IMG/VR virus record: IMGVR_UViG_3300047198_000026
Span: 1 to 64,000 of that record
Length of the DNA: 64,000 nucleotides
Reading direction: 5' to 3' (one strand)
Origin: a virus
Position 1 is the stretch's first letter. Each line of letters opens with the position of its first letter. Position numbers and translations under genes: made by a program. A model generated the notes under the pieces. It had not been told where the DNA came from. It worked only from the letters and a program-made list of their open reading frames with translations, and did not search any database. Below, in pieces: positions 1-64,000 of this stretch.

Positions 1-255
1 ATTAAAGATATTAACCCCACCTGGGGCAATTCCTACTACATTTCCTGCAACTCCCGTTGCACTTCCACCTAACCCACCTGCTCCACCAGCACCGCCTGCA
101 CCGCCTGCTCCGCCAGTCGTTCCGCCCGTAATGGTTGCATTGTTTCCTGTATTAACGATACCAGAGTTTGCCCCGCCAATATCAACGTCATTGCTAGCAA
201 ATGCTGGAACCACCATAGCCAAAACTAATAGTAAAGCCAATAGATATTTCTTCAT
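1..255 (-). CDS. Secreted glycine-rich protein, 3' end cut by window edge
   Basis: The reading frame is open from an ATG at 255 to the window edge, so the C-terminus is missing. The ATG has a good ribosome site (AAAAGGAGATGATCA). The first ~21 residues form a signal peptide: MKK, a hydrophobic run and an A-F-A/S cleavage site. The mature part starts with an N/G-rich stretch followed by repeated GGAGGAGG. The export signal and low-complexity body suggest a surface or periplasmic protein, but I recognise no family. It lies downstream of the tRNA at 327-402 on the same strand. Confidence 0.7.
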   Translation of the reverse strand, partial: MKKYLLALLLVLAMVVPAFASNDVDIGGANSGIVNTGNNATITGGTTGGAGGAGGAGGAGGLGGSATGVAGNVVGIAPGGVNIFN

Positions 256-326
256 TGATCATCTCCTTTTGTTATAGGTTAATGTTTATGCAAACGCTTC
301 TGCCGACTGTCTCACCTCCTTCTGTT

Positions 327-402
327 TGGTGGACCGGCTCAGATTTGAACTGAGATCTTTCTGCTTGCAGGGCAGATGCTTTCCCTGTTAAGCTACCAGC
401 CC
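327..402 (-). tRNA. tRNA, probably Ala(UGC)
   Basis: A full 76-nt cloverleaf with encoded CCA folds on the minus strand. The acceptor is GGGCTGG/CCGGTCC, the D stem GCTT/AAGC, the anticodon stem TCTGC/GCAGA and the T stem CTCAG/CTGAG with a TTCAAAT loop. Stem geometry gives the loop CCTGCAA, so the anticodon is UGC. A G3:U70 pair, the main alanyl identity element, supports Ala. Position 33 is C rather than the near-universal U. Sliding by one base would give a Cys GCA anticodon with U33 but destroys the anticodon stem. Confidence 0.85.
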
Positions 403-406
403 ATTT

Positions 407-589
407 TTACCTTCTGTGATGATGACCCCTATTGTGATAATGCCAGTAGTAGGGGTAGGGATAATACTCTGGATACCAAAATTGGTCATAGCCAGGGCTG
501 TGCAGAGGTGGGGGGACTACTACAAAATCCCATACACATCCTGCCAGTAACGCCATTAGGACAATGGTCAACAGTAATAGTTTTTTCAC
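407..589 (-). CDS. Small predicted lipoprotein
   Basis: A 60-aa protein starting at a GTG (587-589) preceded by GAGGAGAAAAA; the longer ATG frame upstream has no such site. Residues 1-16 are K-K plus a leucine-rich segment ending in L-A-G-C, a lipobox for signal peptidase II. The mature part is Pro/Tyr-rich and ends in a Tyr/His/Arg tail. The GTG overlaps the TGA of the gene before it (GTGA), indicating translational coupling. Phage lipoproteins can act in superinfection exclusion or lysis, but no specific role is supported. Confidence 0.7.
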   Translation of the reverse strand: MKKLLLLTIVLMALLAGCVWDFVVVPPPLHSPGYDQFWYPEYYPYPYYWHYHNRGHHHRR

Positions 590-813
590 TTTTTCTCCTC
601 TTGAGTGTAACCTTTGGCTGCCATGCACTCTTGAACGAACTGGTTAATGTTAGAAACTTTCTTACTGAAACCTTCCTGCCTACAACTCGTAATCTCCCTT
701 CTTACTTCAGTAAGGCTTGCTTCTTTTCCGTCTTTCATCCAAACGGTTGAAGCAGTTACAAGTCCAGCTATTAACAACCCAATCACCATAGCCAACAGTA
801 ATAGTTTCTTCAT
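586..813 (-). CDS. Small secreted protein
   Basis: A 75-aa protein with an N-terminal signal peptide or anchor (MKKLLLLAMVIGLLIAG) and a charged mature region with two Cys residues that could form a disulphide. It ends in a KGYTQEEKK-like hydrophilic tail. It overlaps the upstream gene by ATGA and the downstream lipoprotein by GTGA, so the three are co-translated. I do not recognise a family. Confidence 0.7.
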   Translation of the reverse strand: MKKLLLLAMVIGLLIAGLVTASTVWMKDGKEASLTEVRREITSCRQEGFSKKVSNINQFVQECMAAKGYTQEEKK

Positions 814-983
814 ACTTCCTCCTTTCTTGTGTTTTCCTTCTTCCTCTCCTTTTTAATCTTTTCAATGGGCATGGGTTTGTTCTTCCAGCCTATATAGTCA
901 TTCCAGCAGGCTTCACAGATGGGTCCTTCTGGAGTAATGGAAAATGCCTTACCTATCTCTTCACCGCCAAGTGCACATTTCAC
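810..983 (-). CDS. Small zinc-ribbon-like protein
   Basis: A 57-aa protein starting at a GTG (981-983) after GAGGAGAGGAAA. It has C-x(~8) spacing and then a C-E-A-C knuckle followed by W, like half of a treble-clef or GATA-type finger. The C-terminus is strongly basic (KK-RKK). It overlaps both neighbours by a few bases. Nucleic-acid or protein binding is likely from composition only. Confidence 0.6.
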   Translation of the reverse strand: MKCALGGEEIGKAFSITPEGPICEACWNDYIGWKNKPMPIEKIKKERKKENTRKEEV

Positions 984-1131
984 TCTTTTTCCTCTCCTCA
1001 ACCTGTCTCGTCTGATACTTATCCTTACACTCTCGTGAACAGGCCTGATTTTTCATCCAGTATTCTTTTCTGTACTTATATGGCTTACCACAAATTGGGC
1101 AAACTGTGTGCACAATAAAGTGTGTCTTCAC
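961..1131 (-). CDS. Small CxxC...CxxxC zinc-finger protein
   Basis: A 56-aa frame starting at a GTG that overlaps the ParB-like stop (GTGA). It contains C-P-I-C-G-K-P and, ~16 residues later, C-S-R-E-C, a typical two-knuckle zinc finger. The C-terminal third is basic and glutamate-rich. Tight overlap at both ends (ParB-like gene upstream, GTG at 983 downstream) supports it as real despite its size. Confidence 0.65.
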   Translation of the reverse strand: MKTHFIVHTVCPICGKPYKYRKEYWMKNQACSRECKDKYQTRQVEERKKSEMCTWR

Positions 1132-2138
1132 TCTTCCTCCTCAAACTCTGGGGGAACAACTTGTTCCTCATAGGTATGTTCTACACCCGATCGTCCTTCA
1201 ATAATCTCCCTACTTATTCTGACCCTAATCTTCCAAGGTTTGGGCCAGGTCTCTTGGTGTCCATGCTTGTGAAGATGCTTTGAAAACTCTTTGGCGAACC
1301 TCTGCTTCTCTTGGTCAAGGCTGCTCTGATACTCCCCAACAAACTCAGGGATGATTTCCCAGCCTTTCTTGACATCAGTGGAGTCTGAGACATTAAGACG
1401 TTCCCCTTCCATCTTTTGTTTGATTCGGCCAGTCTGCCTTGGAGACATCTGCATCTTCTTGGCTAAAGATCGAATAGAGTCTGGAAGTTTACGTCCTCTT
1501 CCCCCTGCCCGAGAAACTGTAGCACCTGCCACACTTTCTGTACCTGGGAAGGGATCTAACCTCTCTAACTCCTCAACATACTTCCACCTTTGCTCTCCTG
1601 ACAACTGCCTTCTGGCAAAATTTGCCCTCAAACCCCTTGCCTTCATCATTCCTACGTCTTTCCTTGAGGTTCTGACTCCAGTCACATTGGCCTCTATAAT
1701 GGTAATCCCCAACTCTTTGGCTATCTTGACTCGCGAATATCCATCAATGATGACATAGCCTCCCCCATCTGAGGCATTATTCTCCATGACTGTGATGGGC
1801 AACTCAATCCCATACCTCTTGATGCTGTCCTTTAGGGTCTCATAGTCCTCTGGACATAGGGGATCGAAGTCCCTAATGTCATTAATATTATGGAGATCTT
1901 TATTCACATCCACGTCAATACGCCGATTGTCAGGGGCAAGACCACCCAGTTGCCTTTTGATCTCCATCATCATATCTCTTGCTTCAGCTACCTGACTTGG
2001 GGTGGCTACAATGTGACCATCAATGATTCTCTGATAGATCTCATAGGCCATTGATAAATCTCCAGCCTTAGTGGCCCTTACGGCCTCCTGAAAGAAACTA
2101 TTTACTATCTCCTGTGGCAAAACTCCTCTTCTTCCCAT
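1128..2138 (-). CDS. ParB-like nuclease-domain protein
   Basis: A 336-aa protein. The start is the ATG at 2138, with AAAAAAGGAGGTAAAT before it. Residues ~85-165 match the ParB/sulfiredoxin fold: a D-P-L-C-P-E-D-Y-x-x-L-K-x-S-I region, then Y-V-I-I-D-G-Y-S-R and a K-x-L-G-I motif. A basic linker and a helical, HTH-like region (SIRSLAKKMQMSPRQTGRI) follow, as in ParB-family DNA-binding proteins. In phages such proteins serve as partition-like, regulatory or nuclease proteins. No ParA is visible nearby, so regulation or DNA processing is more likely than partition. Confidence 0.8.
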   Translation of the reverse strand: MGRRGVLPQEIVNSFFQEAVRATKAGDLSMAYEIYQRIIDGHIVATPSQVAEARDMMMEIKRQLGGLAPDNRRIDVDVNKDLHNINDIRDFDPLCPEDYETLKDSIKRYGIELPITVMENNASDGGGYVIIDGYSRVKIAKELGITIIEANVTGVRTSRKDVGMMKARGLRANFARRQLSGEQRWKYVEELERLDPFPGTESVAGATVSRAGGRGRKLPDSIRSLAKKMQMSPRQTGRIKQKMEGERLNVSDSTDVKKGWEIIPEFVGEYQSSLDQEKQRFAKEFSKHLHKHGHQETWPKPWKIRVRISREIIEGRSGVEHTYEEQVVPPEFEEEE

Positions 2139-2385
2139 ATTTACCTCCTTTTTTCCTATATTCTTTGTACTCACAAGTTCGAACCAGATTACAATCCCCA
2201 GTGTCTTTATTCCCATTCAAGGGGGCAATCTCTCTAATAGGAGATTTTCCACATGCTACCCAAATAAATCTACCAGGATCTTCCTTTCTCATCTTTTCAC
2301 AGACGCATCCTCTATTACCGTACCCGTCTGGTGTATCCCATTGGAAGTGGATACACTTTGTATATTGGTTCTCACTTATCTGCAT
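2098..2385 (-). CDS. Cys-rich small protein, M-x-x-S-x-N start
   Basis: A 95-aa protein opening with MQISEN. It has C-I-H near the N-terminus, G-x-R-G-C-V-C in the middle and C-x-L-V-R-T-C-E-Y-K-E near residue 72. The same order (CxH, GxRGC, CxLxxTCxYxE) occurs in the next gene, so the two are paralogs. The C-terminus is basic and overlaps the ParB-like gene start. Probably metal-binding; function unknown. Confidence 0.65.
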   Translation of the reverse strand: MQISENQYTKCIHFQWDTPDGYGNRGCVCEKMRKEDPGRFIWVACGKSPIREIAPLNGNKDTGDCNLVRTCEYKEYRKKGGKYGKKRSFATGDSK

Positions 2386-2609
2386 GGTTCCTCAAGTTCC
2401 GCATACTTACATGTCTTTAATATTAAACATAGCATTGATTTGTCATGGCCCATCAGTCCGATAACCCCACTTGGAGATTCTATCTCTTCTCGAAAGGTCA
2501 TAGCAGAATCATGACTCTTTCTCAGACGAACACATCCTCTATGACCAGCCTTATCTTGTATAATAAGGTAGTGTTTGCAATTTCTATGTTTATTATAGCT
2601 TATCTGCAT
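2376..2609 (-). CDS. Paralog of the preceding Cys-rich protein, M-x-x-S-x-N start
   Basis: A 77-aa protein opening with MQISYN. It shares N-C-K-H-Y, G-H-R-G-C-V and C-L-I-L-K-T-C-K-Y-A-E with the protein at 2098-2385 and overlaps it by 10 nt. The conserved Cys and His residues suggest one zinc site. No known family recognised. Confidence 0.65.
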   Translation of the reverse strand: MQISYNKHRNCKHYLIIQDKAGHRGCVRLRKSHDSAMTFREEIESPSGVIGLMGHDKSMLCLILKTCKYAELEEPCR

Positions 2610-2613
2610 AACA

Positions 2614-2847
2614 TCACCGTACTCTTATTAAGTACCTCATGTTAACCTCAAATACCCACGGTTTTCTAAAATCGGGTGGTCCTCCTGTAAGGGTACTGAA
2701 GTTCACCATACATCTCCTATATCTCATCCTCCTAAGTACCAAACCCCTACTCCCTGATCTAGTGAAAGTATATGGTGCACCCCAGGTCACCATTACTTGA
2801 CATCCTTTTACAATTCTGTCACTTTTCCTATTCTTGCTTATCTGCAT
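2614..2847 (-). CDS. Small basic protein, M-x-x-S-x-N start
   Basis: A 77-aa, very Arg-rich protein. I place the start at the ATG of MQISKN (2847) rather than six codons upstream because the hexapeptide recurs at the start of its neighbours. A G-S-R-G-L-V-L-R-R-M segment resembles the G-x-R-G-C-V region of the two genes downstream, so it may be a diverged relative without the cysteines. Function unknown. Confidence 0.5.
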   Translation of the reverse strand: MQISKNRKSDRIVKGCQVMVTWGAPYTFTRSGSRGLVLRRMRYRRCMVNFSTLTGGPPDFRKPWVFEVNMRYLIRVR

Positions 2848-3232
2848 GAGGACAGGTTCCTCCATTCCTTGACTTTCCTAAGTTGCAGTTATAACAGAGG
2901 GTTTGAAACTCCTCTGGAAACTTCTCCTTTATGACCCATGTGTACCAATCTTTTATCTTACCTTTAATCTCTCTTCTATGGACATTACCTGCCCCTTCTT
3001 TGTGGTCAAGGGTAAGGAACATTGGCTCATCTTCTCCACAGCATTGACATCGCCATCCGTAATGGTCAAGGACATCAATGGTCTGAGCCCATCGCCATGA
3101 GCCATTGGACAACTTGATAATCTTCTTACAACTTGGGCAGGACTCATAAATATACCCAATAGGAAGTATCCTTTCACAGTGAACACATTGATGTTTGGCT
3201 ATTCTTTCACTCTTGGTTTGTGCTGGTATCAT
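2828..3232 (-). CDS. HNH-type endonuclease with zinc knuckles
   Basis: A 134-aa protein with N-terminal C-V-H-C and C-P-S-C knuckles, then C-Q-C-C-G, the HNH core L-T-L-D-H-K-x-G-x-G-N-x-H-R, and L-C-Y-N-C-N-x-G-K-x-x-N-G. This layout is that of small phage HNH endonucleases with a structural zinc. Such proteins cut DNA as homing endonucleases or help packaging. It sits among accessory genes far from the terminase, so a free-standing mobile nuclease is more likely. Confidence 0.8.
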   Translation of the reverse strand: MIPAQTKSERIAKHQCVHCERILPIGYIYESCPSCKKIIKLSNGSWRWAQTIDVLDHYGWRCQCCGEDEPMFLTLDHKEGAGNVHRREIKGKIKDWYTWVIKEKFPEEFQTLCYNCNLGKSRNGGTCPHADKQE

Positions 3233-3240
3233 GTTCTCCT

Positions 3241-3489
3241 CTATAAAACTTTATCTTTTGACGATTCCCGTGAGTTCCCCTCTTTATCTAATAGTCCTTC
3301 CTGTTCTATAAAATCCTCTTTCGACGCCTCAACCCAGGAGCAAAAGACTGTATCAGTATGAGCACAGGCCCCAGGGCCACAATCCTTTTCCCTATGATTC
3401 AAAGGATAGTGGGGACACGTCTTCCTCGCACACCCCATAGCTCCCCTACCAATACACTTATATACTAATCTATTCTTCGATAAGTCCAT
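3241..3489 (-). CDS. CxH-PH-C-like small protein, M-x-x-S-x-N start
   Basis: An 82-aa protein opening with MDLSKN. Residues 10-38 contain Y-K-C, then C-x-x-x-x-C-P-H-x-x-x-N-H and C, close to the pattern seen in the proteins at 4795, 8069, 9425, 13746 and 13927. The C-terminal half is acidic and has no Cys pattern. Likely a zinc-binding module fused to a short tail; role unknown. Confidence 0.55.
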   Translation of the reverse strand: MDLSKNRLVYKCIGRGAMGCARKTCPHYPLNHREKDCGPGACAHTDTVFCSWVEASKEDFIEQEGLLDKEGNSRESSKDKVL

Positions 3490-3721
3490 ATTTTGTTGGC
3501 CTTTTTTTACTCAGGGCGTACACAAGATCCCAACTGAGACACCACCAACCTGGATAACTTTCAACGGTTTGAACACATCCAGGACACCTACGGCAAAAGT
3601 CATGGCCATACTTCCTCCCTTGTTGCAGTAACTCCACCCGATCTCCATAGTGATATCCATGAACTGAATTCTTCTTTATCCAGTAGCGAACTATCACCTT
3701 TCTGTTCTTACTTATCTGCAT
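3470..3721 (-). CDS. Small protein, M-x-x-S-x-N start
   Basis: An 83-aa protein. The start is taken at MQISKN (ATG at 3721). It has a G-D-R-V-E-L-L segment of SH3-like character, then C-R-R-C-x-x-C and a W-W-C. It overlaps the genes on both sides by 14-20 nt. No family recognised. Confidence 0.5.
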   Translation of the reverse strand: MQISKNRKVIVRYWIKKNSVHGYHYGDRVELLQQGRKYGHDFCRRCPGCVQTVESYPGWWCLSWDLVYALSKKRPTKYGLIEE

Positions 3722-3923
3722 CTTGACTCCACCTACAATAGTTGTGCTTCCCCAAACCACCTGGACCACTACAGGCCACATGCCATCCTGTATGGCCATG
3801 CTCCCTTGTACATACCCACCCTCCACTATTATGAACAGTCTCATAGCACCGCCTTTTACCATGAGAGCAGAGACTTCCATTGATACATCTTTTTTCTACT
3901 CGTCTATTCTTTGATATTTCCAT
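3708..3923 (-). CDS. CINGS-family zinc-finger-like protein, copy 1
   Basis: A 71-aa protein beginning MEISKNRR (ATG at 3923 after AGGTGGG). It shares a fixed framework with three genes at 4210-4823: C-[IV]-N-G-S-[LI]-C near residue 13, then W-[VA]-C-T-R-x-x-G-H-x-G-x-H-V-A-C, then H-N and a Trp. The G-H-x-G-x-H-x-x-C element with the upstream Cys residues looks like a C3H2-type zinc site. Function unknown; copies are adjacent, so they arose by tandem duplication. Confidence 0.65.
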   Translation of the reverse strand: MEISKNRRVEKRCINGSLCSHGKRRCYETVHNSGGWVCTREHGHTGWHVACSGPGGLGKHNYCRWSQDADK

Positions 3924-3932
3924 ACCCACCTG

Positions 3933-3969
3933 CCGTCAGAATGACTTTTTATATACCCCAAAGTACTAT
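3933..3969. promoter_or_regulatory. 37-nt element shared with 17026-17062
   Basis: Within a 77-nt gap between leftward genes lies a stretch that matches 17026-17062 without gaps at 29 of 37 positions: CCGTCAG, ATG, then TTTATATACCC and ACTAT. The core is partly palindromic (TATATACCC ... GG/TACTAT). The second copy sits just before the first rightward gene. It could be a promoter or an operator for a phage regulator. The working strand is not clear, since only leftward genes flank this copy. Confidence 0.5.
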
Positions 3970-4000
3970 TAATAATTGTCAGCCTTTAAGAAGTCAGGGG

Positions 4001-4213
4001 TCAGTTATTAAACCTGTCAGACAAATAATCCTTTAACCACTTCTTTAGAACCTTCCTATTGTAAGCAGTCTTGGGGATCTCAACCTTGTTAGGCTTCTTT
4101 GGTACTGGCTTCCTGACCTCTACCAGATGGCATCTACATCTACAAAGCCCTTTGTCTAGTGACACCTTGTTTCTTTTGAATCCCTTCTCATGTCCACAAT
4201 CTCCACATTTCAT
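4001..4213 (-). CDS. Small zinc-ribbon protein
   Basis: A 70-aa protein with a strong site (AGGAGGAAGAA). It begins M-K-C-G-D-C-G-H and has C-R-C-R-C-H near residue 24, giving a four-to-five-ligand zinc ribbon. A Lys/Pro-rich linker and a helical basic tail follow. The stop overlaps nothing downstream; the 77-nt gap with the shared element follows. Nucleic-acid binding is plausible from charge. Confidence 0.65.
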   Translation of the reverse strand: MKCGDCGHEKGFKRNKVSLDKGLCRCRCHLVEVRKPVPKKPNKVEIPKTAYNRKVLKKWLKDYLSDRFNN

Positions 4214-4416
4214 TTCTTCTTCCTCCTATTTCGCCACCAATAATAATTATGAGAATCATTACTAACACCACCACAGGCCACATGGGGTCCTAGATGTCCT
4301 CCCTCTCTTGTACATGCCCATCCCCTACATCTAGCAAGGCAATTCCCTGATGTATTATGACAAAGACTGCCATTGATACAGATGGTGTCACGTCTTCTAT
4401 TCTTTGATAACTGCAT
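4210..4416 (-). CDS. CINGS-family zinc-finger-like protein, copy 2
   Basis: A 68-aa protein starting MQLSKNRRR (ATG 4416). Framework: C-I-N-G-S-L-C, C-x-x-x-C, W-A-C-T-R-E-x-G-H-L-G-P-H-V-A-C, H-N-Y. The C-terminus is R-N-R-R-K-K-K. A longer upstream frame exists, but the MxxSxN start fits all paralogs. It overlaps copy 3 by 20 nt. Confidence 0.65.
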   Translation of the reverse strand: MQLSKNRRRDTICINGSLCHNTSGNCLARCRGWACTREGGHLGPHVACGGVSNDSHNYYWWRNRRKKK

Positions 4417-4603
4417 CTTCCTGTCTCCAGCGTGATATATTGTGCTGATGCAAGTATTTCCCACAATAGATATGGTCTCCATCATGGTTAAGTGTCCTGT
4501 CACACCTTCTTCCGTTATGCCTTGATTGACACAGGAATCCATTGAATGTGCAAAGACTTCCGTTAATACATTTAGACCATCTTCTATTCTTTGAGAGTTT
4601 CAT
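4397..4603 (-). CDS. CINGS-family zinc-finger-like protein, copy 3
   Basis: A 68-aa protein starting MKLSKNRRW. It keeps C-I-N-G-S-L-C and the C-x-R-x-x-x-H-x-G-x-H-x-x-C core, but the stretch before it is R-R-C-D-R rather than W-V-C-T-R, so this is the most diverged copy. H-N and the following Trp are retained. Confidence 0.65.
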   Translation of the reverse strand: MKLSKNRRWSKCINGSLCTFNGFLCQSRHNGRRCDRTLNHDGDHIYCGKYLHQHNISRWRQEDAVIKE

Positions 4604-4823
4604 CCTTCCTCCAACTTACTAGATTATGGGTGTCGGAGTTGCAGGCAACGTGGACTCCAGTATGTCCTTTGTATCGGGTACAGACCCATGAGGATGGGTT
4701 CTCTGGATGATGCTTTTTAAGACAAGTCTTCTTGAGATATTCCTTGAAGTTAGTATAGATTTTGCAGGTGCATATACTTCCATTAACACATAATTCACGT
4801 CTTCTGTTCTTCGATATCTGCAT
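4584..4823 (-). CDS. CINGS-family zinc-finger-like protein, copy 4
   Basis: A 79-aa protein starting MQISKNRRR. It has C-V-N-G-S-I-C followed by a ~20-residue insertion with extra Cys and His, then W-V-C-T-R-Y-x-G-H-T-G-V-H-V-A-C and H-N. It is the longest of the four copies and sits at the upstream end of the array. Confidence 0.65.
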   Translation of the reverse strand: MQISKNRRRELCVNGSICTCKIYTNFKEYLKKTCLKKHHPENPSSWVCTRYKGHTGVHVACNSDTHNLVSWRKDETLKE

Positions 4824-4980
4824 CCTTAACCTCTATGCAGCGGGCTCCTTTGCCCCTGTCACAAGGCACTAAGCACGCCTCAATGTATCTGTGATGTTTT
4901 ATCCCATGATTACAGTCTTTACAATTGTGCCCCTTTACATTTAAATCACAGATATAAACCTTATTCTTTGAGAGTTGCAT
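4795..4980 (-). CDS. CxH-PH-C-family small protein, M-x-x-S-x-N start
   Basis: A 61-aa protein starting MQLSKN. After V-Y-I-C it has C-x-x-C-x-H-x-x-x-H-H and C-x-x-x-C, the spacing seen in the proteins at 8069, 9425, 13746 and 13927. Likely a single zinc-binding knuckle. It overlaps the helicase stop by 20 nt and copy 4 by 29 nt. Confidence 0.6.
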   Translation of the reverse strand: MQLSKNKVYICDLNVKGHNCKDCNHGIKHHRYIEACLVPCDRGKGARCIEVKDADIEEQKT

Positions 4981-6364
4981 TCAGGTTCTCCTTCAGTCTA
5001 TTGATGCCCTCTTTGTCTGATATCCCCTTGGCAATGTCAACCTTCTTCATTAGACTCTCATAGATGTACTCATCGATCGAACTCTTCACAAGCAGGGGAA
5101 TATAAAAACAGGTCTTGGTCTGTCCTATCCTATGGATCCTGTCCTGGCTCTGCAGGAAATCAATGATGCTAAAGTTAAAATCATAATAGATAATATAGTG
5201 GGAGGCCGTTAGTGTCAGAGCATATCCTCCGGTTGACACATTGGAGACCAATGCCCTATACTTGGGCATGGTCTGGAAGAAGGTGACCACCTTCCCCCGA
5301 TCCTTTGTGGTGCTCTCAATAGTCAGATGCCTCATCCGTCTCTTCTTTAGGAGACCAACGATCATACTCAGGTCTTCCTTCCAGCGCGTGTAGATAACCA
5401 CCTTGTCACTTCCCACCTCATCAAGGACTTCATTTAATAAATCTAATTTAGGATTGCTGGTAAATATTGCAGTGTCCTTAGTTGTGTAAAGGAATCCGCT
5501 GGTTATCTGAGACATCTTAGACATCTTGGTCATTGCATTCTTTATATCAATCCTGCCTGCTGGTAGGGTGATATGCTTCAGTAAGTCTTGGGCTATTGGA
5601 GTATACAGACTCTTCTGGTCTGCCTTGAGATCAGTGTATCTTGGGAGCCACACCTTCGAAGGTAGATCAAGGCACTCATCCTTCTTTACTCTTACTGCTA
5701 TTTGATACATCCTTCTTGTCAGTTCATCCTGCATCTCTGGACGAATCCTCCAGTCGGGAAACTTGCCCCCATGATTCTGGAAGTAGTATCCCCTTGCCCT
5801 AAAGAAGTTAGTCCCAAAGATTCGGGAGTCTAATGCTCGGTACAATGTGAAGATACTGGAGGGGTTATTAGATATGGGAGTTCCGGATAAGAATAGAACC
5901 TTGGAGATGCTGTCACAAAGGAGGGTGACCGCTTGAGTTCTTAGGGCTGTATAGGACTTTATGTGTGTCACTTCATCTCCTATCAGAAAGTCAAAGTACT
6001 TGTTCTGTAATGCCATTAGCATCTTGCCTAAGGTGTTCTTTCTACCAGGGATAGAGTCATAGCATAGGATGTAGATGTCTGCCTCCTTCTCCAGCATGTC
6101 CATCTTGTCCTGTAAGGAGCCAGTAAGACTGATGGAGGTTAGATCAGTATGCTTCTCTATCTCCTTCTTCCACACATCTATGACTGATCGTGGACATACC
6201 ACAAGCACCTTGTCAAGGACACCAGCTTGTTTCAGCATAGATATCTTTGCCAAAGCAATCAAGGACTTGCCTGTTCCCTGTTCAGAGAAGTCTGCACTCC
6301 TATTGTACAAGAGGTGGAACTGGAGATTCCTCTTTTGATGTCTATACAGTTTGCTTTTTAGCAT
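4961..6364 (-). CDS. SNF2-family helicase/ATPase
   Basis: A 467-aa protein containing both RecA-like domains of superfamily 2. Domain 1: a Q-motif-like Y-R-H-Q, Walker A E-Q-G-T-G-K-S at ~29-35, motif Ia V-V-C-P, Walker B I-G-D-E-V-T in place of DEAH, and motif III S-G-T-P-I. Domain 2: V-V-I-Y-T-R, A-L-V-S-N-V-S-T-G-G-Y-A-L-T-L, and motif VI Q-D-R-I-H-R-I-G-Q, diagnostic for SNF2/Rad54-like enzymes. It is shorter than cellular SNF2 proteins but typical for phage ones, which act in replication or recombination. It lies inside the early-type leftward cluster and overlaps its upstream neighbour. Confidence 0.9.
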   Translation of the reverse strand: MLKSKLYRHQKRNLQFHLLYNRSADFSEQGTGKSLIALAKISMLKQAGVLDKVLVVCPRSVIDVWKKEIEKHTDLTSISLTGSLQDKMDMLEKEADIYILCYDSIPGRKNTLGKMLMALQNKYFDFLIGDEVTHIKSYTALRTQAVTLLCDSISKVLFLSGTPISNNPSSIFTLYRALDSRIFGTNFFRARGYYFQNHGGKFPDWRIRPEMQDELTRRMYQIAVRVKKDECLDLPSKVWLPRYTDLKADQKSLYTPIAQDLLKHITLPAGRIDIKNAMTKMSKMSQITSGFLYTTKDTAIFTSNPKLDLLNEVLDEVGSDKVVIYTRWKEDLSMIVGLLKKRRMRHLTIESTTKDRGKVVTFFQTMPKYRALVSNVSTGGYALTLTASHYIIYYDFNFSIIDFLQSQDRIHRIGQTKTCFYIPLLVKSSIDEYIYESLMKKVDIAKGISDKEGINRLKENLNATLKE

Positions 6365-6737
6365 ACTCTTCCCTTTGCATTTTGTCCAATGCTTCCCAAT
6401 CCTTTACCAACATCCATTTATCAGTATTGTCAGTAGCAAGCTTCCTTCTTTTGCCAAGGCATTTCCGTTCTTTACGCCAATGCCCAACGGTGAATCTAAA
6501 TCCGTTAGTCGGGCATTCATCCTCCTTACAAGGAGCCCACCAGGTGGTGGGGCTTCTGGTAGTATTCTGTATGTAGTCCTTGCAAGACTCCCATCCGCTG
6601 ACAATTCGGACTCTACGACCCCATGCGTAGACTCGTGCCTTTAAGGCTTTGGCTGGAAGATTCTGTTCAAAGTGAACAAGGACAACTCGTTGTCCTACCT
6701 TAAAAGGAAACTTGTTTTTGTTTTCGCTCATCTGCAT
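6342..6737 (-). CDS. Conserved-looking hypothetical, M-x-x-S-x-N start
   Basis: A 131-aa protein starting MQMSEN. The N-terminal part (F-K-V-G-Q-R-V-V-L-V ... A-R-V-Y) reads like a small β-barrel or SH3-like fold. Middle: W-W-A-P-C-K-E-D-E-C. The tail is helical and basic and overlaps the helicase start by 23 nt, so it may be co-regulated with the helicase. No family recognised. Confidence 0.6.
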   Translation of the reverse strand: MQMSENKNKFPFKVGQRVVLVHFEQNLPAKALKARVYAWGRRVRIVSGWESCKDYIQNTTRSPTTWWAPCKEDECPTNGFRFTVGHWRKERKCLGKRRKLATDNTDKWMLVKDWEALDKMQREEYAKKQTV

Positions 6738-7711
6738 TGTTCTATCCTCTTCACATCTATGGCTTCCTTTACTGTCTTGAAGAAATCTCGACCCAACTGT
6801 GTCATCCTATCTTTAAGGAAGGATGTAATCTCTTCTGTCTGTTCTTCCGTTGTGGTATGGGCTGGGCAATTCTGAACAGAAATCTCTACCGCTACCTCCA
6901 TTCCCTTACCTGTGGTTGAGATTGTAGCCGTGGAATTCTTATTCTTTAAGACTTCCCTCAAGAAGAATATATCACAGCCATGCTTTAGCATCTGGTCAAT
7001 GTCCTTCTCAATATAATCAGCTAAAGCAATCTGACCACCAAGAAGAAGGGAATCATTATCATTCTCAAAGCCTGTCCAGAATAGGCAAGGCTCTCTGTAA
7101 CCCCCACCTTTCAGCAAGTCAAGAATTTTATCAGTCTCCTTCTTGATGAAACCAATCTTTCCAGTCCTTTGTAACTCATAGATCGTAGAGATGGCTTGGT
7201 CTAGCAATTGATTTGCCCTGCTTGGATTGTGAACCACATCACATATCCAAAGGATATTAGACTTGAGGTGGTACCACCCAAGGTTCTCTCCCTTCCCATT
7301 AACGAAATTGACACTTGGAATCACATCAAGGGGAAACTTTCTGATCTCATCTTCCACTGGGCTTTCCGTATCGACTGTGGATGTCAAGGGAGAAGTTAAA
7401 CCTGTCTTCAACATTTTGGCTGCCCAAGTATAGGATGGTCGGGGGGCTATCATGGTAACCTCACCCTTCCCTTGGTACTTGTCTGCCCCCACTACCTCAC
7501 ACTTAATGTAGATTGTGTTTGGCTGGATAGGTTGTAAATCCAACGCATCTTCTTTCATCTCATCAAGAGTCAACTCCCGATCATACTTTGTTATTTGACA
7601 CTTAAGATGACTGATGACAGCATTGAATCCACAATGTTGAACCTTTTGAAGGACTGTCTTACACCGATCCTTTGTCAATCCTTCATACTCCAATAAAACT
7701 ATGTTCTTCAT
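6728..7711 (-). CDS. Hypothetical protein, 327 aa
   Basis: The start is the ATG at 7711 (site AGAAAGGAGAAAGCACT); an upstream extension exists but is Lys/Thr-rich and lacks such a site. The body is a soluble α/β protein with few distinctive motifs; the C-terminal ~80 residues are predicted helical. It is flanked by MxxSxN genes and lies in the same operon as the MoxR/VWA pair. ATGA overlap with the upstream gene shows coupling. I do not recognise a function. Confidence 0.65.
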   Translation of the reverse strand: MKNIVLLEYEGLTKDRCKTVLQKVQHCGFNAVISHLKCQITKYDRELTLDEMKEDALDLQPIQPNTIYIKCEVVGADKYQGKGEVTMIAPRPSYTWAAKMLKTGLTSPLTSTVDTESPVEDEIRKFPLDVIPSVNFVNGKGENLGWYHLKSNILWICDVVHNPSRANQLLDQAISTIYELQRTGKIGFIKKETDKILDLLKGGGYREPCLFWTGFENDNDSLLLGGQIALADYIEKDIDQMLKHGCDIFFLREVLKNKNSTATISTTGKGMEVAVEISVQNCPAHTTTEEQTEEITSFLKDRMTQLGRDFFKTVKEAIDVKRIEQCR

Positions 7712-8088
7712 AGTGCTTTCTCCTTTCTTTTTTGGTATCTTCGTTGGTGTCTGTTTAGTTTTGTTGGTACCTCCCAATACTTGGGAGCCTTGGGCTGTTG
7801 AGCTATAGCCTTTAGAAGTTCCACTTCACTCTTTGTGTTAACTTGTATCTTCCTCCAAGAGGCTCTTACTGCCCCTGTCCTTGTTGAGTTCCCTGCTATC
7901 TTTAATCCTGTGGATTTCTCTGTGACAATCCATTCACCTCCTTCTGGATCCTTATGAAGGAAGAAGGAAATCCCATTCCAGTCTTTAAAGGTAAGTCTCT
8001 TCTCAACCTCAACCACTTCCCATTTTGTTTCCCTTCTGGATGTACAAATAACTGCCAGATCTTTTTTCTCATTTTTTGATATGTCCAT
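7708..8088 (-). CDS. Hypothetical protein, M-x-x-S-x-N start
   Basis: A 126-aa protein starting MDISKN. Residues 25-75 alternate charged and hydrophobic residues (W-E-V-V-E-V-E ... I-S-F-F-L-H ... G-E-W-I-V-T-E), suggesting a β-sheet domain. The C-terminus is basic with N-R-H-Q-R-R-Y-Q-K-R-K. The stop overlaps the next start as ATGA. No family recognised. Confidence 0.6.
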   Translation of the reverse strand: MDISKNEKKDLAVICTSRRETKWEVVEVEKRLTFKDWNGISFFLHKDPEGGEWIVTEKSTGLKIAGNSTRTGAVRASWRKIQVNTKSEVELLKAIAQQPKAPKYWEVPTKLNRHQRRYQKRKEKAL

Positions 8089-8275
8089 TAGCTATCCTTC
8101 TACAGGATTGAGAAGTTATCTTCCGCCGTGTTCCCTTATCCGTTGAGTCGCACCGGTAACTACAATCATGACCGAGTGGGTGTGGCTTTGCATGTGAGCA
8201 GGGGTATCTTCTTCGGTTGTTGTCGCAGCTATTGTGTCTACCACAGATGTATAATTGATTTGGTGACAGTTCCAT
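8069..8275 (-). CDS. CxH-PH-C-family small protein, M-x-x-S-x-N start
   Basis: A 68-aa protein. Two adjacent ATGs (8278 and 8275) are possible; the second gives MELSPN and forms a TGATG overlap with the VWA gene stop. It has L-Y-I-C, then C, P-C-S-H-x-x-P-H, and C-x-x-x-C, matching the family consensus C-x(5-8)-C-x(2-3)-C-x-H-x2-P-H-x(5)-C. The C-terminus is basic. Confidence 0.6.
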   Translation of the reverse strand: MELSPNQLYICGRHNSCDNNRRRYPCSHAKPHPLGHDCSYRCDSTDKGTRRKITSQSCRRIANGHIKK

Positions 8276-9456
8276 CATCTATCCTTATCGTAGTTCATTA
8301 TAATAACATCCCCAAAGGGTGGCTTGAAGCGTTTATTATTGTAGGTTAATAGCCACAGCACAGGGATATCTGGGTTCTTTGGGAAAGAATCACACTCACC
8401 ATCTGTAAATACAATGATGCAGATGGGTTCAAGTTGTTCCTTTTCCATCTGTTTGAATCCACACCTGAAGTCTGTTCCCCCACCTGCTTCAATCTTCATC
8501 TTGTTGATGTCGGTATCATCCGTTATCTCTTGGAAGGGCATGGCCTTGGTATCAAAGAACGATACCTGTAACTCCATCTTCTCATAGGCTGCCAGTATCC
8601 CCTGAATCTCGCTGACCTCTTCCTTCAGTTCTTCTCTACTAATACTTCCAGAGGCATCAATCAGGTTAACTACCATTCCTATTTCTGGGCTCTTGACTGT
8701 GGGAAGATATACGTTGTGACCCACATACTTAGCATTGGGTAACTCCCAAGTGTAATCACATTTTGAGGTGGTTTCAATGAACTGGGACAAGGCTTCCTTC
8801 CAATTGATTCTTGGCTGATTAAGTTCTTCCAATATCCTTTTCAATCCTGCGGGTAAGTTGCCTTGTCTTCTCATGGCTGCCTGTGCTGCCTTGGCATTCT
8901 CGATCTGTTGGGACTGCTCTCCAGCCTTCATCTCTGCCTCACTTCCATTGGAAGGATAGTCTGATACTTGCCCAACATTTCCACTTCCCTCACCAAAGCT
9001 TTTGATCATGGCTTTATACTTCTGGGCGTTCTTTATTATGTACTCATATATTTTCTCAGCTTCCCAACCAGCAAATCTGTTGTCAAGTAGGACTCCTGGT
9101 GGAAGTTTGAAGCCACAGTCTACTAACATCAGGTTGACTGCATAGTCACAAGCCAGATTCCAAATCAGGAAGTCTCTGTTTCCCCGCCTGAAAGGATGAA
9201 GTAGAACCACATGCATTACTTCATGAACCACTACACCAAGCACTTCCTCTGTATTGACCTTACTCACAAACTCTCTTGACCAAATGATTTCCTTTCCATC
9301 TGTCCCCATCGTGGGGATGGGTAGTTTGTTTTCCTTATCCTCATGGATGTCCAACTGTAATCCTACACTGGCAAAGAAGGTATGGTCAAGAACCAATCTG
9401 GTCTTCGACCATGACATCTTCTCATCAGGAGTTAAACTCACATTTGCTTTTGCCAT
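8275..9456 (-). CDS. Metallopeptidase-like plus VWA-like protein (DUF2201 type)
   Basis: A 393-aa protein with two parts. Residues ~55-150 form a zincin-like domain with V-V-H-E-V-M-H-V-V-L-L-H (HExxH) and a conserved W-N-L-A-C-D-Y-A-V-N. Residues ~255-390 form a VWA-like domain with V-N-L-I-D-A-S-G-S-I (MIDAS D-x-S-G-S) and later G-G-G-T-D-F and F-T-D-G. This is the architecture of the DUF2201 family. It is encoded next to a MoxR-like AAA+ ATPase (9664-10716), its usual partner; such pairs act as chaperones or insert metals or subunits into other proteins. The phage role is unknown. Confidence 0.85.
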   Translation of the reverse strand: MAKANVSLTPDEKMSWSKTRLVLDHTFFASVGLQLDIHEDKENKLPIPTMGTDGKEIIWSREFVSKVNTEEVLGVVVHEVMHVVLLHPFRRGNRDFLIWNLACDYAVNLMLVDCGFKLPPGVLLDNRFAGWEAEKIYEYIIKNAQKYKAMIKSFGEGSGNVGQVSDYPSNGSEAEMKAGEQSQQIENAKAAQAAMRRQGNLPAGLKRILEELNQPRINWKEALSQFIETTSKCDYTWELPNAKYVGHNVYLPTVKSPEIGMVVNLIDASGSISREELKEEVSEIQGILAAYEKMELQVSFFDTKAMPFQEITDDTDINKMKIEAGGGTDFRCGFKQMEKEQLEPICIIVFTDGECDSFPKNPDIPVLWLLTYNNKRFKPPFGDVIIMNYDKDR

Positions 9457-9664
9457 GGTTCTGCCTCCTTACTGGCATGCAGTTACAATATAGGGGCTCA
9501 TTCCCCGTGTTAGATCTGTCAGACACATGGGTGCAAGGATACCCTTTACATGGACGATACTTCGGAATGTGTGGTTCTCTATGCTCACAGGCCATTGAAG
9601 GGTATGCCTTCTTACACTCCCTACGAATTTCACACATGTACATTCTATTCTTTGAAATTTCCAT
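9425..9664 (-). CDS. CxH-PH-C-family small protein, M-x-x-S-x-N start
   Basis: A 79-aa protein starting MEISKN at 9664; the ATG shares one base with the AAA+ stop (TAATG). It has M-Y-M-C, C, A-C-E-H-R-E-P-H and C, plus a second Cys pair. It lies between the two partner genes of the MoxR/VWA pair and overlaps the VWA start by 32 nt, so it is probably expressed with them. Confidence 0.6.
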   Translation of the reverse strand: MEISKNRMYMCEIRRECKKAYPSMACEHREPHIPKYRPCKGYPCTHVSDRSNTGNEPLYCNCMPVRRQNHGKSKCEFNS

Positions 9665-10716
9665 TAGAGTATGGTGTCCTTGTGCTTTGTCTGCCATTCC
9701 AAATAGGACTTGTTCTTCCTAAGGGAATGGTCTTTCAGTAGGCAATCCCTCACGATGATGATGTTGAACTCAGCCTTTGCCTGTCTTATTTGACCCTTGG
9801 CATCCTTATATTCCTTGGTCAATCTCTCAGCATACTCAATGATTGGCTTAAAGGTCTGAGCATCTGCTCTCTCGGCTAAGGCTCCACATAAAGCATATAG
9901 CACACTGGCTTCCGTTGGAATGTCTGCCTTAGTGGGATGGGCAATCACTTCATCTATATCAGGGATAGACTCTTTTAGCTTTAGGAATCCCACGAACTCT
10001 GTTGCAAAGCCAGCCCCAACTGCACCCGTCAACATCTCTAGCCGGCACTCATCCGGATAACCTGATGTCATGATCTCTCCAGCATGAGCGATCGTTCTTG
10101 GACAGGGTGTGTTCTTCATATCCCTACTGGCCTCAAACTGATGAAGAAGCTCAGGCCTCCATCTCACAAAGTTTATGAGATCGAAGGGCATCTTATTCGC
10201 TGCTGCCCAGATTGTCCAGTCTGTCAGGTCAACATCAAAAGGTAGGATGGCAAAGAACCTTGACTTGACTGGCTCTAAGATACCCTGAACACCTGCCTTA
10301 TCCTCCCTTCTGTTGGAGCAGGCCATGAATACAACCTGATCAGATATCTTAAACTCATTCAATGAACGAGCTAAGAGTAACTGCATGGCTGCTGCCTGAA
10401 CTGCTGGGGGAGCCTGACCTAAATCATCCAATAGAAAGACTGTCAATTTTGTGGCCTCAATGATTCGGCTCAGGTTAGAGAAGGGAAGGAACACTGCCTC
10501 TGTTCTTCCGTCCTTCTTTTGAATGACCCAAGGCATACCCTTGTAGTTGGTGGGATCATCAACAACAGGATGACTCACAATCAAGTCTGCCTCTGCTGAT
10601 CGGGAAGCCTGCTTTACTACATCAGTCTTTCCAACGCCAGGTGGACCAGTCAATAGAAGGGCTTGCCGACATTCAATGGCCTTCTGCAAACACTTCAATA
10701 ACAAACTTGGTTTCAT
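9664..10716 (-). CDS. MoxR-like AAA+ ATPase
   Basis: A 350-aa protein. Walker A is G-P-P-G-V-G-K-T at ~24-31, Walker B V-F-L-L-D-D-L-G at ~92-99, and sensor 1 F-M-A-C-S-N-R with R-E-D-K-A-G-V after it. These features and the neighbouring VWA protein place it in the MoxR group. The C-terminal 130 residues are helical. MoxR proteins use ATP to remodel partners together with VWA proteins. The stop and start are coupled to neighbours by TAATG and ATGA overlaps. Confidence 0.88.
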   Translation of the reverse strand: MKPSLLLKCLQKAIECRQALLLTGPPGVGKTDVVKQASRSAEADLIVSHPVVDDPTNYKGMPWVIQKKDGRTEAVFLPFSNLSRIIEATKLTVFLLDDLGQAPPAVQAAAMQLLLARSLNEFKISDQVVFMACSNRREDKAGVQGILEPVKSRFFAILPFDVDLTDWTIWAAANKMPFDLINFVRWRPELLHQFEASRDMKNTPCPRTIAHAGEIMTSGYPDECRLEMLTGAVGAGFATEFVGFLKLKESIPDIDEVIAHPTKADIPTEASVLYALCGALAERADAQTFKPIIEYAERLTKEYKDAKGQIRQAKAEFNIIIVRDCLLKDHSLRKNKSYLEWQTKHKDTIL

Positions 10717-10988
10717 CGTTTTCTCCTTTCTTTTTTTATGTTATACTTAGATAGAAATTTAGACCTATTAAATTCCAAGGGTTTTCCTTCCTTAAAGGCG
10801 TGGTAACATAGGGTATGGATCTCATCCGCAGCCCCCCAAGGGAGAGATCTCCAGCATTTTCCATGAGCCATGTAGTATGAGTCTTCATGTGTCTTTCCAC
10901 AAACCACACACTCAACGGTTATCATTCTGCCCCCATAGCTCCTGAAGTATATCAAATCCAAGTGGCGTCTATTCTTTGAGAGTTGCAT
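10713..10988 (-). CDS. Small Cys-containing protein, M-x-x-S-x-N start
   Basis: A 91-aa protein starting MQLSKN. It has E-C-V-V-C-G-K-T-H and later H-G-K-C-W and L-C-Y-H, plausibly a zinc site. The C-terminus is K-K-E-R-R-K-R. It overlaps the ATPase start by ATGA, so it is translated with it. Confidence 0.6.
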   Translation of the reverse strand: MQLSKNRRHLDLIYFRSYGGRMITVECVVCGKTHEDSYYMAHGKCWRSLPWGAADEIHTLCYHAFKEGKPLEFNRSKFLSKYNIKKERRKR

Positions 10989-11360
10989 CTATAAAATTCC
11001 CCGATACTTGATTGTGATTTGGCCCCTGAATCTTTTTGGTTCTTGCCCCTCGATGTGTAGCCACCTATCAGATGTTCCCTTATGTGCCACCACCTTGATT
11101 CCCAGAGGCAGCCAGTTGTTGAGATGCCATTTGACACTACTCCACTTTGGGGGGCGATGTGTATATCCATATGAACTTTTGTATGGCACACTTTGAGAGG
11201 AATCTACTATTGTAAGTTTCTTTGTCTTATAATTGTACTCCACCACAGCATAACTCTGATGGAATACCTTATAAATTCCTTGAGGCCATATCTCTGAGTG
11301 GGTGGCAAATGAATGGTATCTCCTTTTGGGCTCATCACCCACGTTCTCACTCTTTTCCAT
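10989..11360 (-). CDS. Hypothetical protein, M-x-x-S-x-N start
   Basis: A 123-aa protein. The start is set at MEKSEN (11360); 23 extra upstream codons carry no motif. The sequence is rich in aromatic and basic residues with β-like segments (Y-A-V-V-E-Y-N-Y, K-V-V-A-H-K-G, Q-I-T-I-K-Y). No recognised family. Confidence 0.55.
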   Translation of the reverse strand: MEKSENVGDEPKRRYHSFATHSEIWPQGIYKVFHQSYAVVEYNYKTKKLTIVDSSQSVPYKSSYGYTHRPPKWSSVKWHLNNWLPLGIKVVAHKGTSDRWLHIEGQEPKRFRGQITIKYRGIL

Positions 11361-11478
11361 TAGTCTTCCTCCCCATAAGTTTTCCATTGACCAAATCCAC
11401 CATGAGCATAAGGATGCCTCCCAATACAAAGGATGCTACCAATATGACTGCAAGAACGAATGGATGTAATGTTATCAT
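11347..11478 (-). CDS. Small membrane protein
   Basis: A 43-aa protein from an ATG at 11478 (site AGAAAGGAGAAACAAA). Residues 5-27 are one transmembrane helix (P-F-V-L-A-V-I-L-V-A-S-F-V-L-G-G), followed by a basic tail, so the C-terminus is probably cytoplasmic. The upstream frame has no start signal. Function unknown. Confidence 0.6.
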   Translation of the reverse strand: MITLHPFVLAVILVASFVLGGILMLMVDLVNGKLMGRKTNGKE

Positions 11479-11759
11479 TTTGTTTCTCCTTTCTGTTCTT
11501 CCTCTATATATTTGAAGATTGGCTTGCCATGTAGCCAGCATACTAAGGCGGACTGCCAAGCCCAAATAGCCAATCGATTGTTGTCATTCTGTCTTAACAG
11601 CATCCAGAGGGCTTGCTGTGAACCCAGTGTATTTAGGATTGAGTTAACGGCTATGACGGCTGGAGTTTCCCACTCTGTTGCCCCTTGTATGTATTTTGAC
11701 AGAGACTCTCTGATTCCTTGGGGTATGTCTGTCTTTCTTATCCATTTGTATTGAAACAT
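11475..11759 (-). CDS. Hypothetical protein, 94 aa
   Basis: The start has a strong site (AAAGGAGGTGGACA). The protein is mostly helical with many Trp and Gln residues and a charged E-E-E-Q-K-G-E-T-K end. It overlaps the next gene by ATGA. Its first 116 nt are also covered by the reading frame of the gene at 11644-11991. No family recognised. Confidence 0.6.
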   Translation of the reverse strand: MFQYKWIRKTDIPQGIRESLSKYIQGATEWETPAVIAVNSILNTLGSQQALWMLLRQNDNNRLAIWAWQSALVCWLHGKPIFKYIEEEQKGETK

Positions 11760-11991
11760 TGTCCACCTCCTTTGGTAAGATTTCTACCACATGATGCCAT
11801 GTCTTCTTCATTTGAATGGAAAAACGATATTGCTTTAGGAGTTCAAGAATTAAGTCCTTACTAATCTTGACAAGAATTCCGTTCTTTGCTAACCTGTATG
11901 ATGTCAAGTGGATAGCAGTTCCCCATCTATTGGAGAAGACTTCTATCCCATCAATGAGCTTCCCATCAATTATGTTGTAGCTCTTCTCCAT
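11644..11991 (-). CDS. Hypothetical protein with long 3' overlap, M-x-x-S-x-N start
   Basis: A 115-aa protein starting MEKSYN. The first ~75 residues look like a compact α/β protein. The last ~40 residues are Arg/Lys/His/Ser-rich and lie entirely inside the gene at 11475-11759 in another frame. A 116-nt overlap is unusual here, where overlaps are normally 1-40 nt. A lost stop codon and read-through extension is the simplest explanation. Confidence 0.5.
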   Translation of the reverse strand: MEKSYNIIDGKLIDGIEVFSNRWGTAIHLTSYRLAKNGILVKISKDLILELLKQYRFSIQMKKTWHHVVEILPKEVDNVSIQMDKKDRHTPRNQRVSVKIHTRGNRVGNSSRHSR

Positions 11992-12172
11992 TGGGTTCCT
12001 CTTTCAAGTCCTTGTCAGTTAGATGTAGGGCATCCATTAGACTCTCTTTGGTGGGAGTCTGTTGGGCAGGAACCACCACAACAGGTTGAGGCTCTGACTT
12101 CACAATAGGTCTGGCCTCTCTAATTCCCTTTCGAATCTTCACTCTCTTTCCAAAATTTGCTGCTGGTTGCAT
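11966..12172 (-). CDS. Small Pro-rich protein
   Basis: A 68-aa protein with a good site (AAAGGAGGACACG). The N-terminus is basic (F-G-K-R-V-K-I-R-K-G), then P-Q-P-V-V-V-V-P, then an acidic helical end. Likely a linear or peptide-like protein; no family recognised. It overlaps the next gene by 26 nt. Confidence 0.5.
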   Translation of the reverse strand: MQPAANFGKRVKIRKGIREARPIVKSEPQPVVVVPAQQTPTKESLMDALHLTDKDLKEEPNGEELQHN

Positions 12173-12184
12173 CGTGTCCTCCTT

Positions 12185-12448
12185 TCAATGGGACAGTATG
12201 GAAAAGTGCTGTCCGCACACCCTTCTATAACCTTTCTTCGTTGGTGTCCCAGAGGTTGCTGTCCTTTTACACCTGCCATACTGGCACTTCCTTTCAGGCA
12301 TGTCCTTTGGGTCTGGATAACCTAAGATGATGAAGGCATGTTCAAGAGCACTCAGTCCTCCAGCCGTGATTCTTGGGGGGTTATCCAAAGTGAATGCAAA
12401 CTGGTTTACCATGTCCTCTAAAGCCTCTTTAAATTTATTCTTCTTCAT
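12185..12448 (-). CDS. Small zinc-finger-like protein
   Basis: An 87-aa protein. The N-terminal two thirds are helical. The C-terminus has C-x4-C-K-R-T-A, then R-R-V-C-G-Q-H-F, a C-x4-C-x(~15)-C-x2-H zinc knuckle. The ribosome site (AAGGAGGAACTT) is identical to that of the gene at 12470-12622, hinting at a local duplication of the start region. Confidence 0.6.
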   Translation of the reverse strand: MKKNKFKEALEDMVNQFAFTLDNPPRITAGGLSALEHAFIILGYPDPKDMPERKCQYGRCKRTATSGTPTKKGYRRVCGQHFSILSH

Positions 12449-12469
12449 AAGTTCCTCCTTCCCATTTAA

Positions 12470-12622
12470 CTATAATTCTGGTGTCAGGACGGTCTTTAAA
12501 GATGAGACTATCCTCCAGAATGTAATGCCATTAGGCCCAAGCTGGAAGACTCCATACCAATCGACATCATATCCAGACTTCCAGGCACACCTAAAGAAGG
12601 TTGGTCCTGTTCTCTTCTTCAT
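12470..12622 (-). CDS. Small protein, 50 aa
   Basis: A short gene with AAGGAGGAACTT before its ATG. It begins M-K-K-R-T-G-P-T-F-F-R-C-A-W-K and is aromatic-rich with β-like segments, suggesting a compact fold. It is coupled to the upstream gene by an ATGA overlap. Function unknown. Confidence 0.6.
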   Translation of the reverse strand: MKKRTGPTFFRCAWKSGYDVDWYGVFQLGPNGITFWRIVSSLKTVLTPEL

Positions 12623-12924
12623 AAGTTCCTCCTTAGACAATCTATTAAGTCTCTTGTGTTCTCATTGTCAGTGGACAGGAAGGCAGCCTGTAATTCCTTA
12701 CGAACATCATCAATGTTCTTGCTCGCCCTCTGCCTGAATCTGTCAGCCTTACTCATTCTATCCTTACTTAGAAAGAATTCCGTCTCACACTTTGAACTAC
12801 AAAAGCCAAAGACTCTCCTGATAACTGGCAACACCAACTCCTTATCCATGTGGAAAGTCTCTTGTCCATCCACACTCCAAAGAATGCCACCGGTTATCCT
12901 TTTCTTACAGCCCAAGCACTTCAT
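12619..12924 (-). CDS. Zinc-ribbon protein
   Basis: A 101-aa protein. It starts M-K-C-L-G-C-K-K-R-I and has F-C-S-S-K-C-E-T-E-F near residue 41, the FCSxxCE signature of MYM/TRASH-like zinc knuckles. The second half is helical and charged. Such knuckles bind metal or mediate protein contacts. ATGA overlap downstream. Confidence 0.65.
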   Translation of the reverse strand: MKCLGCKKRITGGILWSVDGQETFHMDKELVLPVIRRVFGFCSSKCETEFFLSKDRMSKADRFRQRASKNIDDVRKELQAAFLSTDNENTRDLIDCLRRNL

Positions 12925-13250
12925 TTCTTCCTCTTTTTTAAGTCCTTGAATAACTTCTCCCTCTCCTTTAGTACTTGTGAGACTTCTTCTGTGTCAGTTG
13001 TTACTAGCTTATCTAAATTGCTTTCCTTCGTTCCACACAACTCACATTGATACTCATAGATGTCAAAGTTGTCAGAGTCATGGGTCTCAAAGTTTGCTAA
13101 ATCATCATACTTAATCCCTTCCCTTATAGAAGCCACCGTACAAGTCCCAAAGGCCGTCTCACTGTAGTAGGCAACGGCTGTGGTCTCTTTGCCACAATGC
13201 TTACACCAGTACTTACTTCCATCAAATTCCTTGTTCTTTGACGTTTCCAT
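12921..13250 (-). CDS. Zinc-ribbon protein, M-x-x-S-x-N start
   Basis: A 109-aa protein; start METSKN at 13250. It has W-C-K-H-C-G-K and, ~50 residues later, Y-Q-C-E-L-C-G-T, a complete CxxC...CxxC ribbon. The C-terminus is a charged helix ending in K-K-R-K-K. ATGA overlap with the gene at 12619-12924. Confidence 0.65.
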   Translation of the reverse strand: METSKNKEFDGSKYWCKHCGKETTAVAYYSETAFGTCTVASIREGIKYDDLANFETHDSDNFDIYEYQCELCGTKESNLDKLVTTDTEEVSQVLKEREKLFKDLKKRKK

Positions 13251-13258
13251 ATCGTCTC

Positions 13259-13390
13259 CTAAACAGGGATAGGATTCGTTTTGAGTATAATGATAACCTT
13301 TTCTATTATTTCTAACCATAGAAAATGACTGATAGTATATCCAATTAAGATGCCAACAAATATACCAATTAGAAACATTAAGGTTTTCAT
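13259..13390 (-). CDS. Small membrane protein
   Basis: A 43-aa protein. Residues 3-24 form a transmembrane helix (L-M-F-L-I-G-I-F-V-G-I-L-I-G-Y), followed by an amphipathic stretch. The start lies right behind the stop of the gene at 13392-13559 (TAATATG). Function unknown. Confidence 0.55.
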   Translation of the reverse strand: MKTLMFLIGIFVGILIGYTISHFLWLEIIEKVIIILKTNPIPV

Positions 13391-13391
13391 A

Positions 13392-13559
13392 TTACTCCTC
13401 AATCCTTGTGCCATGAAATCCACGGATAAGTTTCTTCCTTGATACCCGTCTAACCTTTACATTGGTGGGATAGACTATGGGAACAGTCTTAAGCATTCCC
13501 TCTCTCATATAGACTTGAGAGGAGAATCTGGCAAACTTCTTACCAATAATCTTATACAT
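13392..13559 (-). CDS. Small basic protein, 55 aa
   Basis: Starts at 13559, the ATG sharing a base with the stop of the gene upstream (TAATG). Strongly basic with V-R-R-V-S-R-K-K-L-I-R. It may bind nucleic acid. Too short for family assignment. Confidence 0.55.
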   Translation of the reverse strand: MYKIIGKKFARFSSQVYMREGMLKTVPIVYPTNVKVRRVSRKKLIRGFHGTRIEE

Positions 13560-13771
13560 TATAACCGTCTCCTTTCTATCTCATCTTTAAGGGCTAATAA
13601 AAACAATCGTCTATTCCTATAGCAATATCTTCCAAACCACTGAGAGAGTTCAGACACATCGTGGGCGAATCTCCATAAATCCTTGGTGGTGCAGTAGACA
13701 TCTATGGCCTTCTTAGCACTCAATGTGGTCTGTCTCTTGTCCTCTTTAATTAGATTCTTGCTCAGCTTCAT
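13559..13771 (-). CDS. Small protein, M-x-x-S-x-N start
   Basis: A 70-aa protein starting MKLSKN; a longer frame exists upstream but overlaps two real genes. The middle and C-terminus are helical (L-W-R-F-A-H-D-V-S-E-L ... F-L-L-A-L-K-D-E-I-E-R-R). Function unknown. Confidence 0.55.
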   Translation of the reverse strand: MKLSKNLIKEDKRQTTLSAKKAIDVYCTTKDLWRFAHDVSELSQWFGRYCYRNRRLFLLALKDEIERRRL

Positions 13772-13946
13772 TTGATTCCTCTCCACACCATCCACATCCA
13801 TTATGGGGATTGAAAAAGGAGTCATCCCTGCCAACTTTAGGCATCCGCATACAGTTTCTCCGTACTTCGTGTGGCGTCTTATGTCCACATGGCCAAGTGC
13901 ACGAACTATATTTACAGAAATACACTTTATTCTTGCTCAGTTCCAT
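13746..13946 (-). CDS. CxH-PH-C-family small protein, M-x-x-S-x-N start
   Basis: A 66-aa protein starting MELSKN. V-Y-F-C, C, W-P-C-G-H-K-T-P-H and C match the family consensus; a further C-x-x-C lies near residue 54. It overlaps its paralog at 13927-14091 by 20 nt, so the two adjacent genes form a tandem pair. Confidence 0.6.
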   Translation of the reverse strand: MELSKNKVYFCKYSSCTWPCGHKTPHEVRRNCMRMPKVGRDDSFFNPHNGCGWCGEESNEAEQESN

Positions 13947-14091
13947 CCTCAACCTCTAAGCAGACTCCACATCCCTCTCTCCAAGCTTGACAAACCCTCA
14001 TCACAAAAGTATGGGGCTCCCTATGGGGACACCAAAGGGTGCATATCTTATATCGGGGGCATAGCCATAACCTATTCTTTGATATCTCCAT
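13927..14091 (-). CDS. CxH-PH-C-family small protein, M-x-x-S-x-N start
   Basis: A 54-aa protein starting MEISKN. L-W-L-C, C, W-C-P-H-R-E-P-H, C, then C-G-V-C. The shortest member of the family, with both metal-ligand clusters intact. It overlaps the gene upstream by 20 nt and the paralog downstream by 20 nt. Confidence 0.6.
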   Translation of the reverse strand: MEISKNRLWLCPRYKICTLWCPHREPHTFVMRVCQAWREGCGVCLEVEDGTEQE

Positions 14092-14191
14092 CCTCAACCT
14101 CAACCTTGTCAGTTATCTTTGGACAGTCTGTCAGGTTGTCTTTAACACAGAACTGATTCTCTTCACACTTCCTGCATATCTCTGTGTTCAT
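14072..14191 (-). CDS. Small Cys-rich protein, 39 aa
   Basis: Starts at an ATG after AGGTGAAAG. It contains C-R-K-C and, later, C and C with acidic residues (D-K-V-E-V-E-D-G-D), consistent with one metal knuckle. Its stop lies inside the start region of the next gene. Confidence 0.5.
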   Translation of the reverse strand: MNTEICRKCEENQFCVKDNLTDCPKITDKVEVEDGDIKE

Positions 14192-14201
14192 CTTTCACCT
14201 C

Positions 14202-14285
14202 CTATGCTTGAGGATCCCCTAAATCTGTTCCCCTCCAGATGAGCCACACAATTATTAATGCTATTGCTATTATCCAGCCTATCAT
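14202..14285 (-). CDS. Membrane micropeptide, 27 aa
   Basis: Starts at an ATG after AAGGTGAGAG. Residues 2-17 form a single hydrophobic helix (I-G-W-I-I-A-I-A-L-I-I-V-W-L-I-W), then R-G-T-D. The good ribosome site and fit between genes support it, but its size leaves doubt. Confidence 0.45.
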   Translation of the reverse strand: MIGWIIAIALIIVWLIWRGTDLGDPQA

Positions 14286-14295
14286 CTCTCACCTT

Positions 14296-14415
14296 CTATG
14301 CTGTAGTTATCATCCACCAAAATAGAACCTCTTGGTCATCCTTTGGGTTGACTTCAATGTCCATAGGTTGCCTGATACAATACCACTCTTTTTCGTAGTG
14401 TTTTAGGGGTTTCAT
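14296..14415 (-). CDS. Small protein, 39 aa
   Basis: Starts at an ATG after GAGGTGAGAG. Aromatic- and charge-rich (H-Y-E-K-E-W-Y-C ... V-L-F-W-W-M). No family recognised. The ribosome site is nearly the same as that of the two neighbours. Confidence 0.5.
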   Translation of the reverse strand: MKPLKHYEKEWYCIRQPMDIEVNPKDDQEVLFWWMITTA

Positions 14416-14423
14416 CTCTCACC

Positions 14424-14612
14424 TCAAAACGCTCCCATTAGACGCATGATGTCAGCCTTGGCCACCTTGTCATTGGGATGGTTAGCCAAGTGCTTCTTCC
14501 ATGCCTTCTCTTTGTTCCTTCTTGTTCGGTCAACCTGCTTCCGATACTTGCCTTCATGATGGACATGCTGGCGTCCCTTGGCATTCTTGCCACCAATCTG
14601 TTGCTTTGCCAT
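14424..14612 (-). CDS. Small basic protein
   Basis: A 62-aa, Lys/Arg/His-rich protein with K-Q-V-D-R-T-R-R-N-K-E-K-A-W-K-K-H and a helical end. Composition suggests nucleic-acid binding. It starts at an ATG after AGGGAGAGAAGATA and overlaps the upstream gene by one base. Confidence 0.6.
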   Translation of the reverse strand: MAKQQIGGKNAKGRQHVHHEGKYRKQVDRTRRNKEKAWKKHLANHPNDKVAKADIMRLMGAF

Positions 14613-14806
14613 TATCTTCTCTCCCTTCTATGCCATCTGACATAGTAGCCACACTTAACAAGGAAGTCCACACAGCCAAGTTTCCTGATGCCAAGGCTTC
14701 CACTCTCAATGACCAAGGCTTCTCCCACAGGAGTGATGCCTTCATCCCGCAGGATGTGCAGACATTTGTGCTCAATCTGCTTCATCTCTTCCTTTGATAG
14801 TTCCAT
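14612..14806 (-). CDS. Small protein, MELSKE start
   Basis: A 64-aa protein with AGGAGGACATT before the ATG. Its start MELSKE resembles the MxxSxN start but lacks the Asn. Helical N-terminus, then a β-like segment (A-L-V-I-E-S-G-S-L-G-I) and a basic end. No family recognised. Confidence 0.6.
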   Translation of the reverse strand: MELSKEEMKQIEHKCLHILRDEGITPVGEALVIESGSLGIRKLGCVDFLVKCGYYVRWHRRERR

Positions 14807-14815
14807 AATGTCCTC

Positions 14816-14971
14816 CTACTTCCACGCATGACCATTAGGACATACGCAGTATATCCCATTAAGTCCCATCTTGAATTGTCCTATCAGTCCACATATAGGA
14901 CAGAGTATGGTACTGCAGGCTATAACCAATGCCACAATCAAAGCCAACAAATACTTCTTTGTCTTACTCAT
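14816..14971 (-). CDS. Membrane-anchored zinc-ribbon micropeptide
   Basis: A 51-aa protein from an ATG after AAGGAGGTGATATT. Basic N-terminus, a transmembrane helix at ~7-22, then C-P-I-C-G and, ~17 residues later, C-V-C-P-N-G-H. It looks like a tail ribbon presented at the membrane. Function unknown. Confidence 0.55.
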   Translation of the reverse strand: MSKTKKYLLALIVALVIACSTILCPICGLIGQFKMGLNGIYCVCPNGHAWK

Positions 14972-15007
14972 AATATCACCTCCTTATGCTCCTTGGCTTG
15001 TTTAGTC

Positions 15008-15226
15008 TTATTCTCCCCAATGCACAGTGGACAGGAATGTAAAGATTAAGTATAGAATGGCGGGTACTCCAACAATTGCAGCCCCTGCTATAAGAACTAT
15101 GATGGGGCTGAAAATATAGTCTAGTATGTAACTCTCTTTCTTCTCAGGTTGTTCTGTTATATCCCCTTCTCTCTTCCCACAGTGAGGACAACAGATATAC
15201 CTTGTGAAATCATGTGTATGTTCCAT
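15008..15226 (-). CDS. Zinc-ribbon membrane protein
   Basis: A 72-aa protein from an ATG at 15226 (AGAGAGGTGATACT). It has C-C-P-H-C-G-K near residue 12, and a hydrophobic region of ~30 residues near the C-terminus that spans the membrane once or twice. The frame is open further upstream to a TTG at 15355, adding 43 codons of protein-like sequence; a longer product is possible. Confidence 0.55.
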   Translation of the reverse strand: MEHTHDFTRYICCPHCGKREGDITEQPEKKESYILDYIFSPIIVLIAGAAIVGVPAILYLIFTFLSTVHWGE

Positions 15227-15359
15227 AGTATCACCTCTCTTAATAAAGATGGGCAGTTTTACATGATGCCCAGCATGGATTAGTATTTTATAGCCACTAA
15301 TCAAATTGCTATATTGTGATGCCAAATCAATGGCATCTTTTCTGCGTTTATCCAATCCG

Positions 15360-16080
15360 TTCCGATTGGCTTCTACTTAATATTCTTTTAAGGCACTTAC
15401 GAGTATAGGCTCACTTACTATCTTTCCCCTCATTGGCCAATGGGCAGATAGTAAGTGATTATTAAGAGGTCTAATTGTGAAAATATCTCCCCCTACTAAT
15501 TACCCCGCTTTTAGCCTGTGTCAGCGTGTAGTATTACACCTTACCTTGGGCATATCTACGAAAATAATGTTCAGGTTCAATCCCGAATTTCCTCAATCCC
15601 TAATCAGGGTTCAACGCTGTCCATAGTGTTGCCACCTTCACTACCTTTACAGCGATTGTGTTGTTCAGGAGTAATATAGTCGTTCCAGACTATAGAAGGT
15701 TACGCATCTCCTACCTATCCATCCTTTTTGTCTTTCGACAGGAGTTTTCCTCCACGCATTGCCTTGCTTTTGGTCAGGATGGCTTCGGATTCATCGGATT
15801 GGCTTCAAGGGTTTCCTTTAGTCCGCACTACTCATCCTGTCTATTCCATCTTATTTGGTCATACAGTTCTTTAACTGGATACCTTGATATGGACATTCAA
15901 GGACTTTCGTGGATGTCTTTACTCCCTACTCTCTGCCTTTCCATTCGTGTATCCCCAGTAAGTCTATTGAGTTTTAGGGCTTTGAGGCTACCTCTGTCCG
16001 TACACCAGAGACTTCAGCCGACTGGGTTGCGATATTAAGATACACTATGTTCTGCTTTAGTCAAAGCATAACTATATCTA
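15360..16080 (-). ncRNA. Candidate large structured RNA next to tRNA
   Basis: About 720 nt without a credible gene; strand is inferred from the neighbours. Hairpins: 15412-15423/15446-15457, a perfect 12-bp stem with an inner 12-nt palindrome; 15526-15530/15535-15539; 15598-15609 (CCCT-AATC-AGGG on the + strand); 15675-15681/15688-15694; and 15729-15740, which on the minus strand has a GAAA tetraloop. Known phage RNAs of this size found near tRNA genes are GOLLD and ROOL. I cannot confirm either by eye. Confidence 0.4.
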
Positions 16081-16082
16081 CA

Positions 16083-16153
16083 TGGTGTCCCAATAGGACT
16101 TGAACCTATAACATCGCCTATCGAGCGATTGCTCTGCATTGAGCTATGGGACA
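16083..16153 (-). tRNA. tRNA, probably Ile(GAU)
   Basis: A 71-nt cloverleaf: acceptor TGTCCCA/TGGGACA, D stem GCTC/GAGC with a 6-nt loop, anticodon stem ATCGC/GCGAT with loop TCGATAG, T stem ATAGG/CCTAT with TTCAAGT loop. The anticodon reads GAU. Position 33 is C, as in the tRNA at 327. CCA follows directly, so either the acceptor is 7 bp without a discriminator base or 6 bp with A73. The short D loop and missing base make it borderline functional. Confidence 0.7.
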
Positions 16154-16208
16154 TTATGTCATATTGTTAAGGTCAAGGGATTAATGGACAGGGCAAAAGG
16201 TCATGTTA

Positions 16209-16610
16209 CTATGCTCTCTTCACTTCATTCTGTTTCCTCAGGATGATTGTGCAACGACTCACAAGGTCATCCGCCTTCTTATTACTGGACTCTTTTGCCT
16301 TGATTCCTGCGGGCAAGGTAAACCCGTATTTCTTCAAGCCTTGCTCTGTGAAGAATAACATCGCTCCACCTTTCCATACTCTTACAGTGAAGTCGCCAGA
16401 TTTGGCAAGGTCATCCTGAAATGCTACGGGGTTGCTCACTCCAGTCTTTCTCAAGGCATCGTTAAGACCTGAATATACCGTATGGATACCAGTCTTGTAT
16501 CCCGTAATTCGGTCTTTCTTATCCTTGATAGGCTGTCCCCAGTCTTTCCGCAGGGCTTCGATGACTAACATAATGGGCGTAATCTTGATTACTTTCGTTT
16601 CGTCTAACAT
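16209..16610 (-). CDS. Hypothetical protein, 133 aa
   Basis: The start is the ATG at 16610 (AGAAAGGATGTGCCATT). The sequence begins M-L-D-E-T-K-V-I-K-I-T-P and looks α/β with a compact fold (Y-K-T-G-I-H-T-V-Y-S-G-L-N-D-A-L-R-K-T-G, F-T-V-R-V-W-K-G-G-A-M-L-F-F-T). The C-terminus is basic. It is the first gene of the leftward arm after the divergent region, so it is possibly an early or regulatory gene. Confidence 0.6.
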   Translation of the reverse strand: MLDETKVIKITPIMLVIEALRKDWGQPIKDKKDRITGYKTGIHTVYSGLNDALRKTGVSNPVAFQDDLAKSGDFTVRVWKGGAMLFFTEQGLKKYGFTLPAGIKAKESSNKKADDLVSRCTIILRKQNEVKRA

Positions 16611-17025
16611 AATGGCACATCCTTTCTCCCTATAAGGGAACATTAGTTGTTAGTTGATAGGGATGACCATTTAGCCCTGCCCATTATCCCCTTGACCTTT
16701 TCTGATTTAGAAGCAACTTGTCTGAACTGGTAATGTCTTGATCAATCCAACAAGCTCCTATGTGCCTTACTTTCTGCCAAACTTCACTTTTGACAATGCC
16801 AAAGGGCAAGGTTTAAGGGTTAGTTAAAACATTTCAAGCACTTAGCCCTCCTGCCCGTATGACAATCGCCCATTGGCATGGCATATCGCCCAAGGGGGAG
16901 GGGGGGTCACCATACCAAAGATGTAGATGCCCCTGACCACTAAAAAACCCTCCACGGGGTCTGTGACCAAGGAGAATCTGTAAAATCGGCAAATCCCCAC
17001 CCTATAGCGAATTGACCCCTGCCAA
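16611..17025. other. Divergent intergenic region
   Basis: About 415 nt between the outermost leftward gene and the promoter-like element before the first rightward gene. I see no credible gene. It has a G-rich run (16894-16908), a possible hairpin around the CCCTCCACGGGG stretch with an A-run on the + strand, and a TTGACA near 16795 without a good -10. Probably control DNA for both arms; no clear origin or operator set is visible by eye. Confidence 0.5.
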
Positions 17026-17067
17026 CCGTCAGGATGCCAGTTTATATACCCATAGGGACTATATAAT
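17026..17067 (+). promoter_or_regulatory. Promoter-like element before the rightward arm
   Basis: It contains CCGTCAG, TTTATATACCC and a perfect TATAAT (17062-17067), ~20 nt ahead of the ATG at 17087 and close to GGAGG. Its first 37 nt match 3933-3969 at 29 positions. The TTTATA at 17041 is 15 nt from TATAAT, short for a sigma70 pair. The core TATATACCCATAGGGACTATATA is nearly palindromic, as in operators. Confidence 0.5.
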
Positions 17068-17086
17068 AGTATGGAGGACAAATAAC

Positions 17087-17371
17087 ATGGACAAAAATGA
17101 CACAAAGCAGAGGACCCGTTACATAGGCCAAGTGGCCGAATGCATACTCTATGAGGATGCAATTAAGGCAACCAAGTATGTCAGCCCTTCTGAGACCATT
17201 AAGGCAACCCGGAGGGGAAGGAAGGATGGCAGAAGTAAGCACCAAGAGATGATCCTGACAGTTGGACCCCCCAACTATGCCGAAAGGGCGTTCATTAAGA
17301 TTGCCAGAAAGTCAGGAGAACCATTCCCCATTCAGAGGATACAGCTCAAGTGGAAGAAAAAAGACAAATGA
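17087..17371 (+). CDS. Hypothetical basic protein, first rightward gene
   Basis: A 94-aa protein; ATG at 17087 with GGAGGACAAATAAC. An upstream frame covers the promoter-like element and is unlikely. The sequence is strongly basic (A-T-R-R-G-R-K-D-G-R-S-K-H ... L-K-W-K-K-K-D-K). Probably nucleic-acid binding. The stop overlaps the next start as ATGA. Confidence 0.6.
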   Translation: MDKNDTKQRTRYIGQVAECILYEDAIKATKYVSPSETIKATRRGRKDGRSKHQEMILTVGPPNYAERAFIKIARKSGEPFPIQRIQLKWKKKDK

Positions 17372-17502
17372 ACCCTGACGACCTGACCATTCTCAGTTAC
17401 TGTATCTCAATCTTCAATGCCCAGTATGTCTATGATGACGACATGGTCCAGAAGAGGATTGACGAGCTCAAGGAGTTCATCCATGGAATTGAGTCCCAAT
17501 AA
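17368..17502 (+). CDS. Small acidic protein, 44 aa
   Basis: Begins M-N-P-D-D-L-T-I-L-S-Y-C; helical and acidic (V-Y-D-D-D-M-V-Q-K-R-I-D-E-L-K-E-F). Coupled to the upstream gene by ATGA and overlapping the next start by 20 nt. No family recognised. Confidence 0.55.
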   Translation: MNPDDLTILSYCISIFNAQYVYDDDMVQKRIDELKEFIHGIESQ

Positions 17503-17707
17503 GAAGGTCTATCCAGTTGGCACCATTGTGTTTACCCGGGGTAGGATGCCCCTACTGGGTCTTGAGGGAACTATAGGTAAGGTGGAAAGGGTACAAGGGC
17601 AAAGGATGTTCGTTAGGTTTCCTTGGCCGGACTTCCGGACAATTGAGCTCACCCATGATGAGATAACCACCTGTAATGAGGTTAAGTACTTGGACTCGGA
17701 GAGATAA
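17483..17707 (+). CDS. SH3-like small protein, M-x-x-S-x-N start
   Basis: A 74-aa protein. Start MELSPN at 17483 (AAGGAGTTCATCC). It has G-T-I-V-F-T-R-G, G-L-E-G-T-I-G-K-V-E-R-V and R-M-F-V-R-F-P-W, a β-barrel KOW/SH3-like pattern. Next gene starts in its stop (TAATG). Confidence 0.6.
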   Translation: MELSPNKKVYPVGTIVFTRGRMPLLGLEGTIGKVERVQGQRMFVRFPWPDFRTIELTHDEITTCNEVKYLDSER

Positions 17708-17847
17708 TGCAGATAAGTAAGAATCAGGCCACCTGCTATTACACCTACCTCCTTTACAAGGAGGTAACCCCTTGTATTGGTTGCACAATACAGTGGTGTA
17801 AATACTGGAGGGACCAGAGGTGCTTAGATGGAGATGAGCCCCAATAA
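17707..17847 (+). CDS. Small Cys-rich protein, M-x-x-S-x-N start
   Basis: A 46-aa protein, MQISKN start in a TAATG overlap. It has Y-Y-T-Y, then C-I-G-C and W-C-K-Y-W, then C, consistent with a metal site. Overlaps the next gene by 20 nt. Confidence 0.55.
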   Translation: MQISKNQATCYYTYLLYKEVTPCIGCTIQWCKYWRDQRCLDGDEPQ

Positions 17848-18043
17848 AGTAAGAACAATCAAGATTTTTTCAGCAATGGATGCCTATATGGAGCCCTTCA
17901 AGTTTACCGGAGAGGACCTGACCACAAAATGGGAGAAGGACTATCTGACCATTTACGATCGCACAGTCCTTACTTTTCGAATCCAGAAAGAAAAGTGTGT
18001 GATAATAGTCTATGATAGGGAAGGTTATGAAAACAGAAACTGA
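17828..18043 (+). CDS. Hypothetical protein, M-x-x-S-x-N start
   Basis: A 71-aa protein, start MEMSPN. Alternating hydrophobic and charged β-strand segments (D-Y-L-T-I-Y-D-R-T-V-L-T-F-R-I, K-C-V-I-I-V-Y-D-R-E). Small β-sheet fold likely. No family recognised. Confidence 0.55.
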   Translation: MEMSPNKVRTIKIFSAMDAYMEPFKFTGEDLTTKWEKDYLTIYDRTVLTFRIQKEKCVIIVYDREGYENRN

Positions 18044-18224
18044 CATTAAAGAGGCCCTGAGGAGACATAAGATTCTACAAGAGGTCCTCCTGGGGAGGGG
18101 AGACATATACTATAGGGAGATAGATAGGGTAAAACAACTTCATGAGCTTCAGATAGTGGAGACGGTCATAGAGGTCCTAGGGTGGTGTCTAAAAGATGAC
18201 GAAGAAGTCCTACAACTACTCTGA
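18027..18224 (+). CDS. Small helical protein
   Basis: A 65-aa protein from the ATG at 18027 (AGGGAAGGTT). Almost all helix (I-K-E-A-L-R-R-H-K-I-L-Q-E-V-L-L; V-E-T-V-I-E-V-L-G-W-C-L-K-D-D-E-E). Possibly a coiled coil. Function unknown. Confidence 0.55.
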   Translation: MKTETDIKEALRRHKILQEVLLGRGDIYYREIDRVKQLHELQIVETVIEVLGWCLKDDEEVLQLL

Positions 18225-18336
18225 TGATGACCTCCTTGAGAAGTGCCTAAAGCATTATGAGTGGCTCCTTAGGAGGATATCCTTTTGGCAATGGCTATCC
18301 TATCGCGTATGGAGGTTCTTTAAGAGGTTGATATGA
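18196..18336 (+). CDS. Small basic aromatic protein, 46 aa
   Basis: Begins M-T-K-K-S-Y-N-Y-S-D-D-D-L-L-E-K; the second half is W/F/R-rich (W-L-L-R-R-I-S-F-W-Q-W-L). It may lie on a membrane surface. It overlaps the gene before it by 29 nt and the tiny next frame by ATGA. Confidence 0.45.
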   Translation: MTKKSYNYSDDDLLEKCLKHYEWLLRRISFWQWLSYRVWRFFKRLI

Positions 18337-18377
18337 GAGGAGATTGCTGGTTTTGTAGAGAGAAAGAGGTAGAGTAA
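18333..18377 (+). CDS. Possible 14-aa micropeptide
   Basis: The frame encodes M-R-G-D-C-W-F-C-R-E-K-E-V-E. Its ATG overlaps the stop of the gene before it (ATGA) and its TAA overlaps the next ATG (TAATG). Perfect coupling on both sides and a C-W-F-C pair make it more than chance, but at this size expression is unproven. Confidence 0.3.
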   Translation: MRGDCWFCREKEVE

Positions 18378-18592
18378 TGGAAAAGTCCTTAAATACCCGG
18401 TATATTCATATGCCTTCTCATACCTTTAGGGACACAGAGGATCCTTCTTTTGAGGTCCCCTTATTGGATGTCTATAGGGAAGATGTATATTTGTATCCCC
18501 GGGAGGACCAAACGGATGTGGCAAAGTGTGATGCCTATCCCATTGGGGAGGGTCCTTTAAAAGACATAAGGGTAAGACATGGAAAAAAGTGA
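18377..18592 (+). CDS. Small protein, M-x-x-S-x-N start
   Basis: A 71-aa protein, start MEKSLN. Pro/Asp/Tyr-rich with little predicted structure (S-F-E-V-P-L-L-D-V-Y-R-E-D-V-Y-L-Y). Overlaps the next gene by 14 nt. Function unknown. Confidence 0.5.
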   Translation: MEKSLNTRYIHMPSHTFRDTEDPSFEVPLLDVYREDVYLYPREDQTDVAKCDAYPIGEGPLKDIRVRHGKK

Positions 18593-18896
18593 AAACCAAC
18601 GCAACTGCCCATTCTCAAAGGGCGACTGGGTTCGGAAAAAGTTTGGACTGGCCGAGGGGGAAGTGGTGGGTTTCAAGAAGTGCCACCAAGGATGTTACTT
18701 TCAGAACTTTCCCTCCTGTGGACCAGATGCTTGGAATATACTGGTGAAACTTAGACATACTGAAGGTTTACAAGAAGTAGAGTTCTGTCCCTTCAGTTGG
18801 GAGAAAACCAAGAAGCCTGAAATTCATGAATGGATTGCGGATGAATTGGAGGCTGTAACAGGAGTTAGTACTTATCAACAAGGAGGACATCCATAA
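18579..18896 (+). CDS. Hypothetical protein, M-x-x-S-x-N start
   Basis: A 105-aa protein, start MEKSEN. N-terminal F-S-K-G-D-W-V-R-K-K-F-G-L-A-E-G-E-V-V-G-F looks like a KOW-type barrel strand pair; then four Cys residues (C-H-Q-G-C, P-S-C-G, E-F-C-P). Possibly an RNA- or metal-binding module. It is coupled to the next gene by TAATG. Confidence 0.55.
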   Translation: MEKSENQRNCPFSKGDWVRKKFGLAEGEVVGFKKCHQGCYFQNFPSCGPDAWNILVKLRHTEGLQEVEFCPFSWEKTKKPEIHEWIADELEAVTGVSTYQQGGHP

Positions 18897-19363
18897 TGGA
18901 ACGATCTGAAAATGAGGTAATATGTTGTGACAAATGTAACAAGGCCTTTGAGCAGGGGGAAACCTTCGAAGTCCTTCTGATCAAAATAGATGACAGATTT
19001 AGAGAGGTTAGATTCCATAGGCAATGTAGTCCCTTGAAGTTTCCAGATTGGGTGAGTGAGTGGGATCGGGGGTACAAGCAGGCTTTCAGCATCCCGCCTA
19101 TTACACCTAGTTATCCACAGTCTCCAATAACAATAACTCCTTACAATCCATCGTGGGGTGGTAGTAGTTATAACTCCAATGGGGCAAATCAGGCGCCACA
19201 GGCTATGCAGGGGTCACAGGCTATGAATGTGACAGCCACAGAATTGGCCATGAAGCAGCAAGAGTCCAGGCTCCGGCTTACACAGCAGTTCAAGGATCTT
19301 GGCCTAAATTCTAAGGCCATTGGCGAGTTATTAATGGAGGATGACGAGGACAAAAAGTCATGA
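18896..19363 (+). CDS. Zinc-finger protein with low-complexity linker, M-x-x-S-x-N start
   Basis: A 155-aa protein, start MERSEN. Residues 9-15 are C-C-D-K-C-N-K and residues 41-44 include H-R-Q-C, giving a zinc site. Residues 70-110 are Pro/Ser/Gln/Asn-rich and disordered. The C-terminal 40 residues are a charged helix (R-L-R-L-T-Q-Q-F-K-D-L-G-L). A scaffold- or adaptor-like layout; function unknown. Confidence 0.6.
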   Translation: MERSENEVICCDKCNKAFEQGETFEVLLIKIDDRFREVRFHRQCSPLKFPDWVSEWDRGYKQAFSIPPITPSYPQSPITITPYNPSWGGSSYNSNGANQAPQAMQGSQAMNVTATELAMKQQESRLRLTQQFKDLGLNSKAIGELLMEDDEDKKS

Positions 19364-19938
19364 AGGTAATTGTATCTGCTCACCTTGACACAGTCTTTAA
19401 TGATCCTATGGGTACCATAGAAGATGGTCAATTCATAGGTCCCTGTGACAACATAGCAAGTGTTCTGGCAGTTGGTAAGTTGTTAGGGGAGACAGATGTC
19501 AAGATAGAACTGACCAATGACGAAGAAGGCCATATGGATGGAGCCAGATACGTATCCCGCGAGAATGATCCCAAGACTGCCATGATGATTGTTCTGGATG
19601 TTACTGAGGACTTTAAGAAATCAGTGAACTTCACCGTGGAGAATGTCTATGGTATCAATATGGTCCATGTCAAGAAGGCCCTAAGGCCATTTAAGGGAAA
19701 GTATAAGTTCAATGAGAAAGGGGAAGAGAGTGAGGCCTGGTTATATAGGGATATGGGATTTCCAGTATTGGAGATAGACATACCTGTCAGGGATGGCATC
19801 CACAATATGAAGGCAGTGTCTCGGGTAGAGGATATCTTAGTTGTAGCCGATGTTTTGAAGGCCCTGATAGCCTATTTTAAGGATATGACCAGAGAACAAT
19901 TGAGTGATCAGTTTAAGGTAGAGGCTAACCATGAATGA
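19360..19938 (+). CDS. Compact M28/M20-like zinc peptidase
   Basis: A 192-aa protein. The co-catalytic zinc ligand pattern is complete: S-A-H-L-D-T (H8, D10), G-P-C-D-N (D30), D-E-E-G (E55/E56), L-D-V-T (D80) and D-G-I-H-N (H148). This matches M28/M42/M20 exopeptidases, which trim peptides or hydrolyse amide bonds. At 192 aa it lacks the usual insertion or dimer domain, so it is a minimal form. It could process peptides such as the Cys-repeat peptide at 36749, but nothing beyond the shared genome links them. It is coupled to its neighbours by short overlaps. Confidence 0.75.
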   Translation: MKVIVSAHLDTVFNDPMGTIEDGQFIGPCDNIASVLAVGKLLGETDVKIELTNDEEGHMDGARYVSRENDPKTAMMIVLDVTEDFKKSVNFTVENVYGINMVHVKKALRPFKGKYKFNEKGEESEAWLYRDMGFPVLEIDIPVRDGIHNMKAVSRVEDILVVADVLKALIAYFKDMTREQLSDQFKVEANHE

Positions 19939-20263
19939 TCCCTTGGAAAACTTTATAGACTGGCAGCGCCGATCGATCTGGAGGGAGGATATCTATAAGC
20001 ATAGGTCTAAGACCAGTTCTTGGAACTATGGACATCACAAAGAGACTAAATCCATGATCAATACGGTCGAAGACAAGATGATTGATGCCTATGATAAGAC
20101 ATACAATAGGGGAGACTACAATAAGGCCCGGATTGAGGACCTGTATTCAAGTGGGTATACTGAGGAAGAGATCCAAGTAATGACTGGTTTGTCCATAGGG
20201 ACAATATCCAAGTATGTACAACAAATTAAGGCAGAGGTAGGAGATGAAGGTAACAAGGATTAA
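19931..20263 (+). CDS. Helix-turn-helix protein
   Basis: A 110-aa protein. Residues ~75-100 (Y-T-E-E-E-I-Q-V-M-T-G-L-S-I-G-T-I-S-K-Y) form a clear HTH of the resolvase or sigma-4 type. The N-terminal half is charged. It may be a regulator; it is a less likely small-terminase candidate since a better one lies at 23028. Confidence 0.65.
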   Translation: MNDPLENFIDWQRRSIWREDIYKHRSKTSSWNYGHHKETKSMINTVEDKMIDAYDKTYNRGDYNKARIEDLYSSGYTEEEIQVMTGLSIGTISKYVQQIKAEVGDEGNKD

Positions 20264-20444
20264 TAGGAAACTACTGGAAGAGGTCTTTCGTTTACTCCCC
20301 ACTACAGAGTATTGTTGGGGAAACATTAAGGCATTTCATGTCAGTGGGGATATGAACGGAAAAAAATATATTGACGTAAAGACTGAAGGGAATGACCTTC
20401 TTATCTATGATTACAGGGAGGTAGGAGAAAATGGGGAAGCTTGA
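20244..20444 (+). CDS. Small protein, 66 aa
   Basis: Helical N-terminus (R-K-L-L-E-E-V-F-R-L-L-P) then short β-like segments. Overlaps both neighbours by 14-20 nt. No family recognised. Confidence 0.55.
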   Translation: MKVTRINRKLLEEVFRLLPTTEYCWGNIKAFHVSGDMNGKKYIDVKTEGNDLLIYDYREVGENGEA

Positions 20445-20640
20445 GGTTGATGGAGTATGGGGATTGAGCTCTCAGGAGGTGCCCACCAAGGTAATTTATC
20501 CTTTAGGACACTGTCGTAACTGTCCATTGCTGGTCGAGAATGGCATCCTATGGTGTTCTTATTATAAGAGGAGGATAGATAATGAAGAAGATTGTACATT
20601 CTGTAAGATCTCCAAGGTCTTGGTATATGAAGAAAAATAA
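20431..20640 (+). CDS. Cys-rich small protein
   Basis: A 69-aa protein with H-C-R-N-C-P-L, W-C-S-Y-Y and D-C-T-F-C-K-I: five Cys in a C-x2-C...C...C-x2-C pattern, likely a zinc or iron-sulphur site. It overlaps the next gene by 14 nt. Confidence 0.55.
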   Translation: MGKLEVDGVWGLSSQEVPTKVIYPLGHCRNCPLLVENGILWCSYYKRRIDNEEDCTFCKISKVLVYEEK

Positions 20641-20881
20641 ATCTTGCATTTACGAAATTAAGCCTACAAAGAAGAATATCAAAAGGTACAACGAAAGGAG
20701 CTACTGGCGTGGAATGGGGGCACCTCTTTTTCAGTATTGTAGGGTAGCCGGAGTTATGTTCAATGAGGGGGGTAGATACTTTACCCTGTCAGCTTTTGGA
20801 ACCTGGTTATTCTTTCGAATGTATCTTTATATCCCCATATTCAAATGGAACTTAGAATTGATGTTTAGGAGGACTGCTTAA
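20627..20881 (+). CDS. Small basic protein
   Basis: An 84-aa protein; I set the start at M-K-K-N-K-S-C (20627) because the longer frame overlaps the preceding gene more. Basic N-terminus and an aromatic-rich C-terminus (T-W-L-F-F-R-M-Y-L-Y-I-P-I-F-K-W) that may insert in the membrane. Function unknown. Confidence 0.45.
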   Translation: MKKNKSCIYEIKPTKKNIKRYNERSYWRGMGAPLFQYCRVAGVMFNEGGRYFTLSAFGTWLFFRMYLYIPIFKWNLELMFRRTA

Positions 20882-21151
20882 ATGTCTGTAGAACAAGCTG
20901 AAAAAAAGAAGGCTGAAATAGCAGCAGTAGACCATCAGGAGAAGAAGGACATACAGGATATCCTTAAGGATGTATGTCCAAACTGCGGAACCCGAGTGGT
21001 AGACTTCAGTTACTTTAATACTGCCCTAATGGCGGCTCCCTTTGGGTGGATTGAGTGCCCCAATTGTGGAGTGGTTTTTTGTCCTGAAAGCCTCCGTCAT
21101 CAGAAGATTTCCCGTTTGGGGGGTGTTAAGAAGGAACCTCTTATCCTCTAG
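20882..21151 (+). CDS. Zinc-ribbon protein
   Basis: An 89-aa protein. Charged helix first, then V-C-P-N-C-G-T and, 23 residues later, E-C-P-N-C-G-V-V-F-C: a full zinc ribbon. Abuts the preceding stop. It ends just at the CCGTCAG motif (21152). Role unknown. Confidence 0.65.
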   Translation: MSVEQAEKKKAEIAAVDHQEKKDIQDILKDVCPNCGTRVVDFSYFNTALMAAPFGWIECPNCGVVFCPESLRHQKISRLGGVKKEPLIL

Positions 21152-21202
21152 CCGTCAGAGTGGAAGAATATACGGCTGGGAGCGTAATAGAGAGTATGGG
21201 AT

Positions 21203-21469
21203 ATGGTTAAGTTAAACCCCAAATATACAAAAGATCAGATCCAGAAGCTTTATAGGAAAGAAGGCAAAACTCCGGCGGACGCAAAGCGACTGTCGGAGCT
21301 CTTAGAGAACGACTTAATTGCCATCCGTAGGCGGGAAAGACGCCTATTTAGGGATGCCAGAAAGCACGAGAAGAACTATGGTCTAGATTTAGACCAGCTT
21401 TATCAGTGTGAGAAGGAGACAAAAAATGCCAGCAGGGTATCTCAAAATGAGAAACAAGTTCAAAAGTGA
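21203..21469 (+). CDS. Charged helical protein
   Basis: An 88-aa protein, rich in Lys/Arg/Glu (R-R-R-E-R-R-L-F-R-D-A-R-K-H-E-K), mostly helix. It follows a 51-nt gap that holds CCGTCAG and a TATAC stretch, so it may start a transcript. No family recognised. Confidence 0.55.
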   Translation: MVKLNPKYTKDQIQKLYRKEGKTPADAKRLSELLENDLIAIRRRERRLFRDARKHEKNYGLDLDQLYQCEKETKNASRVSQNEKQVQK

Positions 21470-21563
21470 AGGAATGTCAGATAAGGATGCCAAGAAGAAG
21501 GCTGCCCGGATCTGGAATTCTAAGCACAAAGGTGCGCAGTCAGTAGGTCGTGGCAGGAAATGA
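21426..21563 (+). CDS. Small basic protein, 45 aa
   Basis: It resembles the short MPxGYxxMRxxF-type basic proteins seen in many phages (K-D-A-K-K-K-A-A-R-I-W-N-S-K-H). Starts at 21426 inside the preceding gene. Probably DNA- or head-associated, but this is a guess from composition. Confidence 0.5.
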   Translation: MPAGYLKMRNKFKSEGMSDKDAKKKAARIWNSKHKGAQSVGRGRK

Positions 21564-21639
21564 GCAATGGAGTCCATCTGTTTATAGGACACCACACCCA
21601 TTAACCATATTAATCCCAAAGATTTAAGGAGGAAGTAAA

Positions 21640-21786
21640 ATGACATTTTTAGCAGGATTTGGAGGTTTCGTTGTAGGAGTTATCGCAGGAGCGATCGCAG
21701 GTATCATATGTTATTGGTACTTTGCAATCCATCGGAAGAATGTTCCGGCTATCCCAGCAGACCTTCCCAAGATTGAAATTAAGTAG
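21640..21786 (+). CDS. Small membrane protein, 48 aa
   Basis: Starts after AAGGAGGAAGTAAA. Residues 3-28 form one long transmembrane helix rich in Gly/Ala/Ile, then a short hydrophilic tail. A structured-looking RNA region follows directly. Confidence 0.6.
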   Translation: MTFLAGFGGFVVGVIAGAIAGIICYWYFAIHRKNVPAIPADLPKIEIK

Positions 21787-21790
21787 CAAA

Positions 21791-21932
21791 CCTAGTCCAT
21801 CCTCAGCCGTAGTGACTGAGGTGATGTCTAGGAAGCCCCTCGGAGGCGAGAAGGCCAAACCAGTGCACGGGTAAGCCGAAGAAAGGGTAAATAGGGCCGT
21901 AACGGAAGGTCTTCCAGTGGCCACTGTTCCGT
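21791..21932 (+). ncRNA. Hairpin-rich region between membrane-peptide genes
   Basis: A 142-nt gap with several stems: CCTAG (21791-21795) with CTAGG (21828-21832) enclosing CCTCAG (21801-21806) with CTGAGG (21816-21821); and ACGGAA (21902-21907) with TTCCGT (21927-21932) enclosing the palindrome CAGTGGCCACTG. An alternative GGAAG-GT-CTTCC hairpin competes with the latter. It lies in the 5' leader of the gene at 21961, so it may be a regulatory leader or a small RNA. No known family identified by eye. Confidence 0.35.
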
Positions 21933-21960
21933 CGCGGGATAAATATTAGAGGAGGTTTTT

Positions 21961-22101
21961 ATGTTAACAGTTATTGGAGTTTTCGCCATAGCAGGAACAG
22001 TTGCTATGATCGCAGGAGCCATGGGGAAGTGTCCCTGGTGGGTATCCGTTGGATGCCTATGCGTATGTGAACTTCTCCGGATACTTCCAGTAGGTCGTTA
22101 A
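21961..22101 (+). CDS. Small membrane protein, 46 aa
   Basis: ATG after AGAGGAGGTTTTT. Hydrophobic N-terminal helix (M-L-T-V-I-G-V-F-A-I-A-G-T-V-A-M-I), then a Cys-rich segment (C-P-W-W, C-L-C-V-C). Function unknown. Confidence 0.5.
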   Translation: MLTVIGVFAIAGTVAMIAGAMGKCPWWVSVGCLCVCELLRILPVGR

Positions 22102-22102
22102 G

Positions 22103-22324
22103 ATGAATGGAAGAGAGAAGTTAAATGCTGCTGGAAAGAAACAGCAGAAGATTGTCATGGATACATTCCATGAAGGAAAGCTACGCTCGAGCTCTGGCCG
22201 TACTGTAACTGACCCCCAACAGGCTGTCGCAATCGGATACTCCGAAGGACGATCTGCCCAAAGACGGGGTACAGAAAAGAGAACATGGAGAGGGAGAAGC
22301 CGTACACGGCCCCGGAGTTACTAA
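22103..22324 (+). CDS. DUF6496-like small protein
   Basis: A 73-aa protein with K-I-V-M-D-T-F-H-E-G-K-L-R-S and P-Q-Q-A-V-A-I-G-Y-S-E-G, which matches the M-x-E-F-K-x-G-x-L ... x-Q-A-I-A-I-A-L-S-E pattern of DUF6496 proteins common in phages and bacteria. The role is not established. The stop overlaps the next ATG as TAATG. Confidence 0.65.
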   Translation: MNGREKLNAAGKKQQKIVMDTFHEGKLRSSSGRTVTDPQQAVAIGYSEGRSAQRRGTEKRTWRGRSRTRPRSY

Positions 22325-22637
22325 TGTATGAGGAATTAAAATTATTACATAGAAGAGTTGATGCAACATAATTACAAGAGTTAAGTGCCCCAAACCAAAA
22401 TCGCACAAAGCCCCTAAAAACGTAAATGCCCTCTTAGATACTAGCACAAGAGAACCTCGCATAATTCCTTCTTTACCCGGTTATTATCGTAGTCCTTCAT
22501 CTAAAGCAGAACCGGCAATCCAATCAGACTTTTCTCATATTAGACAAACAAAACGTACTAAATTTGGGAAAGAACCAAAGGAAGATGCTGCTGGTAACCC
22601 AACCAAAACGCCTGTTCTCTGGAGCGACTTGATATGA
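22324..22637 (+). pseudogene. Gene with broken reading frame
   Basis: An ATG at 22324 (TAATG-coupled) encodes M-Y-E-E-L-K-L-L-H-R-R-V-D-A-T and stops at 22369-22371. From ~22362 the frame one base back is open without a start codon to a TGA at 22635-22637, and that TGA overlaps the next ATG. The open part is protein-like (S-L-P-G-Y-Y-R-S-P-S-S-K-A-E-P; F-G-K-E-P-K-E-D-A-A-G-N). An indel, programmed shift or sequence error near 22362-22371 would join them into a ~100-aa protein. No canonical slippery heptamer is visible. Confidence 0.5.
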
Positions 22638-23056
22638 GGAGAGATTCTTATAGTAATACAATTGGTATCTGCGGGATTTGTCAGGAAGAACACCCCTTAT
22701 TAGGGCATCATTTAAGTTATGAGCCTGAAATTGTTATTCAAATTTGTCAAAAATGCCACTCCTTCCTACACTTTGGGGCCAAGCGCCCAAGGGATAAATT
22801 ATATATCTATTTTGATCTAATTACTACTTATGGGGATAATTGGGAGAATGGCATAGAAAAGTATAAGAAGAGTGATTGGTATCGTCATAGGCAAAAGAGG
22901 AATGGAGTTAAGGACAGAAAGTTAAATGGAAAGTGGAATGAAAGATATCCTGACGCATATGCCAAACAAAAAAAGAGTAGAAAGGAAAAATATGATTCTC
23001 TTCCACAGGAGGGACGCAGGAAAGTAAATGGATACTCCAAACGTCCCATCCTTTAA
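22634..23056 (+). CDS. HNH-like endonuclease
   Basis: A 140-aa protein. I-C-G-I-C, then H-H-L-S-Y near residue 28 and I-C-Q-K-C-H-S-F-L-H form a zinc-stabilised HNH-like core. The C-terminal half is very basic (DNA binding). It lies directly before the small terminase subunit, where HNH proteins are often found, either as packaging helpers or homing endonucleases. ATGA overlap at its start. Confidence 0.7.
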   Translation: MRRDSYSNTIGICGICQEEHPLLGHHLSYEPEIVIQICQKCHSFLHFGAKRPRDKLYIYFDLITTYGDNWENGIEKYKKSDWYRHRQKRNGVKDRKLNGKWNERYPDAYAKQKKSRKEKYDSLPQEGRRKVNGYSKRPIL

Positions 23057-23474
23057 GCCAGAGCTTACAGATGGAAACCAGAAATTCGCACAACTCGTTG
23101 CTGAAGGTATGAGGCCAATCGATGCCTACAGACAGGCCTATCCCAATGCCAAGCATGCCTACCTATCTCAGGATGCCCAAAAACTCCTACGCAAACCCAA
23201 GATTCGCGAGATGATTGAGGAAATCCAGCAGGATGTCAGAGCACGCTTTGTTCTACTTGCCCCTGAGGCCCAAGAGAGAGTTTTAGATCTTGCCACTAAT
23301 GCTGAGCAGGAGAAAGTGAGGCTACAGGCCAACATAGAGATATTGGATAGGGCTGGTCTTAAGCCACCGGAAAGGGTTGAGCTGCAGCACTTGGGAGTAT
23401 TTGGTTCTATGGATCCAGAAGAAATCAAAAACATGATTCGTGATAATCTTTCCAAGAAAGAGGTAGAGAAATGA
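23028..23474 (+). CDS. Terminase small subunit
   Basis: A 148-aa protein. The N-terminus reads T-D-G-N-Q-K-F-A-Q-L-V-A-E-G-M-R-P-I-D-A-Y-R-Q-A-Y, the HTH of Terminase_2-type small subunits, followed by K-P-K-I-R-E-M-I and a helical oligomerisation region. It would bind packaging-start DNA and stimulate the large subunit. It lies one kb before terL. It overlaps the HNH gene by 29 nt. Confidence 0.75.
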   Translation: MDTPNVPSFKPELTDGNQKFAQLVAEGMRPIDAYRQAYPNAKHAYLSQDAQKLLRKPKIREMIEEIQQDVRARFVLLAPEAQERVLDLATNAEQEKVRLQANIEILDRAGLKPPERVELQHLGVFGSMDPEEIKNMIRDNLSKKEVEK

Positions 23475-23725
23475 AAGAGACATTACCCGGAATCCAGGGT
23501 GAGTCAGTATCCCCACCTACATTGGAAGTCATAGCAATAACTATGATTCCTATTAAGCGCCATGTGAGCATTCGTGAGATGGACAACGGTTATGAGGTAA
23601 CACTTGATGCTGGGATGCTACACCAGGAATTGATATTCGAAGATTATAGAAAACTTATTAAGGTCCTAGCCGAGTTCCTAAAGGATAAGGTAGAAGGATC
23701 TGCAAAAGAAGATAAAAAGGAGTGA
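23471..23725 (+). CDS. Hypothetical protein, 84 aa
   Basis: Coupled to the terminase small subunit by ATGA. β-like middle (A-I-T-M-I-P-I-K-R-H-V-S-I-R-E) and a charged helical end. No family recognised; the position suggests a packaging accessory. Confidence 0.55.
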   Translation: MKETLPGIQGESVSPPTLEVIAITMIPIKRHVSIREMDNGYEVTLDAGMLHQELIFEDYRKLIKVLAEFLKDKVEGSAKEDKKE

Positions 23726-23730
23726 TGTAA

Positions 23731-24150
23731 GTGTCAAGGCAATTTGAGTCTCAGAAAATTTCCATTGCTTTTGCCTCTAGTGGTGCTACTGCTGTAGATA
23801 CTACCTTGGGTACTTCATACTTGGGTAGACTATTGGGTGTAAAGGTTAAAGGGCATACTTGGACTACAGCAGGACATTCTGCTTCAGGAGCATCGGCTGC
23901 AAATGTACAGATTCTTGATCCTGACGGGGATTCCCTGTGGTTAAGTAGTGAAGTTCTTACAGGGGCAACCAGTTTCTTCTTTCTTGAAGGAAGTACAACC
24001 TCGGCTGGAATTATCATTGAACCCAATTGTACATTAAGGTATAAATTTCTGGATGGAAATATAGATGCACGATGTGTAAGTGGTCGCGCATATGCTGACG
24101 TTTTGGCCGACCTCCCTACTGCTACTGTAAAACTTTATTTACAGGAGTAA
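23731..24150 (+). CDS. Hypothetical virion-type protein, 139 aa
   Basis: GTG start at 23731 with AAGGAGTGATGTAA. Ser/Ala/Thr/Gly-rich with alternating hydrophobic residues (S-S-E-V-L-T-G-A-T-S-F-F-F-L-E-G), β-rich as in decoration or fibre-knob proteins. Located between the terminase subunits. Function unknown. Confidence 0.55.
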   Translation: MSRQFESQKISIAFASSGATAVDTTLGTSYLGRLLGVKVKGHTWTTAGHSASGASAANVQILDPDGDSLWLSSEVLTGATSFFFLEGSTTSAGIIIEPNCTLRYKFLDGNIDARCVSGRAYADVLADLPTATVKLYLQE

Positions 24151-24153
24151 GGA

Positions 24154-25527
24154 ATGAACCTTAATGCACAGGACCTAACTACCCAAAGGCATTTGGCAGC
24201 TGCTCAGCAGTTGTTATCCTACACTCCTAACAGCGATAAGCTAATGACCATGCACCAAGATGGTTCAAAGACTAGACTTATCCTTGGGGGAAAGAGAAGT
24301 GGGAAGACAACCTTCGGGGTAGTTGAATGTTGTTGGGCAGCCTTGGGGATCCATCCATTTTTGGATTTTCCCAAGCCTCCTTTAAAGATCAGGGTCTGCA
24401 GTGTAGACTTTAATAGTGGGATTGCAGGAATCATTCTGCCCATGTTTGAGACCTGGTTACCAAAACATGCTGTAAAGAAGTTCTGGTCAGAGACCCGGGT
24501 ATTAGAACTAAAGAATGGAACAGAGATTGATTTCAAATCTTACGACCAAGATATAGAAAAGTTTGAGGGAGTAGAGAGACACTTAGTGTGGATGGACGAA
24601 GAGCCACCCAGAGATGTATATGAGTCAAACTTCATGAGGACTGTATCAGGAGGGATTAATGGAAAAATCCTTATCACATGCACGCCTCTACATGGACTTA
24701 CATGGGTTTATGATGTGCTGTACGATAATCCGTCAGCCAAACCACCGGCGGTTAGCCACTGTCATGTAAGCATATTTGAGAATCCGCATTTGGATAAGGC
24801 AGCCATTGAATCTGTCAAGAACGATCCTGCGATGAAGGACTCATTAGAGTCAGCTCTGTATGGACTCTTTATTGCCAAGTCGGGTCTCATCTATAAGGAC
24901 TTTGGTAATGTGAATATGCTCCGTCCAGAAGCCCCCAAGCCAGATTGGATGATTGTATTGGGAATAGATCCCCACGATCGGAATCCACATGGAGTAGTGT
25001 TCAGCGGCTTGTCTAGGGACAATGTCTGGATTGTCTTTGACGAGATTATGGAACAGTGTACGATCAAGGATCTGGTAGGAATGATTAAGACTAAGCTGGG
25101 GACCAGATGGCCCCCTGCCTTAGCCATTATTGACACCAGTGCCCATGCTCCACAATCCATTTCGGGACGAAGTGTGGCCGATGAAATGAAGATGATGGGA
25201 TTGCCAACTATTCCAGCCTTTAAGGACTGGCAGCCTGGCGTCCTAAAGTTATCTTCCTTAATTAGTCCGGGGGGAGGGCAACTTCCTAAACTGTATGTGA
25301 TGGAAAATTGTGCCAACCTCATTCGTGAGTTTAGGCATTATGTTTGGGCAGACTGGGCAAGGAAGAGGGATAAGTATAATCCCAAGGAGATGCCCTTAAA
25401 GAAAGATGACCACTTACTGGATGCCCTTCGTTATTTGGTCATGAGTAATATTGTTTACAGGCCTCCTGGATTTGGTTTTAAACCAAAGACGCCAGTGAGG
25501 ATTAGTCCAATTACGGGTTACTTCTAA
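24154..25527 (+). CDS. terL: Terminase large subunit
   Basis: A 457-aa protein. ATPase domain: Walker A G-G-K-R-S-G-K-T-T at ~46-54, Walker B H-L-V-W-M-D-E-E-P at ~145-153, motif III-like L-I-T-C-T-P. Nuclease domain: G-I-D-P-H-D-R (first acidic residue), then A-I-I-D-T-S and K-D-D-H-L-L-D-A-L-R-Y near the end. It powers DNA translocation into the capsid and cuts concatemers. Length is normal for the family. Confidence 0.93.
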   Translation: MNLNAQDLTTQRHLAAAQQLLSYTPNSDKLMTMHQDGSKTRLILGGKRSGKTTFGVVECCWAALGIHPFLDFPKPPLKIRVCSVDFNSGIAGIILPMFETWLPKHAVKKFWSETRVLELKNGTEIDFKSYDQDIEKFEGVERHLVWMDEEPPRDVYESNFMRTVSGGINGKILITCTPLHGLTWVYDVLYDNPSAKPPAVSHCHVSIFENPHLDKAAIESVKNDPAMKDSLESALYGLFIAKSGLIYKDFGNVNMLRPEAPKPDWMIVLGIDPHDRNPHGVVFSGLSRDNVWIVFDEIMEQCTIKDLVGMIKTKLGTRWPPALAIIDTSAHAPQSISGRSVADEMKMMGLPTIPAFKDWQPGVLKLSSLISPGGGQLPKLYVMENCANLIREFRHYVWADWARKRDKYNPKEMPLKKDDHLLDALRYLVMSNIVYRPPGFGFKPKTPVRISPITGYF

Positions 25528-25540
25528 AAGGTGATGTTAA

Positions 25541-25753
25541 ATGGCAAATGGTTTAATTGACAAGGCTACGTCTGCTATTGAAGCAGGGTGGCAGAAGATT
25601 CACGACTCTATGCAGAAAGACTGGGAAAAGTCTGTAGAGACTGAGCAGCATAAGACAAAGTCAACCTGCCCTGAATACACTACAGTCTATAATGAAAGAG
25701 TGAAGAGGTCAAAAGAAGGAGACCCAACTGGGACATCCTATACAGGACAATAA
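25541..25753 (+). CDS. Small hydrophilic protein, 70 aa
   Basis: Starts after AAAGGTGATGTTAA. Helical N-terminus, Lys/Glu/Thr-rich, no clear motif. Located between terL and a large virion-type gene. Function unknown. Confidence 0.55.
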   Translation: MANGLIDKATSAIEAGWQKIHDSMQKDWEKSVETEQHKTKSTCPEYTTVYNERVKRSKEGDPTGTSYTGQ

Positions 25754-25764
25754 GGTGATGGAAG

Positions 25765-27852
25765 TTGTCAATTGCTCCAATACAAATGGAAGTTCCTCAG
25801 CCCAGGATTTCAGATATAGTTAATCCTCCTACACCTGGGTCAGAGCGTCTTCCCTTTGCTCCTAATTTAGATATTACTAAGGTCCCTCAGTTCTTAATGA
25901 AATTATTACAGCTAGCTGATCCTACTGGAATGATGTTGGGTGGGGCTTCTCAGGGAATGCAAATTGCAAAGGCTCCTGGAGCTGCTGGGGAAGGTATCAA
26001 TTTACTAGATGCTCTTCGTAATAGAATGCCGGTTCTTAGTAAAGGAATGCCAGAGAGTGTTGCTTCTAGGGCTCAGCAGAATCCTTTAAGTCAGGCACTA
26101 TTTCAAAAGCAGTTTGAACCCACAGGGGCTGCTCTACAAAAGCTAACCGGAGTTCAACCTAGTGAAGATTTGGCTCAATCTTTATTTCAACCTACTGCTG
26201 TGCATTCCTCAATAGCATCTCCCCGTGAGGCATCATATGCCCAAGCTCAAAAGGTGGCTAGTGATCTTCAAAAAAGGTACCCTAGAACGATGCAGGATGT
26301 AAAAGCCGAGATTGGACCAGAATCGTGGGCTAGTACTAAACAGAGGACGCAGGGCGTTTTAGGAACACGGGTTTCTGAAAATGATCCCTTTGGTGTTACA
26401 AAGAAGGCGTCTGTCATATTGGAGCCTGAAGGTGGGATCCTTCCCTATTCCATAGAGGGTACTGTGGGACATGAGTATGAGGGTCATCGGGTTATGAATA
26501 TGATATGGGATCAGGAAGCCACAAATGCCAAACTAAAGCCAGTGGAGAAATGGCAATTAAAAGAAGTGATGAAAGCTCAAAAGTCTAATGAAGGGGTGGC
26601 TGAGTGGGTTGCCCAACAGCAGTCAAAAAAGGCTGGGATAGACAGGACTCCTATAATGGGACATGGGGCAAAACAAAATAAAGTTTATACCCAATTGGAA
26701 AAGATGGAACAATATGATAATCCCATAACAACTGCTAGAAATTATATTAAAGGTTTTATCTCCGACTTCAAAGATAATACCCTTCCAACTCTGAAAAAAG
26801 AACCTATTCACCAGATAATGGATAGGCTGGACCCTGTGGCAAAAAATGTAGCCAAGAGTAAGTATACTGATAAGGACATTGGTGGATTGATTGATTCAGA
26901 GATGAAGAAGGTTATTAGTAGAAAGCAGTCTGGGGTTATAAAAAGTTATAAAGGTGGGGGAATGACAGAACGTGATATCCCCAAAGTTCCGAAGGAAGAA
27001 GAGGGGATTCCACGTCCCTCAGGATATGACCCCAAGACAGGAGCCCGATCGTGGGAGTTTAATCAGCCTAAAGACTTAAAGTTTGAGGACAGAACAATCT
27101 ACCAGCAAGAAAGATATTCTCCCAGAATGCAACCTGAAGACGAAATGATTGTGGCTACCCAGGGGGGTAAAGATGTGGGTATGCTCTGGGTGAGAAAAAC
27201 TCCTGGTGGTGGATTTACAGTAAGTAGAGTAGCAGTAGACAAACCCTATCAGCGTCAGGGTATAGCCTCTGACTTAATGAGGGAGGCAGAATCTAAATTT
27301 GGGAAATCGAAAGGAGCCACTACGGCTGAAACTCCAGCAGGTAAGGCTTTTACTGAAGGAAGATCTGCTAAGGCTAAGGTTGAAGGTCATCATACACTAC
27401 CCGTGGGTGGGAAGACTAATATGGATGCCTTAGATTGGCATCTCAGAAATCTCTGGGAGACACCGGGATCTCCTGGTGGATGGCGGACTATTGAGGATGT
27501 TACTCCAGAGTGGCATAAAGAATTAACAAGAAGGCAACGTCTGCTTAAACCACAATCTAGACAATATGGAGGACCTGTTGAAGCAGATCAACCATATGTT
27601 GTTGGTGAGAAGGGTCCAGAGGTCATAGTGCCTGATAAGTCAGGATACGTCATTCCAGAGTGGGCTAAGGGTAAAATTGGTGGTATGGGACAGTTAATGC
27701 CTGGACAGTTTGCCCCTCAAGAAGGATTTATTAAATTATATACTCCAGAGCCAGATGATGTTAACCCAAAGTTAGGATCGCTAACACACTGGGTAGAATC
27801 GATGACGATGCCTTGGGATAAAAGATGTGAATGGCATCCATGGTCATTTTAA
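25765..27852 (+). CDS. Large virion protein with HExxGH and GNAT-like parts
   Basis: A 695-aa protein from a TTG with AAGGTGATGGAAG. Residues ~234-241 read V-G-H-E-Y-E-G-H, a zinc-protease-like HExxGH. Residues ~455-525 hold a GNAT-type acyltransferase core (V-S-R-V-A-V-D-K-P-Y-Q-R-Q-G-I-A-S-D-L-M). The C-terminus has Q-P-Y-V-V-G-E-K-G-P-E-V-I-V-P, a motif common at the ends of tape-measure and other large virion proteins. It lies next to the portal and probably enters the virion. Activity of either domain is unproven. Confidence 0.65.
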   Translation: MSIAPIQMEVPQPRISDIVNPPTPGSERLPFAPNLDITKVPQFLMKLLQLADPTGMMLGGASQGMQIAKAPGAAGEGINLLDALRNRMPVLSKGMPESVASRAQQNPLSQALFQKQFEPTGAALQKLTGVQPSEDLAQSLFQPTAVHSSIASPREASYAQAQKVASDLQKRYPRTMQDVKAEIGPESWASTKQRTQGVLGTRVSENDPFGVTKKASVILEPEGGILPYSIEGTVGHEYEGHRVMNMIWDQEATNAKLKPVEKWQLKEVMKAQKSNEGVAEWVAQQQSKKAGIDRTPIMGHGAKQNKVYTQLEKMEQYDNPITTARNYIKGFISDFKDNTLPTLKKEPIHQIMDRLDPVAKNVAKSKYTDKDIGGLIDSEMKKVISRKQSGVIKSYKGGGMTERDIPKVPKEEEGIPRPSGYDPKTGARSWEFNQPKDLKFEDRTIYQQERYSPRMQPEDEMIVATQGGKDVGMLWVRKTPGGGFTVSRVAVDKPYQRQGIASDLMREAESKFGKSKGATTAETPAGKAFTEGRSAKAKVEGHHTLPVGGKTNMDALDWHLRNLWETPGSPGGWRTIEDVTPEWHKELTRRQRLLKPQSRQYGGPVEADQPYVVGEKGPEVIVPDKSGYVIPEWAKGKIGGMGQLMPGQFAPQEGFIKLYTPEPDDVNPKLGSLTHWVESMTMPWDKRCEWHPWSF

Positions 27853-27867
27853 GAGGAGAGAAGACAA

Positions 27868-29739
27868 GTGGCTGATTCAGATTTCAGGAAGAATCCAGTA
27901 GATTCGGTGACCTCTCTGTTTGACATAATCAAACGATGGAGAGATCCATATGAGAGTCGATGGAAGCGGTTTTATAAATTATATAGAAGTTATAGAGACG
28001 TACAGACCACGACACTCAAATCGAATATCTTTGTTCCGTATATATTTTCAATTGTTGAAAGTATCGTGCCAAAAATGCTAGGCACCCTTTTCAACACACG
28101 CCCCATTATCTCCGTTATGCCAAGGGGAGGAGAATATGGCGGGCTGGCCAAATTGCTAGAGAAGGTTTTAGAATATCAGCTTGATGAAGATCAGTTGGAA
28201 CTCTTCTCTAAGATCCTTGAGTTCTTTAAAGAAGCTGTTATCTATGGAACAAGTTTTGCCAAGGTAATTCCTAGGTTTGGTGATGATGATCTTGTGTCCT
28301 TTAATTATATTGACATGGAGCCAGTTGACCTATTTAATATCTATCCAGATTACAGGGCCAAGTCAATTAAGAGAATGAAGTTTATTATCCAGTTGTCATA
28401 TGTAGACTATGACGAGTTGGAAAGTCTGTATACACAGAAGTTCTATAAGAATGTGCCCCAGCTCCTTAATATGTTAGAGAGCATGGCCATTGTAGACGAG
28501 GCCAAAAGGAAAAGGTTAACCAGCGTAGGAATTCTAGATGAGTATGGTTTTGACCCAGACCGTAAAATAATAGAAGTTCTTGAATACTGGGACCGTGATC
28601 AGATCTACACAGTAGGCGCCAGAAGGGTATTGCTGAAGGAAGAAGACAACCCATTAGGCAAGTTATTGCCTTTCATGATGGCAAGATACATACCCGTACA
28701 GCATGAACTCTATGGCATTGGTATCCCAGAGATTTCAGAGAGTCTTCAGGAGGAATTAAACAGTGTTAGGAACCAACGGGCGGATAACGTCAACCTCATT
28801 ATCAATCGTATGTTTATTGCTAACAAGTATGCTGATATTGATTTTGACAGTCTTGTTTCTTACCCGGGCAATGTTATCCTTACCAACGATGTAACAGCAA
28901 TTAAAGATTTGGATACCCGAGATGTTACAAAATCGGCTTACATGGAAGAGGAAATAATCAAGCGCGACATTGACAATGCAACAGGTGAATATGAGTATTC
29001 CAGGGGGGCCACACCTCCAAGGCGTGAGACGGCAACTGGTATCGTCAGGTTGCAGCAGGCCAGTAACATTAGGTTTGATACAGTGGTGAAGTTGGTGGAG
29101 TTTACTATCATTAGGTCTATTGCTAAAGCATTCTTGTGGTTAGACTATCACTTCTTGCCAAGGGAAGATTTCATAAAGATTGTTGGTGAGGGTGACTATC
29201 AAAGGAATCAAGGAGACCTATTCTATTCCCAAGACCTAGATGAGATCTTAAAGATGTTCCACTTCCAGCCAATGGGATCATCCACAACGGCTGTGAAGGA
29301 AGTTAGGATCCAGCAGATTATGCAGGCTTATAAGTTGTTTAATCAGGATCCCTTTGTCAATCAGATTGAACTTCGTAAGTTAGTTATGGATGTTCTTGAT
29401 TTGAAGAATCAATCTAGATTGTTGATTGAAGATCCAGTGAAGTATGCCCAGATGATATTGGCCCAAGCCCAAGAACAGGGCGGAGGCCCCCCTCCAGGGG
29501 GAGGTCCAGGCGGACCACCTCATCCAGGACAACCACAGAAGGGGCCGCAGGGTCCACCTGCCAAGAGGCCACAGGCCAAAGGGCAGTCCCAAGGACCGCC
29601 ATCCCAAATGCCTCCACAAGTTCCTCAACCAGGAAGAGGGACTCAACCATTAGAAAGACAGTTATCTGAAATGCTTAAGATATCCGGTGGCGGAATGAGC
29701 CGTACCGGAGGAATGCCAGCAGCCCAAGTGATGGCTTAA
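27868..29739 (+). CDS. Portal protein
   Basis: A 623-aa protein from a GTG at 27868 (AGAGGAGAG). Residues 1-130 are typical of podovirus-like portals: S-L-F-D-I-I-K-R-W-R-D-P-Y-E, N-I-F-V-P-Y-I-F-S-I-V-E-S, F-N-T-R-P. The middle has helical stem and crown segments with E-L-Y-G-I-G-I-P-E. The C-terminal ~90 residues are a Pro/Gly/Gln-rich tail. It forms the dodecameric channel at the packaging vertex. Followed by scaffold and capsid genes as expected. Confidence 0.88.
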   Translation: MADSDFRKNPVDSVTSLFDIIKRWRDPYESRWKRFYKLYRSYRDVQTTTLKSNIFVPYIFSIVESIVPKMLGTLFNTRPIISVMPRGGEYGGLAKLLEKVLEYQLDEDQLELFSKILEFFKEAVIYGTSFAKVIPRFGDDDLVSFNYIDMEPVDLFNIYPDYRAKSIKRMKFIIQLSYVDYDELESLYTQKFYKNVPQLLNMLESMAIVDEAKRKRLTSVGILDEYGFDPDRKIIEVLEYWDRDQIYTVGARRVLLKEEDNPLGKLLPFMMARYIPVQHELYGIGIPEISESLQEELNSVRNQRADNVNLIINRMFIANKYADIDFDSLVSYPGNVILTNDVTAIKDLDTRDVTKSAYMEEEIIKRDIDNATGEYEYSRGATPPRRETATGIVRLQQASNIRFDTVVKLVEFTIIRSIAKAFLWLDYHFLPREDFIKIVGEGDYQRNQGDLFYSQDLDEILKMFHFQPMGSSTTAVKEVRIQQIMQAYKLFNQDPFVNQIELRKLVMDVLDLKNQSRLLIEDPVKYAQMILAQAQEQGGGPPPGGGPGGPPHPGQPQKGPQGPPAKRPQAKGQSQGPPSQMPPQVPQPGRGTQPLERQLSEMLKISGGGMSRTGGMPAAQVMA

Positions 29740-29753
29740 ATTGGAGATAAATA

Positions 29754-30074
29754 ATGGGATTAGATAGAAAAGATTTACCAGGTTTTATGGAAGGAAATCC
29801 AACGAAGCCCTTTAATCCAGATAAGGCCAAATTGGATTTGGTAGAAGGCAGTGCGATTCTTGCAATGACCCAATCACCAGGTTGGGCCGTTCTGCGCAAG
29901 AAATTTATAGATCCACACACAAGTGTGGATAGGCTATTGGCGGCTAAACCAGAGACCCTTTTGGAGGAAAGGGCTAAACTAGTTGAACTGCAAAACCTAT
30001 TATCATTTATTGAGCGTGCCATAAATGATGCTCAAAAAGCCTCAAAAGATATTAAAGAGGCCCAAAAAGCATAA
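29754..30074 (+). CDS. Small head-module protein
   Basis: A 106-aa, helical protein (W-A-V-L-R-K-K-F-I-D-P; E-L-Q-N-L-L-S-F-I-E-R-A-I). Located between portal and scaffold; probably a head-assembly accessory. No family recognised. Confidence 0.6.
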   Translation: MGLDRKDLPGFMEGNPTKPFNPDKAKLDLVEGSAILAMTQSPGWAVLRKKFIDPHTSVDRLLAAKPETLLEERAKLVELQNLLSFIERAINDAQKASKDIKEAQKA

Positions 30075-30087
30075 GGAGGAAAAAATT

Positions 30088-31077
30088 ATGTCAAGTAACA
30101 AAAGGAAAACCTTGGAGGAATTGCAGGAGCGAATCCACCAAGGCCTAGATGTTTCTGATGACGATTTAGCGGTGCTGTTTACAGGTGAAGGGGAACCCCC
30201 AGCCGGAACAGCAGATCCCGCGACAACTGCTCCGCAAGCAGCCGCACCGACGGCCCCAGACCCGAATGCAGCCCCTCCGGCTGAACCGAGTACGGGAGAA
30301 CCCGACCTCTTAGCTGTACTGCCCGACAAGTTTAAGAGTAAAGACGTAAAGGAGTCGATAAGTAAGATGGTTCAGAGTTATTCTGAACTTGAAACCCGAC
30401 TTGCTAAACAGGGCGATGAATTAGCGAAGGCCAGGCAGGCTGCGCAAGAGCCAGCGGCTAGGCCTGCTAGGGTACCAGTGAGGGAGGTTCCTCCACAACC
30501 TTCTGTACCACCGGTGTCCGAAGATGATGAAATGACCTTTCTGGATAAACCAAGATCGGAATCCCGTAAAGAAGCTGCACAAATTGTGTGGCAGGCAATA
30601 CAGGCCTATGATACTTGGAGAACCAGGACGGACTTCATCAACAAGTTTAGAGGTGAGCATCCTGACTTTGACAACTATCGAAATGAGATGGCTGAGATTT
30701 TGGCACAAAGGACTGATCTCAATCAGGACTTTGGGTCTCTCCCAGTTGTCTATCAGATGGCCAAAGATCTCTTTAACAAGAGAGTTCAGTCTGCGATCAC
30801 CCCTACACCGCAGGTCAATGTCGAAGAGCTTGAAGCAAAGCTCCGCGCAAAGCTAGACGCCGAATACCAGGAGAGGGAGAAGAACATGGTTTCTAAAATC
30901 CTTGAAGGTGTTCGAAAACGTCAAGCAGCGGGTGGCATCTCCTCAACTGGAAGTCCGCCTGTGAATCCGGCTGATAGGGCGGGAAACCCTCCGAAACAGA
31001 CCCCACAGACGCCAGAAGAGAAAGAGTTTCAGGACATGCTAAACGCAGGTCCGCGACGTCTTGACGTCGGAGTTTAA
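30088..31077 (+). CDS. Scaffold protein
   Basis: A 329-aa protein from an ATG at 30088 (AAGGAGGAAAAAATT). Long charged helices, an Ala/Pro-rich disordered stretch at ~35-75, and a C-terminal helical segment plus a flexible Pro/Thr tail. This composition and the place between portal and major capsid gene identify it as the scaffold, which guides capsid assembly and is then removed. Confidence 0.75.
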   Translation: MSSNKRKTLEELQERIHQGLDVSDDDLAVLFTGEGEPPAGTADPATTAPQAAAPTAPDPNAAPPAEPSTGEPDLLAVLPDKFKSKDVKESISKMVQSYSELETRLAKQGDELAKARQAAQEPAARPARVPVREVPPQPSVPPVSEDDEMTFLDKPRSESRKEAAQIVWQAIQAYDTWRTRTDFINKFRGEHPDFDNYRNEMAEILAQRTDLNQDFGSLPVVYQMAKDLFNKRVQSAITPTPQVNVEELEAKLRAKLDAEYQEREKNMVSKILEGVRKRQAAGGISSTGSPPVNPADRAGNPPKQTPQTPEEKEFQDMLNAGPRRLDVGV

Positions 31078-31105
31078 ATCCCTACTCGGGAGGTGAAAAT
31101 TATAA

Positions 31106-32323
31106 ATGGCAGATCTAACGATGATCACCAATGCTACCGGTACTCAGAGCATACTGAGTGCACAGAAAGTCATTGACATCGCCGATAAGATTTACCTTTT
31201 GGAGCCCAATGCTGCACCTTTATACGTGCTGGTTAGTAAGCTTAATAAAAAGGTTGCGATCAACACCAAGTATTCTTGGTTAGAGGACGATCTTAATCCA
31301 ACATGGTCAACTTTCGCAGTGTCAGCGGTTTCTTCCGCTACTGCTCTTACTGGTTACAATGATGCAGAATCAGCCTACTTTAATAAGTTTGACCTTATCA
31401 AGATCCCTAGGACGGGTGAGGTTATACTAATTCAAAGTATTTCTGGTTCAGCATTCACGGTACTCAGGGGGTATGGAAAAGACTCTTCTGGAGCATCCGC
31501 ACAGGCGATTTCCACCAGTGATGCGTTCTTCAGAATCGGCACAGCTTTCCAGGAAGGATCACCGTATAGCGATCTAGTGACCAAATCAACTCAAACTGTG
31601 GAAGTAGCCAACTACCTCCAGATCTTCAGAACCTCTGTTGAGATCACGAAGTCTTTAGCTAATACAGAATTGTATGGCGGGGCGGACAGACCTTATCAGA
31701 GAAAGAAGAAAGGTATTGAATTGATGCGAGATCTAGAAAGAGCTTTCCTCTTTGGATATCCAGTTGAGGATAATCGGTCAGCCACCGTTTCTCAGGGACA
31801 TGCCCGGAGAACTACTGGTGGGGTGGACTACTTTGTAGCCACTAACTCTACCAATATGGGTGGGGTTATGACAGAATCCGAATTTGAGACATTCTTGAGG
31901 ACGATCTTCAGGTATGGTAGTACTACCAGATACTTGTTCTGCGCTCCTTTGATTCTCTCTGTAGTGAGTCAGTGGGCACAGGGGAAACTTCAAATGTTCC
32001 CCAAGGACAAGACATATGGTATTGCTATTACACAGTACCTGTCTCCACACGGATCGATTAACTTGGTTAAAGATGTTATTCTGGAACACTTTGCTGCTGG
32101 TTATCCTGCTGCTTGGGGTTCAACATCCTACTATGGCGGTTACGCCTATGCACTTGAACTTGAGAATTTAGCTTATCGTTACCTACAAAATAGGGACGTC
32201 CAGATGGAGACTGACATTCAGCTCCCTGGCGACGATAGTTACAAGGATCAGTACATTTGCGAAGTGGGTCTTGAGTTCCGACAGGAGCGGACCATGGGAA
32301 AAGTCTACGGAGTAACAGGTTAA
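31106..32323 (+). CDS. Major capsid protein, SU10/DUF5309-like
   Basis: A 405-aa protein. N-terminus: S-A-Q-K-V-I-D-I-A-D-K-I-Y-L-L-E-P-N-A-A-P-L. Middle: K-K-G-I-E-L-M-R-D-L-E-R-A-F-L-F-G. C-terminal: R-T-M-G-K-V-Y-G-V, where the chain ends. These match the SU10 major capsid (DUF5309) family with the HK97 fold. A hairpin overlaps its stop codon and may limit read-through. Confidence 0.85.
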   Translation: MADLTMITNATGTQSILSAQKVIDIADKIYLLEPNAAPLYVLVSKLNKKVAINTKYSWLEDDLNPTWSTFAVSAVSSATALTGYNDAESAYFNKFDLIKIPRTGEVILIQSISGSAFTVLRGYGKDSSGASAQAISTSDAFFRIGTAFQEGSPYSDLVTKSTQTVEVANYLQIFRTSVEITKSLANTELYGGADRPYQRKKKGIELMRDLERAFLFGYPVEDNRSATVSQGHARRTTGGVDYFVATNSTNMGGVMTESEFETFLRTIFRYGSTTRYLFCAPLILSVVSQWAQGKLQMFPKDKTYGIAITQYLSPHGSINLVKDVILEHFAAGYPAAWGSTSYYGGYAYALELENLAYRYLQNRDVQMETDIQLPGDDSYKDQYICEVGLEFRQERTMGKVYGVTG

Positions 32324-32334
32324 TCCTATTAACC
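32318..32334 (+). terminator. Hairpin at the capsid stop codon
   Basis: GGTTAAT and ATTAACC form a 7-bp stem with a CCT loop, overlapping the major capsid stop and followed by TTTAAC. The T-tract is short, so it could be a weak terminator or an RNA-processing or stability element. It would help keep capsid message above the downstream homing-endonuclease gene. Confidence 0.4.
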
Positions 32335-32379
32335 TTTAACCGTTAACAATTTAACACTTTCAAGCTAGAGGGAGGAACC

Positions 32380-32763
32380 ATGAGGAATAAGGAACTTAAC
32401 CTGGCCTATATTTCTGGGTTATTTGACATGGGAGGATGTGTAAGGATTGAAACCCCTAAGACGGGTTCAAGGTCATCCTTGTATGTCTGGATAACAGCAA
32501 AAGAGTTCAAGCTCGTTGAACAACTTCAAATTATGGCAGGGGCCATAATAGGTCCGAAGTCTGATGGACAATGGAGGGCCAAATGGAGGGATAAGCGAGC
32601 ACTCAATCTTCTTCAAAGTATTCTGCCTCATCTAAGGAGTCAGAAGAGAATTGAAGAGGTAAACATCGGAGTAGAGTTTATGAAGAATAGACTTGAAACA
32701 CCCGATGACAATCAAGATATAATCTATAAGCTGCGGCTGAGACTAACGAAAGCTGCAAAATAA
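32380..32763 (+). CDS. LAGLIDADG homing endonuclease
   Basis: A 127-aa protein with L-A-Y-I-S-G-L-F-D-M-G-G-C-V-R-I, a single LAGLIDADG motif (acidic D kept). Single-motif enzymes act as homodimers on palindromic sites. It is free-standing between the capsid gene and a head protein, so it is a mobile gene inserted in an intergenic site. A second member lies at 43916. No intron boundary is visible. Confidence 0.8.
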   Translation: MRNKELNLAYISGLFDMGGCVRIETPKTGSRSSLYVWITAKEFKLVEQLQIMAGAIIGPKSDGQWRAKWRDKRALNLLQSILPHLRSQKRIEEVNIGVEFMKNRLETPDDNQDIIYKLRLRLTKAAK

Positions 32764-32773
32764 GGAGGACACA

Positions 32774-33316
32774 ATGGATTTTGTATCAAGACGAAGGCAA
32801 TTACGAATTGTTATTAAACCCGCGGATAGGGTAATGGATGAGCAAAGAAGGGTCACCCAAATAAGAGGTGCAACGGCTGAATTTAGTAATAACAAATTTT
32901 CAACCGAAGACCCTTATATCATTGAAAAGCTTTTGACTCACGGGGAATATGGAGCCGAATTTACTTCCGTGCAGGATGGACCTGGCTGGTTGAAAGAGAT
33001 TGAGGCTAATCGTAAGTCAATTGTGGTCGTATCTGGAGCCAGATCAACGACTAATATAGCAGGGGGTCCTAGAGAGGAAGCCCCTTTGCCAACAAGGCCA
33101 ACTGAGGTAGTGGCTACATCTCCTGACCTTCAGACCATTATAAAGGATGAGATCGCCAAGGCTATGGCTCAGATTAGAGAGGAGCTCAAGCCAAAGGAGA
33201 AGAGGGTCTTCAAGTGCAAAAAGTGTGATGAAGTGTTTCCCTCAGGCTATGATGTTGGAGCCCATATGAAAATTGCCCACCCAAAACCCGCCGTCGCTGC
33301 AATACCTAAAGAGTGA
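32774..33316 (+). CDS. Head protein with C-terminal C2H2 zinc finger
   Basis: A 180-aa protein. The N-terminal half is β-rich (R-R-Q-L-R-I-V-I-K-P-A; R-G-A-T-A-E-F). Residues ~148-172 read F-K-C-K-K-C-D-E-V-F-P-S-G-Y-D-V-G-A-H and then H, giving C-x2-C-x12-H-x4-H. The position after the capsid gene suggests head completion or decoration. A eukaryote-like C2H2 finger at the end is also seen in some other SU10-like phage proteins. Confidence 0.65.
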   Translation: MDFVSRRRQLRIVIKPADRVMDEQRRVTQIRGATAEFSNNKFSTEDPYIIEKLLTHGEYGAEFTSVQDGPGWLKEIEANRKSIVVVSGARSTTNIAGGPREEAPLPTRPTEVVATSPDLQTIIKDEIAKAMAQIREELKPKEKRVFKCKKCDEVFPSGYDVGAHMKIAHPKPAVAAIPKE

Positions 33317-33765
33317 CATATAGAGCCCAATCCAACAGGTTGGGCTCTATCCTATCTAATATGAAAGAGAATAACCATAAAGAAGACAAACTCAGAGCAT
33401 CTAGAGTCTTTAGTAATAGGAATGAGTCAGCTGGGATGTGTCGTCAATGTGGAAAGCATCCTCCAAAAGTTGAACGAAAACTATGTGGGATTTGTATTCA
33501 GGGGGCAGTAGAGAGACACCGTTCAGCTCGTAGAAAGATTAAGCACCTAGCCATTGAATATTTGGGAGGATCCTGTTCTATTTGTGGTTTAAAAGACCCT
33601 GTTGAAGCCATCTATGATTTTCATCATAAAGACCCTAAGGTAAAAGATATTGGAATCTCGGTGATGAGATCGTGGACTTGGGAACGAGTAGTAATCGAAC
33701 TAGATAAGTGTATTTTAGTTTGTTCAAATTGTCATAGAAAAATACATTACACTCAGGAGTTGTGA
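33313..33765 (+). CDS. HNH endonuclease
   Basis: A 150-aa protein. C-R-Q-C-G-K, C-G-I-C, then C-S-I-C-G, D-F-H-H-K-D-P and C-S-N-C-H-R-K-I-H form a clear HNH domain. The longest frame starts at GTG 33313, but a strong hairpin (33321-33349) lies within it, so translation more likely starts at the ATG at 33361, shortening it to 134 aa. It is a free-standing homing-type nuclease inserted in the head module. Confidence 0.8.
   Translation: MTYRAQSNRLGSILSNMKENNHKEDKLRASRVFSNRNESAGMCRQCGKHPPKVERKLCGICIQGAVERHRSARRKIKHLAIEYLGGSCSICGLKDPVEAIYDFHHKDPKVKDIGISVMRSWTWERVVIELDKCILVCSNCHRKIHYTQEL
33321..33349 (+). terminator. Strong hairpin after the head protein gene
   Basis: TAGAGCCCAA and TTGGGCTCTA form a 10-bp perfect stem with a 9-nt loop. 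No long T-tract follows (TCCTATCTAAT). It lies 5 nt after the stop of the head protein and would act as a terminator or block, isolating the HNH insert. Confidence 0.5.
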
Positions 33766-33770
33766 GAAGT

Positions 33771-34499
33771 ATGAATTATGGGGTACTAGTTGACAGAGTA
33801 GCATCTTATCTCGATCGAACCGATCTAGGGGATTCTACTTCTGCGCCCTTATCCTCTACCAAGATTGGTGGATGGATAAACGACACAATTAAAGATATAG
33901 CCCTAAAATATAACTTTAACTATCTCTATGTGGAGGCCACTATCAGCACGTCAGGTGGGACTTCAAACTACGGTTTACCCGATGATTATATGGGGCACTT
34001 GGATATGTTTTTGGGGACTAAGAAACTTGTCCGTATTGATCCCCGAGAGTTTGATTCTCTACATGGAGACAATGTGGCTATAGTGGATAGTGATACAGCC
34101 AATCCCTTATTATATACCACTAGTTCCTTAGAATTGGGTGAGCCAGACTATTATATTGATCGGGGGATGGCGTTTCAACTTTATCCAAAGCCAGACGGTG
34201 TCTACACCATCACTCTGAAATACTATGCCCAGCCTACCGATGTAGGAGTCTCGGCTGATGAAAATTATATTATGAGATTCCATCCGGAAACTGTCATCTT
34301 TGGAGCTGTGATGAGGGGTTCTCTATTTTTAGATGATCAAGCCAAAGTTCAACAGTTTGCTCCTGCCTATGTAGCCTCACTACAGGAGATTGTAAATAAG
34401 GAAAAAGAAAAGAAGAAGCAGGATACCATCGTTCGATTTAAGACAGCTAAGGACTTCTCAATTGAACAAATGAAAAGAATGATGAAGGTAAACAACTAA
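33771..34499 (+). CDS. Head-tail adaptor-like protein
   Basis: A 242-aa protein from an ATG at 33771 after AGGAGTTGTGAGAAGT. N-terminus R-V-A-S-Y-L-D-R-T-D-L is helical, then W-I-N-D-T-I-K-D-I-A and β segments (Y-Y-I-D-R-G-M-A-F-Q-L-Y-P-K-P-D). This pattern is typical of adaptors such as P22 gp4-like proteins and their relatives. It would seal the head-tail joint. Confidence 0.6.
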   Translation: MNYGVLVDRVASYLDRTDLGDSTSAPLSSTKIGGWINDTIKDIALKYNFNYLYVEATISTSGGTSNYGLPDDYMGHLDMFLGTKKLVRIDPREFDSLHGDNVAIVDSDTANPLLYTTSSLELGEPDYYIDRGMAFQLYPKPDGVYTITLKYYAQPTDVGVSADENYIMRFHPETVIFGAVMRGSLFLDDQAKVQQFAPAYVASLQEIVNKEKEKKKQDTIVRFKTAKDFSIEQMKRMMKVNN

Positions 34500-34500
34500 A

Positions 34501-34731
34501 ATGACAACTTGGACTAAACTTACTCAACCAGTGACATCTTGGATAAACAAAGTAGTATTTCTAGCAACCGGTAGGGGTCGTTGGTTTCGGGATCCTTGGT
34601 TTGGAAGTTGGTTTAATTCTGGCTTTGAGTGGGGGAAAACTACTCCTCCTAGTGACACGTGGGATGTGACTTCCAGACCTACATCAGTCTGGACAAAGAA
34701 AGTACCACCTAGTTCTACGTGGACAAAATAA
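34501..34731 (+). CDS. Trp-rich repeat protein
   Basis: A 76-aa protein with repeated T-x-W-x units: T-T-W-T-K, T-S-W-I-N-K, D-T-W-D-V, T-S-V-W-T-K, S-S-T-W-T-K. The repeats and position before the fibre suggest a small structural protein of the tail. No family recognised. Confidence 0.6.
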   Translation: MTTWTKLTQPVTSWINKVVFLATGRGRWFRDPWFGSWFNSGFEWGKTTPPSDTWDVTSRPTSVWTKKVPPSSTWTK

Positions 34732-34748
34732 ATTGAAGGGGACTTAAT

Positions 34749-36749
34749 TTGGGAAATTTTGGTAACTATATTTACCGACCATCATTCGGAGCCTCGGGGA
34801 CATCTGAATACACCAACTTTGATACGGGATTGGCAAATGTAGACACAGAGGTTTCTTCAGGAGCTTATCATCGTCAGTTAACCACTAATGCTCATGGACT
34901 GACCTTTACTGGCCCAGGGGTAGGTGGGGGATTGGATGCTGATAAAGTAGATGGCTATCATGCTGCCTCCTTTTTGTTATCCGGGGGTATTGCAACTAGT
35001 GCTAGTGACTCTGCTAGGCTGGCAGGAGTCCTACCAGCAGGATATCTCTTGTCAGGAGGTACTTCTTTAAGTGCCTCTGACTCAGCCCGACTAGCAGGTA
35101 ACCTTTCGTCTGCTTTCCTTTTGTCAGGGGGGACAGCCTTAAGTGCCACTGACTCTTCTAGACTAGCTGGTAATCTTTCTACAGCTTTCTTAACAGTTGG
35201 TGGGTCAGCAGGTGACTCTGCCTTATTACAGGGAAACTTGGCGTCAGCCTTTCTGGGTGCCTCATCCAATGCTGTCAGTGCTAATGACTCTGCCAGACTG
35301 GCAGGTAACCTTTCGACAGCCTTCTTAGGAGCCAGTTCTAACGCAGTCAGTGCAAATGACTCTGTTAGACTTAATGGTAAACTTGATACGGCTTTCCTAG
35401 CCTATGATGCTAATGCAGTTAGTGCCAATGACTCCTCACGATTAGGGGGTAACCTACCTTCCGTATACACCAGGAAAGACGGCACAGTTGCCTTTACAGA
35501 CACGTTCTCTGGTACTAATGCCTATTTTACGGGAACGTTATCAGCCACTGCCTTATCAGCCGCTAACGTCTATACCACAGGCAACGTTGGCATAGGGACA
35601 GGGAGTCCTGCCCACACTCTAGATGTCAATGGCATTATGTCAGGTAGTACAGTCCTTGCTACTACCTTTTCAGGTACTAATGTCTATGCCACCACAATCA
35701 CGGCTAGTACAATGAGTGCCTCTGACTCTTTCCTCTTACTTGGTAAGACATTGGCAGAGGTAGTGGCCAGTGGGGGTGGTGCTGGAGACATGATGTCTGA
35801 TGGCACAGTTGCCTTCACAGACATGATGTCAGGTACCAGTGCTTACTTCTCTTCTTCCTTGTCTGCTTCGAAGTTTAGTGGGACGTCAACCAGTGCTGAC
35901 GATTCTACCTTACTATTTGGTAAGACATTGGCACAAGTAGTGGCCAGTGGGGGTGGGGGTTCAGGAGATGTTAAGTCTGATGGTACTGTTGCCTTTACTG
36001 ACATGCTGTCAGGTACTAGTGCCTACTTCTCGTCTTCAGTATCAGCTTCCAAGTTTAGTGGGACATCAACCAGTGCTGACGATTCCACCTTATTATTTGG
36101 AAAAACCTTGGCAGAGGTAGTGGCCAGTGGGGGTGGAGGAGCTGGAGATGTTAAGTCTGATGGTACTGTTGCCTTTACTGACATGCTGTCAGGTACCAGT
36201 GCTTACTTTTCGTCAACCATATCGGCAGCAGGGTTCTCTGGAACAGCAGCCAGTGCTTCTGACTCAGCCATGTTACAGGGGAATCTTGCGTCAGCATTCT
36301 TAGGAGCCAGTTCTACGGCTTTATCCGCCAATGATTCCACCCTATTATTTGGTAAAACATTGGCACAGGTAGTAGCCAGTGGTGCTGCATGTATAGTTTG
36401 GAGCGTCCCAGGAACTTTAGTTGCAAATGCAACAGTTTCAGTATGTTCTCAATTTTATATACCATTTGATTGTACTGCGGTAGGCGTGAATTTAATTGTT
36501 ACAACTACTCCAGGAACTAATGCAGACATAATAGATATCCATTATGGAGCAGCAGGAGGGATTGGAACAACTATTTTTAGTACGAAACCACAGATTAATG
36601 CTGGTGCATATACTGGTGGGGGTGCGGCAGCGTTTTCGGAAACGGCCCTTGCTGCAGGCAACATGTTAACAATGTTTATTGACCAAATCGGAGCAGCTGG
36701 AAATGAAGGAAAATTCCTTACTGTAGAGCTGAAAGTGAGCGTGCCATAA
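34749..36749 (+). CDS. Tail fibre with S-A-S-D-S repeats
   Basis: A 666-aa protein from a TTG at 34749 (AAGGGGACTTAAT). It has G-G-L-D-A-D-K-V-D-G-Y-H-A-A-S-F, a fibre motif common in phages, then ~20 near repeats of S-A-x-D-S-x-x-L-x-G-x-L-x-x-A-F-L, probably an elongated fibre shaft. The last ~130 residues form a distinct globular tip (I-V-W-S-V-P-G-T-L-V-A-N...). The last base of its stop is the first base of the Cys-repeat peptide ATG (TAATG), so the two are co-translated. Confidence 0.75.
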   Translation: MGNFGNYIYRPSFGASGTSEYTNFDTGLANVDTEVSSGAYHRQLTTNAHGLTFTGPGVGGGLDADKVDGYHAASFLLSGGIATSASDSARLAGVLPAGYLLSGGTSLSASDSARLAGNLSSAFLLSGGTALSATDSSRLAGNLSTAFLTVGGSAGDSALLQGNLASAFLGASSNAVSANDSARLAGNLSTAFLGASSNAVSANDSVRLNGKLDTAFLAYDANAVSANDSSRLGGNLPSVYTRKDGTVAFTDTFSGTNAYFTGTLSATALSAANVYTTGNVGIGTGSPAHTLDVNGIMSGSTVLATTFSGTNVYATTITASTMSASDSFLLLGKTLAEVVASGGGAGDMMSDGTVAFTDMMSGTSAYFSSSLSASKFSGTSTSADDSTLLFGKTLAQVVASGGGGSGDVKSDGTVAFTDMLSGTSAYFSSSVSASKFSGTSTSADDSTLLFGKTLAEVVASGGGGAGDVKSDGTVAFTDMLSGTSAYFSSTISAAGFSGTAASASDSAMLQGNLASAFLGASSTALSANDSTLLFGKTLAQVVASGAACIVWSVPGTLVANATVSVCSQFYIPFDCTAVGVNLIVTTTPGTNADIIDIHYGAAGGIGTTIFSTKPQINAGAYTGGGAAAFSETALAAGNMLTMFIDQIGAAGNEGKFLTVELKVSVP

Positions 36750-37042
36750 TGGGAATGCCAAGTTGTATATGCGACATGGCTGTAAATACTTGTTCATGTA
36801 ATGTGGCTGTATATGATTGTTCATGTAATCAGACTACATACGGCTCATGTATTTGTTATTCAACATGTGCAAGTGCATATCACACCTGCTACAAGGATTT
36901 CGAATGTGGTTGTTTTTGGTTTTGGTATAGTTGTAGTGTATGCTACAATACAGTTTATGGTTGTAGTGTATGCTACAATACAGTTTATGGTTGTAATTGT
37001 TATAATCTAAAATATGCTCCAGATGTTTGGTTGTTTTATTAG
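36749..37042 (+). CDS. Cys-repeat peptide, candidate RiPP-like substrate
   Basis: A 97-aa protein almost wholly made of Cys-rich repeats: C-S-C-N-V-A-V-Y, C-S-C-N-Q-T-T-Y, C-I-C-Y, C-G-C-F-W-F-W-Y, two identical C-S-V-C-Y-N-T-V-Y and C-N-C-Y-N-L-K-Y, consensus C-x(1,2)-C-[NDYF]-x3-Y. No signal peptide or standard leader is visible. It is coupled to the fibre gene (TAATG) and followed by a cassette of radical-SAM enzymes. The same repeat recurs in the protein at 45785 and at the end of the enzyme at 40080. I propose it as a modified peptide; the length and lack of leader are unusual for a RiPP precursor. Confidence 0.75.
   Translation: MGMPSCICDMAVNTCSCNVAVYDCSCNQTTYGSCICYSTCASAYHTCYKDFECGCFWFWYSCSVCYNTVYGCSVCYNTVYGCNCYNLKYAPDVWLFY
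36931..36990 (+). repeat. 30-bp perfect tandem repeat in the Cys-peptide gene
   Basis: 36931-36960 and 36961-36990 are identical (TTGTAGTGTATGCTACAATA and the next ten bases). Each unit encodes one Cys-repeat with the V-Y-G-C linker. Perfect identity indicates a recent duplication and shows how the repeat number can change. Confidence 0.95.
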
Positions 37043-37051
37043 GAGATAAAT

Positions 37052-37720
37052 ATGTTGCAGGAAATTGAAATCAAAAGAATGTTACCAATGGGCGGAATTA
37101 CAATCGAGAATTTTGTTTACAAAGATGTAGCCGATACATCCGAAGAGACGAGGGCTGCATTTCAGAAAGAGGTGGGACAATGGAAAGAAGATAACAAAGA
37201 ATTATTAAATAAAGCTAGGGAGACTATGCAAACATATGCGACACCTCCACTTTTATGGGCAGCTGCTGTTTACATATTTTTAAGAGAAGAACTTGTCGGC
37301 ATAATATTTTTTGATAAATGGGAAACTCATTTGGAAAATGAGATAACAATGAAATTCCATCCGTCAATTAAATTTAGAGCAACCTTTGATTATGCGTTGT
37401 CTGAAGCTTTATTTAGAGATTACATTTTTGAAAATAATTTAATGAATACTATTTATGCTATCCTTCCGTTATGGAGAAAGGGGAATTCTTTTGAATTTCC
37501 ATGTGCTAAGTCTACAGCACCCTGGACAACTGGTAATCCCTATGATTATTCAACCACTAAAATACTTTCAGAAGATATTAAAAATAACGGAATCATGATT
37601 GAAATACATCAGTCTAAGAAGGATTGGTTTCCTGGAAAGTTTGCACAATTAACCAGGAAAACTTGGCAAATTCCGACAAGCGAGCATACAATCGAATTAC
37701 CAAAGGAGGTAAAGAAATGA
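37052..37720 (+). CDS. GNAT-like partner protein 1
   Basis: A 222-aa protein. N-terminus: R-M-L-P-M-G-G-I-T-I-E-N-F-V-Y-K-D-V-A-D, nearly the same as the protein at 42158 (R-L-I-P-R-G-G-V-V-I-R...Y-I-D-V-N-D). Middle: A-V-Y-I-F-L-R-E-E-L-V-G-I-I-F-F. Its profile resembles the acceptor and strand-4 regions of GNAT acetyltransferases, but the acetyl-CoA loop is not obvious, so this is tentative. It overlaps the radical-SAM gene by ATGA. A substrate-binding or acyl-transfer partner is possible. Confidence 0.5.
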   Translation: MLQEIEIKRMLPMGGITIENFVYKDVADTSEETRAAFQKEVGQWKEDNKELLNKARETMQTYATPPLLWAAAVYIFLREELVGIIFFDKWETHLENEITMKFHPSIKFRATFDYALSEALFRDYIFENNLMNTIYAILPLWRKGNSFEFPCAKSTAPWTTGNPYDYSTTKILSEDIKNNGIMIEIHQSKKDWFPGKFAQLTRKTWQIPTSEHTIELPKEVKK

Positions 37721-38787
37721 GCAGTTATGCATTGATCTGTCACATTTTTATGACCTATGGATGTAACCGTAATTGTGAAGGGTGTTATACTAATCTGCAG
37801 GCAGATAGAAATTTGAAAATGTCAATAAAGACAGCTGATGATGTGGCGAAATGGCTCGTAAACTTAGCCAAAGTAGAGGAAGCAGAATTGTTTTCATTTC
37901 CGATACTTGGTGGGGAACCTTTAATGAATGCTGATGTGCTGTTTCATCTGATAGCGACTTTGCAAAGAGATTTACCAAAACATCTGAAAAATGTCCGAGC
38001 AAGGACAGGGGCGTCGGGAGTCAATGTAAAGAATGAGGATCGTCTCTTTATTCTATTTACTAACGGAGATTATTTGACGGAAGAAAATCTTAGAAGAATA
38101 GAAGCCCATAGATTGTTGGCCTACATTAATCCTACAGATGATAATCTCATCAGTGTGGAAGAGAAGGTTAAGAAATTGAAAGCAGTATGCGGGCATTGCA
38201 ATTTAGCAATTACACTGAATAAAAAGAATATGCCAAGGCTACCAGAGTTGGTTGATATTGCTATTAGAAATGGTGGAGTAACACGGATCAGTCGGATGTA
38301 TGATGGTGGTAGAGACCCAAATTACGTAAAGGAATATGGAAGACAGATGCACAAGGTATTTGATATGCTATTAGCTGCTCCAGTTCCCATGCATCCAAAT
38401 TGGATAGTTGAGAGCACCTGGGTGACCTGGGACAAACCATCAAATCCAAATGGTTGCGGAAAATGGTCTATTCATATGGGCCCAGACGGAGTAATCCGAA
38501 GTTGTAATGCTGATTACAGTACTAAGATTGGTTCAATCTACACTCATTCCAGATTGTCTGATTTTAAGTTTACTCATAGATGGAGTGCAAAGAATTTACC
38601 TGAGTGTCAAGGCTGTGAATTTATAACCTTTTGTCAAGGTGGTTGTCCTTATAGTCGTAAGTTGACTTACGGAACTTACGACAAGAGAACTCCATTTTGT
38701 GAGGAGCTGAAAACTCTTTACCCAAGGGTGCTTGAATTGGCTAAAAAATGGAAAGAATACCAAGAACGTATAATGAAAGGAGAATAA
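37717..38787 (+). CDS. Radical-SAM/SPASM-type enzyme, pair A copy 1
   Basis: A 356-aa protein. The [4Fe-4S] motif C-N-R-N-C-E-G-C is at residues 16-23, followed by Y. The G-G-E-P motif is L-G-G-E-P-L. The C-terminal region has a SPASM-like Cys set: G-C-G-K-W-S-I, R-S-C-N-A-D, E-C-Q-G-C, C-Q-G-G-C-P and C-E-E. It should use SAM to generate a radical on a peptide. It lies between two partner genes and is overlapped by the GNAT-like gene. It is the closest relative of the enzyme at 42871. Confidence 0.85.
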   Translation: MSSYALICHIFMTYGCNRNCEGCYTNLQADRNLKMSIKTADDVAKWLVNLAKVEEAELFSFPILGGEPLMNADVLFHLIATLQRDLPKHLKNVRARTGASGVNVKNEDRLFILFTNGDYLTEENLRRIEAHRLLAYINPTDDNLISVEEKVKKLKAVCGHCNLAITLNKKNMPRLPELVDIAIRNGGVTRISRMYDGGRDPNYVKEYGRQMHKVFDMLLAAPVPMHPNWIVESTWVTWDKPSNPNGCGKWSIHMGPDGVIRSCNADYSTKIGSIYTHSRLSDFKFTHRWSAKNLPECQGCEFITFCQGGCPYSRKLTYGTYDKRTPFCEELKTLYPRVLELAKKWKEYQERIMKGE

Positions 38788-38789
38788 AT

Positions 38790-39965
38790 ATGTTAGTTTC
38801 CAATGCGTCATTAAACTTGACTCAAGAATGTAATTTAAGATGTGAATATTGTTTTACGTATGGGCACACATCTAAACGGATGAGTTGGGCTGTCGCAAAA
38901 AAGAGCGTAGATTTTCTTTTCAATAATGCTAAACGTACAAAAGAAAATAAAATGGTTAGAATAGATTTTTGGGGAGGGGAGCCACTATTAGAATGGAATT
39001 TGTTGAAGAAGATAACTTTGTATGCAGAAAGTGTATCGAAAAGAACCACCATTCCTGTGCATTTTGGTGGAACGACCAATGGTACACTCCTAACTGAAGA
39101 GAAATTTACATTTTTGGGAAAACATGGTATTAAGTTTTTGGTATCTCTTGATGGCACGGCAGAAAGTCACAATAAATATAGGGTATTTAGATCTGGTAGG
39201 GGGTCTCACGCTCTAATAGTAAAAAATATGAAGAAGGTTTTGAAGAAATGGCCTGATTATGCTGTAAGATTATCCCCTTATCCAGAAAGTATTAAACGAT
39301 TTTATAACGACATTAAATTCTTAATAGATCTGGGTTTTAGGAATGTAATGTATAGTCCTGTATTTGAGGCAAACTGGAAAGAGAAAGATTGGAATAAATG
39401 GGAAGATGAAGGTTATAAAGTAGTGGATTTATTATCCGAAAAGAAGAGAGAAGGGATCAATATTTTTATTCATCAGTTTGATGAATTTTGTGGTCAGGAG
39501 TTGGATCAAAAATACCCTTGTGGAGCGGGGAGGCATTATATTGGGATTGACATAGATGGAGGAATATATCCTTGTCATCGATTTTGTAAATTTGATGGAA
39601 AATCTTGGAAAGAAAAGGAAACTTGTATCGGTCATGTAGACTTGGGTATCATTAATCTTGAATTTATAGATAGGTTTATTAATTTTAAAACCTGTGAAGG
39701 ATGCGAGTTTGCTAACACTACTCCTTGCTGTGGTGGTTGCCCAGCGACTAATTATGATCTCACAGGAGATATAAATACACCCACAGATAAGAATTGTAGA
39801 TGGATTAAGGTACAAACCAAAATTTCCAGATACATGATGGAGAAAGAAAATCTGAAAAGAACAACCCCACAAGCGGTTATGGATTTATTAAGACGGCTTG
39901 AAATGCGGGTGGAGCAAATAGAAAAATATATCGAGGATAAAAACAATTTATCCACGGTTACTTGA
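38790..39965 (+). CDS. Radical-SAM/SPASM-type enzyme, pair B copy 1
   Basis: A 391-aa protein from an ATG after GAAAGGAGAATAAAT. The motif C-N-L-R-C-E-Y-C is at 14-21, and F-W-G-G-E-P-L-L-E-W follows. The SPASM region has C-G-A-G-R, Y-P-C-H-R-F-C, C-I-G-H-V, C-E-G-C, C-C-G-G-C. It is closely related to the enzyme at 40080 (shared G-G-T-T-N-G-T-L-L). Anaerobic sulfatase-maturase-like sequences are the nearest described class. Peptide modification is likely. Its stop is followed immediately by a remnant of another enzyme. Confidence 0.85.
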   Translation: MLVSNASLNLTQECNLRCEYCFTYGHTSKRMSWAVAKKSVDFLFNNAKRTKENKMVRIDFWGGEPLLEWNLLKKITLYAESVSKRTTIPVHFGGTTNGTLLTEEKFTFLGKHGIKFLVSLDGTAESHNKYRVFRSGRGSHALIVKNMKKVLKKWPDYAVRLSPYPESIKRFYNDIKFLIDLGFRNVMYSPVFEANWKEKDWNKWEDEGYKVVDLLSEKKREGINIFIHQFDEFCGQELDQKYPCGAGRHYIGIDIDGGIYPCHRFCKFDGKSWKEKETCIGHVDLGIINLEFIDRFINFKTCEGCEFANTTPCCGGCPATNYDLTGDINTPTDKNCRWIKVQTKISRYMMEKENLKRTTPQAVMDLLRRLEMRVEQIEKYIEDKNNLSTVT

Positions 39966-40008
39966 GCTTGCTGAAAAGTGGAAGAGATATCAGGAGCATA
40001 TGTTGTAA
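39964..40008 (+). pseudogene. C-terminal scar of a third pair-A radical-SAM gene
   Basis: A 14-codon frame plus stop directly behind the pair-B gene reads E-L-A-E-K-W-K-R-Y-Q-E-H-M-L. It matches the end of the enzyme at 37717 (E-L-A-K-K-W-K-E-Y-Q-E-R-I-M). It is therefore the tail of a lost enzyme copy, showing duplication and deletion in the cassette. Confidence 0.7.
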
Positions 40009-40079
40009 GGAGTCATGAAACGGTAGAATTTATTCCTCCAGATGGGAGCTTTTTCAATTATTTTAATTAGAGAGGGAAT

Positions 40080-41330
40080 ATGACTGAATTTCCAATTACC
40101 AGATGTAGTATTAATTTGACTAGGGCCTGCAATCTTAAGTGTGCCTTTTGCTTTACCTACGGATGCCGTCCTGGCAGAATGGGATGGGAAACGGCCAAGA
40201 GATCGGTCGACTTCCTATTTCACAATGCCGAGAAGGCCACCATCCAAGAAGGAAAGACTGTTGAGATAGGATTTTGGGGAGGGGAGCCACTATTAGAATG
40301 GGAATTATTGAAGAGGATAACCCTGTATGCGAAGAAGACGAAACCCCCATCAGTGAATCTGATGTTTGGTGGAACGACCAATGGTACACTCCTGACCCCT
40401 GACAAATTTGCCTTCCTGGATGAACACAAGATATTCTTTATGGTCAGTATAGACGGGCAAGAGAAGAGCCACAACCTATACCGTAAGTTCCATGATGGAA
40501 GGGGTTCACATTCAGTGGTAATGAAGAACCTGGAGTCCATCCTAAAGAAATGGCCTTTCTATAGAGCCCGGTTGTCTCCCAGTGTGGAAACAGTCCCTGA
40601 CTTCTTTGAGAATATGAAATACCTCTTTGACTTTGGATTCGAATATGTTATGTTCTCTCCTGTCTATGAAGGCAATTGGACTCCTGAGGTGTGGAAGACA
40701 TATGAGGACCAATGTAAGTTGGTAGTGGATTACATGGTGTCAGAGAAGGCCAAGGGAAGGAATTTGAAAGTAGAACACTTCGAATCCTATAAGGGTTCTG
40801 ACAATTCTAAATGGCCATGTGGGGCTGGAAGGTTCTATGCGGGAATAGACATTGATGGGGCCATCTATCCTTGCCACAGATTTAACAAGTTTAATGACAT
40901 GCGACCATGGACTGAAAAGGAAGTTTGTATTGGACATGTGGATGTTGGAATCACCAAACCAGACTTTAGAAAGTTATTCACCACAGACTGGAAGCCTGAA
41001 TGTGGAGAGTGTCCAAGACTTAAGGACACACCTTGTCATGGGGGATGTTACGCAGTGAACTTCGACTTTACAGGAAAGATTAATACACCCCATCTAGGAC
41101 TTTGTTCCTATGTTGAGATGCAAAGAAATGTCTCAAAATACTTGGAAGAGAAACTTCCTTCCCCACCCCAACAGGGAACAAGGGGTTGTATTTGTTATAA
41201 TATGTGTTACGCTGAGGGAACAGACCAAGAGATTACTCATAGGGACAAATCGAATGATATGACGTGCGTGTGCTATAACGCCCAATATAATGGGCCTTTG
41301 GATGAGAAAATTGCTAGGAGGCTTATATAA
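40080..41330 (+). CDS. Radical-SAM/SPASM-type enzyme with Cys-repeat tail, pair B copy 2
   Basis: A 416-aa protein. C-N-L-K-C-A-F-C at 17-24, F-W-G-G-E-P-L-L, and a SPASM set (C-G-A-G-R, Y-P-C-H-R-F, C-I-G-H-V-D, C-G-E-C, C-H-G-G-C). After ~365 residues a tail of ~50 residues holds C-I-C-Y-N-M-C-Y (370-377) and C-V-C-Y-N-A-Q-Y (396-403), the same repeat as in the peptide at 36749. Pair-B copy 1 lacks such a tail. It could be a built-in substrate, a docking mimic or a self-modified cofactor. ATG at 40080 after AGAGAGGGAAT. Confidence 0.85.
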   Translation: MTEFPITRCSINLTRACNLKCAFCFTYGCRPGRMGWETAKRSVDFLFHNAEKATIQEGKTVEIGFWGGEPLLEWELLKRITLYAKKTKPPSVNLMFGGTTNGTLLTPDKFAFLDEHKIFFMVSIDGQEKSHNLYRKFHDGRGSHSVVMKNLESILKKWPFYRARLSPSVETVPDFFENMKYLFDFGFEYVMFSPVYEGNWTPEVWKTYEDQCKLVVDYMVSEKAKGRNLKVEHFESYKGSDNSKWPCGAGRFYAGIDIDGAIYPCHRFNKFNDMRPWTEKEVCIGHVDVGITKPDFRKLFTTDWKPECGECPRLKDTPCHGGCYAVNFDFTGKINTPHLGLCSYVEMQRNVSKYLEEKLPSPPQQGTRGCICYNMCYAEGTDQEITHRDKSNDMTCVCYNAQYNGPLDEKIARRLI

Positions 41331-42137
41331 GTGATAGCCATTCTTATTCAAAAAGAGCCCTATCCTATCCATGAGGGCCATAAGGCCGTAATCAACTATG
41401 CCCGGTCTTTGGGTGATCCGATAGTTATTATGCCCCCTCACGCAGGTATGTGGCATAAATACCTAAAAGGGGGAATAGAGGAAGTAGGAGAAGAGAATAT
41501 TGATGTTAGGATAAACTCTATAAAAGAATTAGGTATTCCAGTTGAGCGAATGCGCCCTGTCTCGGTTCACAAGGATATAAGACAAAAGGCATTAGATTTT
41601 GCCTCTGCCTTTATGGAACCTTATAAAGACACATTAATTTTAGACAGGTATATTCAAGTGGCAACCTTGCTTGTGGCAGGGACACACCTAAGACGTAAGA
41701 TATGGAAAGACCAGATGTTGAAGTCCAAAATCCCCATTGAAGCCGCGGCTAGGGGTCCGTCAGTGATATCCTTCTTTCTTGCCCAAGTAAATCCCAAGTT
41801 GGGTAGGCCCCCTTGTTATGTGTACCCTAAAATAGTTAAAGACCCTCGTACAGGAATTCAATTCCAGAGTTCTATAAATCAGATTTTGGGTTCACACAGG
41901 CCAGCCTTAGAAAGACTTCCCATGGTGCTTGGAGAATTTAAGGATAGGTTGAAAGTGGGAAGAAATTTAGAATTAGAGAAGGAGATTAATGGATCTTACT
42001 ACTATACTCCCTGGAAAATCCAGGAGATTGCTGTGTTTGAAGGGGGTATGGTTCCTGGAAGATTAGAAGTTGTATCCTTTAGGTTTCCCTGTTTAAGAGG
42101 GAGTATACTAATTGAGGTAACTGAGTATTATCAGTAA
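41331..42137 (+). CDS. HxGH nucleotidyltransferase-like protein
   Basis: A 268-aa protein from a GTG. N-terminus I-A-I-L-I-Q-K-E-P-Y-P-I-H-E-G-H-K-A-V-I-N-Y-A-R is the (H/T)xGH phosphate-binding motif of the nucleotidyltransferase superfamily (PanC, NadM, PPAT). These enzymes adenylate substrates; PanC-like ones form amide bonds through an acyl-adenylate. The rest is not close to a known member. It is in the radical-SAM cassette, so adenylation or amide ligation of the peptide is possible but unproven. Confidence 0.55.
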   Translation: MIAILIQKEPYPIHEGHKAVINYARSLGDPIVIMPPHAGMWHKYLKGGIEEVGEENIDVRINSIKELGIPVERMRPVSVHKDIRQKALDFASAFMEPYKDTLILDRYIQVATLLVAGTHLRRKIWKDQMLKSKIPIEAAARGPSVISFFLAQVNPKLGRPPCYVYPKIVKDPRTGIQFQSSINQILGSHRPALERLPMVLGEFKDRLKVGRNLELEKEINGSYYYTPWKIQEIAVFEGGMVPGRLEVVSFRFPCLRGSILIEVTEYYQ

Positions 42138-42157
42138 CAGGATGGAGGAACTAAGAG

Positions 42158-42874
42158 ATGTTTCAGTTAAAGGGTTGTTCAAGGTTAATACCTAGGGGAG
42201 GAGTTGTCATTCGTGGGATGTCCTATATAGACGTCAATGATGTCCTTCTTGAAGACAGGATGGCAACTAAGAAGTTTTTCGCTGAAGATTATGAGTACGG
42301 TGAGGCCGTTAGGAGAGGGTTAGCTCATTATAGAACTATGGAAATAGGTAGGCAATTTATTGTTTACGTTTATAAAAATCTGGACCTTCTAGGATGCCTC
42401 CTAAGTTTTGAACTACTTAATAACATGGATGGATATGGTAAGGGAGACTTTAATCATTCCCAATTAATCTATCCTAAATACAGGCATACCCAATTTTCTA
42501 GGTACTCATCACTAAACTTTAGGCACATGATGTTCCGGTCTGGAGTAGCCAATAAAATATATGTCTATGCTCCCTCTTCTAGATCAAAATCGCATTCCTT
42601 TCTAGATGCGATGGATGTGTCTAAAATGCCTTGTGCATCAGGATTACCATTTGAATTTATTGATATCCGATTTTCGGAGCACATCTCAGTTTCAAAAAGA
42701 TTACATCTTGAGGGAGTCCCTTTTCTTATTCTGGAATTTGATGGTGAGAAATATAGGAAGCTGACTTTAGATGATTTTGCAGAGAGTGTCCCCAATAAGG
42801 GTAAGGAACTTGTAGCCCAGTGGTTATCTGAGGCCGACCATGCGTCTGAATTGGTCAGAGGAGAGGTAAAATGA
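42158..42874 (+). CDS. GNAT-like partner protein 2
   Basis: A 238-aa protein related to the one at 37052: R-L-I-P-R-G-G-V-V-I-R-G-M-S-Y-I-D-V-N-D at the N-terminus, G-C-L-L-S-F-E-L, N-K-I-Y-V-Y-A-P-S-S-R-S-K-S-H-S-F-L-D-A-M. The later part resembles GNAT β5-α4. It overlaps the radical-SAM gene by ATGA, just as copy 1 does, so protein and enzyme are a fixed pair. Confidence 0.5.
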   Translation: MFQLKGCSRLIPRGGVVIRGMSYIDVNDVLLEDRMATKKFFAEDYEYGEAVRRGLAHYRTMEIGRQFIVYVYKNLDLLGCLLSFELLNNMDGYGKGDFNHSQLIYPKYRHTQFSRYSSLNFRHMMFRSGVANKIYVYAPSSRSKSHSFLDAMDVSKMPCASGLPFEFIDIRFSEHISVSKRLHLEGVPFLILEFDGEKYRKLTLDDFAESVPNKGKELVAQWLSEADHASELVRGEVK

Positions 42875-43905
42875 TGCCTGCGTTGATGCTATATATAAAT
42901 ATCTCTAATGCTTGTAATCGGCAGTGTGATCATTGCTATTCCTCCAATACTGGTGAGAAGATGAGTAAAGAAACAGTTGGGGAAGTGGTTAAGTGGGCTA
43001 AAGGTATTTGCGAGGAGGAGAAAGTTAAATATCTCAAATTAATTTTCTTAGGAGGGGAACCTCTAAATAATATAGATAACCTTTTGCTGATGGTTGACTT
43101 ATTCAATAAGCACCTTCCTCAGCTTCAAGATCCTTTTTGGGATACTAAGTATATGTTGTCCACGAATGGTGATTTGATCACTGATTCTATTCTAAGAGAA
43201 CTGAAGAGCAGGAGAATTTGGGTATCGCTGAATCCGTCAAACAGTAGTATGGGAGACCTTGAAGATAAGATATTAAAGGTTAAAGAAGTGAATGGAGGGT
43301 GTGCATTACTTACGGTGTTAAACGACGCGAATTTGCCAAGAGCCGTGGATCTGGCTAAATTGGCAGTTAGGCATGCCTGTTTTATTAGAATGAATAGGAT
43401 GTTTCAAGGGTCATCAGATCCAGAATACATTAGAGAGTACGGTAGTCAATTGGGCAAAATGATGGACATCTTCCTTGCTGCCAAGAGGGTAGCCTGGCCT
43501 AACTGGATGGTAGATTCTACTATGCCTGTAAGGTTTGCTGACATTTATTCCCAGACAACCAGAAATTGTTATTCTTGTGGTGAGTGGCTCTTTACCATCG
43601 ATTGGGATGGGATGATAAGAAGTTGTAACGCTGATCCTGATACGGTTATTGGGTATATTAGAACTCACAAGCATAGGAAGGATTTTAAATTCCCCCATAG
43701 GTGGAGTGCTGCAAATCTTCCAGAGTGTCAAGGCTGTAAGTGGATTGTTTTGTGTCAGGGTGGATGCCCTTACTGTAGAAAAGTAGCGTATGGTACGTAC
43801 GACAAGAAAACTCCATTTTGTGAGGTGCACAGGGATATCTGGCCTAAACTTATGGAACTTACGGAGAGATGGAAATTAAGTCATAGTGGGTTGTTTACAC
43901 GATGA
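42871..43905 (+). CDS. Radical-SAM/SPASM-type enzyme, pair A copy 2
   Basis: A 344-aa protein. C-N-R-Q-C-D-H-C at 15-22, F-L-G-G-E-P-L-N, R-S-C-N-A-D, E-C-Q-G-C, C-Q-G-G-C-P-Y-C. Clearly paralogous to the enzyme at 37717 (shared G-T-Y-D-K-x-T-P-F-C-E). Preceded by its GNAT-like partner as in copy 1, so the whole two-gene unit was duplicated. Confidence 0.85.
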   Translation: MMPALMLYINISNACNRQCDHCYSSNTGEKMSKETVGEVVKWAKGICEEEKVKYLKLIFLGGEPLNNIDNLLLMVDLFNKHLPQLQDPFWDTKYMLSTNGDLITDSILRELKSRRIWVSLNPSNSSMGDLEDKILKVKEVNGGCALLTVLNDANLPRAVDLAKLAVRHACFIRMNRMFQGSSDPEYIREYGSQLGKMMDIFLAAKRVAWPNWMVDSTMPVRFADIYSQTTRNCYSCGEWLFTIDWDGMIRSCNADPDTVIGYIRTHKHRKDFKFPHRWSAANLPECQGCKWIVLCQGGCPYCRKVAYGTYDKKTPFCEVHRDIWPKLMELTERWKLSHSGLFTR

Positions 43906-43915
43906 GAGGAAAAAT

Positions 43916-44335
43916 ATGGACAATAAATATGTAGCAGGCTTGTTTGATGGAGAAGGGTACATAACAATATCTAGGTATAAAAGACCAGAAACCGGTACCA
44001 TGCACTATAGTCCTCAAATTGGAATATCAATGTGTTGGAAACCAACTCTAGAAGAGATGAAAGAACAGTTTGGTGGGTCTCTTCGTAAGCACAAGTTGTT
44101 GAAAGGGAAGACGATCTGGAGATGGGTAATCTATAATGGACAGGCCAAGAACTTTTTAGAAGTCATCCTACCTGAACTAAGGGAAAAGAGGTCTCAGGCA
44201 GTTCTAATTATGGATTATTATATAAATCTTGAATCTAGGGGTAAGTCTAAAATTCGGTTATCCGAGTCTGAAGTTGGAACTAGAGAGAAGTACTATCGCG
44301 ATCTCAAAGGTCTAAAGAAAATGGAGTGGGTGTAA
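43916..44335 (+). CDS. LAGLIDADG homing endonuclease
   Basis: A 139-aa protein from an ATG at 43916 (AGAGGAAAAAT). It begins K-Y-V-A-G-L-F-D-G-E-G-Y-I-T-I, a single LAGLIDADG motif. Free-standing, at the border of the radical-SAM cassette and the fibre-like genes. It may have helped move the cassette. Its stop overlaps the next ATG (TAATG). Confidence 0.8.
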   Translation: MDNKYVAGLFDGEGYITISRYKRPETGTMHYSPQIGISMCWKPTLEEMKEQFGGSLRKHKLLKGKTIWRWVIYNGQAKNFLEVILPELREKRSQAVLIMDYYINLESRGKSKIRLSESEVGTREKYYRDLKGLKKMEWV

Positions 44336-45057
44336 TGTCCTGGCAGAAGGCATGGCCAAAGGTCTGGGCAGCGGCTGCCACATGTGCTGTTGATGTAGTT
44401 AGTGGAAGCACAGAGCAGATACGGGCCAACTGGAAAGCAATAGAAGACTGGACTAAGAAGGGTCACTATAATATGGACAACGTGACCAGCGCTGGAGCCC
44501 ACGTATTGGGACAAGTAGGAACTCTGGCAGTGTCCTCTACCTCTCAAATTGCTACCATATCAGCCCCGGGAACGGGAGCATGGGCTTGGGATACAACGAA
44601 AGGGGAATTACAGATTCTAACGTCAGGAGGAGTTTGGGAAAGTGCCACCGCTTCAGCCTTCTCAAGAGTGAGAAAAGTCCATACGGGGATTTCAATACCA
44701 GATTCAATTTGGACATCAGTACCTTGGTATGACTCTACTGCTCAAAGAACCTACGACGGACTATCCGAATTTGGAAGTTATACAGTATTTACTGCAATTA
44801 ACGCTGGTTACTATTTAGTTCGAGCATCTGCCCACTGGGCTGCTGCTACAACCGATTACCAAAAAGCTATTGGGATTTTTAATGGTGCCTATGCTACTGC
44901 AATAGGAAGACGGTTTAGTAGGTGGAAGAGGACCACTTCGGTAGTTGATGTTGTTCAGATGGCTGTAGGTGACCAACTCTCAATAAAGTGTTGGCAAAAT
45001 AGTGGGGTAGCCTCTAGTATTGATGAGGCTAAATTGAGCATCACGAGGTTGAGTTAA
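44335..45057 (+). CDS. Jelly-roll-like virion protein 1
   Basis: A 240-aa protein from an ATG overlapping the endonuclease stop. N-terminal N-W-K-A-I-E-D-W-T recurs in the proteins at 45059 (N-W-T-A-I-S-D-T-W) and 45785 (N-F-D-A-I-E-D-W-S). The C-terminal ~130 residues read like a C1q/TNF-type β-sandwich (A-G-Y-Y-L-V-R-A-S, V-G-D-Q-L-S-I-K-C-W-Q-N, L-S-I-T-R-L-S). A receptor-binding or baseplate role is likely. Confidence 0.65.
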   Translation: MSWQKAWPKVWAAAATCAVDVVSGSTEQIRANWKAIEDWTKKGHYNMDNVTSAGAHVLGQVGTLAVSSTSQIATISAPGTGAWAWDTTKGELQILTSGGVWESATASAFSRVRKVHTGISIPDSIWTSVPWYDSTAQRTYDGLSEFGSYTVFTAINAGYYLVRASAHWAAATTDYQKAIGIFNGAYATAIGRRFSRWKRTTSVVDVVQMAVGDQLSIKCWQNSGVASSIDEAKLSITRLS

Positions 45058-45058
45058 A

Positions 45059-45775
45059 ATGAGCTGGGACGCAAGTGTACCTATTAGTGGAACACGAATT
45101 GTTGATATCCCTACTGTACATGGAGCTAATTGGACTGCCATTTCAGACACTTGGGGATTGGAGCATCAAGTATGGTCAGTGGTTGCATCAGGACGACATA
45201 AGCCAGGAATATCTGGGTTAGTTGGTTCTATAGCATCTTCGGCATTACCCCTAACTGCTGAGGAAGGATGTGTGGTTCTTGATGATGCCTCCTCTGGAGT
45301 GGGATGGGTTTATTCTGGGGGCAAATGGCAAATGCCCTCCTCAGGATTTGCCACCGTTCGTGTACATGTTTATAGAGGAACTAACCAGACCATATCCGCG
45401 GGAACTACTGCCACAGTGGGATTTTCCACCTCAGGAGTGGACAGTATGGCATCATTTAATACTACAACGTTTACCTTTACATCTCCCGCAGACGGCTACT
45501 ATCTAGTGAATCCCGTAATCAGTCTCACTCCAGATGTGGCAAACAAAGCAGTTTACCTTCAGGTTCAACATCTGGATTCTCTAGGTACTATTCGGTATAC
45601 AGTAACAGAGAGCAAAGGGACTTTGTCCACAGATGAATTCAGCATGGAGGTTTCACCCGTTCTTTATCTATCAGCAGGAGATTTGATTAAGATAACATTC
45701 TATCATAATTCAACGTCAATGGCCATTCAGGGAGGAGCAGAACGCACCTTCCTTGATATTTACCGTATGTCATAA
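45059..45775 (+). CDS. Jelly-roll-like virion protein 2
   Basis: A 238-aa protein, same layout as the neighbour: N-terminal W-T-A-I-S-D, C-terminal D-G-Y-Y-L-V-N-P-V-I-S-L, A-G-D-L-I-K-I-T-F-Y-H-N-S, F-L-D-I-Y-R-M-S. No Cys-repeat domain. It is the plain counterpart of the Cys-rich protein at 45785. Confidence 0.65.
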   Translation: MSWDASVPISGTRIVDIPTVHGANWTAISDTWGLEHQVWSVVASGRHKPGISGLVGSIASSALPLTAEEGCVVLDDASSGVGWVYSGGKWQMPSSGFATVRVHVYRGTNQTISAGTTATVGFSTSGVDSMASFNTTTFTFTSPADGYYLVNPVISLTPDVANKAVYLQVQHLDSLGTIRYTVTESKGTLSTDEFSMEVSPVLYLSAGDLIKITFYHNSTSMAIQGGAERTFLDIYRMS

Positions 45776-45784
45776 GGAGTGTAA

Positions 45785-47650
45785 ATGTCCTTATTTAGAA
45801 CAGGATATCCGTCATCTATCCACAAAATATATGAAATTCCTGGTGTAACCCAAGAAAACTTTGATGCTATAGAAGACTGGTCTGGTATTGAGCATTCAAG
45901 TTTGACCTCTGCTTCTTCTGGGCAACATGTGGCTGGGGGAGCAGGAGTCGTTTATGTGGGTAAAACACTGGACATTTCTGAATTATCTCCGGCCTCTGGG
46001 GCTATGGTTAGGAATCGTCAGACGGGTACCTTTGGGAAATACGACGGATTAGACTTCTATGGGATATGGGCAAATAAGTACTCTCGGGCTCGGGCCACCT
46101 TGTCAGGGGCGGTATTTCCCCTAACGGCAGACTGGCAAGGTAGGTTTGACTGTAACCAGATTTTGTGGGACTCCTTACATGAATTTCACATTGATCCAGC
46201 GGACGCATTATCTGGATCATTTACTCCCTGTGCCGATGGGTTCTATCATGTTATTGCTAGTTTTGCCATCTCAGCAGCTAATACACAAGTAACAACTAAC
46301 ACATCACGACCCTCTGGAAATGGAACTGTACAGTGGATTCCCAGTGGATATGGGGTAGGTTATAATTATAAGAACGTGTGGGAATATCCTAGTGTTAGCG
46401 ACGAAATGCACTATTTTAATGAGTCAGCAACATCTGGAGTATATGATTCCTTTAATCTATCTCCCGCAGCCACTGGAGGACCTGCAGGATCTTCTTCTGT
46501 TGTTATAGGAGCAACTTGGAGAGTTCGGCTTCGGAATGGAAGTTGTGCTTGTAATAATACGTGTTACCATGATATTACCACCTGCACTTGTAATAATTCC
46601 TGCTATGAAGATACGGCCTGCACCTCCTGTGATATGACATGTTACCAACAGGGAAGTTGCACATGTAATAACTCGTGCTATGGTCAGGCTGGATGTACCT
46701 GTAATAACACCTGTTATAGCCAAACGTGCACGACCTGTAATGCCACCTGTTATAGTCAAACGTGCACATGTAATTATACCTTATATGGACCTCATTGTAA
46801 CACATGCTACATTACGTGCTATTGGTTTGCTTGGTGCAAAGGTGATCAGAGCTGCACCTGTAATAATACCTGTTATGGGGGATTCACCTGCACCTGTAAT
46901 AATTCATGCTATGGACAATCCTGTACCTGTAATAGCACTTGTTATCAACAGCAATGTGCCTCTTGTTATAATACTTGTTATGGGTATAGTGGATCTTGCA
47001 CCTGTAATAGTTCGTGTTATGGACAAGGCTCTTGCACTTGTAATAATTCTTGCTATGGTGATACCCCTTGTTCCTGTGATGTAACCACCTACGGGTATTC
47101 TCATTCGTGTGAATGTGATGCGTCTCAGTATCTAGGAGTTTTCCAAATTGCTCCTGAGATATATGATTCCGCTTTAGGTTGGGCAAGGGGGACACTAACA
47201 TCCATAGCTGGAACAGCATATGGAGAATATACATATGTATGGGACACTGACCCTTTTAGAACCGCCGACTGGACAGCTGAGACTGCCTCAGGAATTACAA
47301 GTATAGCATATCGCCTGTTTACTCCCTACACGGCTGCCTGTGGAGTGTCGGCTGATGTGAGCCAATTTTATTTAAGCCAATCTTGGTTTCCTGTAAGACC
47401 CGTGTTGCGTTTGCAGATAGTAACGAATGAAGCAAATGCGTCCTCTTCGGTGGTGGCCCAGACTCAAGAGACCATTGCAGAAGCAGGGGCAGAAAGTTAT
47501 CAAACTGTCTCTCTATCCACTATAGTTCCTCTCAAAGGCGGAGACAGGCTTAGTTTTAAGGTTAGGAAAACCCGAATTGATGATATGAGTACAAATAATT
47601 ATGCCTATTCCTTTGTGAGTGTGCATCGGTTAGGGGGTCAGTGGATTTAA
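45785..47650 (+). CDS. Jelly-roll-like virion protein with 16-repeat Cys domain
   Basis: A 621-aa protein. N-terminus and C-terminus match its two neighbours (D-A-I-E-D-W; D-G-F-Y-H-V-I-A-S-F; G-G-D-R-L-S-F-K-V). Between β-strands, residues 254-449 hold 16 repeats of C-x(1,2)-C-[NDY]-x-x-x-Y, mostly C-T-C-N-N-[ST]-C-Y. This is the same repeat as the peptide at 36749, in a place likely to be an exposed loop or tip. I propose that the radical-SAM enzymes modify this domain on the virion protein, for example by crosslinking, for receptor binding or stability. The chemistry is unknown. Confidence 0.75.
   Translation: MSLFRTGYPSSIHKIYEIPGVTQENFDAIEDWSGIEHSSLTSASSGQHVAGGAGVVYVGKTLDISELSPASGAMVRNRQTGTFGKYDGLDFYGIWANKYSRARATLSGAVFPLTADWQGRFDCNQILWDSLHEFHIDPADALSGSFTPCADGFYHVIASFAISAANTQVTTNTSRPSGNGTVQWIPSGYGVGYNYKNVWEYPSVSDEMHYFNESATSGVYDSFNLSPAATGGPAGSSSVVIGATWRVRLRNGSCACNNTCYHDITTCTCNNSCYEDTACTSCDMTCYQQGSCTCNNSCYGQAGCTCNNTCYSQTCTTCNATCYSQTCTCNYTLYGPHCNTCYITCYWFAWCKGDQSCTCNNTCYGGFTCTCNNSCYGQSCTCNSTCYQQQCASCYNTCYGYSGSCTCNSSCYGQGSCTCNNSCYGDTPCSCDVTTYGYSHSCECDASQYLGVFQIAPEIYDSALGWARGTLTSIAGTAYGEYTYVWDTDPFRTADWTAETASGITSIAYRLFTPYTAACGVSADVSQFYLSQSWFPVRPVLRLQIVTNEANASSSVVAQTQETIAEAGAESYQTVSLSTIVPLKGGDRLSFKVRKTRIDDMSTNNYAYSFVSVHRLGGQWI
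46544..47131 (+). repeat. Sixteen Cys-repeat units in the virion protein gene
   Basis: Each unit encodes C-x(1,2)-C-[N/D/Y]-x-[T/S]-[C/L/T/Q]-Y, separated by spacers of mostly 3-5 residues with one of 10. Codons vary between units (TGT/TGC, AAT/AAC), so the repeats are not recent exact copies and appear maintained by selection on the protein. Confidence 0.9.
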
Positions 47651-49293
47651 TGACTACTTCTAATATTCTAAGTCAATTAGGACAAGTTCTCTCCCAAGCA
47701 GGGGCTTCACAGAATGCCCCCTTAATTATAGACAAATTTAATATAGGGTTGGTGGATGAGGAAGTCCTTTCGAAGTACCAATACAGTCCACAGGCCTGTG
47801 TTGATTGTCAGGATGTAGAGTTATTTCCTAGGGGTACTCTTAGTAGAAGGAAGGGTTTTGATAAATTAAATTCAGCTCCTTGGTATAATGCACCCATCAA
47901 TAAAATATTTCAATGGCAGACTATAGATGGAGTAAGCCTATTCCTTGCCTTTTGTCCAGCATCAGGGTCCACTAGCGCGGATATCGGCTCAATTACGATT
48001 ACAGGCTCTTTTGTCCTTACTCCGATATTATCTGTGTCTTCTGCGTCTGCAAGTTGGGATCCAGAATGGACGGATGTAATTTCAGTAACAGCCTATTCGG
48101 GCTCTGCTGTATTTGTTTATCCAAATACTGAGGTGCCATACGCTTGGAGTGGGCAGGCTGGTTCATTGGTTGAATCCTTATCGGCCTCTTCTCCAAGTGG
48201 AGCAAAATATTGTGCGAGTTATGGAAATCACCTTTTATTAGCTAATGTTTTAGATGTTAACGGAACTCGTCGGGGATCTAGAGTGGTGTGGTGTTATCCG
48301 GGCAATCCCGGTTATTGGCCTGCTACCTACTATCTAGATTTTGATGCCGATGATGGAGACGAGATAACCTCAATTTCATCTTTGGGTAACTTGGTAGTCG
48401 TACAGAAAGAGACAAAGACTTTTGTAATGCACTACACTGGTGATGTGGACATATTTAAAGGGGAAAGGATATCAACATCTACTGGGTGTGTGGCCCATAA
48501 TTCTGCAAGAGAATTTAAAGGGGTATTATACTTCTTGGCAGTGGACGGAGTTTATAAATTTGATGGTGTTTCCCCTCCAGTAGAATTGTCAGGAAACATT
48601 AGAAACCACTTTAAGCAGTTGAACAATCAATACCGGCATATGAGCCAGACGACTGTTTTTCCTGATAAGGACCAGGTTTGGGTGTCTGTTCCCTATGGAT
48701 CCTCTATATTTCTAAATAGGATCTACGTTCTAGATTTTGTACAATCGGCCTGGACTAAGTTTAACATCTCCTGTGCATCCTTGAGCCTTATTCGATATGG
48801 AGCCAACTTGGCTTATGAAAACTTTCCCTTGGATTATGGAAACTATGACTTAAAGATAGGAGACGCATATGGGGCTCGATCGGAGATCATTGTTACTGGA
48901 ACCTATGACGGATTTATCAATAGGTATGGATTATTTAATACGGATAATGGAGTCCCTGTCATAGCCTATTGGACTAGCTGCTGGCTAGATTTTGGGATGC
49001 CCAACTACAATAAGAGAGTTGTCAGGGGGACTGTCTGGTTAGAGAAGGAAGGAGATTATGACCTATCTGTTTTTGTCTTTGCTGACTGGGACGATGTCAC
49101 TCCTATTAAGACATTTACTGTATCTCTGTCAAGTACTGTTCCAACTATCGAGAAAAGACTTGACTTCACTAGGAACTTACGATCCTTTCAATTTACTGTC
49201 ACTACTTCTGGGGCTACGGCCTCTGGATCTCCTTTTAGGATTCATAAGATGGCTTGGGATTGGGTACCCAAGGGGAGGACTCAGGTCAAATGA
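47650..49293 (+). CDS. Tail or stabilisation protein, β-propeller-like
   Basis: A 547-aa protein; ATG at 47650 (TAATG). A-C-V-D-C-Q-D-V-E-L-F-P-R-G-T-L-S-R-R-K-G-F is the start of a β-rich domain seen in phage stabilisation or P22 gp10-like proteins. Repeated W/Y-rich strands follow. It would sit in the tail tube or connector. Coupled to the Cys-repeat protein. Confidence 0.6.
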   Translation: MTTSNILSQLGQVLSQAGASQNAPLIIDKFNIGLVDEEVLSKYQYSPQACVDCQDVELFPRGTLSRRKGFDKLNSAPWYNAPINKIFQWQTIDGVSLFLAFCPASGSTSADIGSITITGSFVLTPILSVSSASASWDPEWTDVISVTAYSGSAVFVYPNTEVPYAWSGQAGSLVESLSASSPSGAKYCASYGNHLLLANVLDVNGTRRGSRVVWCYPGNPGYWPATYYLDFDADDGDEITSISSLGNLVVVQKETKTFVMHYTGDVDIFKGERISTSTGCVAHNSAREFKGVLYFLAVDGVYKFDGVSPPVELSGNIRNHFKQLNNQYRHMSQTTVFPDKDQVWVSVPYGSSIFLNRIYVLDFVQSAWTKFNISCASLSLIRYGANLAYENFPLDYGNYDLKIGDAYGARSEIIVTGTYDGFINRYGLFNTDNGVPVIAYWTSCWLDFGMPNYNKRVVRGTVWLEKEGDYDLSVFVFADWDDVTPIKTFTVSLSSTVPTIEKRLDFTRNLRSFQFTVTTSGATASGSPFRIHKMAWDWVPKGRTQVK

Positions 49294-49493
49294 AAGTGGC
49301 AATACGAAGAGTGTCTGAGTGGGCCTCAGGGAATCTTGACAACCTGAACAGTATTCTTCTTGAGCATGAGCATGCTATTAACGCGAATACATTTGGAACC
49401 TATGTATCCTGTGCCGGAGCATCTGGTGTGTCTATCGGGTACATTGCTATAAAAGACGATACAGGCACAACTAGGTTTATACCAGTATGGTAA
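49290..49493 (+). CDS. Small virion-type protein, 67 aa
   Basis: Starts at an ATG overlapping the stop before it (ATGA). Helical N-terminus (N-L-D-N-L-N-S-I-L-L-E-H-E-H-A-I), then G-Y-I-A-I-K-D-D-T-G-T-T-R-F-I-P-V. That last stretch is a β-hairpin end found in several small tail proteins. Function unknown. Confidence 0.6.
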   Translation: MKVAIRRVSEWASGNLDNLNSILLEHEHAINANTFGTYVSCAGASGVSIGYIAIKDDTGTTRFIPVW

Positions 49494-49522
49494 GTAATAA
49501 AATTTAAAAAAGGGTGATTAAA

Positions 49523-50713
49523 ATGGGAGATTATGATATGGGATCTTGGGATGTGGGTATTGATTATCAACCTCAATATGATTGGAGTCAATACGCTTTC
49601 GATCCATATGCTGGATACGGATATGATACAGGAGAGGCTGCTCCAATAGACTGGAGCCAGTATATGAATCAGCCTACAGACACTTCCTCGATGGAAAACT
49701 ACATTGGTGATTATACCGGAGGAGGAGGAACTCCCATTCCAGGTTATGTTTCTACCCAAGGGATTGGTGGGGGTGGAGGAGTGTATGGTGCTGCTGATGC
49801 TGCGGGTGGAGGAATTGGTCAGTATGCCAATTTAGCAACAACCATAGCCGGAATTTTGGCCAAACTAAAGGGTGGAACTGGCACAAAAAGCACCGGCACT
49901 AACCAAGCTGCCGGTGCTATTCAATACCCTCCCCAGAAGGCTGCCGGATTGCAAGGAGCCCAGCAGGCCATTAGTAATTTGAGGATTCCAGGAGTTAATC
50001 AGGTCGATTTGGCCTCTTTGCTTGGACTAGGTCAAAAGAACCTTACCACTATGCAGCAGCAAGTTATTGATCCAACGACATATTTAGCCCAACATGGAGC
50101 CCAGTTTGTTGACCCAACCCAGTATCAAAATATGGTTAATATGGCTAACAAGATGTATGGCCCTGATTACTTGAGACAACAGATTGCTCCTTTAATGAGT
50201 AATGCTGGAATTACAGGTGGGGCAGACTTAAGTAGAGTGGTTGATCAATCATCCAATATAAATCAAATGAGAAACCAGGCCATTATGACTGCCTTACAAA
50301 ATCAAGCAGGGGCAACAACTCAACAGAATATTCTTAACCAGTCAGCAAAAACAGGAGCCATGGGAGCCCTTCCTGGATTCCTTGGACAACAGGCTGGTTT
50401 AGTTTCAGACCCATATAGCCAAGCTTTAAATATGTCAACTGCTGGGGGACAAATGACCTTGGCTGACTTTTTAGCCTTGGCCAATGCGTCATCCCCAACG
50501 GGCAGTACCCAAGCCGGAACTCAAACTCAGGCATATGGTCAACAGAATCTTCTCCAACAGTTAGGACAACTTCTGTCTTCAACAGGGGCAGCAGGTTCAG
50601 TTCAGCAACAGGGACAGTGGAATCCAGTAACGGGACAATACCAATATCCCCCACAGCAACAGCAGACTAGTGTAATTAGTTCACTGCTTAGCGCACTTGG
50701 ACTAGGGGGCTAA
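49523..50713 (+). CDS. Large virion protein with Gly/Tyr/Gln-rich regions
   Basis: A 396-aa protein from an ATG at 49523 (AAAGGGTGATTAA). D/Y/W-Q-rich start, Gly-rich linker, Gln-rich helical middle. Low complexity and length suggest a DNA-ejection or internal virion protein; no family recognised. Confidence 0.5.
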   Translation: MGDYDMGSWDVGIDYQPQYDWSQYAFDPYAGYGYDTGEAAPIDWSQYMNQPTDTSSMENYIGDYTGGGGTPIPGYVSTQGIGGGGGVYGAADAAGGGIGQYANLATTIAGILAKLKGGTGTKSTGTNQAAGAIQYPPQKAAGLQGAQQAISNLRIPGVNQVDLASLLGLGQKNLTTMQQQVIDPTTYLAQHGAQFVDPTQYQNMVNMANKMYGPDYLRQQIAPLMSNAGITGGADLSRVVDQSSNINQMRNQAIMTALQNQAGATTQQNILNQSAKTGAMGALPGFLGQQAGLVSDPYSQALNMSTAGGQMTLADFLALANASSPTGSTQAGTQTQAYGQQNLLQQLGQLLSSTGAAGSVQQQGQWNPVTGQYQYPPQQQQTSVISSLLSALGLGG

Positions 50714-50734
50714 TTAAATAGAAGAGGTGTAATT

Positions 50735-52426
50735 ATGGCAAATACAGTACCAACAACTGGAGATAATATGTATGGATGGCCTGGAGTAGGTCAATCAAAC
50801 ACTCCTTTATTACAAGAAATGCTATGGAATGCCATCAAGGGTTCCCTATCAGAAATGGGGAAACCCCCACAGGGAGGGGCTTATACTTTACCAGGTCCTC
50901 CTACTCCTCCGGTGGCTCCAGTAGCGCCAGTAGCTCCTACTCCGATAGCTCCTCCTGTTATAAAACAACAGGTGAGAACTCCGGCTCAGAAGACAGCAGC
51001 AGCTGCTCTTGCGGCCCCAGGGGGAGTTCCCTCTACACCTGATAAGCTACCGCCTGCCACTGAAGTACCAAAACCTGCTCCAGCGCCTGAGATTCCCTAT
51101 GGAGGATTGCCTGGTGAACTTCCACCCGAACCAGATGTGGCCGGTAGAATAACCAAGGCCTATGAACAGGCCTATCCAGAGAACCTTGAAGACGTCTTGC
51201 CCAGACAGTCGAGGCCAGCAGGTGGAATGGGAGATTGGCTTACTAATATGTCTATGGCTGCAGCCGGTCAGGATCCCGTAGCCTATAGGCGTCAGCAACA
51301 GTCAGAGGATGAGGCCAAATGGACTCAGGCAGTTAATTACAAATTGCAAAGGTCCAAGGGGCAATATGACTTGGAAATGAAGAAAGCCGATATGGATATG
51401 CAAAAATATGAGAGGACGAAGCAGGATGCTCTGGCCTTATTGACCCAGCAGTATAATGCTGATCCCGAGAGGGCTATGAAAAGTGAGAAGTGGGTTAGCG
51501 ACTTCTCCAGAATACACATGCCCGGGGCCACTCCTGAACAGATTAAAGACTATGTTAATACCAGAAAGGACCCCAAGACGGGTCAATTAGTTGGTCCTAG
51601 AAATGCTTCTGAGAAATGGGCCGATGATACCTTTGGAAAGTATGTTGCCATGAAGAGCATGTTCCCAGATATGGATGATGGGTCAGTTAAAGCCTTGGCT
51701 GCTGGAATACAGGGATATAATGCTATGGAGCAAGAGTATCAGAAAAGGCGTAAGGAATTAATGAAGCAGACAGATAGTGCTTCTAAGAAAAAGAAGCTTG
51801 ATCAGCTTGATGAGGATTATAGTGACTATGTGGAGGCCACGAAGGGATTACGGAATAAAGACCTTTTGGCAATGCAGAAACTTGCTGCACAATCTCAGGC
51901 CAGTTTTTATAGGGCCCAAAAGGACCTAGCTGATGCCCAACTCAAGCAGTGGAAAGCCCCCCCTGTGAGTGCCCAGATTTTAGCCTTGGCAGATCCCTCA
52001 ATCAAGGATCCTACTATGGGGGCTATGACAGCTCAAACATACATGAAGGGGGCTCAAACAGCTATTCCAAAGGTGTATAAAGCTACAGTTGGAAAACTGA
52101 ATTTAAATAAGGAAATTTTTACCCCTACTGAACATGAATCCCTATACACTATGGGAAAAGGGTCGCGTATGTGGTTGATTCAAGGAATGATGACAGCCGC
52201 GATTCCTCCAGCTGAGAAACAGAAACTTTGGAAGCAGCTTGGATGGCCGGCCAACGATTTCGAATACTATAAATTATCTCAAAAGGATAAAAATCTTTAT
52301 TTGGCTGAGTCTCAATATGCCTATCAATTATTGCAGGAGGCTGATGCCAAGCCTGATGAGGTAATCAGGGGTATTATCAATTATGGACAGGTACTCCGAG
52401 GGGGTGCGCCCCTCCCAACAAAATAA
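50735..52426 (+). CDS. Virion protein with Pro-rich N-terminus
   Basis: A 563-aa protein. N-terminus has P-x-P repeats (A-P-V-A-P-V-A-P-T-P-I-A-P), then a long helical body with K/E/Q heptads and a basic C-terminal end. Likely an internal or ejection protein. Function unknown. Confidence 0.5.
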   Translation: MANTVPTTGDNMYGWPGVGQSNTPLLQEMLWNAIKGSLSEMGKPPQGGAYTLPGPPTPPVAPVAPVAPTPIAPPVIKQQVRTPAQKTAAAALAAPGGVPSTPDKLPPATEVPKPAPAPEIPYGGLPGELPPEPDVAGRITKAYEQAYPENLEDVLPRQSRPAGGMGDWLTNMSMAAAGQDPVAYRRQQQSEDEAKWTQAVNYKLQRSKGQYDLEMKKADMDMQKYERTKQDALALLTQQYNADPERAMKSEKWVSDFSRIHMPGATPEQIKDYVNTRKDPKTGQLVGPRNASEKWADDTFGKYVAMKSMFPDMDDGSVKALAAGIQGYNAMEQEYQKRRKELMKQTDSASKKKKLDQLDEDYSDYVEATKGLRNKDLLAMQKLAAQSQASFYRAQKDLADAQLKQWKAPPVSAQILALADPSIKDPTMGAMTAQTYMKGAQTAIPKVYKATVGKLNLNKEIFTPTEHESLYTMGKGSRMWLIQGMMTAAIPPAEKQKLWKQLGWPANDFEYYKLSQKDKNLYLAESQYAYQLLQEADAKPDEVIRGIINYGQVLRGGAPLPTK

Positions 52427-52435
52427 GGGGTTAAT

Positions 52436-55400
52436 ATGTTATCTATAAATTCCTTTGATCAGGCCAGTGTTGCAGAACCCTCCTCAAGATGGGGAGCCCA
52501 AGGTCCTGCTATTCAAGCAGTAGAGCCTGGTTATGCTGAATACGGCTGGGCTAAGATGCGAGAGACTCTTTCAAAGAGATTGGGTACCTTAGACTACTAT
52601 GCAGACAAGATTTCTTCAGGTCTGGGTATCTCTAAACCCGAAGTCTTTGAGAGATGGTCACAAAGCCTTAAACCAGAGGATATGAAGCTTGATACCCAAT
52701 CCTTCGTCAAGAAGCTGATTGGGGCTGCCGCAGGGGCAGCAGTCGATTTACCTGTATACGCAGGGGCATCTGCCCTAGGATCTCTTGCCCTAGGACCAAT
52801 TGCTGGCCCAGCAGCTGCCTTTGGAGCCATTGGGGCAGCCGAAGGGGCGCCAGAAGGTGGTCTAAAAGGAGCACTGACACAGGGAGCCTTGGGTGCTGGA
52901 ACCGGTGCAGGCTTTGGATTAATGGGAAAGCTTGGACTTGGGCGCCTTGGTAGGTCTTTAGGAACAGGAAGTCTATTTGCTGGTGGTGATATAGCTGGTA
53001 AGGCTGTAACAGGACAACCACAAAGTTTTGAAGATGTTGCTCAGTCTGGAATATTAGGACTTGGAATGGGGGCTATGGGAAGGGGTAAACCTCGAGAAGT
53101 AGCACGCCCAGGAGAGGCACTACCCAGACCTGGTCCTGGAATACCCGATGAGAGGGCTGGTACGGCTCCTGGTATGGGACTTCTTCCAGAAGAAGCCCCT
53201 AGAGGATTAGGTCCTCGAGCAGGAGCCCCGGGAACTCCTAACCTTTTGGATATTCTTGGGAGATCTCAGCAAGAAGCTCCTATTGACCTTCAAACAGCTA
53301 TGGGTCTTCGACCAGGAACCGCAGATATCCTTGGACTTACAGGGCAAGGACAAGTTCCATCTGTCATTCCTAAGGGTATGAAATATGATAAAGGTACTAT
53401 AATTAAAGAAGCAAAACTTCGTAATCGGGCTACTTCAGACCAAGTAAAGGATTTAGTTCGCTTTGGGGTAGAGGAAGAGGATGCAAAAACACTCACCACA
53501 AGGGAAGCTGCCCAAATTATTAAGTCATCCAGGAAGAGCTCAATTATGAAGACAGCCAAAGGCCTGGATGTGTTTGACAAAATGGCAGAAGAACCTAAGA
53601 CAGAAGGAAGATGGGAAAAGCCGTCTGCCTATGGATTTGACGCTGATACTGCTATCAAAGAGGGAATGGACAAAAGAGTAGATGGAGATACCCTTTGGGC
53701 CAGAAGTCAATGGACAAAATGGCAAAGACTGGATAACAGGTTTGAGGCAATAAAGAATAAGAAAAGAGTATCCGACCGGATGGAGAAGGCAGACCTTGTC
53801 ACAAAGATGTCTGAAATCAAACATCAATTGGAAGGTTATGCTGGATTTGAAAAGGAGGCAGAGGGATTTTCTGGGGAGACCAGACTGATGAAGAAGGAAG
53901 TTACTAAGTTACTTAGTGAGGTTGAGAAGGAACTTAGACCCCAAGGTCCAAAGATTTTAGCCCCTATCAGAAAGGCAATACTCGATCGTGGTTTCACAGA
54001 AGAGGATGTGGCCTTAGCAAAGAGAACAGCCCGAGATAAGATTATCCAGAACAAAGGTGTGACCAACCTTACCCATCGCATTTCGCCAGAGGGCAAACTT
54101 GAGGCCCTCTCAGCAGAAGAAAGAGGGAAGATTACCAGCGTTGAGGCCCCTAAAGAACCTCCGGCAAAGGTCTTTGAGAGACTACCGGGAGAATCTGACA
54201 AAGATGCTGCTGCCAGATTTGAAAAGGAATTTGGGGCAGAGGTAGTAGAAAAAGAGCCCAGAGAACCAACTGTCGTGTCAGAGGAAGTTCCTGTACCCAG
54301 TACTGAATTAGATGCAGAGAAGGTATTACTAGAGTCTGTGAAACGCCGAGCAATGTATGATAAGTTACCCAAAAGGACCAAACAACAGTTTGACGCTTTA
54401 CTCTTACAGAATGCCAAGAAGATTGAACCCACAATAACAAAAGTAGGTCAGGCTTGGGAACTGGCTGATAAGTTATCTGAGTCTAAGGGAAGGGCCTTCG
54501 AAGGAGAAGTTACTGAGAAGACAGTGGCTGCGGAAGCTGGAAAGGCTAGGAAGGAACCTAAAATTGTAGAGCCAGATGAGGAACAGACGAAAGTTGGGAT
54601 GGCCAGGACGGCCATAGAACGTAATGTGGCCGAAAGAGAGAGTATTGAATATGCTCAAAAGCCAAGACAAACCCGTAAGGAAAGTCAGGACACTATTGCC
54701 TCAAGAGGGCGTTCGGCTGCTGACCCCATTGAAGCCACCACGGACCTTACTCCAAAGACCCATACTGGTGAGTGGTTAAAGAGATGGACCGATTGGTATT
54801 ACAGGACTTTTAGGAATGAAGACCCAGATCAACTTAGGGAAAGATTTAATATCGCTTATAGAACACAATTAGAAACTAGGATGCCTGCTATGATGGCATA
54901 TCCAGGAGGTCCTGGAAAGTTGATTCCCTTGAGCGATTTTATGGGTCAGATGATGAATTCACAGGATCCAAATCTTAAGATGATTGGAGAGATGGGAGCC
55001 CGGAAGCATGTTATGGCCAAGGACAATCTGGTCAAAGACCAAGAAACCGTGGTCACAATGGAGGCCATCAAGAAAAGGGCTTTGGGAAGAATGACTCAGG
55101 AAGAGTGGACAAAGAAATTATGGGATTTGGAAAAGACCTTTAAGACGGATGATCCTGATGTTGGCGCTTGGAGAGATGTTGTAAAAGCCAGAGAGGAGTA
55201 CTATGCAGAATTAAGGGGGATGAAAGCCAGGGGTATTTACCGTCTGGACTACATCATCCCACACAAAATTGACATGTCGGAGGCTTACTTAAGATTCAGG
55301 CAGTCTGTATTAGGGGCAAAGGAATATGAAAAACTTCCTAAGGACGTAAAAGAGTTTGCCAGTGAGCAGGAGATTGGCTTAGTTAAGAGTATTATGCAGA

Positions 55401-57316
55401 CCAAGAAAGAGTACAAATTCCTAACTGATTCAGAAAAGACACTTCTTAATCAGAATATATTTAGGAAGGCAGGCTTCTGGACTTATGATATGACTCCTAA
55501 GGATATTAAGCAGTTCTTTCCCAAAAAGGTTTTTATAGGCCATGAAATTGAGAGGAAGCCCGGGGTTAAGATGCCCCTGATCGATCCTGAGGAAGCCGTA
55601 AAACAATACTTGACCACAATGAGGTATAAGTCTGCTAATGACTGGTTTTTGAAGAATATCCATGATGTTTACGACAATATGCCTGAGAAGAGTGTGCCAG
55701 GTACGCCAGGATGGCAGGCTGACCAATATGTAAACTCTATGCTTTATGGTAGAGATATGTTTGAGTCTACTGCCAAGAGAATGCTGGAACCAGTAAATAG
55801 ACTATTAGGAACCCACCTAGGAGATACAAATCTTATTCAGAAGTCGATATCTTTTACCCGAGGTAGAGTGGTGGCAGGTGTCTTAGGACCTCAGTCAGCT
55901 ATGAACCACGTTATCAACTTAATGAATACTTGGGCTGAGTTTGGAACAGGCCCTGTGGTGAAAGCTCTTAAGATGAAGATTACTGGTGAATGGAAGAGTA
56001 TTCCTGGTATGACTGAAGCGTGGGATCTTGGAAAGATTGGTGGAGGGTTCTTAGAGCAGGAAGGCTTAAGATTAGATCAGGTTAAAGTTCGTATGCCCGA
56101 TGGGTCAATTGTCAGTGGGAAAGATCTTGGATTAGGTAGGGGAAATGTAACCAGAGCCCTTGACACTATGACCAATTTGGCCCTAAGCCCATTGCATGCC
56201 ATTGTAAACTTCAATAGAGGAGTGGCCTTCTTGGCCTCTTTAGAATCTCAGGCTAAAGCAGGAGTACCTTTTAGAGAAGGGTTGCGTTATGGATTGGCAG
56301 ACAATGTAAGATTAACCCCTGATAGGGAAGTTCCATTTAATGTATACAGGGCCTGGATGGATGTTGGCAAAACTCAATTCCACTTTGGAAAGGATTTTCA
56401 GGCCCCTATCTATAATAACAACCTGGCCAGAATGAGCACGTTCTTCTGGACGTATCCAACCAGGATGGCCCAGTTCTTTTCAAGAGGAATTAGAGAGGCA
56501 GGTTTAATGGGAGACGAGGCCAAATTCTTTAGGTATGTAACCCAATTAGGAATGCAATTATCTTTACTACCATTAGCCATGGGGGCAGCTGGAATGACAG
56601 TAGGACACGTTCTAGGACCAGCTGGAATAGTTCCCTTCAAGCTTGTATCTTATCCCTGGGAAGTCTTAAAGAATGTGTACAATACAACTATGGGTAATGC
56701 TACAGATAAAAGGAAAGCCTGGGATGATCTAAAGGATGAGGCAATGATCTTTGCTATTCCTGGATATGCGGGATGGTTTAAGAGAGCCCAGAGAGCCATT
56801 GATTCGGCCACTGCAGGAGTAAAAGAAACCAAAGGTGGATTTGCAGTTGAGGAAACCAATGGTTGGAGGGAGTTTATGGGATTTCTTGGTCTTCCCTCAA
56901 CAAGGGGAGCAAAGGCCTATGAATTGACAAAACAGATGAGAATCGATTCCGAAGAGTATCAAGTGCAGAAGTCTAAGTTTACTGAACAGGGAATCCAAGC
57001 GATTAATGCAGGTAGTACTGAGAAATTTATGAAGGCTGTTAAGGATGGACAGGATGCGGGGATAGATATTAGCCCCAAGTCCATTATGCAGGCAAAGACT
57101 GACAGGATGAAGTACTCCTACCTAGAAAAGACTATTCAGAGATTGCCCAAGAAACTCCGTCCGATGTACATGGAAAAACTGAAGGCCTTGCAGGCAGAAG
57201 AGCCGGCCTTGGCCATTAGCCCGAGGGCCAAGATGATAGCTGGCAGTAGGCCATTATGGAGCCATGCTCCTATTGAAAATACGATGAATATTCTAGACCA
57301 AATGGGGAATGATTAA
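52436..57316 (+). CDS. Very large internal virion protein
   Basis: A 1626-aa protein. N-terminus has a long Gly/Ala-rich hydrophobic region (residues ~95-200), then a charged helical body and a C-terminal ~500-residue region rich in aromatic and Trp/Tyr residues. Length and composition fit the ejection proteins that enter the cell with DNA. No catalytic motif recognised; it could hide a lysis or transglycosylase domain that I cannot see. Confidence 0.5.
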   Translation: MLSINSFDQASVAEPSSRWGAQGPAIQAVEPGYAEYGWAKMRETLSKRLGTLDYYADKISSGLGISKPEVFERWSQSLKPEDMKLDTQSFVKKLIGAAAGAAVDLPVYAGASALGSLALGPIAGPAAAFGAIGAAEGAPEGGLKGALTQGALGAGTGAGFGLMGKLGLGRLGRSLGTGSLFAGGDIAGKAVTGQPQSFEDVAQSGILGLGMGAMGRGKPREVARPGEALPRPGPGIPDERAGTAPGMGLLPEEAPRGLGPRAGAPGTPNLLDILGRSQQEAPIDLQTAMGLRPGTADILGLTGQGQVPSVIPKGMKYDKGTIIKEAKLRNRATSDQVKDLVRFGVEEEDAKTLTTREAAQIIKSSRKSSIMKTAKGLDVFDKMAEEPKTEGRWEKPSAYGFDADTAIKEGMDKRVDGDTLWARSQWTKWQRLDNRFEAIKNKKRVSDRMEKADLVTKMSEIKHQLEGYAGFEKEAEGFSGETRLMKKEVTKLLSEVEKELRPQGPKILAPIRKAILDRGFTEEDVALAKRTARDKIIQNKGVTNLTHRISPEGKLEALSAEERGKITSVEAPKEPPAKVFERLPGESDKDAAARFEKEFGAEVVEKEPREPTVVSEEVPVPSTELDAEKVLLESVKRRAMYDKLPKRTKQQFDALLLQNAKKIEPTITKVGQAWELADKLSESKGRAFEGEVTEKTVAAEAGKARKEPKIVEPDEEQTKVGMARTAIERNVAERESIEYAQKPRQTRKESQDTIASRGRSAADPIEATTDLTPKTHTGEWLKRWTDWYYRTFRNEDPDQLRERFNIAYRTQLETRMPAMMAYPGGPGKLIPLSDFMGQMMNSQDPNLKMIGEMGARKHVMAKDNLVKDQETVVTMEAIKKRALGRMTQEEWTKKLWDLEKTFKTDDPDVGAWRDVVKAREEYYAELRGMKARGIYRLDYIIPHKIDMSEAYLRFRQSVLGAKEYEKLPKDVKEFASEQEIGLVKSIMQTKKEYKFLTDSEKTLLNQNIFRKAGFWTYDMTPKDIKQFFPKKVFIGHEIERKPGVKMPLIDPEEAVKQYLTTMRYKSANDWFLKNIHDVYDNMPEKSVPGTPGWQADQYVNSMLYGRDMFESTAKRMLEPVNRLLGTHLGDTNLIQKSISFTRGRVVAGVLGPQSAMNHVINLMNTWAEFGTGPVVKALKMKITGEWKSIPGMTEAWDLGKIGGGFLEQEGLRLDQVKVRMPDGSIVSGKDLGLGRGNVTRALDTMTNLALSPLHAIVNFNRGVAFLASLESQAKAGVPFREGLRYGLADNVRLTPDREVPFNVYRAWMDVGKTQFHFGKDFQAPIYNNNLARMSTFFWTYPTRMAQFFSRGIREAGLMGDEAKFFRYVTQLGMQLSLLPLAMGAAGMTVGHVLGPAGIVPFKLVSYPWEVLKNVYNTTMGNATDKRKAWDDLKDEAMIFAIPGYAGWFKRAQRAIDSATAGVKETKGGFAVEETNGWREFMGFLGLPSTRGAKAYELTKQMRIDSEEYQVQKSKFTEQGIQAINAGSTEKFMKAVKDGQDAGIDISPKSIMQAKTDRMKYSYLEKTIQRLPKKLRPMYMEKLKALQAEEPALAISPRAKMIAGSRPLWSHAPIENTMNILDQMGND

Positions 57317-57318
57317 TA

Positions 57319-58959
57319 GTGGCCTATAGTGGAAATACCCTTTCCGATTGGCTGAGTAAACCCACCGGACCAACGGCAGAGGAGTATATTGGTATGAATT
57401 TGAATCCGAATACCTTTACTCCCTTGTATCCAAGTTCTGGGGGCAATCTGAACTCACTTATACAGAATCCAGCTGGCCTTTCTCCATTGAATCAGAATAC
57501 CCAAACGACACAGGGGTATAATCCTCAACCAACCAGCATGTCTCAGAATACATTGACTCCCTCTAAAACTCCCACTCCTACTAGTCAATCTGGGGGAGGA
57601 ACTGATTGGACATCTATTCTAGGAGCTCTTGGAGGGGTAGGTGGCCAAGCTCTTTTAAACACATATGGAGGAGATCTAAGAAATCTATTGGGGTTGAGTA
57701 ACACTTTAGACATGAGCCAGTACTCAGGGGGTAATTTTGGTTCACCCCTTGCTGGTGGACAGTTGGGTAGTGTTGGAGGTATGGATGTTGGAAGTATAGC
57801 AGGCCTCCTAAAGGGGGTTCTAGGTGGTGTTTTGGGTGGCGGGGGTCCAGACGCCTTTCCAACAGGCCAATTGTTAAGTGCCATTCTACCAAGCCCCATG
57901 AGCCTCTTTAATATTGTTCCAACGGGCCAGGGAAGTCCAAGCGACGCACCTTCTTGGTTTAACTATACAATAGGTGCAATACCATTCATAGGTGATATTT
58001 TAGGTAATCTAATATTTGGAGGAGCAGAACCTGATCCATTGCCACAAGACGTACAATCAAGTTTAAGTATGGATGCTGTACGCCAGAGAATTCAAGAACA
58101 ACTTGTGTCAAAGTATGGAAGCACAATACAATTTAGCCCTGAGGAGATCTCTCAATACTATCTTACCCCAGAAGGGGGAGGAAGAAATGCAGGATGGACA
58201 TGGGCAGATGTTGCTAATCCACTTTTGACTTCTCCTGCTGGTGCTATTAGTAATTGGGATATGAGAAAATTACCTGCGACATATACTCAAGCCCAAATGG
58301 ATCTTGCTTCATATAGTCCACCGTTTTATGACTCAGAATATGGATGGGGGACTGCTGGAGGAAAAGGTTGGCTTCCGGAAATACAGAATATGATAGATCA
58401 AAAATTGGCAGAAGCTGGTGGAATCCCTAAATATCTTGACCAAGTAACAGGTAAAGAAGATTATAATGCAGCTATCCAAGCGGAGGCGGCTAAATATGGA
58501 GTAGATTTAACTAAACCCCTTACATCCCCAACCATGTCCTATGCTCCAGATCCCTTTTCTGGATCTTCTATGGAGGTACCTGGAGAAGTGTATACCCCAG
58601 AAGTACAAAAACTATTGGATGCTGTCTTTGGACAATATTCTAATTACTATAAACCTCCTGGAGCTCTCCCATATGAGACCTCTAGGGATGATGCCACGGG
58701 GTGGGATTGGGTTGGAGATATTGTAGGAGGTCCATCCTATCAAGATCCTAATGTACCATGGTGGCAGAATCCTCCTATAACTCCATTTATGACAATGACA
58801 GGGCAAGATTATAAACTGGATCCCACAGAGCTAAATGCTACATCGGTTGGAGGATACTGGTCATTTATGACTCCGCAAGAGAAGGCTTGGTATGTCAATC
58901 AATACCTGCCTATAATGCAGGCCAAAGCTCTAGGACCAGATTATGGAAACGCACAATAA
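57319..58959 (+). CDS. Virion-type protein, 546 aa
   Basis: GTG start at 57319, with a G-rich stretch upstream. Rich in Asn, Gly, Pro, Ser and Tyr; several Q-S-G-G-G, G-G-V-G-G and similar runs; C-terminal part with P-Y-E-T-S-R-D-D-A-T-G-W-D-W. Probably a virion protein of the ejection or tail complex. No family recognised. Confidence 0.5.
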   Translation: MAYSGNTLSDWLSKPTGPTAEEYIGMNLNPNTFTPLYPSSGGNLNSLIQNPAGLSPLNQNTQTTQGYNPQPTSMSQNTLTPSKTPTPTSQSGGGTDWTSILGALGGVGGQALLNTYGGDLRNLLGLSNTLDMSQYSGGNFGSPLAGGQLGSVGGMDVGSIAGLLKGVLGGVLGGGGPDAFPTGQLLSAILPSPMSLFNIVPTGQGSPSDAPSWFNYTIGAIPFIGDILGNLIFGGAEPDPLPQDVQSSLSMDAVRQRIQEQLVSKYGSTIQFSPEEISQYYLTPEGGGRNAGWTWADVANPLLTSPAGAISNWDMRKLPATYTQAQMDLASYSPPFYDSEYGWGTAGGKGWLPEIQNMIDQKLAEAGGIPKYLDQVTGKEDYNAAIQAEAAKYGVDLTKPLTSPTMSYAPDPFSGSSMEVPGEVYTPEVQKLLDAVFGQYSNYYKPPGALPYETSRDDATGWDWVGDIVGGPSYQDPNVPWWQNPPITPFMTMTGQDYKLDPTELNATSVGGYWSFMTPQEKAWYVNQYLPIMQAKALGPDYGNAQ

Positions 58960-58970
58960 GGAGAAAGAAC

Positions 58971-59279
58971 ATGCCAACTTGGCTATGGATTATAATTGTT
59001 AATGGGGTTATCTTGGCCTTAATTGGCTATATCTGGAATAATATGGAGGGCAGAGTGAAGACTATGGAACGAGATGAGAAGGCGTATACAGACAAACTAA
59101 TTGACCATCCCCTTCTAACCGCAGATATACATGAGAAAATCTGTGATAAAAGAACAGAGGCTATCAAAATGATTGTGGAAGACTCAGAAAAGAGGACGGG
59201 TCTCTTAATAGAGAATGCTATTCTTAGAGCCTTTAAGAATGGGAAGAATGGAAAGAAAAGTAGGAAAGTGAAAAGGTGA
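58971..59279 (+). CDS. Small membrane protein with coiled coil
   Basis: A 102-aa protein from an ATG after AAGGAGAAAGAAC. One transmembrane helix at ~3-20 (W-L-W-I-I-I-V-N-G-V-I-L-A-L-I-G), then a charged helical region and a basic end. It could be a holin-like, spanin-like or tail-anchoring protein; no lysis partner is recognisable nearby. Confidence 0.55.
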   Translation: MPTWLWIIIVNGVILALIGYIWNNMEGRVKTMERDEKAYTDKLIDHPLLTADIHEKICDKRTEAIKMIVEDSEKRTGLLIENAILRAFKNGKNGKKSRKVKR

Positions 59280-59362
59280 CAGCTGGTAGGAAAACGAGGA
59301 GTTTAAAAAAGCCGGGATTAAAGTACCCCAGGTCGAGAAATTCACGAATTTTCAAACTGTAG
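59276..59362 (+). CDS. Possible 28-aa basic micropeptide
   Basis: GTG overlapping the previous stop (GTGA), encoding a Lys/Arg/Ser-rich peptide (V-T-A-G-R-K-T-R-S-L-K-K-P). No good ribosome site other than coupling. Could be a chance frame. Confidence 0.25.
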   Translation: MTAGRKTRSLKKPGLKYPRSRNSRIFKL

Positions 59363-59390
59363 CCGAGTAAATAAAGGAGGGCACCCCCAT

Positions 59391-59600
59391 ATGACCGATA
59401 TGAAACTTACCGAAGAGGAGACAAAGATAACTCAAAAAGCCTTTGGAGTTTCCTTGGCCAATGAACGATTCAATAGATATGAACTCTATAGGGGGAAAGA
59501 AAACTTTAATGAGGCCGGATCCAAGAAGCGATTTGATATATTGAAAACGGTTATCAAAGACCTAAAAAACTACTGTGTAAACTGTGGGAGTGACAATTGA
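59391..59600 (+). CDS. Small helical protein, 69 aa
   Basis: ATG after AAAGGAGGGCACCCCCAT. Charged helices (E-E-E-T-K-I-T-Q-K-A-F-G) with C-V-N-C at the end, perhaps one metal site. No family recognised. Confidence 0.5.
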   Translation: MTDMKLTEEETKITQKAFGVSLANERFNRYELYRGKENFNEAGSKKRFDILKTVIKDLKNYCVNCGSDN

Positions 59601-59625
59601 TCACGATTTTAAGGAGGAGGAAGAA

Positions 59626-59805
59626 ATGAGCGTATTAGAAGAGAAGATTAAGAGGATGAATGCCCTAGTGGAGTCTGATGCCAAAAAGATATTGGCAGAA
59701 TTGCAATCACCTGATGTTGAGACAGCACCAGATCACGAGGCCACAGATCGCGAGGGAAGCAAAGAGGCCCTCTTGAATACTGCCCACGGGGCAGGGGAAA
59801 GATAA
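59626..59805 (+). CDS. Small charged protein, 59 aa
   Basis: ATG at 59626 after AAGGAGGAGGAAGAA. N-terminal helix (L-E-E-K-I-K-R-M-N-A-L-V-E), then an acidic disordered region. No family recognised. Confidence 0.5.
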   Translation: MSVLEEKIKRMNALVESDAKKILAELQSPDVETAPDHEATDREGSKEALLNTAHGAGER

Positions 59806-59836
59806 ACAAAAAACTGTTGGTTAAGGAGGTAGAAAT

Positions 59837-60193
59837 TTGATATGCCCTAACCTACACCGCCAAAGATGCGCGATTGAGTTTTTGACTGCTTTAAATTTAG
59901 ACAATTTTGACTATGCCAAAGAGGTTTTGGAAAACTTTCTATATGACCTTTCGGGGTCATTGGGAATGACAATTTTTATGGGACCCTTCGTAGGAAATGA
60001 TGAAGATGAGGCTACAGGAGAAACAGGACCCTCGGCTTTTATCGGATGGACTACCAGCGGGTGCCAAGTACATGTTTGGCCTAGGTCAAAGTTCATTTCG
60101 ATTGACGTTTATTCCTGCAAACCTTACTCTGTATCTACAATCCTAGACTCTATAGACCAATGGCTTCAACCAACCCAACTGGAGGTCCTCTAA
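59837..60193 (+). CDS. SpeD-like pyruvoyl decarboxylase
   Basis: A 118-aa protein from a TTG start with AAGGAGGTAGAAAT. It matches class-1b S-adenosylmethionine decarboxylases: G-W-T-T-S-G-C-Q-V-H-V-W-P aligns with the S-H-x-x-I-H-T-W-P-E region and I-D-V-Y-S-C with V-D-V-F-T-C. Ser74, His79 and Cys94 have the spacing (5 and 20) of the pyruvoyl Ser, catalytic His and Cys in Thermotoga AdoMetDC. The Glu before and His after the Ser are replaced, so activity or substrate may have changed. Some bacterial and phage SpeD-like proteins decarboxylate arginine or ornithine instead. Confidence 0.65.
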   Translation: MICPNLHRQRCAIEFLTALNLDNFDYAKEVLENFLYDLSGSLGMTIFMGPFVGNDEDEATGETGPSAFIGWTTSGCQVHVWPRSKFISIDVYSCKPYSVSTILDSIDQWLQPTQLEVL

Positions 60194-60594
60194 TGAAAAA
60201 GTTATTCTCAATTCTATTGGCGATTTTCATCCTAGCCTTGGCTCCTTTGGCCATGGCTGCTCCCTCAAAGTCTTTTACACAAGCCAAGGAGATAGCCCTA
60301 AAAGGACAAAAAGACATCCAAGGAGACTTTTCAGTTACCACTAAGGTAACCAAGGATGGCAAAATGTATACCTTTTATATCGCCTATTTACCAATTGATA
60401 AGTTGATTGGGGGCATGGTTTCTAGTGGAAATAGGAAGTTGGCCGTGGTTTACAACGAAGAGGCGGACAAATACTTTGCGGCTTTATTTGAGAATATGGA
60501 AATTATGGATCAGCAGGAATTAACAGCTGACCAAGCAGATAAATTTATGGAGGAAATTCTGAAGAATATTCAGAAAAGCGGGATACCTGTATGA
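60193..60594 (+). CDS. Secreted protein, 133 aa
   Basis: ATG at 60193 (TAATG). Signal peptide of ~22 residues (M-K-K-L-F-S-I-L-L-A-I-F-I-L-A-L-A-P-L-A-M-A). The mature N-terminus P-S-K-S-F-T-Q-A-K resembles P-I-K-S-F-D-Q-A-K in the next gene, so the two may be related. It would act in the periplasm or outside. Function unknown. Confidence 0.65.
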   Translation: MKKLFSILLAIFILALAPLAMAAPSKSFTQAKEIALKGQKDIQGDFSVTTKVTKDGKMYTFYIAYLPIDKLIGGMVSSGNRKLAVVYNEEADKYFAALFENMEIMDQQELTADQADKFMEEILKNIQKSGIPV

Positions 60595-61130
60595 AAAAAC
60601 TTTATATGCTACTGACCCTAATTATGGCCTTTTTCCTCCTGACCCCTATAGCAATTGCCCAAGGGCCAATTAAGTCATTTGACCAGGCTAAGGATTCGTG
60701 TATAAGGGAAGGGGTAGAGGCTGTTGAAGTAATTCAAACCCGGGATCCTGGTGGAAACATAGTTACACTGTCATTTCCCTATAAGGTTATTAAGAAAGCT
60801 GGAATAGGAGTATGGGGATTTTGGACCTTTTACACCTTAAAATACTATCCCTCAGTAGATTCAGTTGTAATCCTAATTTATAAACCTGAGTTTGGGTCTG
60901 TTATCATTCTTCGACGGGATTACGGTTTATACTGGGGTATTTTAGAACAGGAGCATGGCTTGATTGTTTGGGAGTTATATGACCTCTCTAAAGAAGCTTC
61001 TGATGGAATGGTTTGTGTGCTTCTAAAACCCATGGATAGGCTTGTAAACAATCCAAATTGGGAGTTTACTCCCACAGAAGAAATGAGACCAGATCTTTGT
61101 TGGAAAGTAGAAGGAAAAATAAAAAAATAA
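60591..61130 (+). CDS. Secreted protein, 179 aa
   Basis: Signal peptide of ~23 residues, then K-S-F-D-Q-A-K, then β-rich segments (V-V-I-L-I-Y-K-P-E-F-G-S-V-I-I-L-R-R-D). Two Cys residues may form a disulphide. Coupled to the previous gene by ATGA. Export suggests a role in host-envelope change or infection exclusion, but this is only inferred. Confidence 0.6.
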   Translation: MKKLYMLLTLIMAFFLLTPIAIAQGPIKSFDQAKDSCIREGVEAVEVIQTRDPGGNIVTLSFPYKVIKKAGIGVWGFWTFYTLKYYPSVDSVVILIYKPEFGSVIILRRDYGLYWGILEQEHGLIVWELYDLSKEASDGMVCVLLKPMDRLVNNPNWEFTPTEEMRPDLCWKVEGKIKK

Positions 61131-61144
61131 GGGGGTGAAATAAT

Positions 61145-62551
61145 ATGACTAGAAGAATCGTAGAAAGATTAATTGTTGGTGATACTGAACCGGCAAGTGG
61201 ACAGTTACATGTAAGTCCAACTACTCCTGATAGCAGAGGATTGGTTTTAACGGGAACCCGAAAGGGAACTCAGACAGCCAACGTATTTGAGTGGTATGAT
61301 ACGTCGGATGCTTTAAAGGGCTATGTGAACGCAGCAGGTATGTTATCGGCTGCAGTCTTTGAAGTGTCAATTTTGACGTCGGCTGCCACACTATCAGCTA
61401 CCTCTGTATATGCTGGAGACATGAATACGTCAACCTTTTCAGGGGGTACTTGTAGAACTACAAACTTGTCAGCTACAACCCTGTCAGCAGGTAGTATCTA
61501 TGCAGGCGCCATGAATACGTCAACCTTGTCAGCTACAACGGCATCAGCTACAACCCAATATGCTACTACTATGTCAGCTAATTCGCTGTATGTAGGAACA
61601 TGGTGGAACGTAGTGACCTTGTCAGCTACAACCCTGTCAGCAACTAATGCCTATGCAGGTGCAATGTATACGTCAACCTTCTCAGGTACAAGTGTGTCTG
61701 GGGATAGGATGTTTAGTCCTAGCATGTCAGGTGGATCTATATATGCAGGTGCAATGTATACAGGAACCCTGTCAGGTGTTAGCGTGTCAGCTACAACCCT
61801 GTCAGCAGGAAACGCTTATGCAGGATCCATGTCTACATCAGTCTTGTCAGCTACCACAGGGTCAGCAGACTCTATGTATGTTGGCGAACTGTACACTAAA
61901 AACTTGTCAGCATCAGGTATCATCAAAGCAGCATCCTTGTCTGCTACCAGTATGACAGCTACAACCATATCAGCTACCAATTTGACGACAACTGGGTTGT
62001 CAGCTATCGGTACATTCTATACGGCCACAATGTCGGCTGTAGGAGTGTCAGCTGGCAGTATGACAGCTAGTACTATCCAAGTGGCAAACTTGGTGGGTAC
62101 AGTCAAGTTGTCTGCAACAGCTATAGATGTTGCCAAGGCAGGCGGAAGAACGGAAGTCTCTATCGATACTATCGGCACAACGGATGCCACTAAAACTACA
62201 CTTGGAAGTTGGGCCTTCGCTGCTGGTGAAACGCAAGTGTTTGATAGTATGGTCTTAGCTAGATGTACTGTAGGAGATGTAGGTTCTGCAGGTGCTTGGA
62301 ACTTCAAAGCAGCCTTTACAACTGATGCAGTTACCTTAAGTGCCGTCTTACTAACCGGAAACACGTTTAGTGGAGGCGCAGTCGGAGTAGAAGCAATTGG
62401 GTCTACTGTTTTAACCTGGAGTCCCAGTCTAGGAGTAAAAGCTCCTCCTGGAGCAGGTGCAGGAAACACAGTTCTACTTACCGTAATAGGCTCTGCAGGA
62501 GATACAATTTCCTGGACAGCCCACACGACCAGATTTGTATTAGCAACATAA
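61145..62551 (+). CDS. Fibre protein with L-S-A-T-T repeats
   Basis: A 468-aa protein. Residues ~85-325 are repeats of L-S-A-T-T-L-S-A-x-x-x-Y-A-G-x-M-x-T-S, likely an extended β-helix or triple-helix shaft. The C-terminal ~140 residues form a globular tip. Repeats also occur at DNA level (TTGTCAGCTACAACC), allowing slippage. It would be a second, smaller fibre besides that at 34749. Confidence 0.7.
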   Translation: MTRRIVERLIVGDTEPASGQLHVSPTTPDSRGLVLTGTRKGTQTANVFEWYDTSDALKGYVNAAGMLSAAVFEVSILTSAATLSATSVYAGDMNTSTFSGGTCRTTNLSATTLSAGSIYAGAMNTSTLSATTASATTQYATTMSANSLYVGTWWNVVTLSATTLSATNAYAGAMYTSTFSGTSVSGDRMFSPSMSGGSIYAGAMYTGTLSGVSVSATTLSAGNAYAGSMSTSVLSATTGSADSMYVGELYTKNLSASGIIKAASLSATSMTATTISATNLTTTGLSAIGTFYTATMSAVGVSAGSMTASTIQVANLVGTVKLSATAIDVAKAGGRTEVSIDTIGTTDATKTTLGSWAFAAGETQVFDSMVLARCTVGDVGSAGAWNFKAAFTTDAVTLSAVLLTGNTFSGGAVGVEAIGSTVLTWSPSLGVKAPPGAGAGNTVLLTVIGSAGDTISWTAHTTRFVLAT

Positions 62552-62577
62552 GATAGCCAGATGACCTCTGGCTATCT
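62551..62577 (+). terminator. Strong hairpin after the second fibre gene
   Basis: AGATAGCCAGA and TCTGGCTATCT form an 11-bp stem with a 5-nt loop, beginning at the last base of the fibre stop. TACTCTC follows rather than a T-run, so it may be a partly intrinsic or processing site. A second smaller hairpin (62604-62619, CACTTAT-TG-ATAAGTG) lies before the next gene. Confidence 0.6.
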
Positions 62578-62642
62578 TACTCTCATATGAGACAAAATAC
62601 CTACACTTATTGATAAGTGCAGGACTATGGAGGTGATGAATT

Positions 62643-63029
62643 ATGGGAACCGGAACGTATACATCAATGGGAAGTGGTGGTGGCATTCGCCCCATGAGGA
62701 TGATAGGAGGCTACGATCTTAAGATCGCAATAGGTAGTTTTACCTTTTCAAGCACCTATGCCTCAGGGGGAGAATCACTACCAGCAACCAGCATGGGATT
62801 ACAGAAGGTGATGTCCTGTGTCTTCTCTCCCTCTCTTTCAGCTGTTCATGCGTTGAACGCAAACAAGGCCCTTTTCGCTTGTTATGACTACACAAATGAA
62901 AAGGTTATAGCCTTAGGAGCGTCAGCACAGGCAGCAGCCGATGGGTCGGGAGCTGGTGGAATGTCCGAAGTGGCCGTTCCAACAGACCTTTCAGGCTTTA
63001 CCGTTAGGTTCATAGCCATCGGTTATTAA
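62643..63029 (+). CDS. Small virion-type protein, 128 aa
   Basis: ATG after GGAGGTGATGAATT. Gly/Ser-rich start, then β-like segments (Y-D-L-K-I-A-I-G-S-F-T-F-S). The last residues F-T-V-R-F-I-A-I-G-Y fit a fibre-knob or decoration protein. No family recognised. Confidence 0.55.
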   Translation: MGTGTYTSMGSGGGIRPMRMIGGYDLKIAIGSFTFSSTYASGGESLPATSMGLQKVMSCVFSPSLSAVHALNANKALFACYDYTNEKVIALGASAQAAADGSGAGGMSEVAVPTDLSGFTVRFIAIGY

Positions 63030-63157
63030 CCCGCCGTCAGCCTAGAACATTTTAGGCACATCTTGGCATTAATCTACAACAAGTGCCAAAACCCACAAAA
63101 ACACAGACGCCACCTTGGGCGCCAGTCCGAGGTGGCAAATGTGTATAGGAGTGTGGT
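63030..63157 (+). promoter_or_regulatory. Intergenic region with GCCGTCAG and two hairpins
   Basis: GCCGTCAG (63033-63040) recurs here as at 3932 and 21151. Two stems follow: TTGGCA (63063-63068) with TGCCAA (63084-63089), and GCCACCT (63109-63115) with AGGTGGC (63130-63136). The region precedes the glycosyltransferase gene and may hold a terminator and a promoter. No -10/-35 pair is clear. Confidence 0.4.
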
Positions 63158-64000
63158 ATGAATGATGACAAGAAACTTCGAATTAAGTTCATTGCCGGAG
63201 ACGTCAGTGGACCCGCCTACCACGATATTTTCATTCCTTCCAAATATTTTGAGCAGTATAACCTGCTCTCAATCGACAATAGCCCAACCATAAGTGATAG
63301 TAATGTCAATGACATAGACATCATAGTCTTCCAGAGGCAATACCATCCTGAATCGGTGTTTATGATCAAGCAGTTAAAGGCTAGGGGTAGAACCACTATC
63401 TTTATCTGTGATGACGATGTTTGGGCCCTACCTAAGGTAAATCCTGCCTATAGCACCTATAAAGGACTAGTCCTCGATCGATACCAATTGATTATGGGAC
63501 TTTGTGATCAGGTCACAACCTCTACAGAATGGTTGCGCAAAAAGTGCCTCCAATTCAACCCCAATGTTTATGTCCAACGAAACCTGGTAGAACCAACTAT
63601 TACTGACTTTTTGACCCCGGGAAGAGACAATCCCGAGGAGGTCAGAATCCTTTGGACTACTACCCCCCACCATGCTGCCGATGCTATAATTGTCGGACCT
63701 GCCTTAAGAACACTCTGCAAAAAGTATAAAAACTTAAAAATCATCTTCTTTGGTTGGCATCCCCCAAAGACCTATGACTGGATTCCAAGTGACCAATATG
63801 AGCACTACGCCTTTGTCAATGTGGACGCCTTCTATAATAGTGTGGCAAACTTGGATGGAGACATCGGAATTATACCCTTGGAGGATAACGACTTTAATAG
63901 GGGCAAGACCTGTAGGAAATTCCAAGAATATTCAATTCTTAAGATACCATCTATGGCCTCTCCTGTGGGAAACTATGTGGATATTCCAAACGATGTGATT
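63158..64000 (+). CDS. Glycosyltransferase, GT-B-like, 3' end cut by window edge
   Basis: 281 codons visible, C-terminus outside the window. ATG after TAGGAGTGTGGT. N-terminal Rossmann-type β-strand (K-L-R-I-K-F-I-A-G-D-V-S-G-P-A-Y), I-V-F-Q-R-Q, I-F-I-C-D-D-D-V-W-A; later R-I-L-W-T-T-T-P-H-H-A-A-D, I-I-F-F-G-W-H-P, I-G-I-I-P-L-E-D-N-D-F-N-R-G-K-T-C-R-K-F-Q-E-Y-S, which resembles the donor-binding region of GT1/GT4-type enzymes. It may glycosylate DNA, virion or host surface. Confidence 0.7.
   Translation, partial: MNDDKKLRIKFIAGDVSGPAYHDIFIPSKYFEQYNLLSIDNSPTISDSNVNDIDIIVFQRQYHPESVFMIKQLKARGRTTIFICDDDVWALPKVNPAYSTYKGLVLDRYQLIMGLCDQVTTSTEWLRKKCLQFNPNVYVQRNLVEPTITDFLTPGRDNPEEVRILWTTTPHHAADAIIVGPALRTLCKKYKNLKIIFFGWHPPKTYDWIPSDQYEHYAFVNVDAFYNSVANLDGDIGIIPLEDNDFNRGKTCRKFQEYSILKIPSMASPVGNYVDIPNDVI

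Follow-up and report, generated by a model that had tools for sequence, protein, structure and literature searches.

Gene content of the cassette

The locus described here raises the question of what a phage does with four radical-SAM enzymes encoded beside a Cys-repeat peptide and a virion-type protein that carries the same kind of repeat. The window, which is the whole stretch of 64,000 nucleotides analysed, comes from a virus record of 102.6 kb, and ORF calls on it placed all genes of the cassette where a first-pass annotation had placed them (Table 1). The cassette includes two rSAM-A and two rSAM-B enzymes, two GNAT-like proteins, one protein with a predicted PanC fold and the 97-aa Cys-repeat peptide. 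The start of rSAM-B 1 is probably at 37717, and alignments indicate that rSAM-A 1 probably begins at about 38790, the longest ORF beginning at 38748.

Table 1. Features of the cassette and of the adjacent virion-type genes (positions in the window)
Feature	Position	Strand	Basis
Tail-fibre-like protein, 666 aa	34749..36749	+	ORF call, homologues
97-aa Cys-repeat peptide	36749..37042	+	ORF call, motif count
GNAT-like protein 1, 222 aa	37052..37720	+	phmmer E 3.7e-7 to 42158-42874 (weak homologue)
rSAM-B 1, radical-SAM/SPASM enzyme, about 356 aa	37717..38787	+	PF04055, TIGR04085
rSAM-A 1, PapB-like radical-SAM/SPASM enzyme	38790..39965	+	NCBIfam PapB match
rSAM-A 2, PapB-like radical-SAM/SPASM enzyme, 416 aa	40080..41330	+	Profile matches, alignment
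Repeat-bearing C-terminal tail of rSAM-A 2	41187..41288	+	Two Cys-repeat copies
PanC-like protein, 268 aa, HxGH	41331..42137	+	AlphaFold model and PDB structure matches
GNAT-fold acyltransferase-like protein 2 (putative), 238 aa	42158..42874	+	AlphaFold and Foldseek
rSAM-B 2, radical-SAM/SPASM enzyme, 344 aa	42871..43905	+	PF04055, TIGR04085
LAGLIDADG-type ORF, between cassette and jelly-roll-like genes	43886-44335
Virion-type protein 1 (jelly-roll-like), without Cys array	44326..45057	+	phrog_13989 virion structural protein, E 1.3e-8
Virion-type protein 2 (jelly-roll-like), without Cys array	45059..45775	+	Weak tail-fibre PHROG matches, homologues
Virion-type protein 3, 621 aa, large Cys array	45785..47650	+	ORF call, repeat count
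Cys-repeat array, 16 copies, period mostly 11-14 aa	46541..47150	+	Motif count

The AlphaFold model of GNAT-like protein 2 (pLDDT 79) matched many GNATs in Foldseek (probability 1.00, E 2e-4, TM-score 0.4-0.65), which gives this protein a predicted GNAT fold and a putative acyltransferase role; with GNAT-like protein 1 as its weak homologue, the two GNAT-like proteins named in the first-pass annotation are retained. The adjacent protein had been described as an HxGH nucleotidyltransferase. The HxGH motif stands, being invariant in five PanC-like homologues, and the nucleotidyltransferase label gives way to a predicted pantothenate synthetase fold, as the best 24 PDB matches of its AlphaFold model (pLDDT 81.5) were all PanC (E 3e-8), at about 12% identity. 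PanC is an acyl-adenylate-forming amide ligase, and a ligase activity of the phage protein is putative. Its PanC-like relatives were found only in records that also encode rSAM-B (5/5).

Radical-SAM enzymes

All four enzymes, previously called as two pairs from the letters alone, match PF04055 above the gathering score of 29.5 (33.8-59.1 bits). Both rSAM-B 1 (PF04055, 33.8 bits; TIGR04085 SPASM, 41.6 bits) and rSAM-B 2 (42.7 and 35.3 bits, respectively) exceed the TIGR04085 cut-off of 27. The SPASM match of rSAM-A 2, which is 52% identical to rSAM-A 1, is below the cut-off (PF13186, 15.8 bits against 21.5); its SPASM cysteines are fully conserved and line up with those of CteB. The CxxxCxxC and GGEP motifs are likewise invariant in the enzyme alignments. 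The best NCBIfam matches of the cassette radical-SAM enzymes are RiPP maturases, and the closest curated family of rSAM-A is that of PapB/freyrasin-type ranthipeptide maturation (NF047865), to which rSAM-A 1 (E 9.7e-75, 251.8 bits) and rSAM-A 2 (232.6 bits) both score below the curated cut-off of 340.

Among solved structures, rSAM-A is closest to CteB, a SCIFF thioether maturase (5WGG, E 2e-53), with anSME as the second PDB match. The match to CteB extends over the radical-SAM and SPASM domains; however, CteB is bacterial and has extra N-terminal residues 1-98, corresponding to the RRE, and the alignment starts only at its residue 99. These residues are missing in rSAM-A, in which CxxxCxxC begins at residue 15-28.

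The first-pass annotation did not include the C-terminal tail of rSAM-A 2, in which the Cys repeat occurs twice (as CICYNMCY and CVCYNAQY), beyond the full SPASM cysteine set. The tail of rSAM-A 1 has no repeat, and about half of the enzyme family has one or two. The tail of rSAM-A 2 is identical in 27 of 37 residues (73%) to that of an enzyme from another locus, L021, the two enzymes being 36% identical overall. In bacterial genomes the best rSAM-A relative is 30% identical and none has the repeat type of the window nearby, so that no recent bacterial origin was found.

Cys-repeat peptide and arrays

The start of the 97-aa peptide overlaps the stop codon of the tail-fibre-like gene as TAATG, and this fibre protein has a C-terminal domain that recurs in L007 and, weakly, in L018, again in fibre genes upstream of Cys peptides. 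The motif C-x(1,2)-C-[NDY]-x2-x-Y is present five times in the peptide (mean 0.19 and maximum 4 in 2000 shuffles); the 621-aa protein has 16 matches, against a mean of 0.10 and a maximum of 2 after shuffling, in agreement with the earlier description of a fibre-coupled repeat peptide and 16 copies downstream. A relaxed count gives eight repeat units in the peptide, whose first Cys is residue 6, with no obvious leader, and whose C-terminus, KYAPDVWLFY, is common to standalone peptides of other phages. In the 621-aa protein the array is placed between the N- and C-terminal parts. Over 124 repeat units the consensus is C-x-C-[N/D/Y]-x-[T/S/A]-C-Y, with about three Cys per 11-12 residues in CxC/CxxC spacing. 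A stricter DNA pattern of the repeat, run over both strands of the 102.6-kb record, matched nine times, always on the coding strand inside the array of the 621-aa gene. The array proteins searched had no convincing match to a Pfam or NCBIfam family. The neighbours of the array protein match virion-structural and tail-fibre PHROGs, and "jelly-roll" is used here as a putative label for these virion-type proteins.

Across phages, the arrays occur in unrelated host proteins. These include jelly-roll-like proteins (window, L001 and L006), the central tail fibre J (L008, L015 and L022; phrog_31, E down to 4e-40), a baseplate-like protein, and standalone peptides (L007, L018, L020 and L215). Since the arrays lie inside tail proteins of unrelated phages, modification of the phage's own virion, as proposed in the first-pass annotation, fits better than a secreted peptide. 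The standalone peptide could instead be the true substrate and act after release as an ordinary RiPP, be it a bacteriocin, a signal or a superinfection-exclusion peptide, with the virion arrays incidental; a radical-SAM/SPASM enzyme beside a short Cys-rich peptide is the classical arrangement of RiPP genes, and the RiPP maturases among the NCBIfam matches agree with it. This is unlikely, however, given the missing RRE, the peptide with no obvious leader, and the arrays of L001, L006, L008, L015, L022 and G009, which were seen only inside tail proteins, with no standalone peptide seen. Among the cassette proteins searched there was also no likeness to a transporter or leader peptidase, and the leader precursor plus peptidase or exporter of general RiPP clusters was not found.

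Co-occurrence of enzymes and arrays

The 16-repeat protein as query gave no match against phage records, and a scan with the L007 peptide, covering few stretches, found only L007 itself; repeat DNA patterns were therefore used for the search. Many Cys-rich ORFs of GC-rich bacterial loci lay on the wrong strand or in the wrong frame, and these shadows were left out.

A Cys array is present in 12 of the 13 virus records found by rSAM-A homology, and rSAM-A or rSAM-B in 8 of the 9 array-bearing records found by the repeat DNA pattern; these records are related by descent and are not fully independent tests. The ninth array record is a 7.6-kb fragment that ends inside the array. Enzyme relatives occurring without Cys-repeat genes would have spoken against the first-pass reading, and the opposite was observed. 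Forty loci matching the DNA pattern by chance had no rSAM-A-level relative, two of them having a weak 21-bit match. Cys-dense ORFs were found at 9/11 rSAM-A loci (Fisher 1.8e-8) and at 23/68 loci of other viral radical-SAM enzymes (Fisher 5e-6), each against 0/40 control loci. Enzyme and array genes are only 2-40 bp apart in many loci. There is no array in the 15.9-kb fragment of L013, which has rSAM-A, or in the 101.8-kb record of L010, which has two rSAM-B genes together with GNAT and PanC-like genes. The system is recurrent across phages and not unique to the window phage.

The Cys content and spacing of the repeat are typical of metal-binding or disulphide sites, and the arrays might be metallothionein-like or disulphide-rich stalks that form without any enzyme, with the radical-SAM genes co-travelling for other reasons. 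The two-way co-occurrence across unrelated phages, the short distance between the genes and the recurrence of the motif in the enzyme tail make such stalks an improbable explanation.

Cultured phages

Related enzyme-array pairs are present in cultured phages: gp028 with gp030 in Achromobacter phage JWF, and gp140 with gp136 in Campylobacter phage CP220, whose relatives have such pairs as well. In Campylobacter Firehammervirus (CP220, CPt10), a radical-SAM/SPASM gene is located near a tail-fibre-attachment gene and the gene of a protein with an array of 7-aa CTC[DN]CNY units, although the repeat differs from that of the window and the enzyme is distant. Many radical-SAM genes and a 21-bp intragenic repeat had been listed separately in these two phages, with no link proposed (PMC2853527). 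The metabolic or fitness role proposed for their radical-SAM genes (Timms et al. 2010, PMC2853527), and one CP220 cluster that adjoins amidinotransferase and sugar-transferase genes, would agree with another target of the enzymes (host surface sugar, tRNA or metabolite), but this is very unlikely for the window cassette, as the SPASM architecture of rSAM-A and its relatedness to PapB and CteB point to peptide substrates and it is with Cys-array virion genes that the enzymes are tightly linked. The large CP220 radical-SAM cluster, beside sugar and amidino genes, may serve something else. The whole of CP220 was read, and the pentapeptide-like CxxC proteins in it (e.g., L246:24206-24577) were not counted in the class. 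Least credible is a repeat that binds Fe-S or another cofactor installed with radical-SAM help, forming a redox-active tail element: CxC...C motifs are found also in the tail of an Fe-S enzyme, but this tail comes after a complete SPASM cysteine set and, to our knowledge, radical-SAM enzymes are not needed for Fe-S clusters.

Comparison with known systems and proposed mechanism

Like the PapB system, the cassette pairs a radical-SAM/SPASM enzyme with a neighbouring, Cys-rich repeat sequence as the likely substrate. PapB itself forms six thioethers and accepts variable Cys-Xn-Asp spacing (PMC9413430). Unlike PapB, rSAM-A is below the curated cut-off and has no RRE, the substrates have no obvious leader, and the likely substrates of the phage enzymes are virion proteins. 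The window repeat, C-x-C-[N/D/Y]-x2-C-Y, lacks the C-x3-D/E motif of PapB substrates, and the bond could therefore be thioether, C-C or other. QhpD and the anaerobic sulfatase-maturating enzymes are radical-SAM/SPASM enzymes that modify residues of a protein and not of a small leader-bearing peptide. Their target is one bacterial enzyme or subunit, whereas the phage system likely acts on repeated modules in several unrelated structural proteins.

Taken together, a leader-independent, phage-encoded radical-SAM system that modifies virion proteins is the likely reading of this locus, from which we infer an action on the arrays, a bond type and a role. In the proposed mechanism, the phage would make Cys-array modules as parts of its tail, fibre or baseplate proteins or separately, in a standalone peptide whose translation is coupled to that of a fibre gene, and the radical-SAM/SPASM enzymes of the same cassette would act on the repeats and install cross-links. 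These are probably thioethers, most likely joining Cys to a carbon of the neighbouring Asn, Asp or Tyr. A flexible Cys-rich segment would in this way be made rigid and resistant to proteases and be exposed at the tail, with a possible role in adsorption or stability, for instance through tip hardening or receptor binding. Because the enzymes lack an RRE, the substrates have no obvious leader and many enzyme C-tails carry repeats, recognition would be via the repeat itself, and the one or two tail repeats may be a built-in docking or self-modified segment. Where present, the PanC-like ligase and the GNAT protein could perform a second step, adding an acyl or amide group.

We also lean, with less assurance, towards a broader formulation, in which tailed phages of many lineages, including cultured ones, use leader-independent radical-SAM/SPASM enzymes to cross-link modular Cys arrays in tail-tip, fibre and baseplate proteins, giving covalently stapled receptor-contact elements, with a copy of the target motif in the enzyme in the CxCNxxCY branch. 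Among the open-access journal papers searched, none was found that connects radical-SAM enzymes with virion proteins of phages. If true, phages would cross-link their own tails by radical chemistry, with leader-free enzymes stapling repeats inside folded proteins; this would provide a concrete hypothesis for the abundance of radical-SAM genes in phages such as Campylobacter CP220, as well as a new determinant of host contact.

Organization of the cassette

The window covers bases 1-64000 of a virus record of 102,592 bases, and genes for a terminase, a portal, a major head protein and further virion proteins make up a structural block of the tailed-phage kind. The cassette genes, all on the + strand, are in the order 97-aa Cys-repeat peptide, GNAT-like 1, rSAM-B1, rSAM-A1, rSAM-A2, PanC-like, GNAT-like 2, rSAM-B2, a LAGLIDADG-type ORF and three related jelly-roll-like proteins, and the start of the peptide overlaps the fibre stop (TAATG). 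The repeat count is far above chance in both array-bearing proteins, with 16 copies in the third jelly-roll-like protein (shuffle mean 0.10, maximum 2) and 5 in the 97-aa peptide (mean 0.19, maximum 4). A stricter DNA pattern gave 9 matches in the whole 102.6-kb record, all forward and only in the 16-copy array, and the reversed control pattern gave none in that record. G+C is 0.34 in the peptide and 0.39 in the enzymes versus 0.45 in the adjoining tail genes, as would be expected of an acquired module. LAGLIDADG-type ORFs also occur in relatives, where they apparently interrupt the head-protein region.

Coordinates of the cassette and of related loci
Locus	Coordinates	Strand	Feature
Window	34749-36749	+	Fibre gene, flanks cassette on one side
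Window	37717-38787	+	rSAM-B1 (probable start)
Window	38790-39965	+	rSAM-A1 (probable, approximate start)
Window	40080-41330	+	rSAM-A2
Window	42871-43905	+	rSAM-B2
Window	43886-44335	+	LAGLIDADG-type ORF
Window	47641-49293		Conserved virion gene, flanks cassette on other side
L001	3349-7066		LAGLIDADG-type ORFs, apparently interrupting head-protein region
L092	1840-6679		LAGLIDADG-type ORFs, apparently interrupting head-protein region
L092	8091-11703		Window-related backbone (fibre, then three jelly-roll-like genes) without enzyme cassette; third gene cut by contig end
L010 (101.8-kb virus record)	7345-11026		PanC-like, GNAT and two rSAM-B genes; no Cys-repeat array found in record
L013	9989-12209		Podophage-type relative: rSAM-A, shorter jelly-roll-like protein, ISATN-type repeats in place of Cys array
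L019	1458-3122		rSAM-A gene, apparently with intein after conserved PCGAGRHY segment
L174 (Achromobacter phage JWF)	2676-4127		gp028, tail-fibre protein
L249 (Campylobacter phage CP220)	10932-12536		gp140, array protein
L249 (CP220)	14742-15911		gp136, radical-SAM/SPASM gene
L246 (CP220)	24206-24577		CxxC pentapeptide-like repeats, unlike window-type arrays
L248 (CP220)	38106-38531		CxxC pentapeptide-like repeats, unlike window-type arrays

Enzymes

The four radical-SAM enzymes recognized in the first-pass annotation all pass PF04055 (4/4), and the alignments show no variation at their radical-SAM and SPASM cysteines, so that the enzymes look active. The nearest curated family of rSAM-A1 and rSAM-A2 is that of the PapB ranthipeptide maturases (E 9.7e-75 and 6.8e-69, below the curated cut-off), and the top solved-structure match of the rSAM-A profile is the SCIFF thioether maturase CteB (5WGG, E 2e-53). 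The leader-binding RRE is missing from rSAM-A, because CteB aligns to the profile only from residue 99 on; the CxxxCxxC motif of the rSAM-A sequences starts at residue 15-28. Curated score, absent RRE and a differing substrate motif place the window rSAM-A outside the PapB family. rSAM-B is a SPASM family separate from rSAM-A. Structure prediction upheld the GNAT-like assignment; the protein first taken for an HxGH nucleotidyltransferase is predicted instead to have a pantothenate-synthetase fold (best 24 PDB matches all PanC), a fold that points to acyl-adenylate chemistry and the ligation of amides. Its relatives were found only in records also encoding rSAM-B (5/5).

Co-occurrence of enzyme and array

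The pairing of enzyme and array seen in the window was tested across genomes in both directions. Scans with rSAM-A found close relatives in 12 other IMG/VR records, and 12 of the 13 records, window included, have a repeat array: L001, L006, L008, L009, L015 (divergent array), L018-L022 and L012 (12 pattern matches, elsewhere in its record), of which L008 and L009 appear near-identical and count as about one. The sole record without an array, L013, is a 15.9-kb fragment. Starting from the repeat, DNA searches with two patterns for C[T/S]CNxxCYG matched 49 loci, and in 9 records at least two copies fell within one ORF, which was taken as a true array. In eight of these nine an rSAM-A or rSAM-B gene is present as well; the other is a 7.6-kb fragment that breaks off within the array. 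No rSAM-A was found at the loci matched by chance, two of which had a weak 21-bit radical-SAM match. In a wider test, Cys-dense ORFs (9 or more Cys in 40 residues) were present at 9/11 rSAM-A loci (Fisher 1.8e-8) and 23/68 loci of other viral radical-SAM enzymes (Fisher 5e-6) versus 0/40 chance-match loci, p-values that are optimistic because the records are related, with control loci shorter in total (358 versus 994 kb).

Array-bearing proteins

The arrays, of about 4 to 16 units, are found in jelly-roll-like virion proteins (window; L001 and L006, 8 units each), in the central tail fibre J (L008, L009, L015, L022; phrog_31, E 5e-35 to 4e-40), in a 790-aa protein, baseplate-like from sequence and gene order, and its 351-aa neighbour (L012 record, three arrays in all), and in standalone peptides or small proteins (window, L007 with 16 units, L018, L019, L020, L182, L215), several of which end C-terminally in KYAPxxW[L/M]. 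The consensus of 124 units is C-x-C-[N 57%, D 22%, Y 16%]-x-[T 49%, S/A 30%]-[C 74%]-[Y 83%].

The C-tail of rSAM-A2 itself has two repeats (CICYNMCY ... CVCYNAQY), and 1-2 tail repeats are present in rSAM-A of the window, L001, L006, L008, L012, L021 and the records behind L232 and L233; rSAM-A1 and the enzymes of L013, L015, L018 and L019 had none. The tails of rSAM-A2 and the L021 enzyme are identical at 27/37 positions, with 36% identity over the whole enzymes. Enzyme tail, peptide and virion protein therefore have one module in common.

Analogous arrays in other phages

Further radical-SAM genes of viruses and prophages, found by the same scans, have neighbours 2-50 bp away that encode phage proteins with different Cys arrays. 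These include NCNCACTYNC-type proteins (viral contigs; Polynucleobacter and Paraburkholderia loci) and the types CTCNCNY (L030), CQSCQ (L054, L060, L067) and CTYC (L133). The NCNCACTYNC type forms a separate family of small, phage-like proteins (viral L048, L056, L066, L073, L076, L081, L089; bacterial contigs L126, L135), its genes mostly 2-50 bp from radical-SAM genes and overlapping in L066; two proteins tested had no convincing Pfam or NCBIfam family.

In cultured phages, JWF gp028 has a CNCDCNCNCSC segment with a Hint (intein-like) domain directly after it; a radical-SAM gene, its product 46% identical to the Polynucleobacter enzyme, stands two genes further on. CP220 gp140, with a CTC[DN]CNY array, adjoins the tail-fibre-attachment RNA ligase gene, about 2 kb from gp136. 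Relatives of gp140 and of gp136 were each found in 15 Campylobacter phage records, the same ones for both, and the six records read have an identical array; the array protein is annotated as hypothetical, or as N-acetylneuraminate pyruvate lyase in CP21 and WX1. Timms et al. reported an unusual number of radical-SAM genes and a 21-bp repeat, the only intragenic one, and drew no link between them (PMC2853527). All these pairs are analogous to the window system, which does not imply mechanistic homology.

Proposed modification and role

The sequences show enzymes with intact catalytic motifs, no parts for leader recognition, and arrays that are inserted as modules into virion-type proteins and are tightly associated with the enzymes when tested from either side. 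The enzymes probably modify the arrays of these virion proteins. PapB, with 2 Da lost per thioether, tolerates differences in spacing and context (PMC9413430); by analogy, the phage enzymes would recognise the repeat directly and cross-link the array, with Asn/Asp/Tyr beside the cysteines as candidate acceptors; the chance that the bonds are thioethers is about even. This class of chemistry is already known; the open-access literature searched contained no phage-encoded, leader-independent radical-SAM system that targets virion proteins, and there is a substantial chance that the one described here represents a general new class. The role is the weakest step: since the arrays are located at tail tips, in fibres and in baseplates, they may serve in host contact or in survival outside the cell, with a part in receptor contact somewhat less likely than not.
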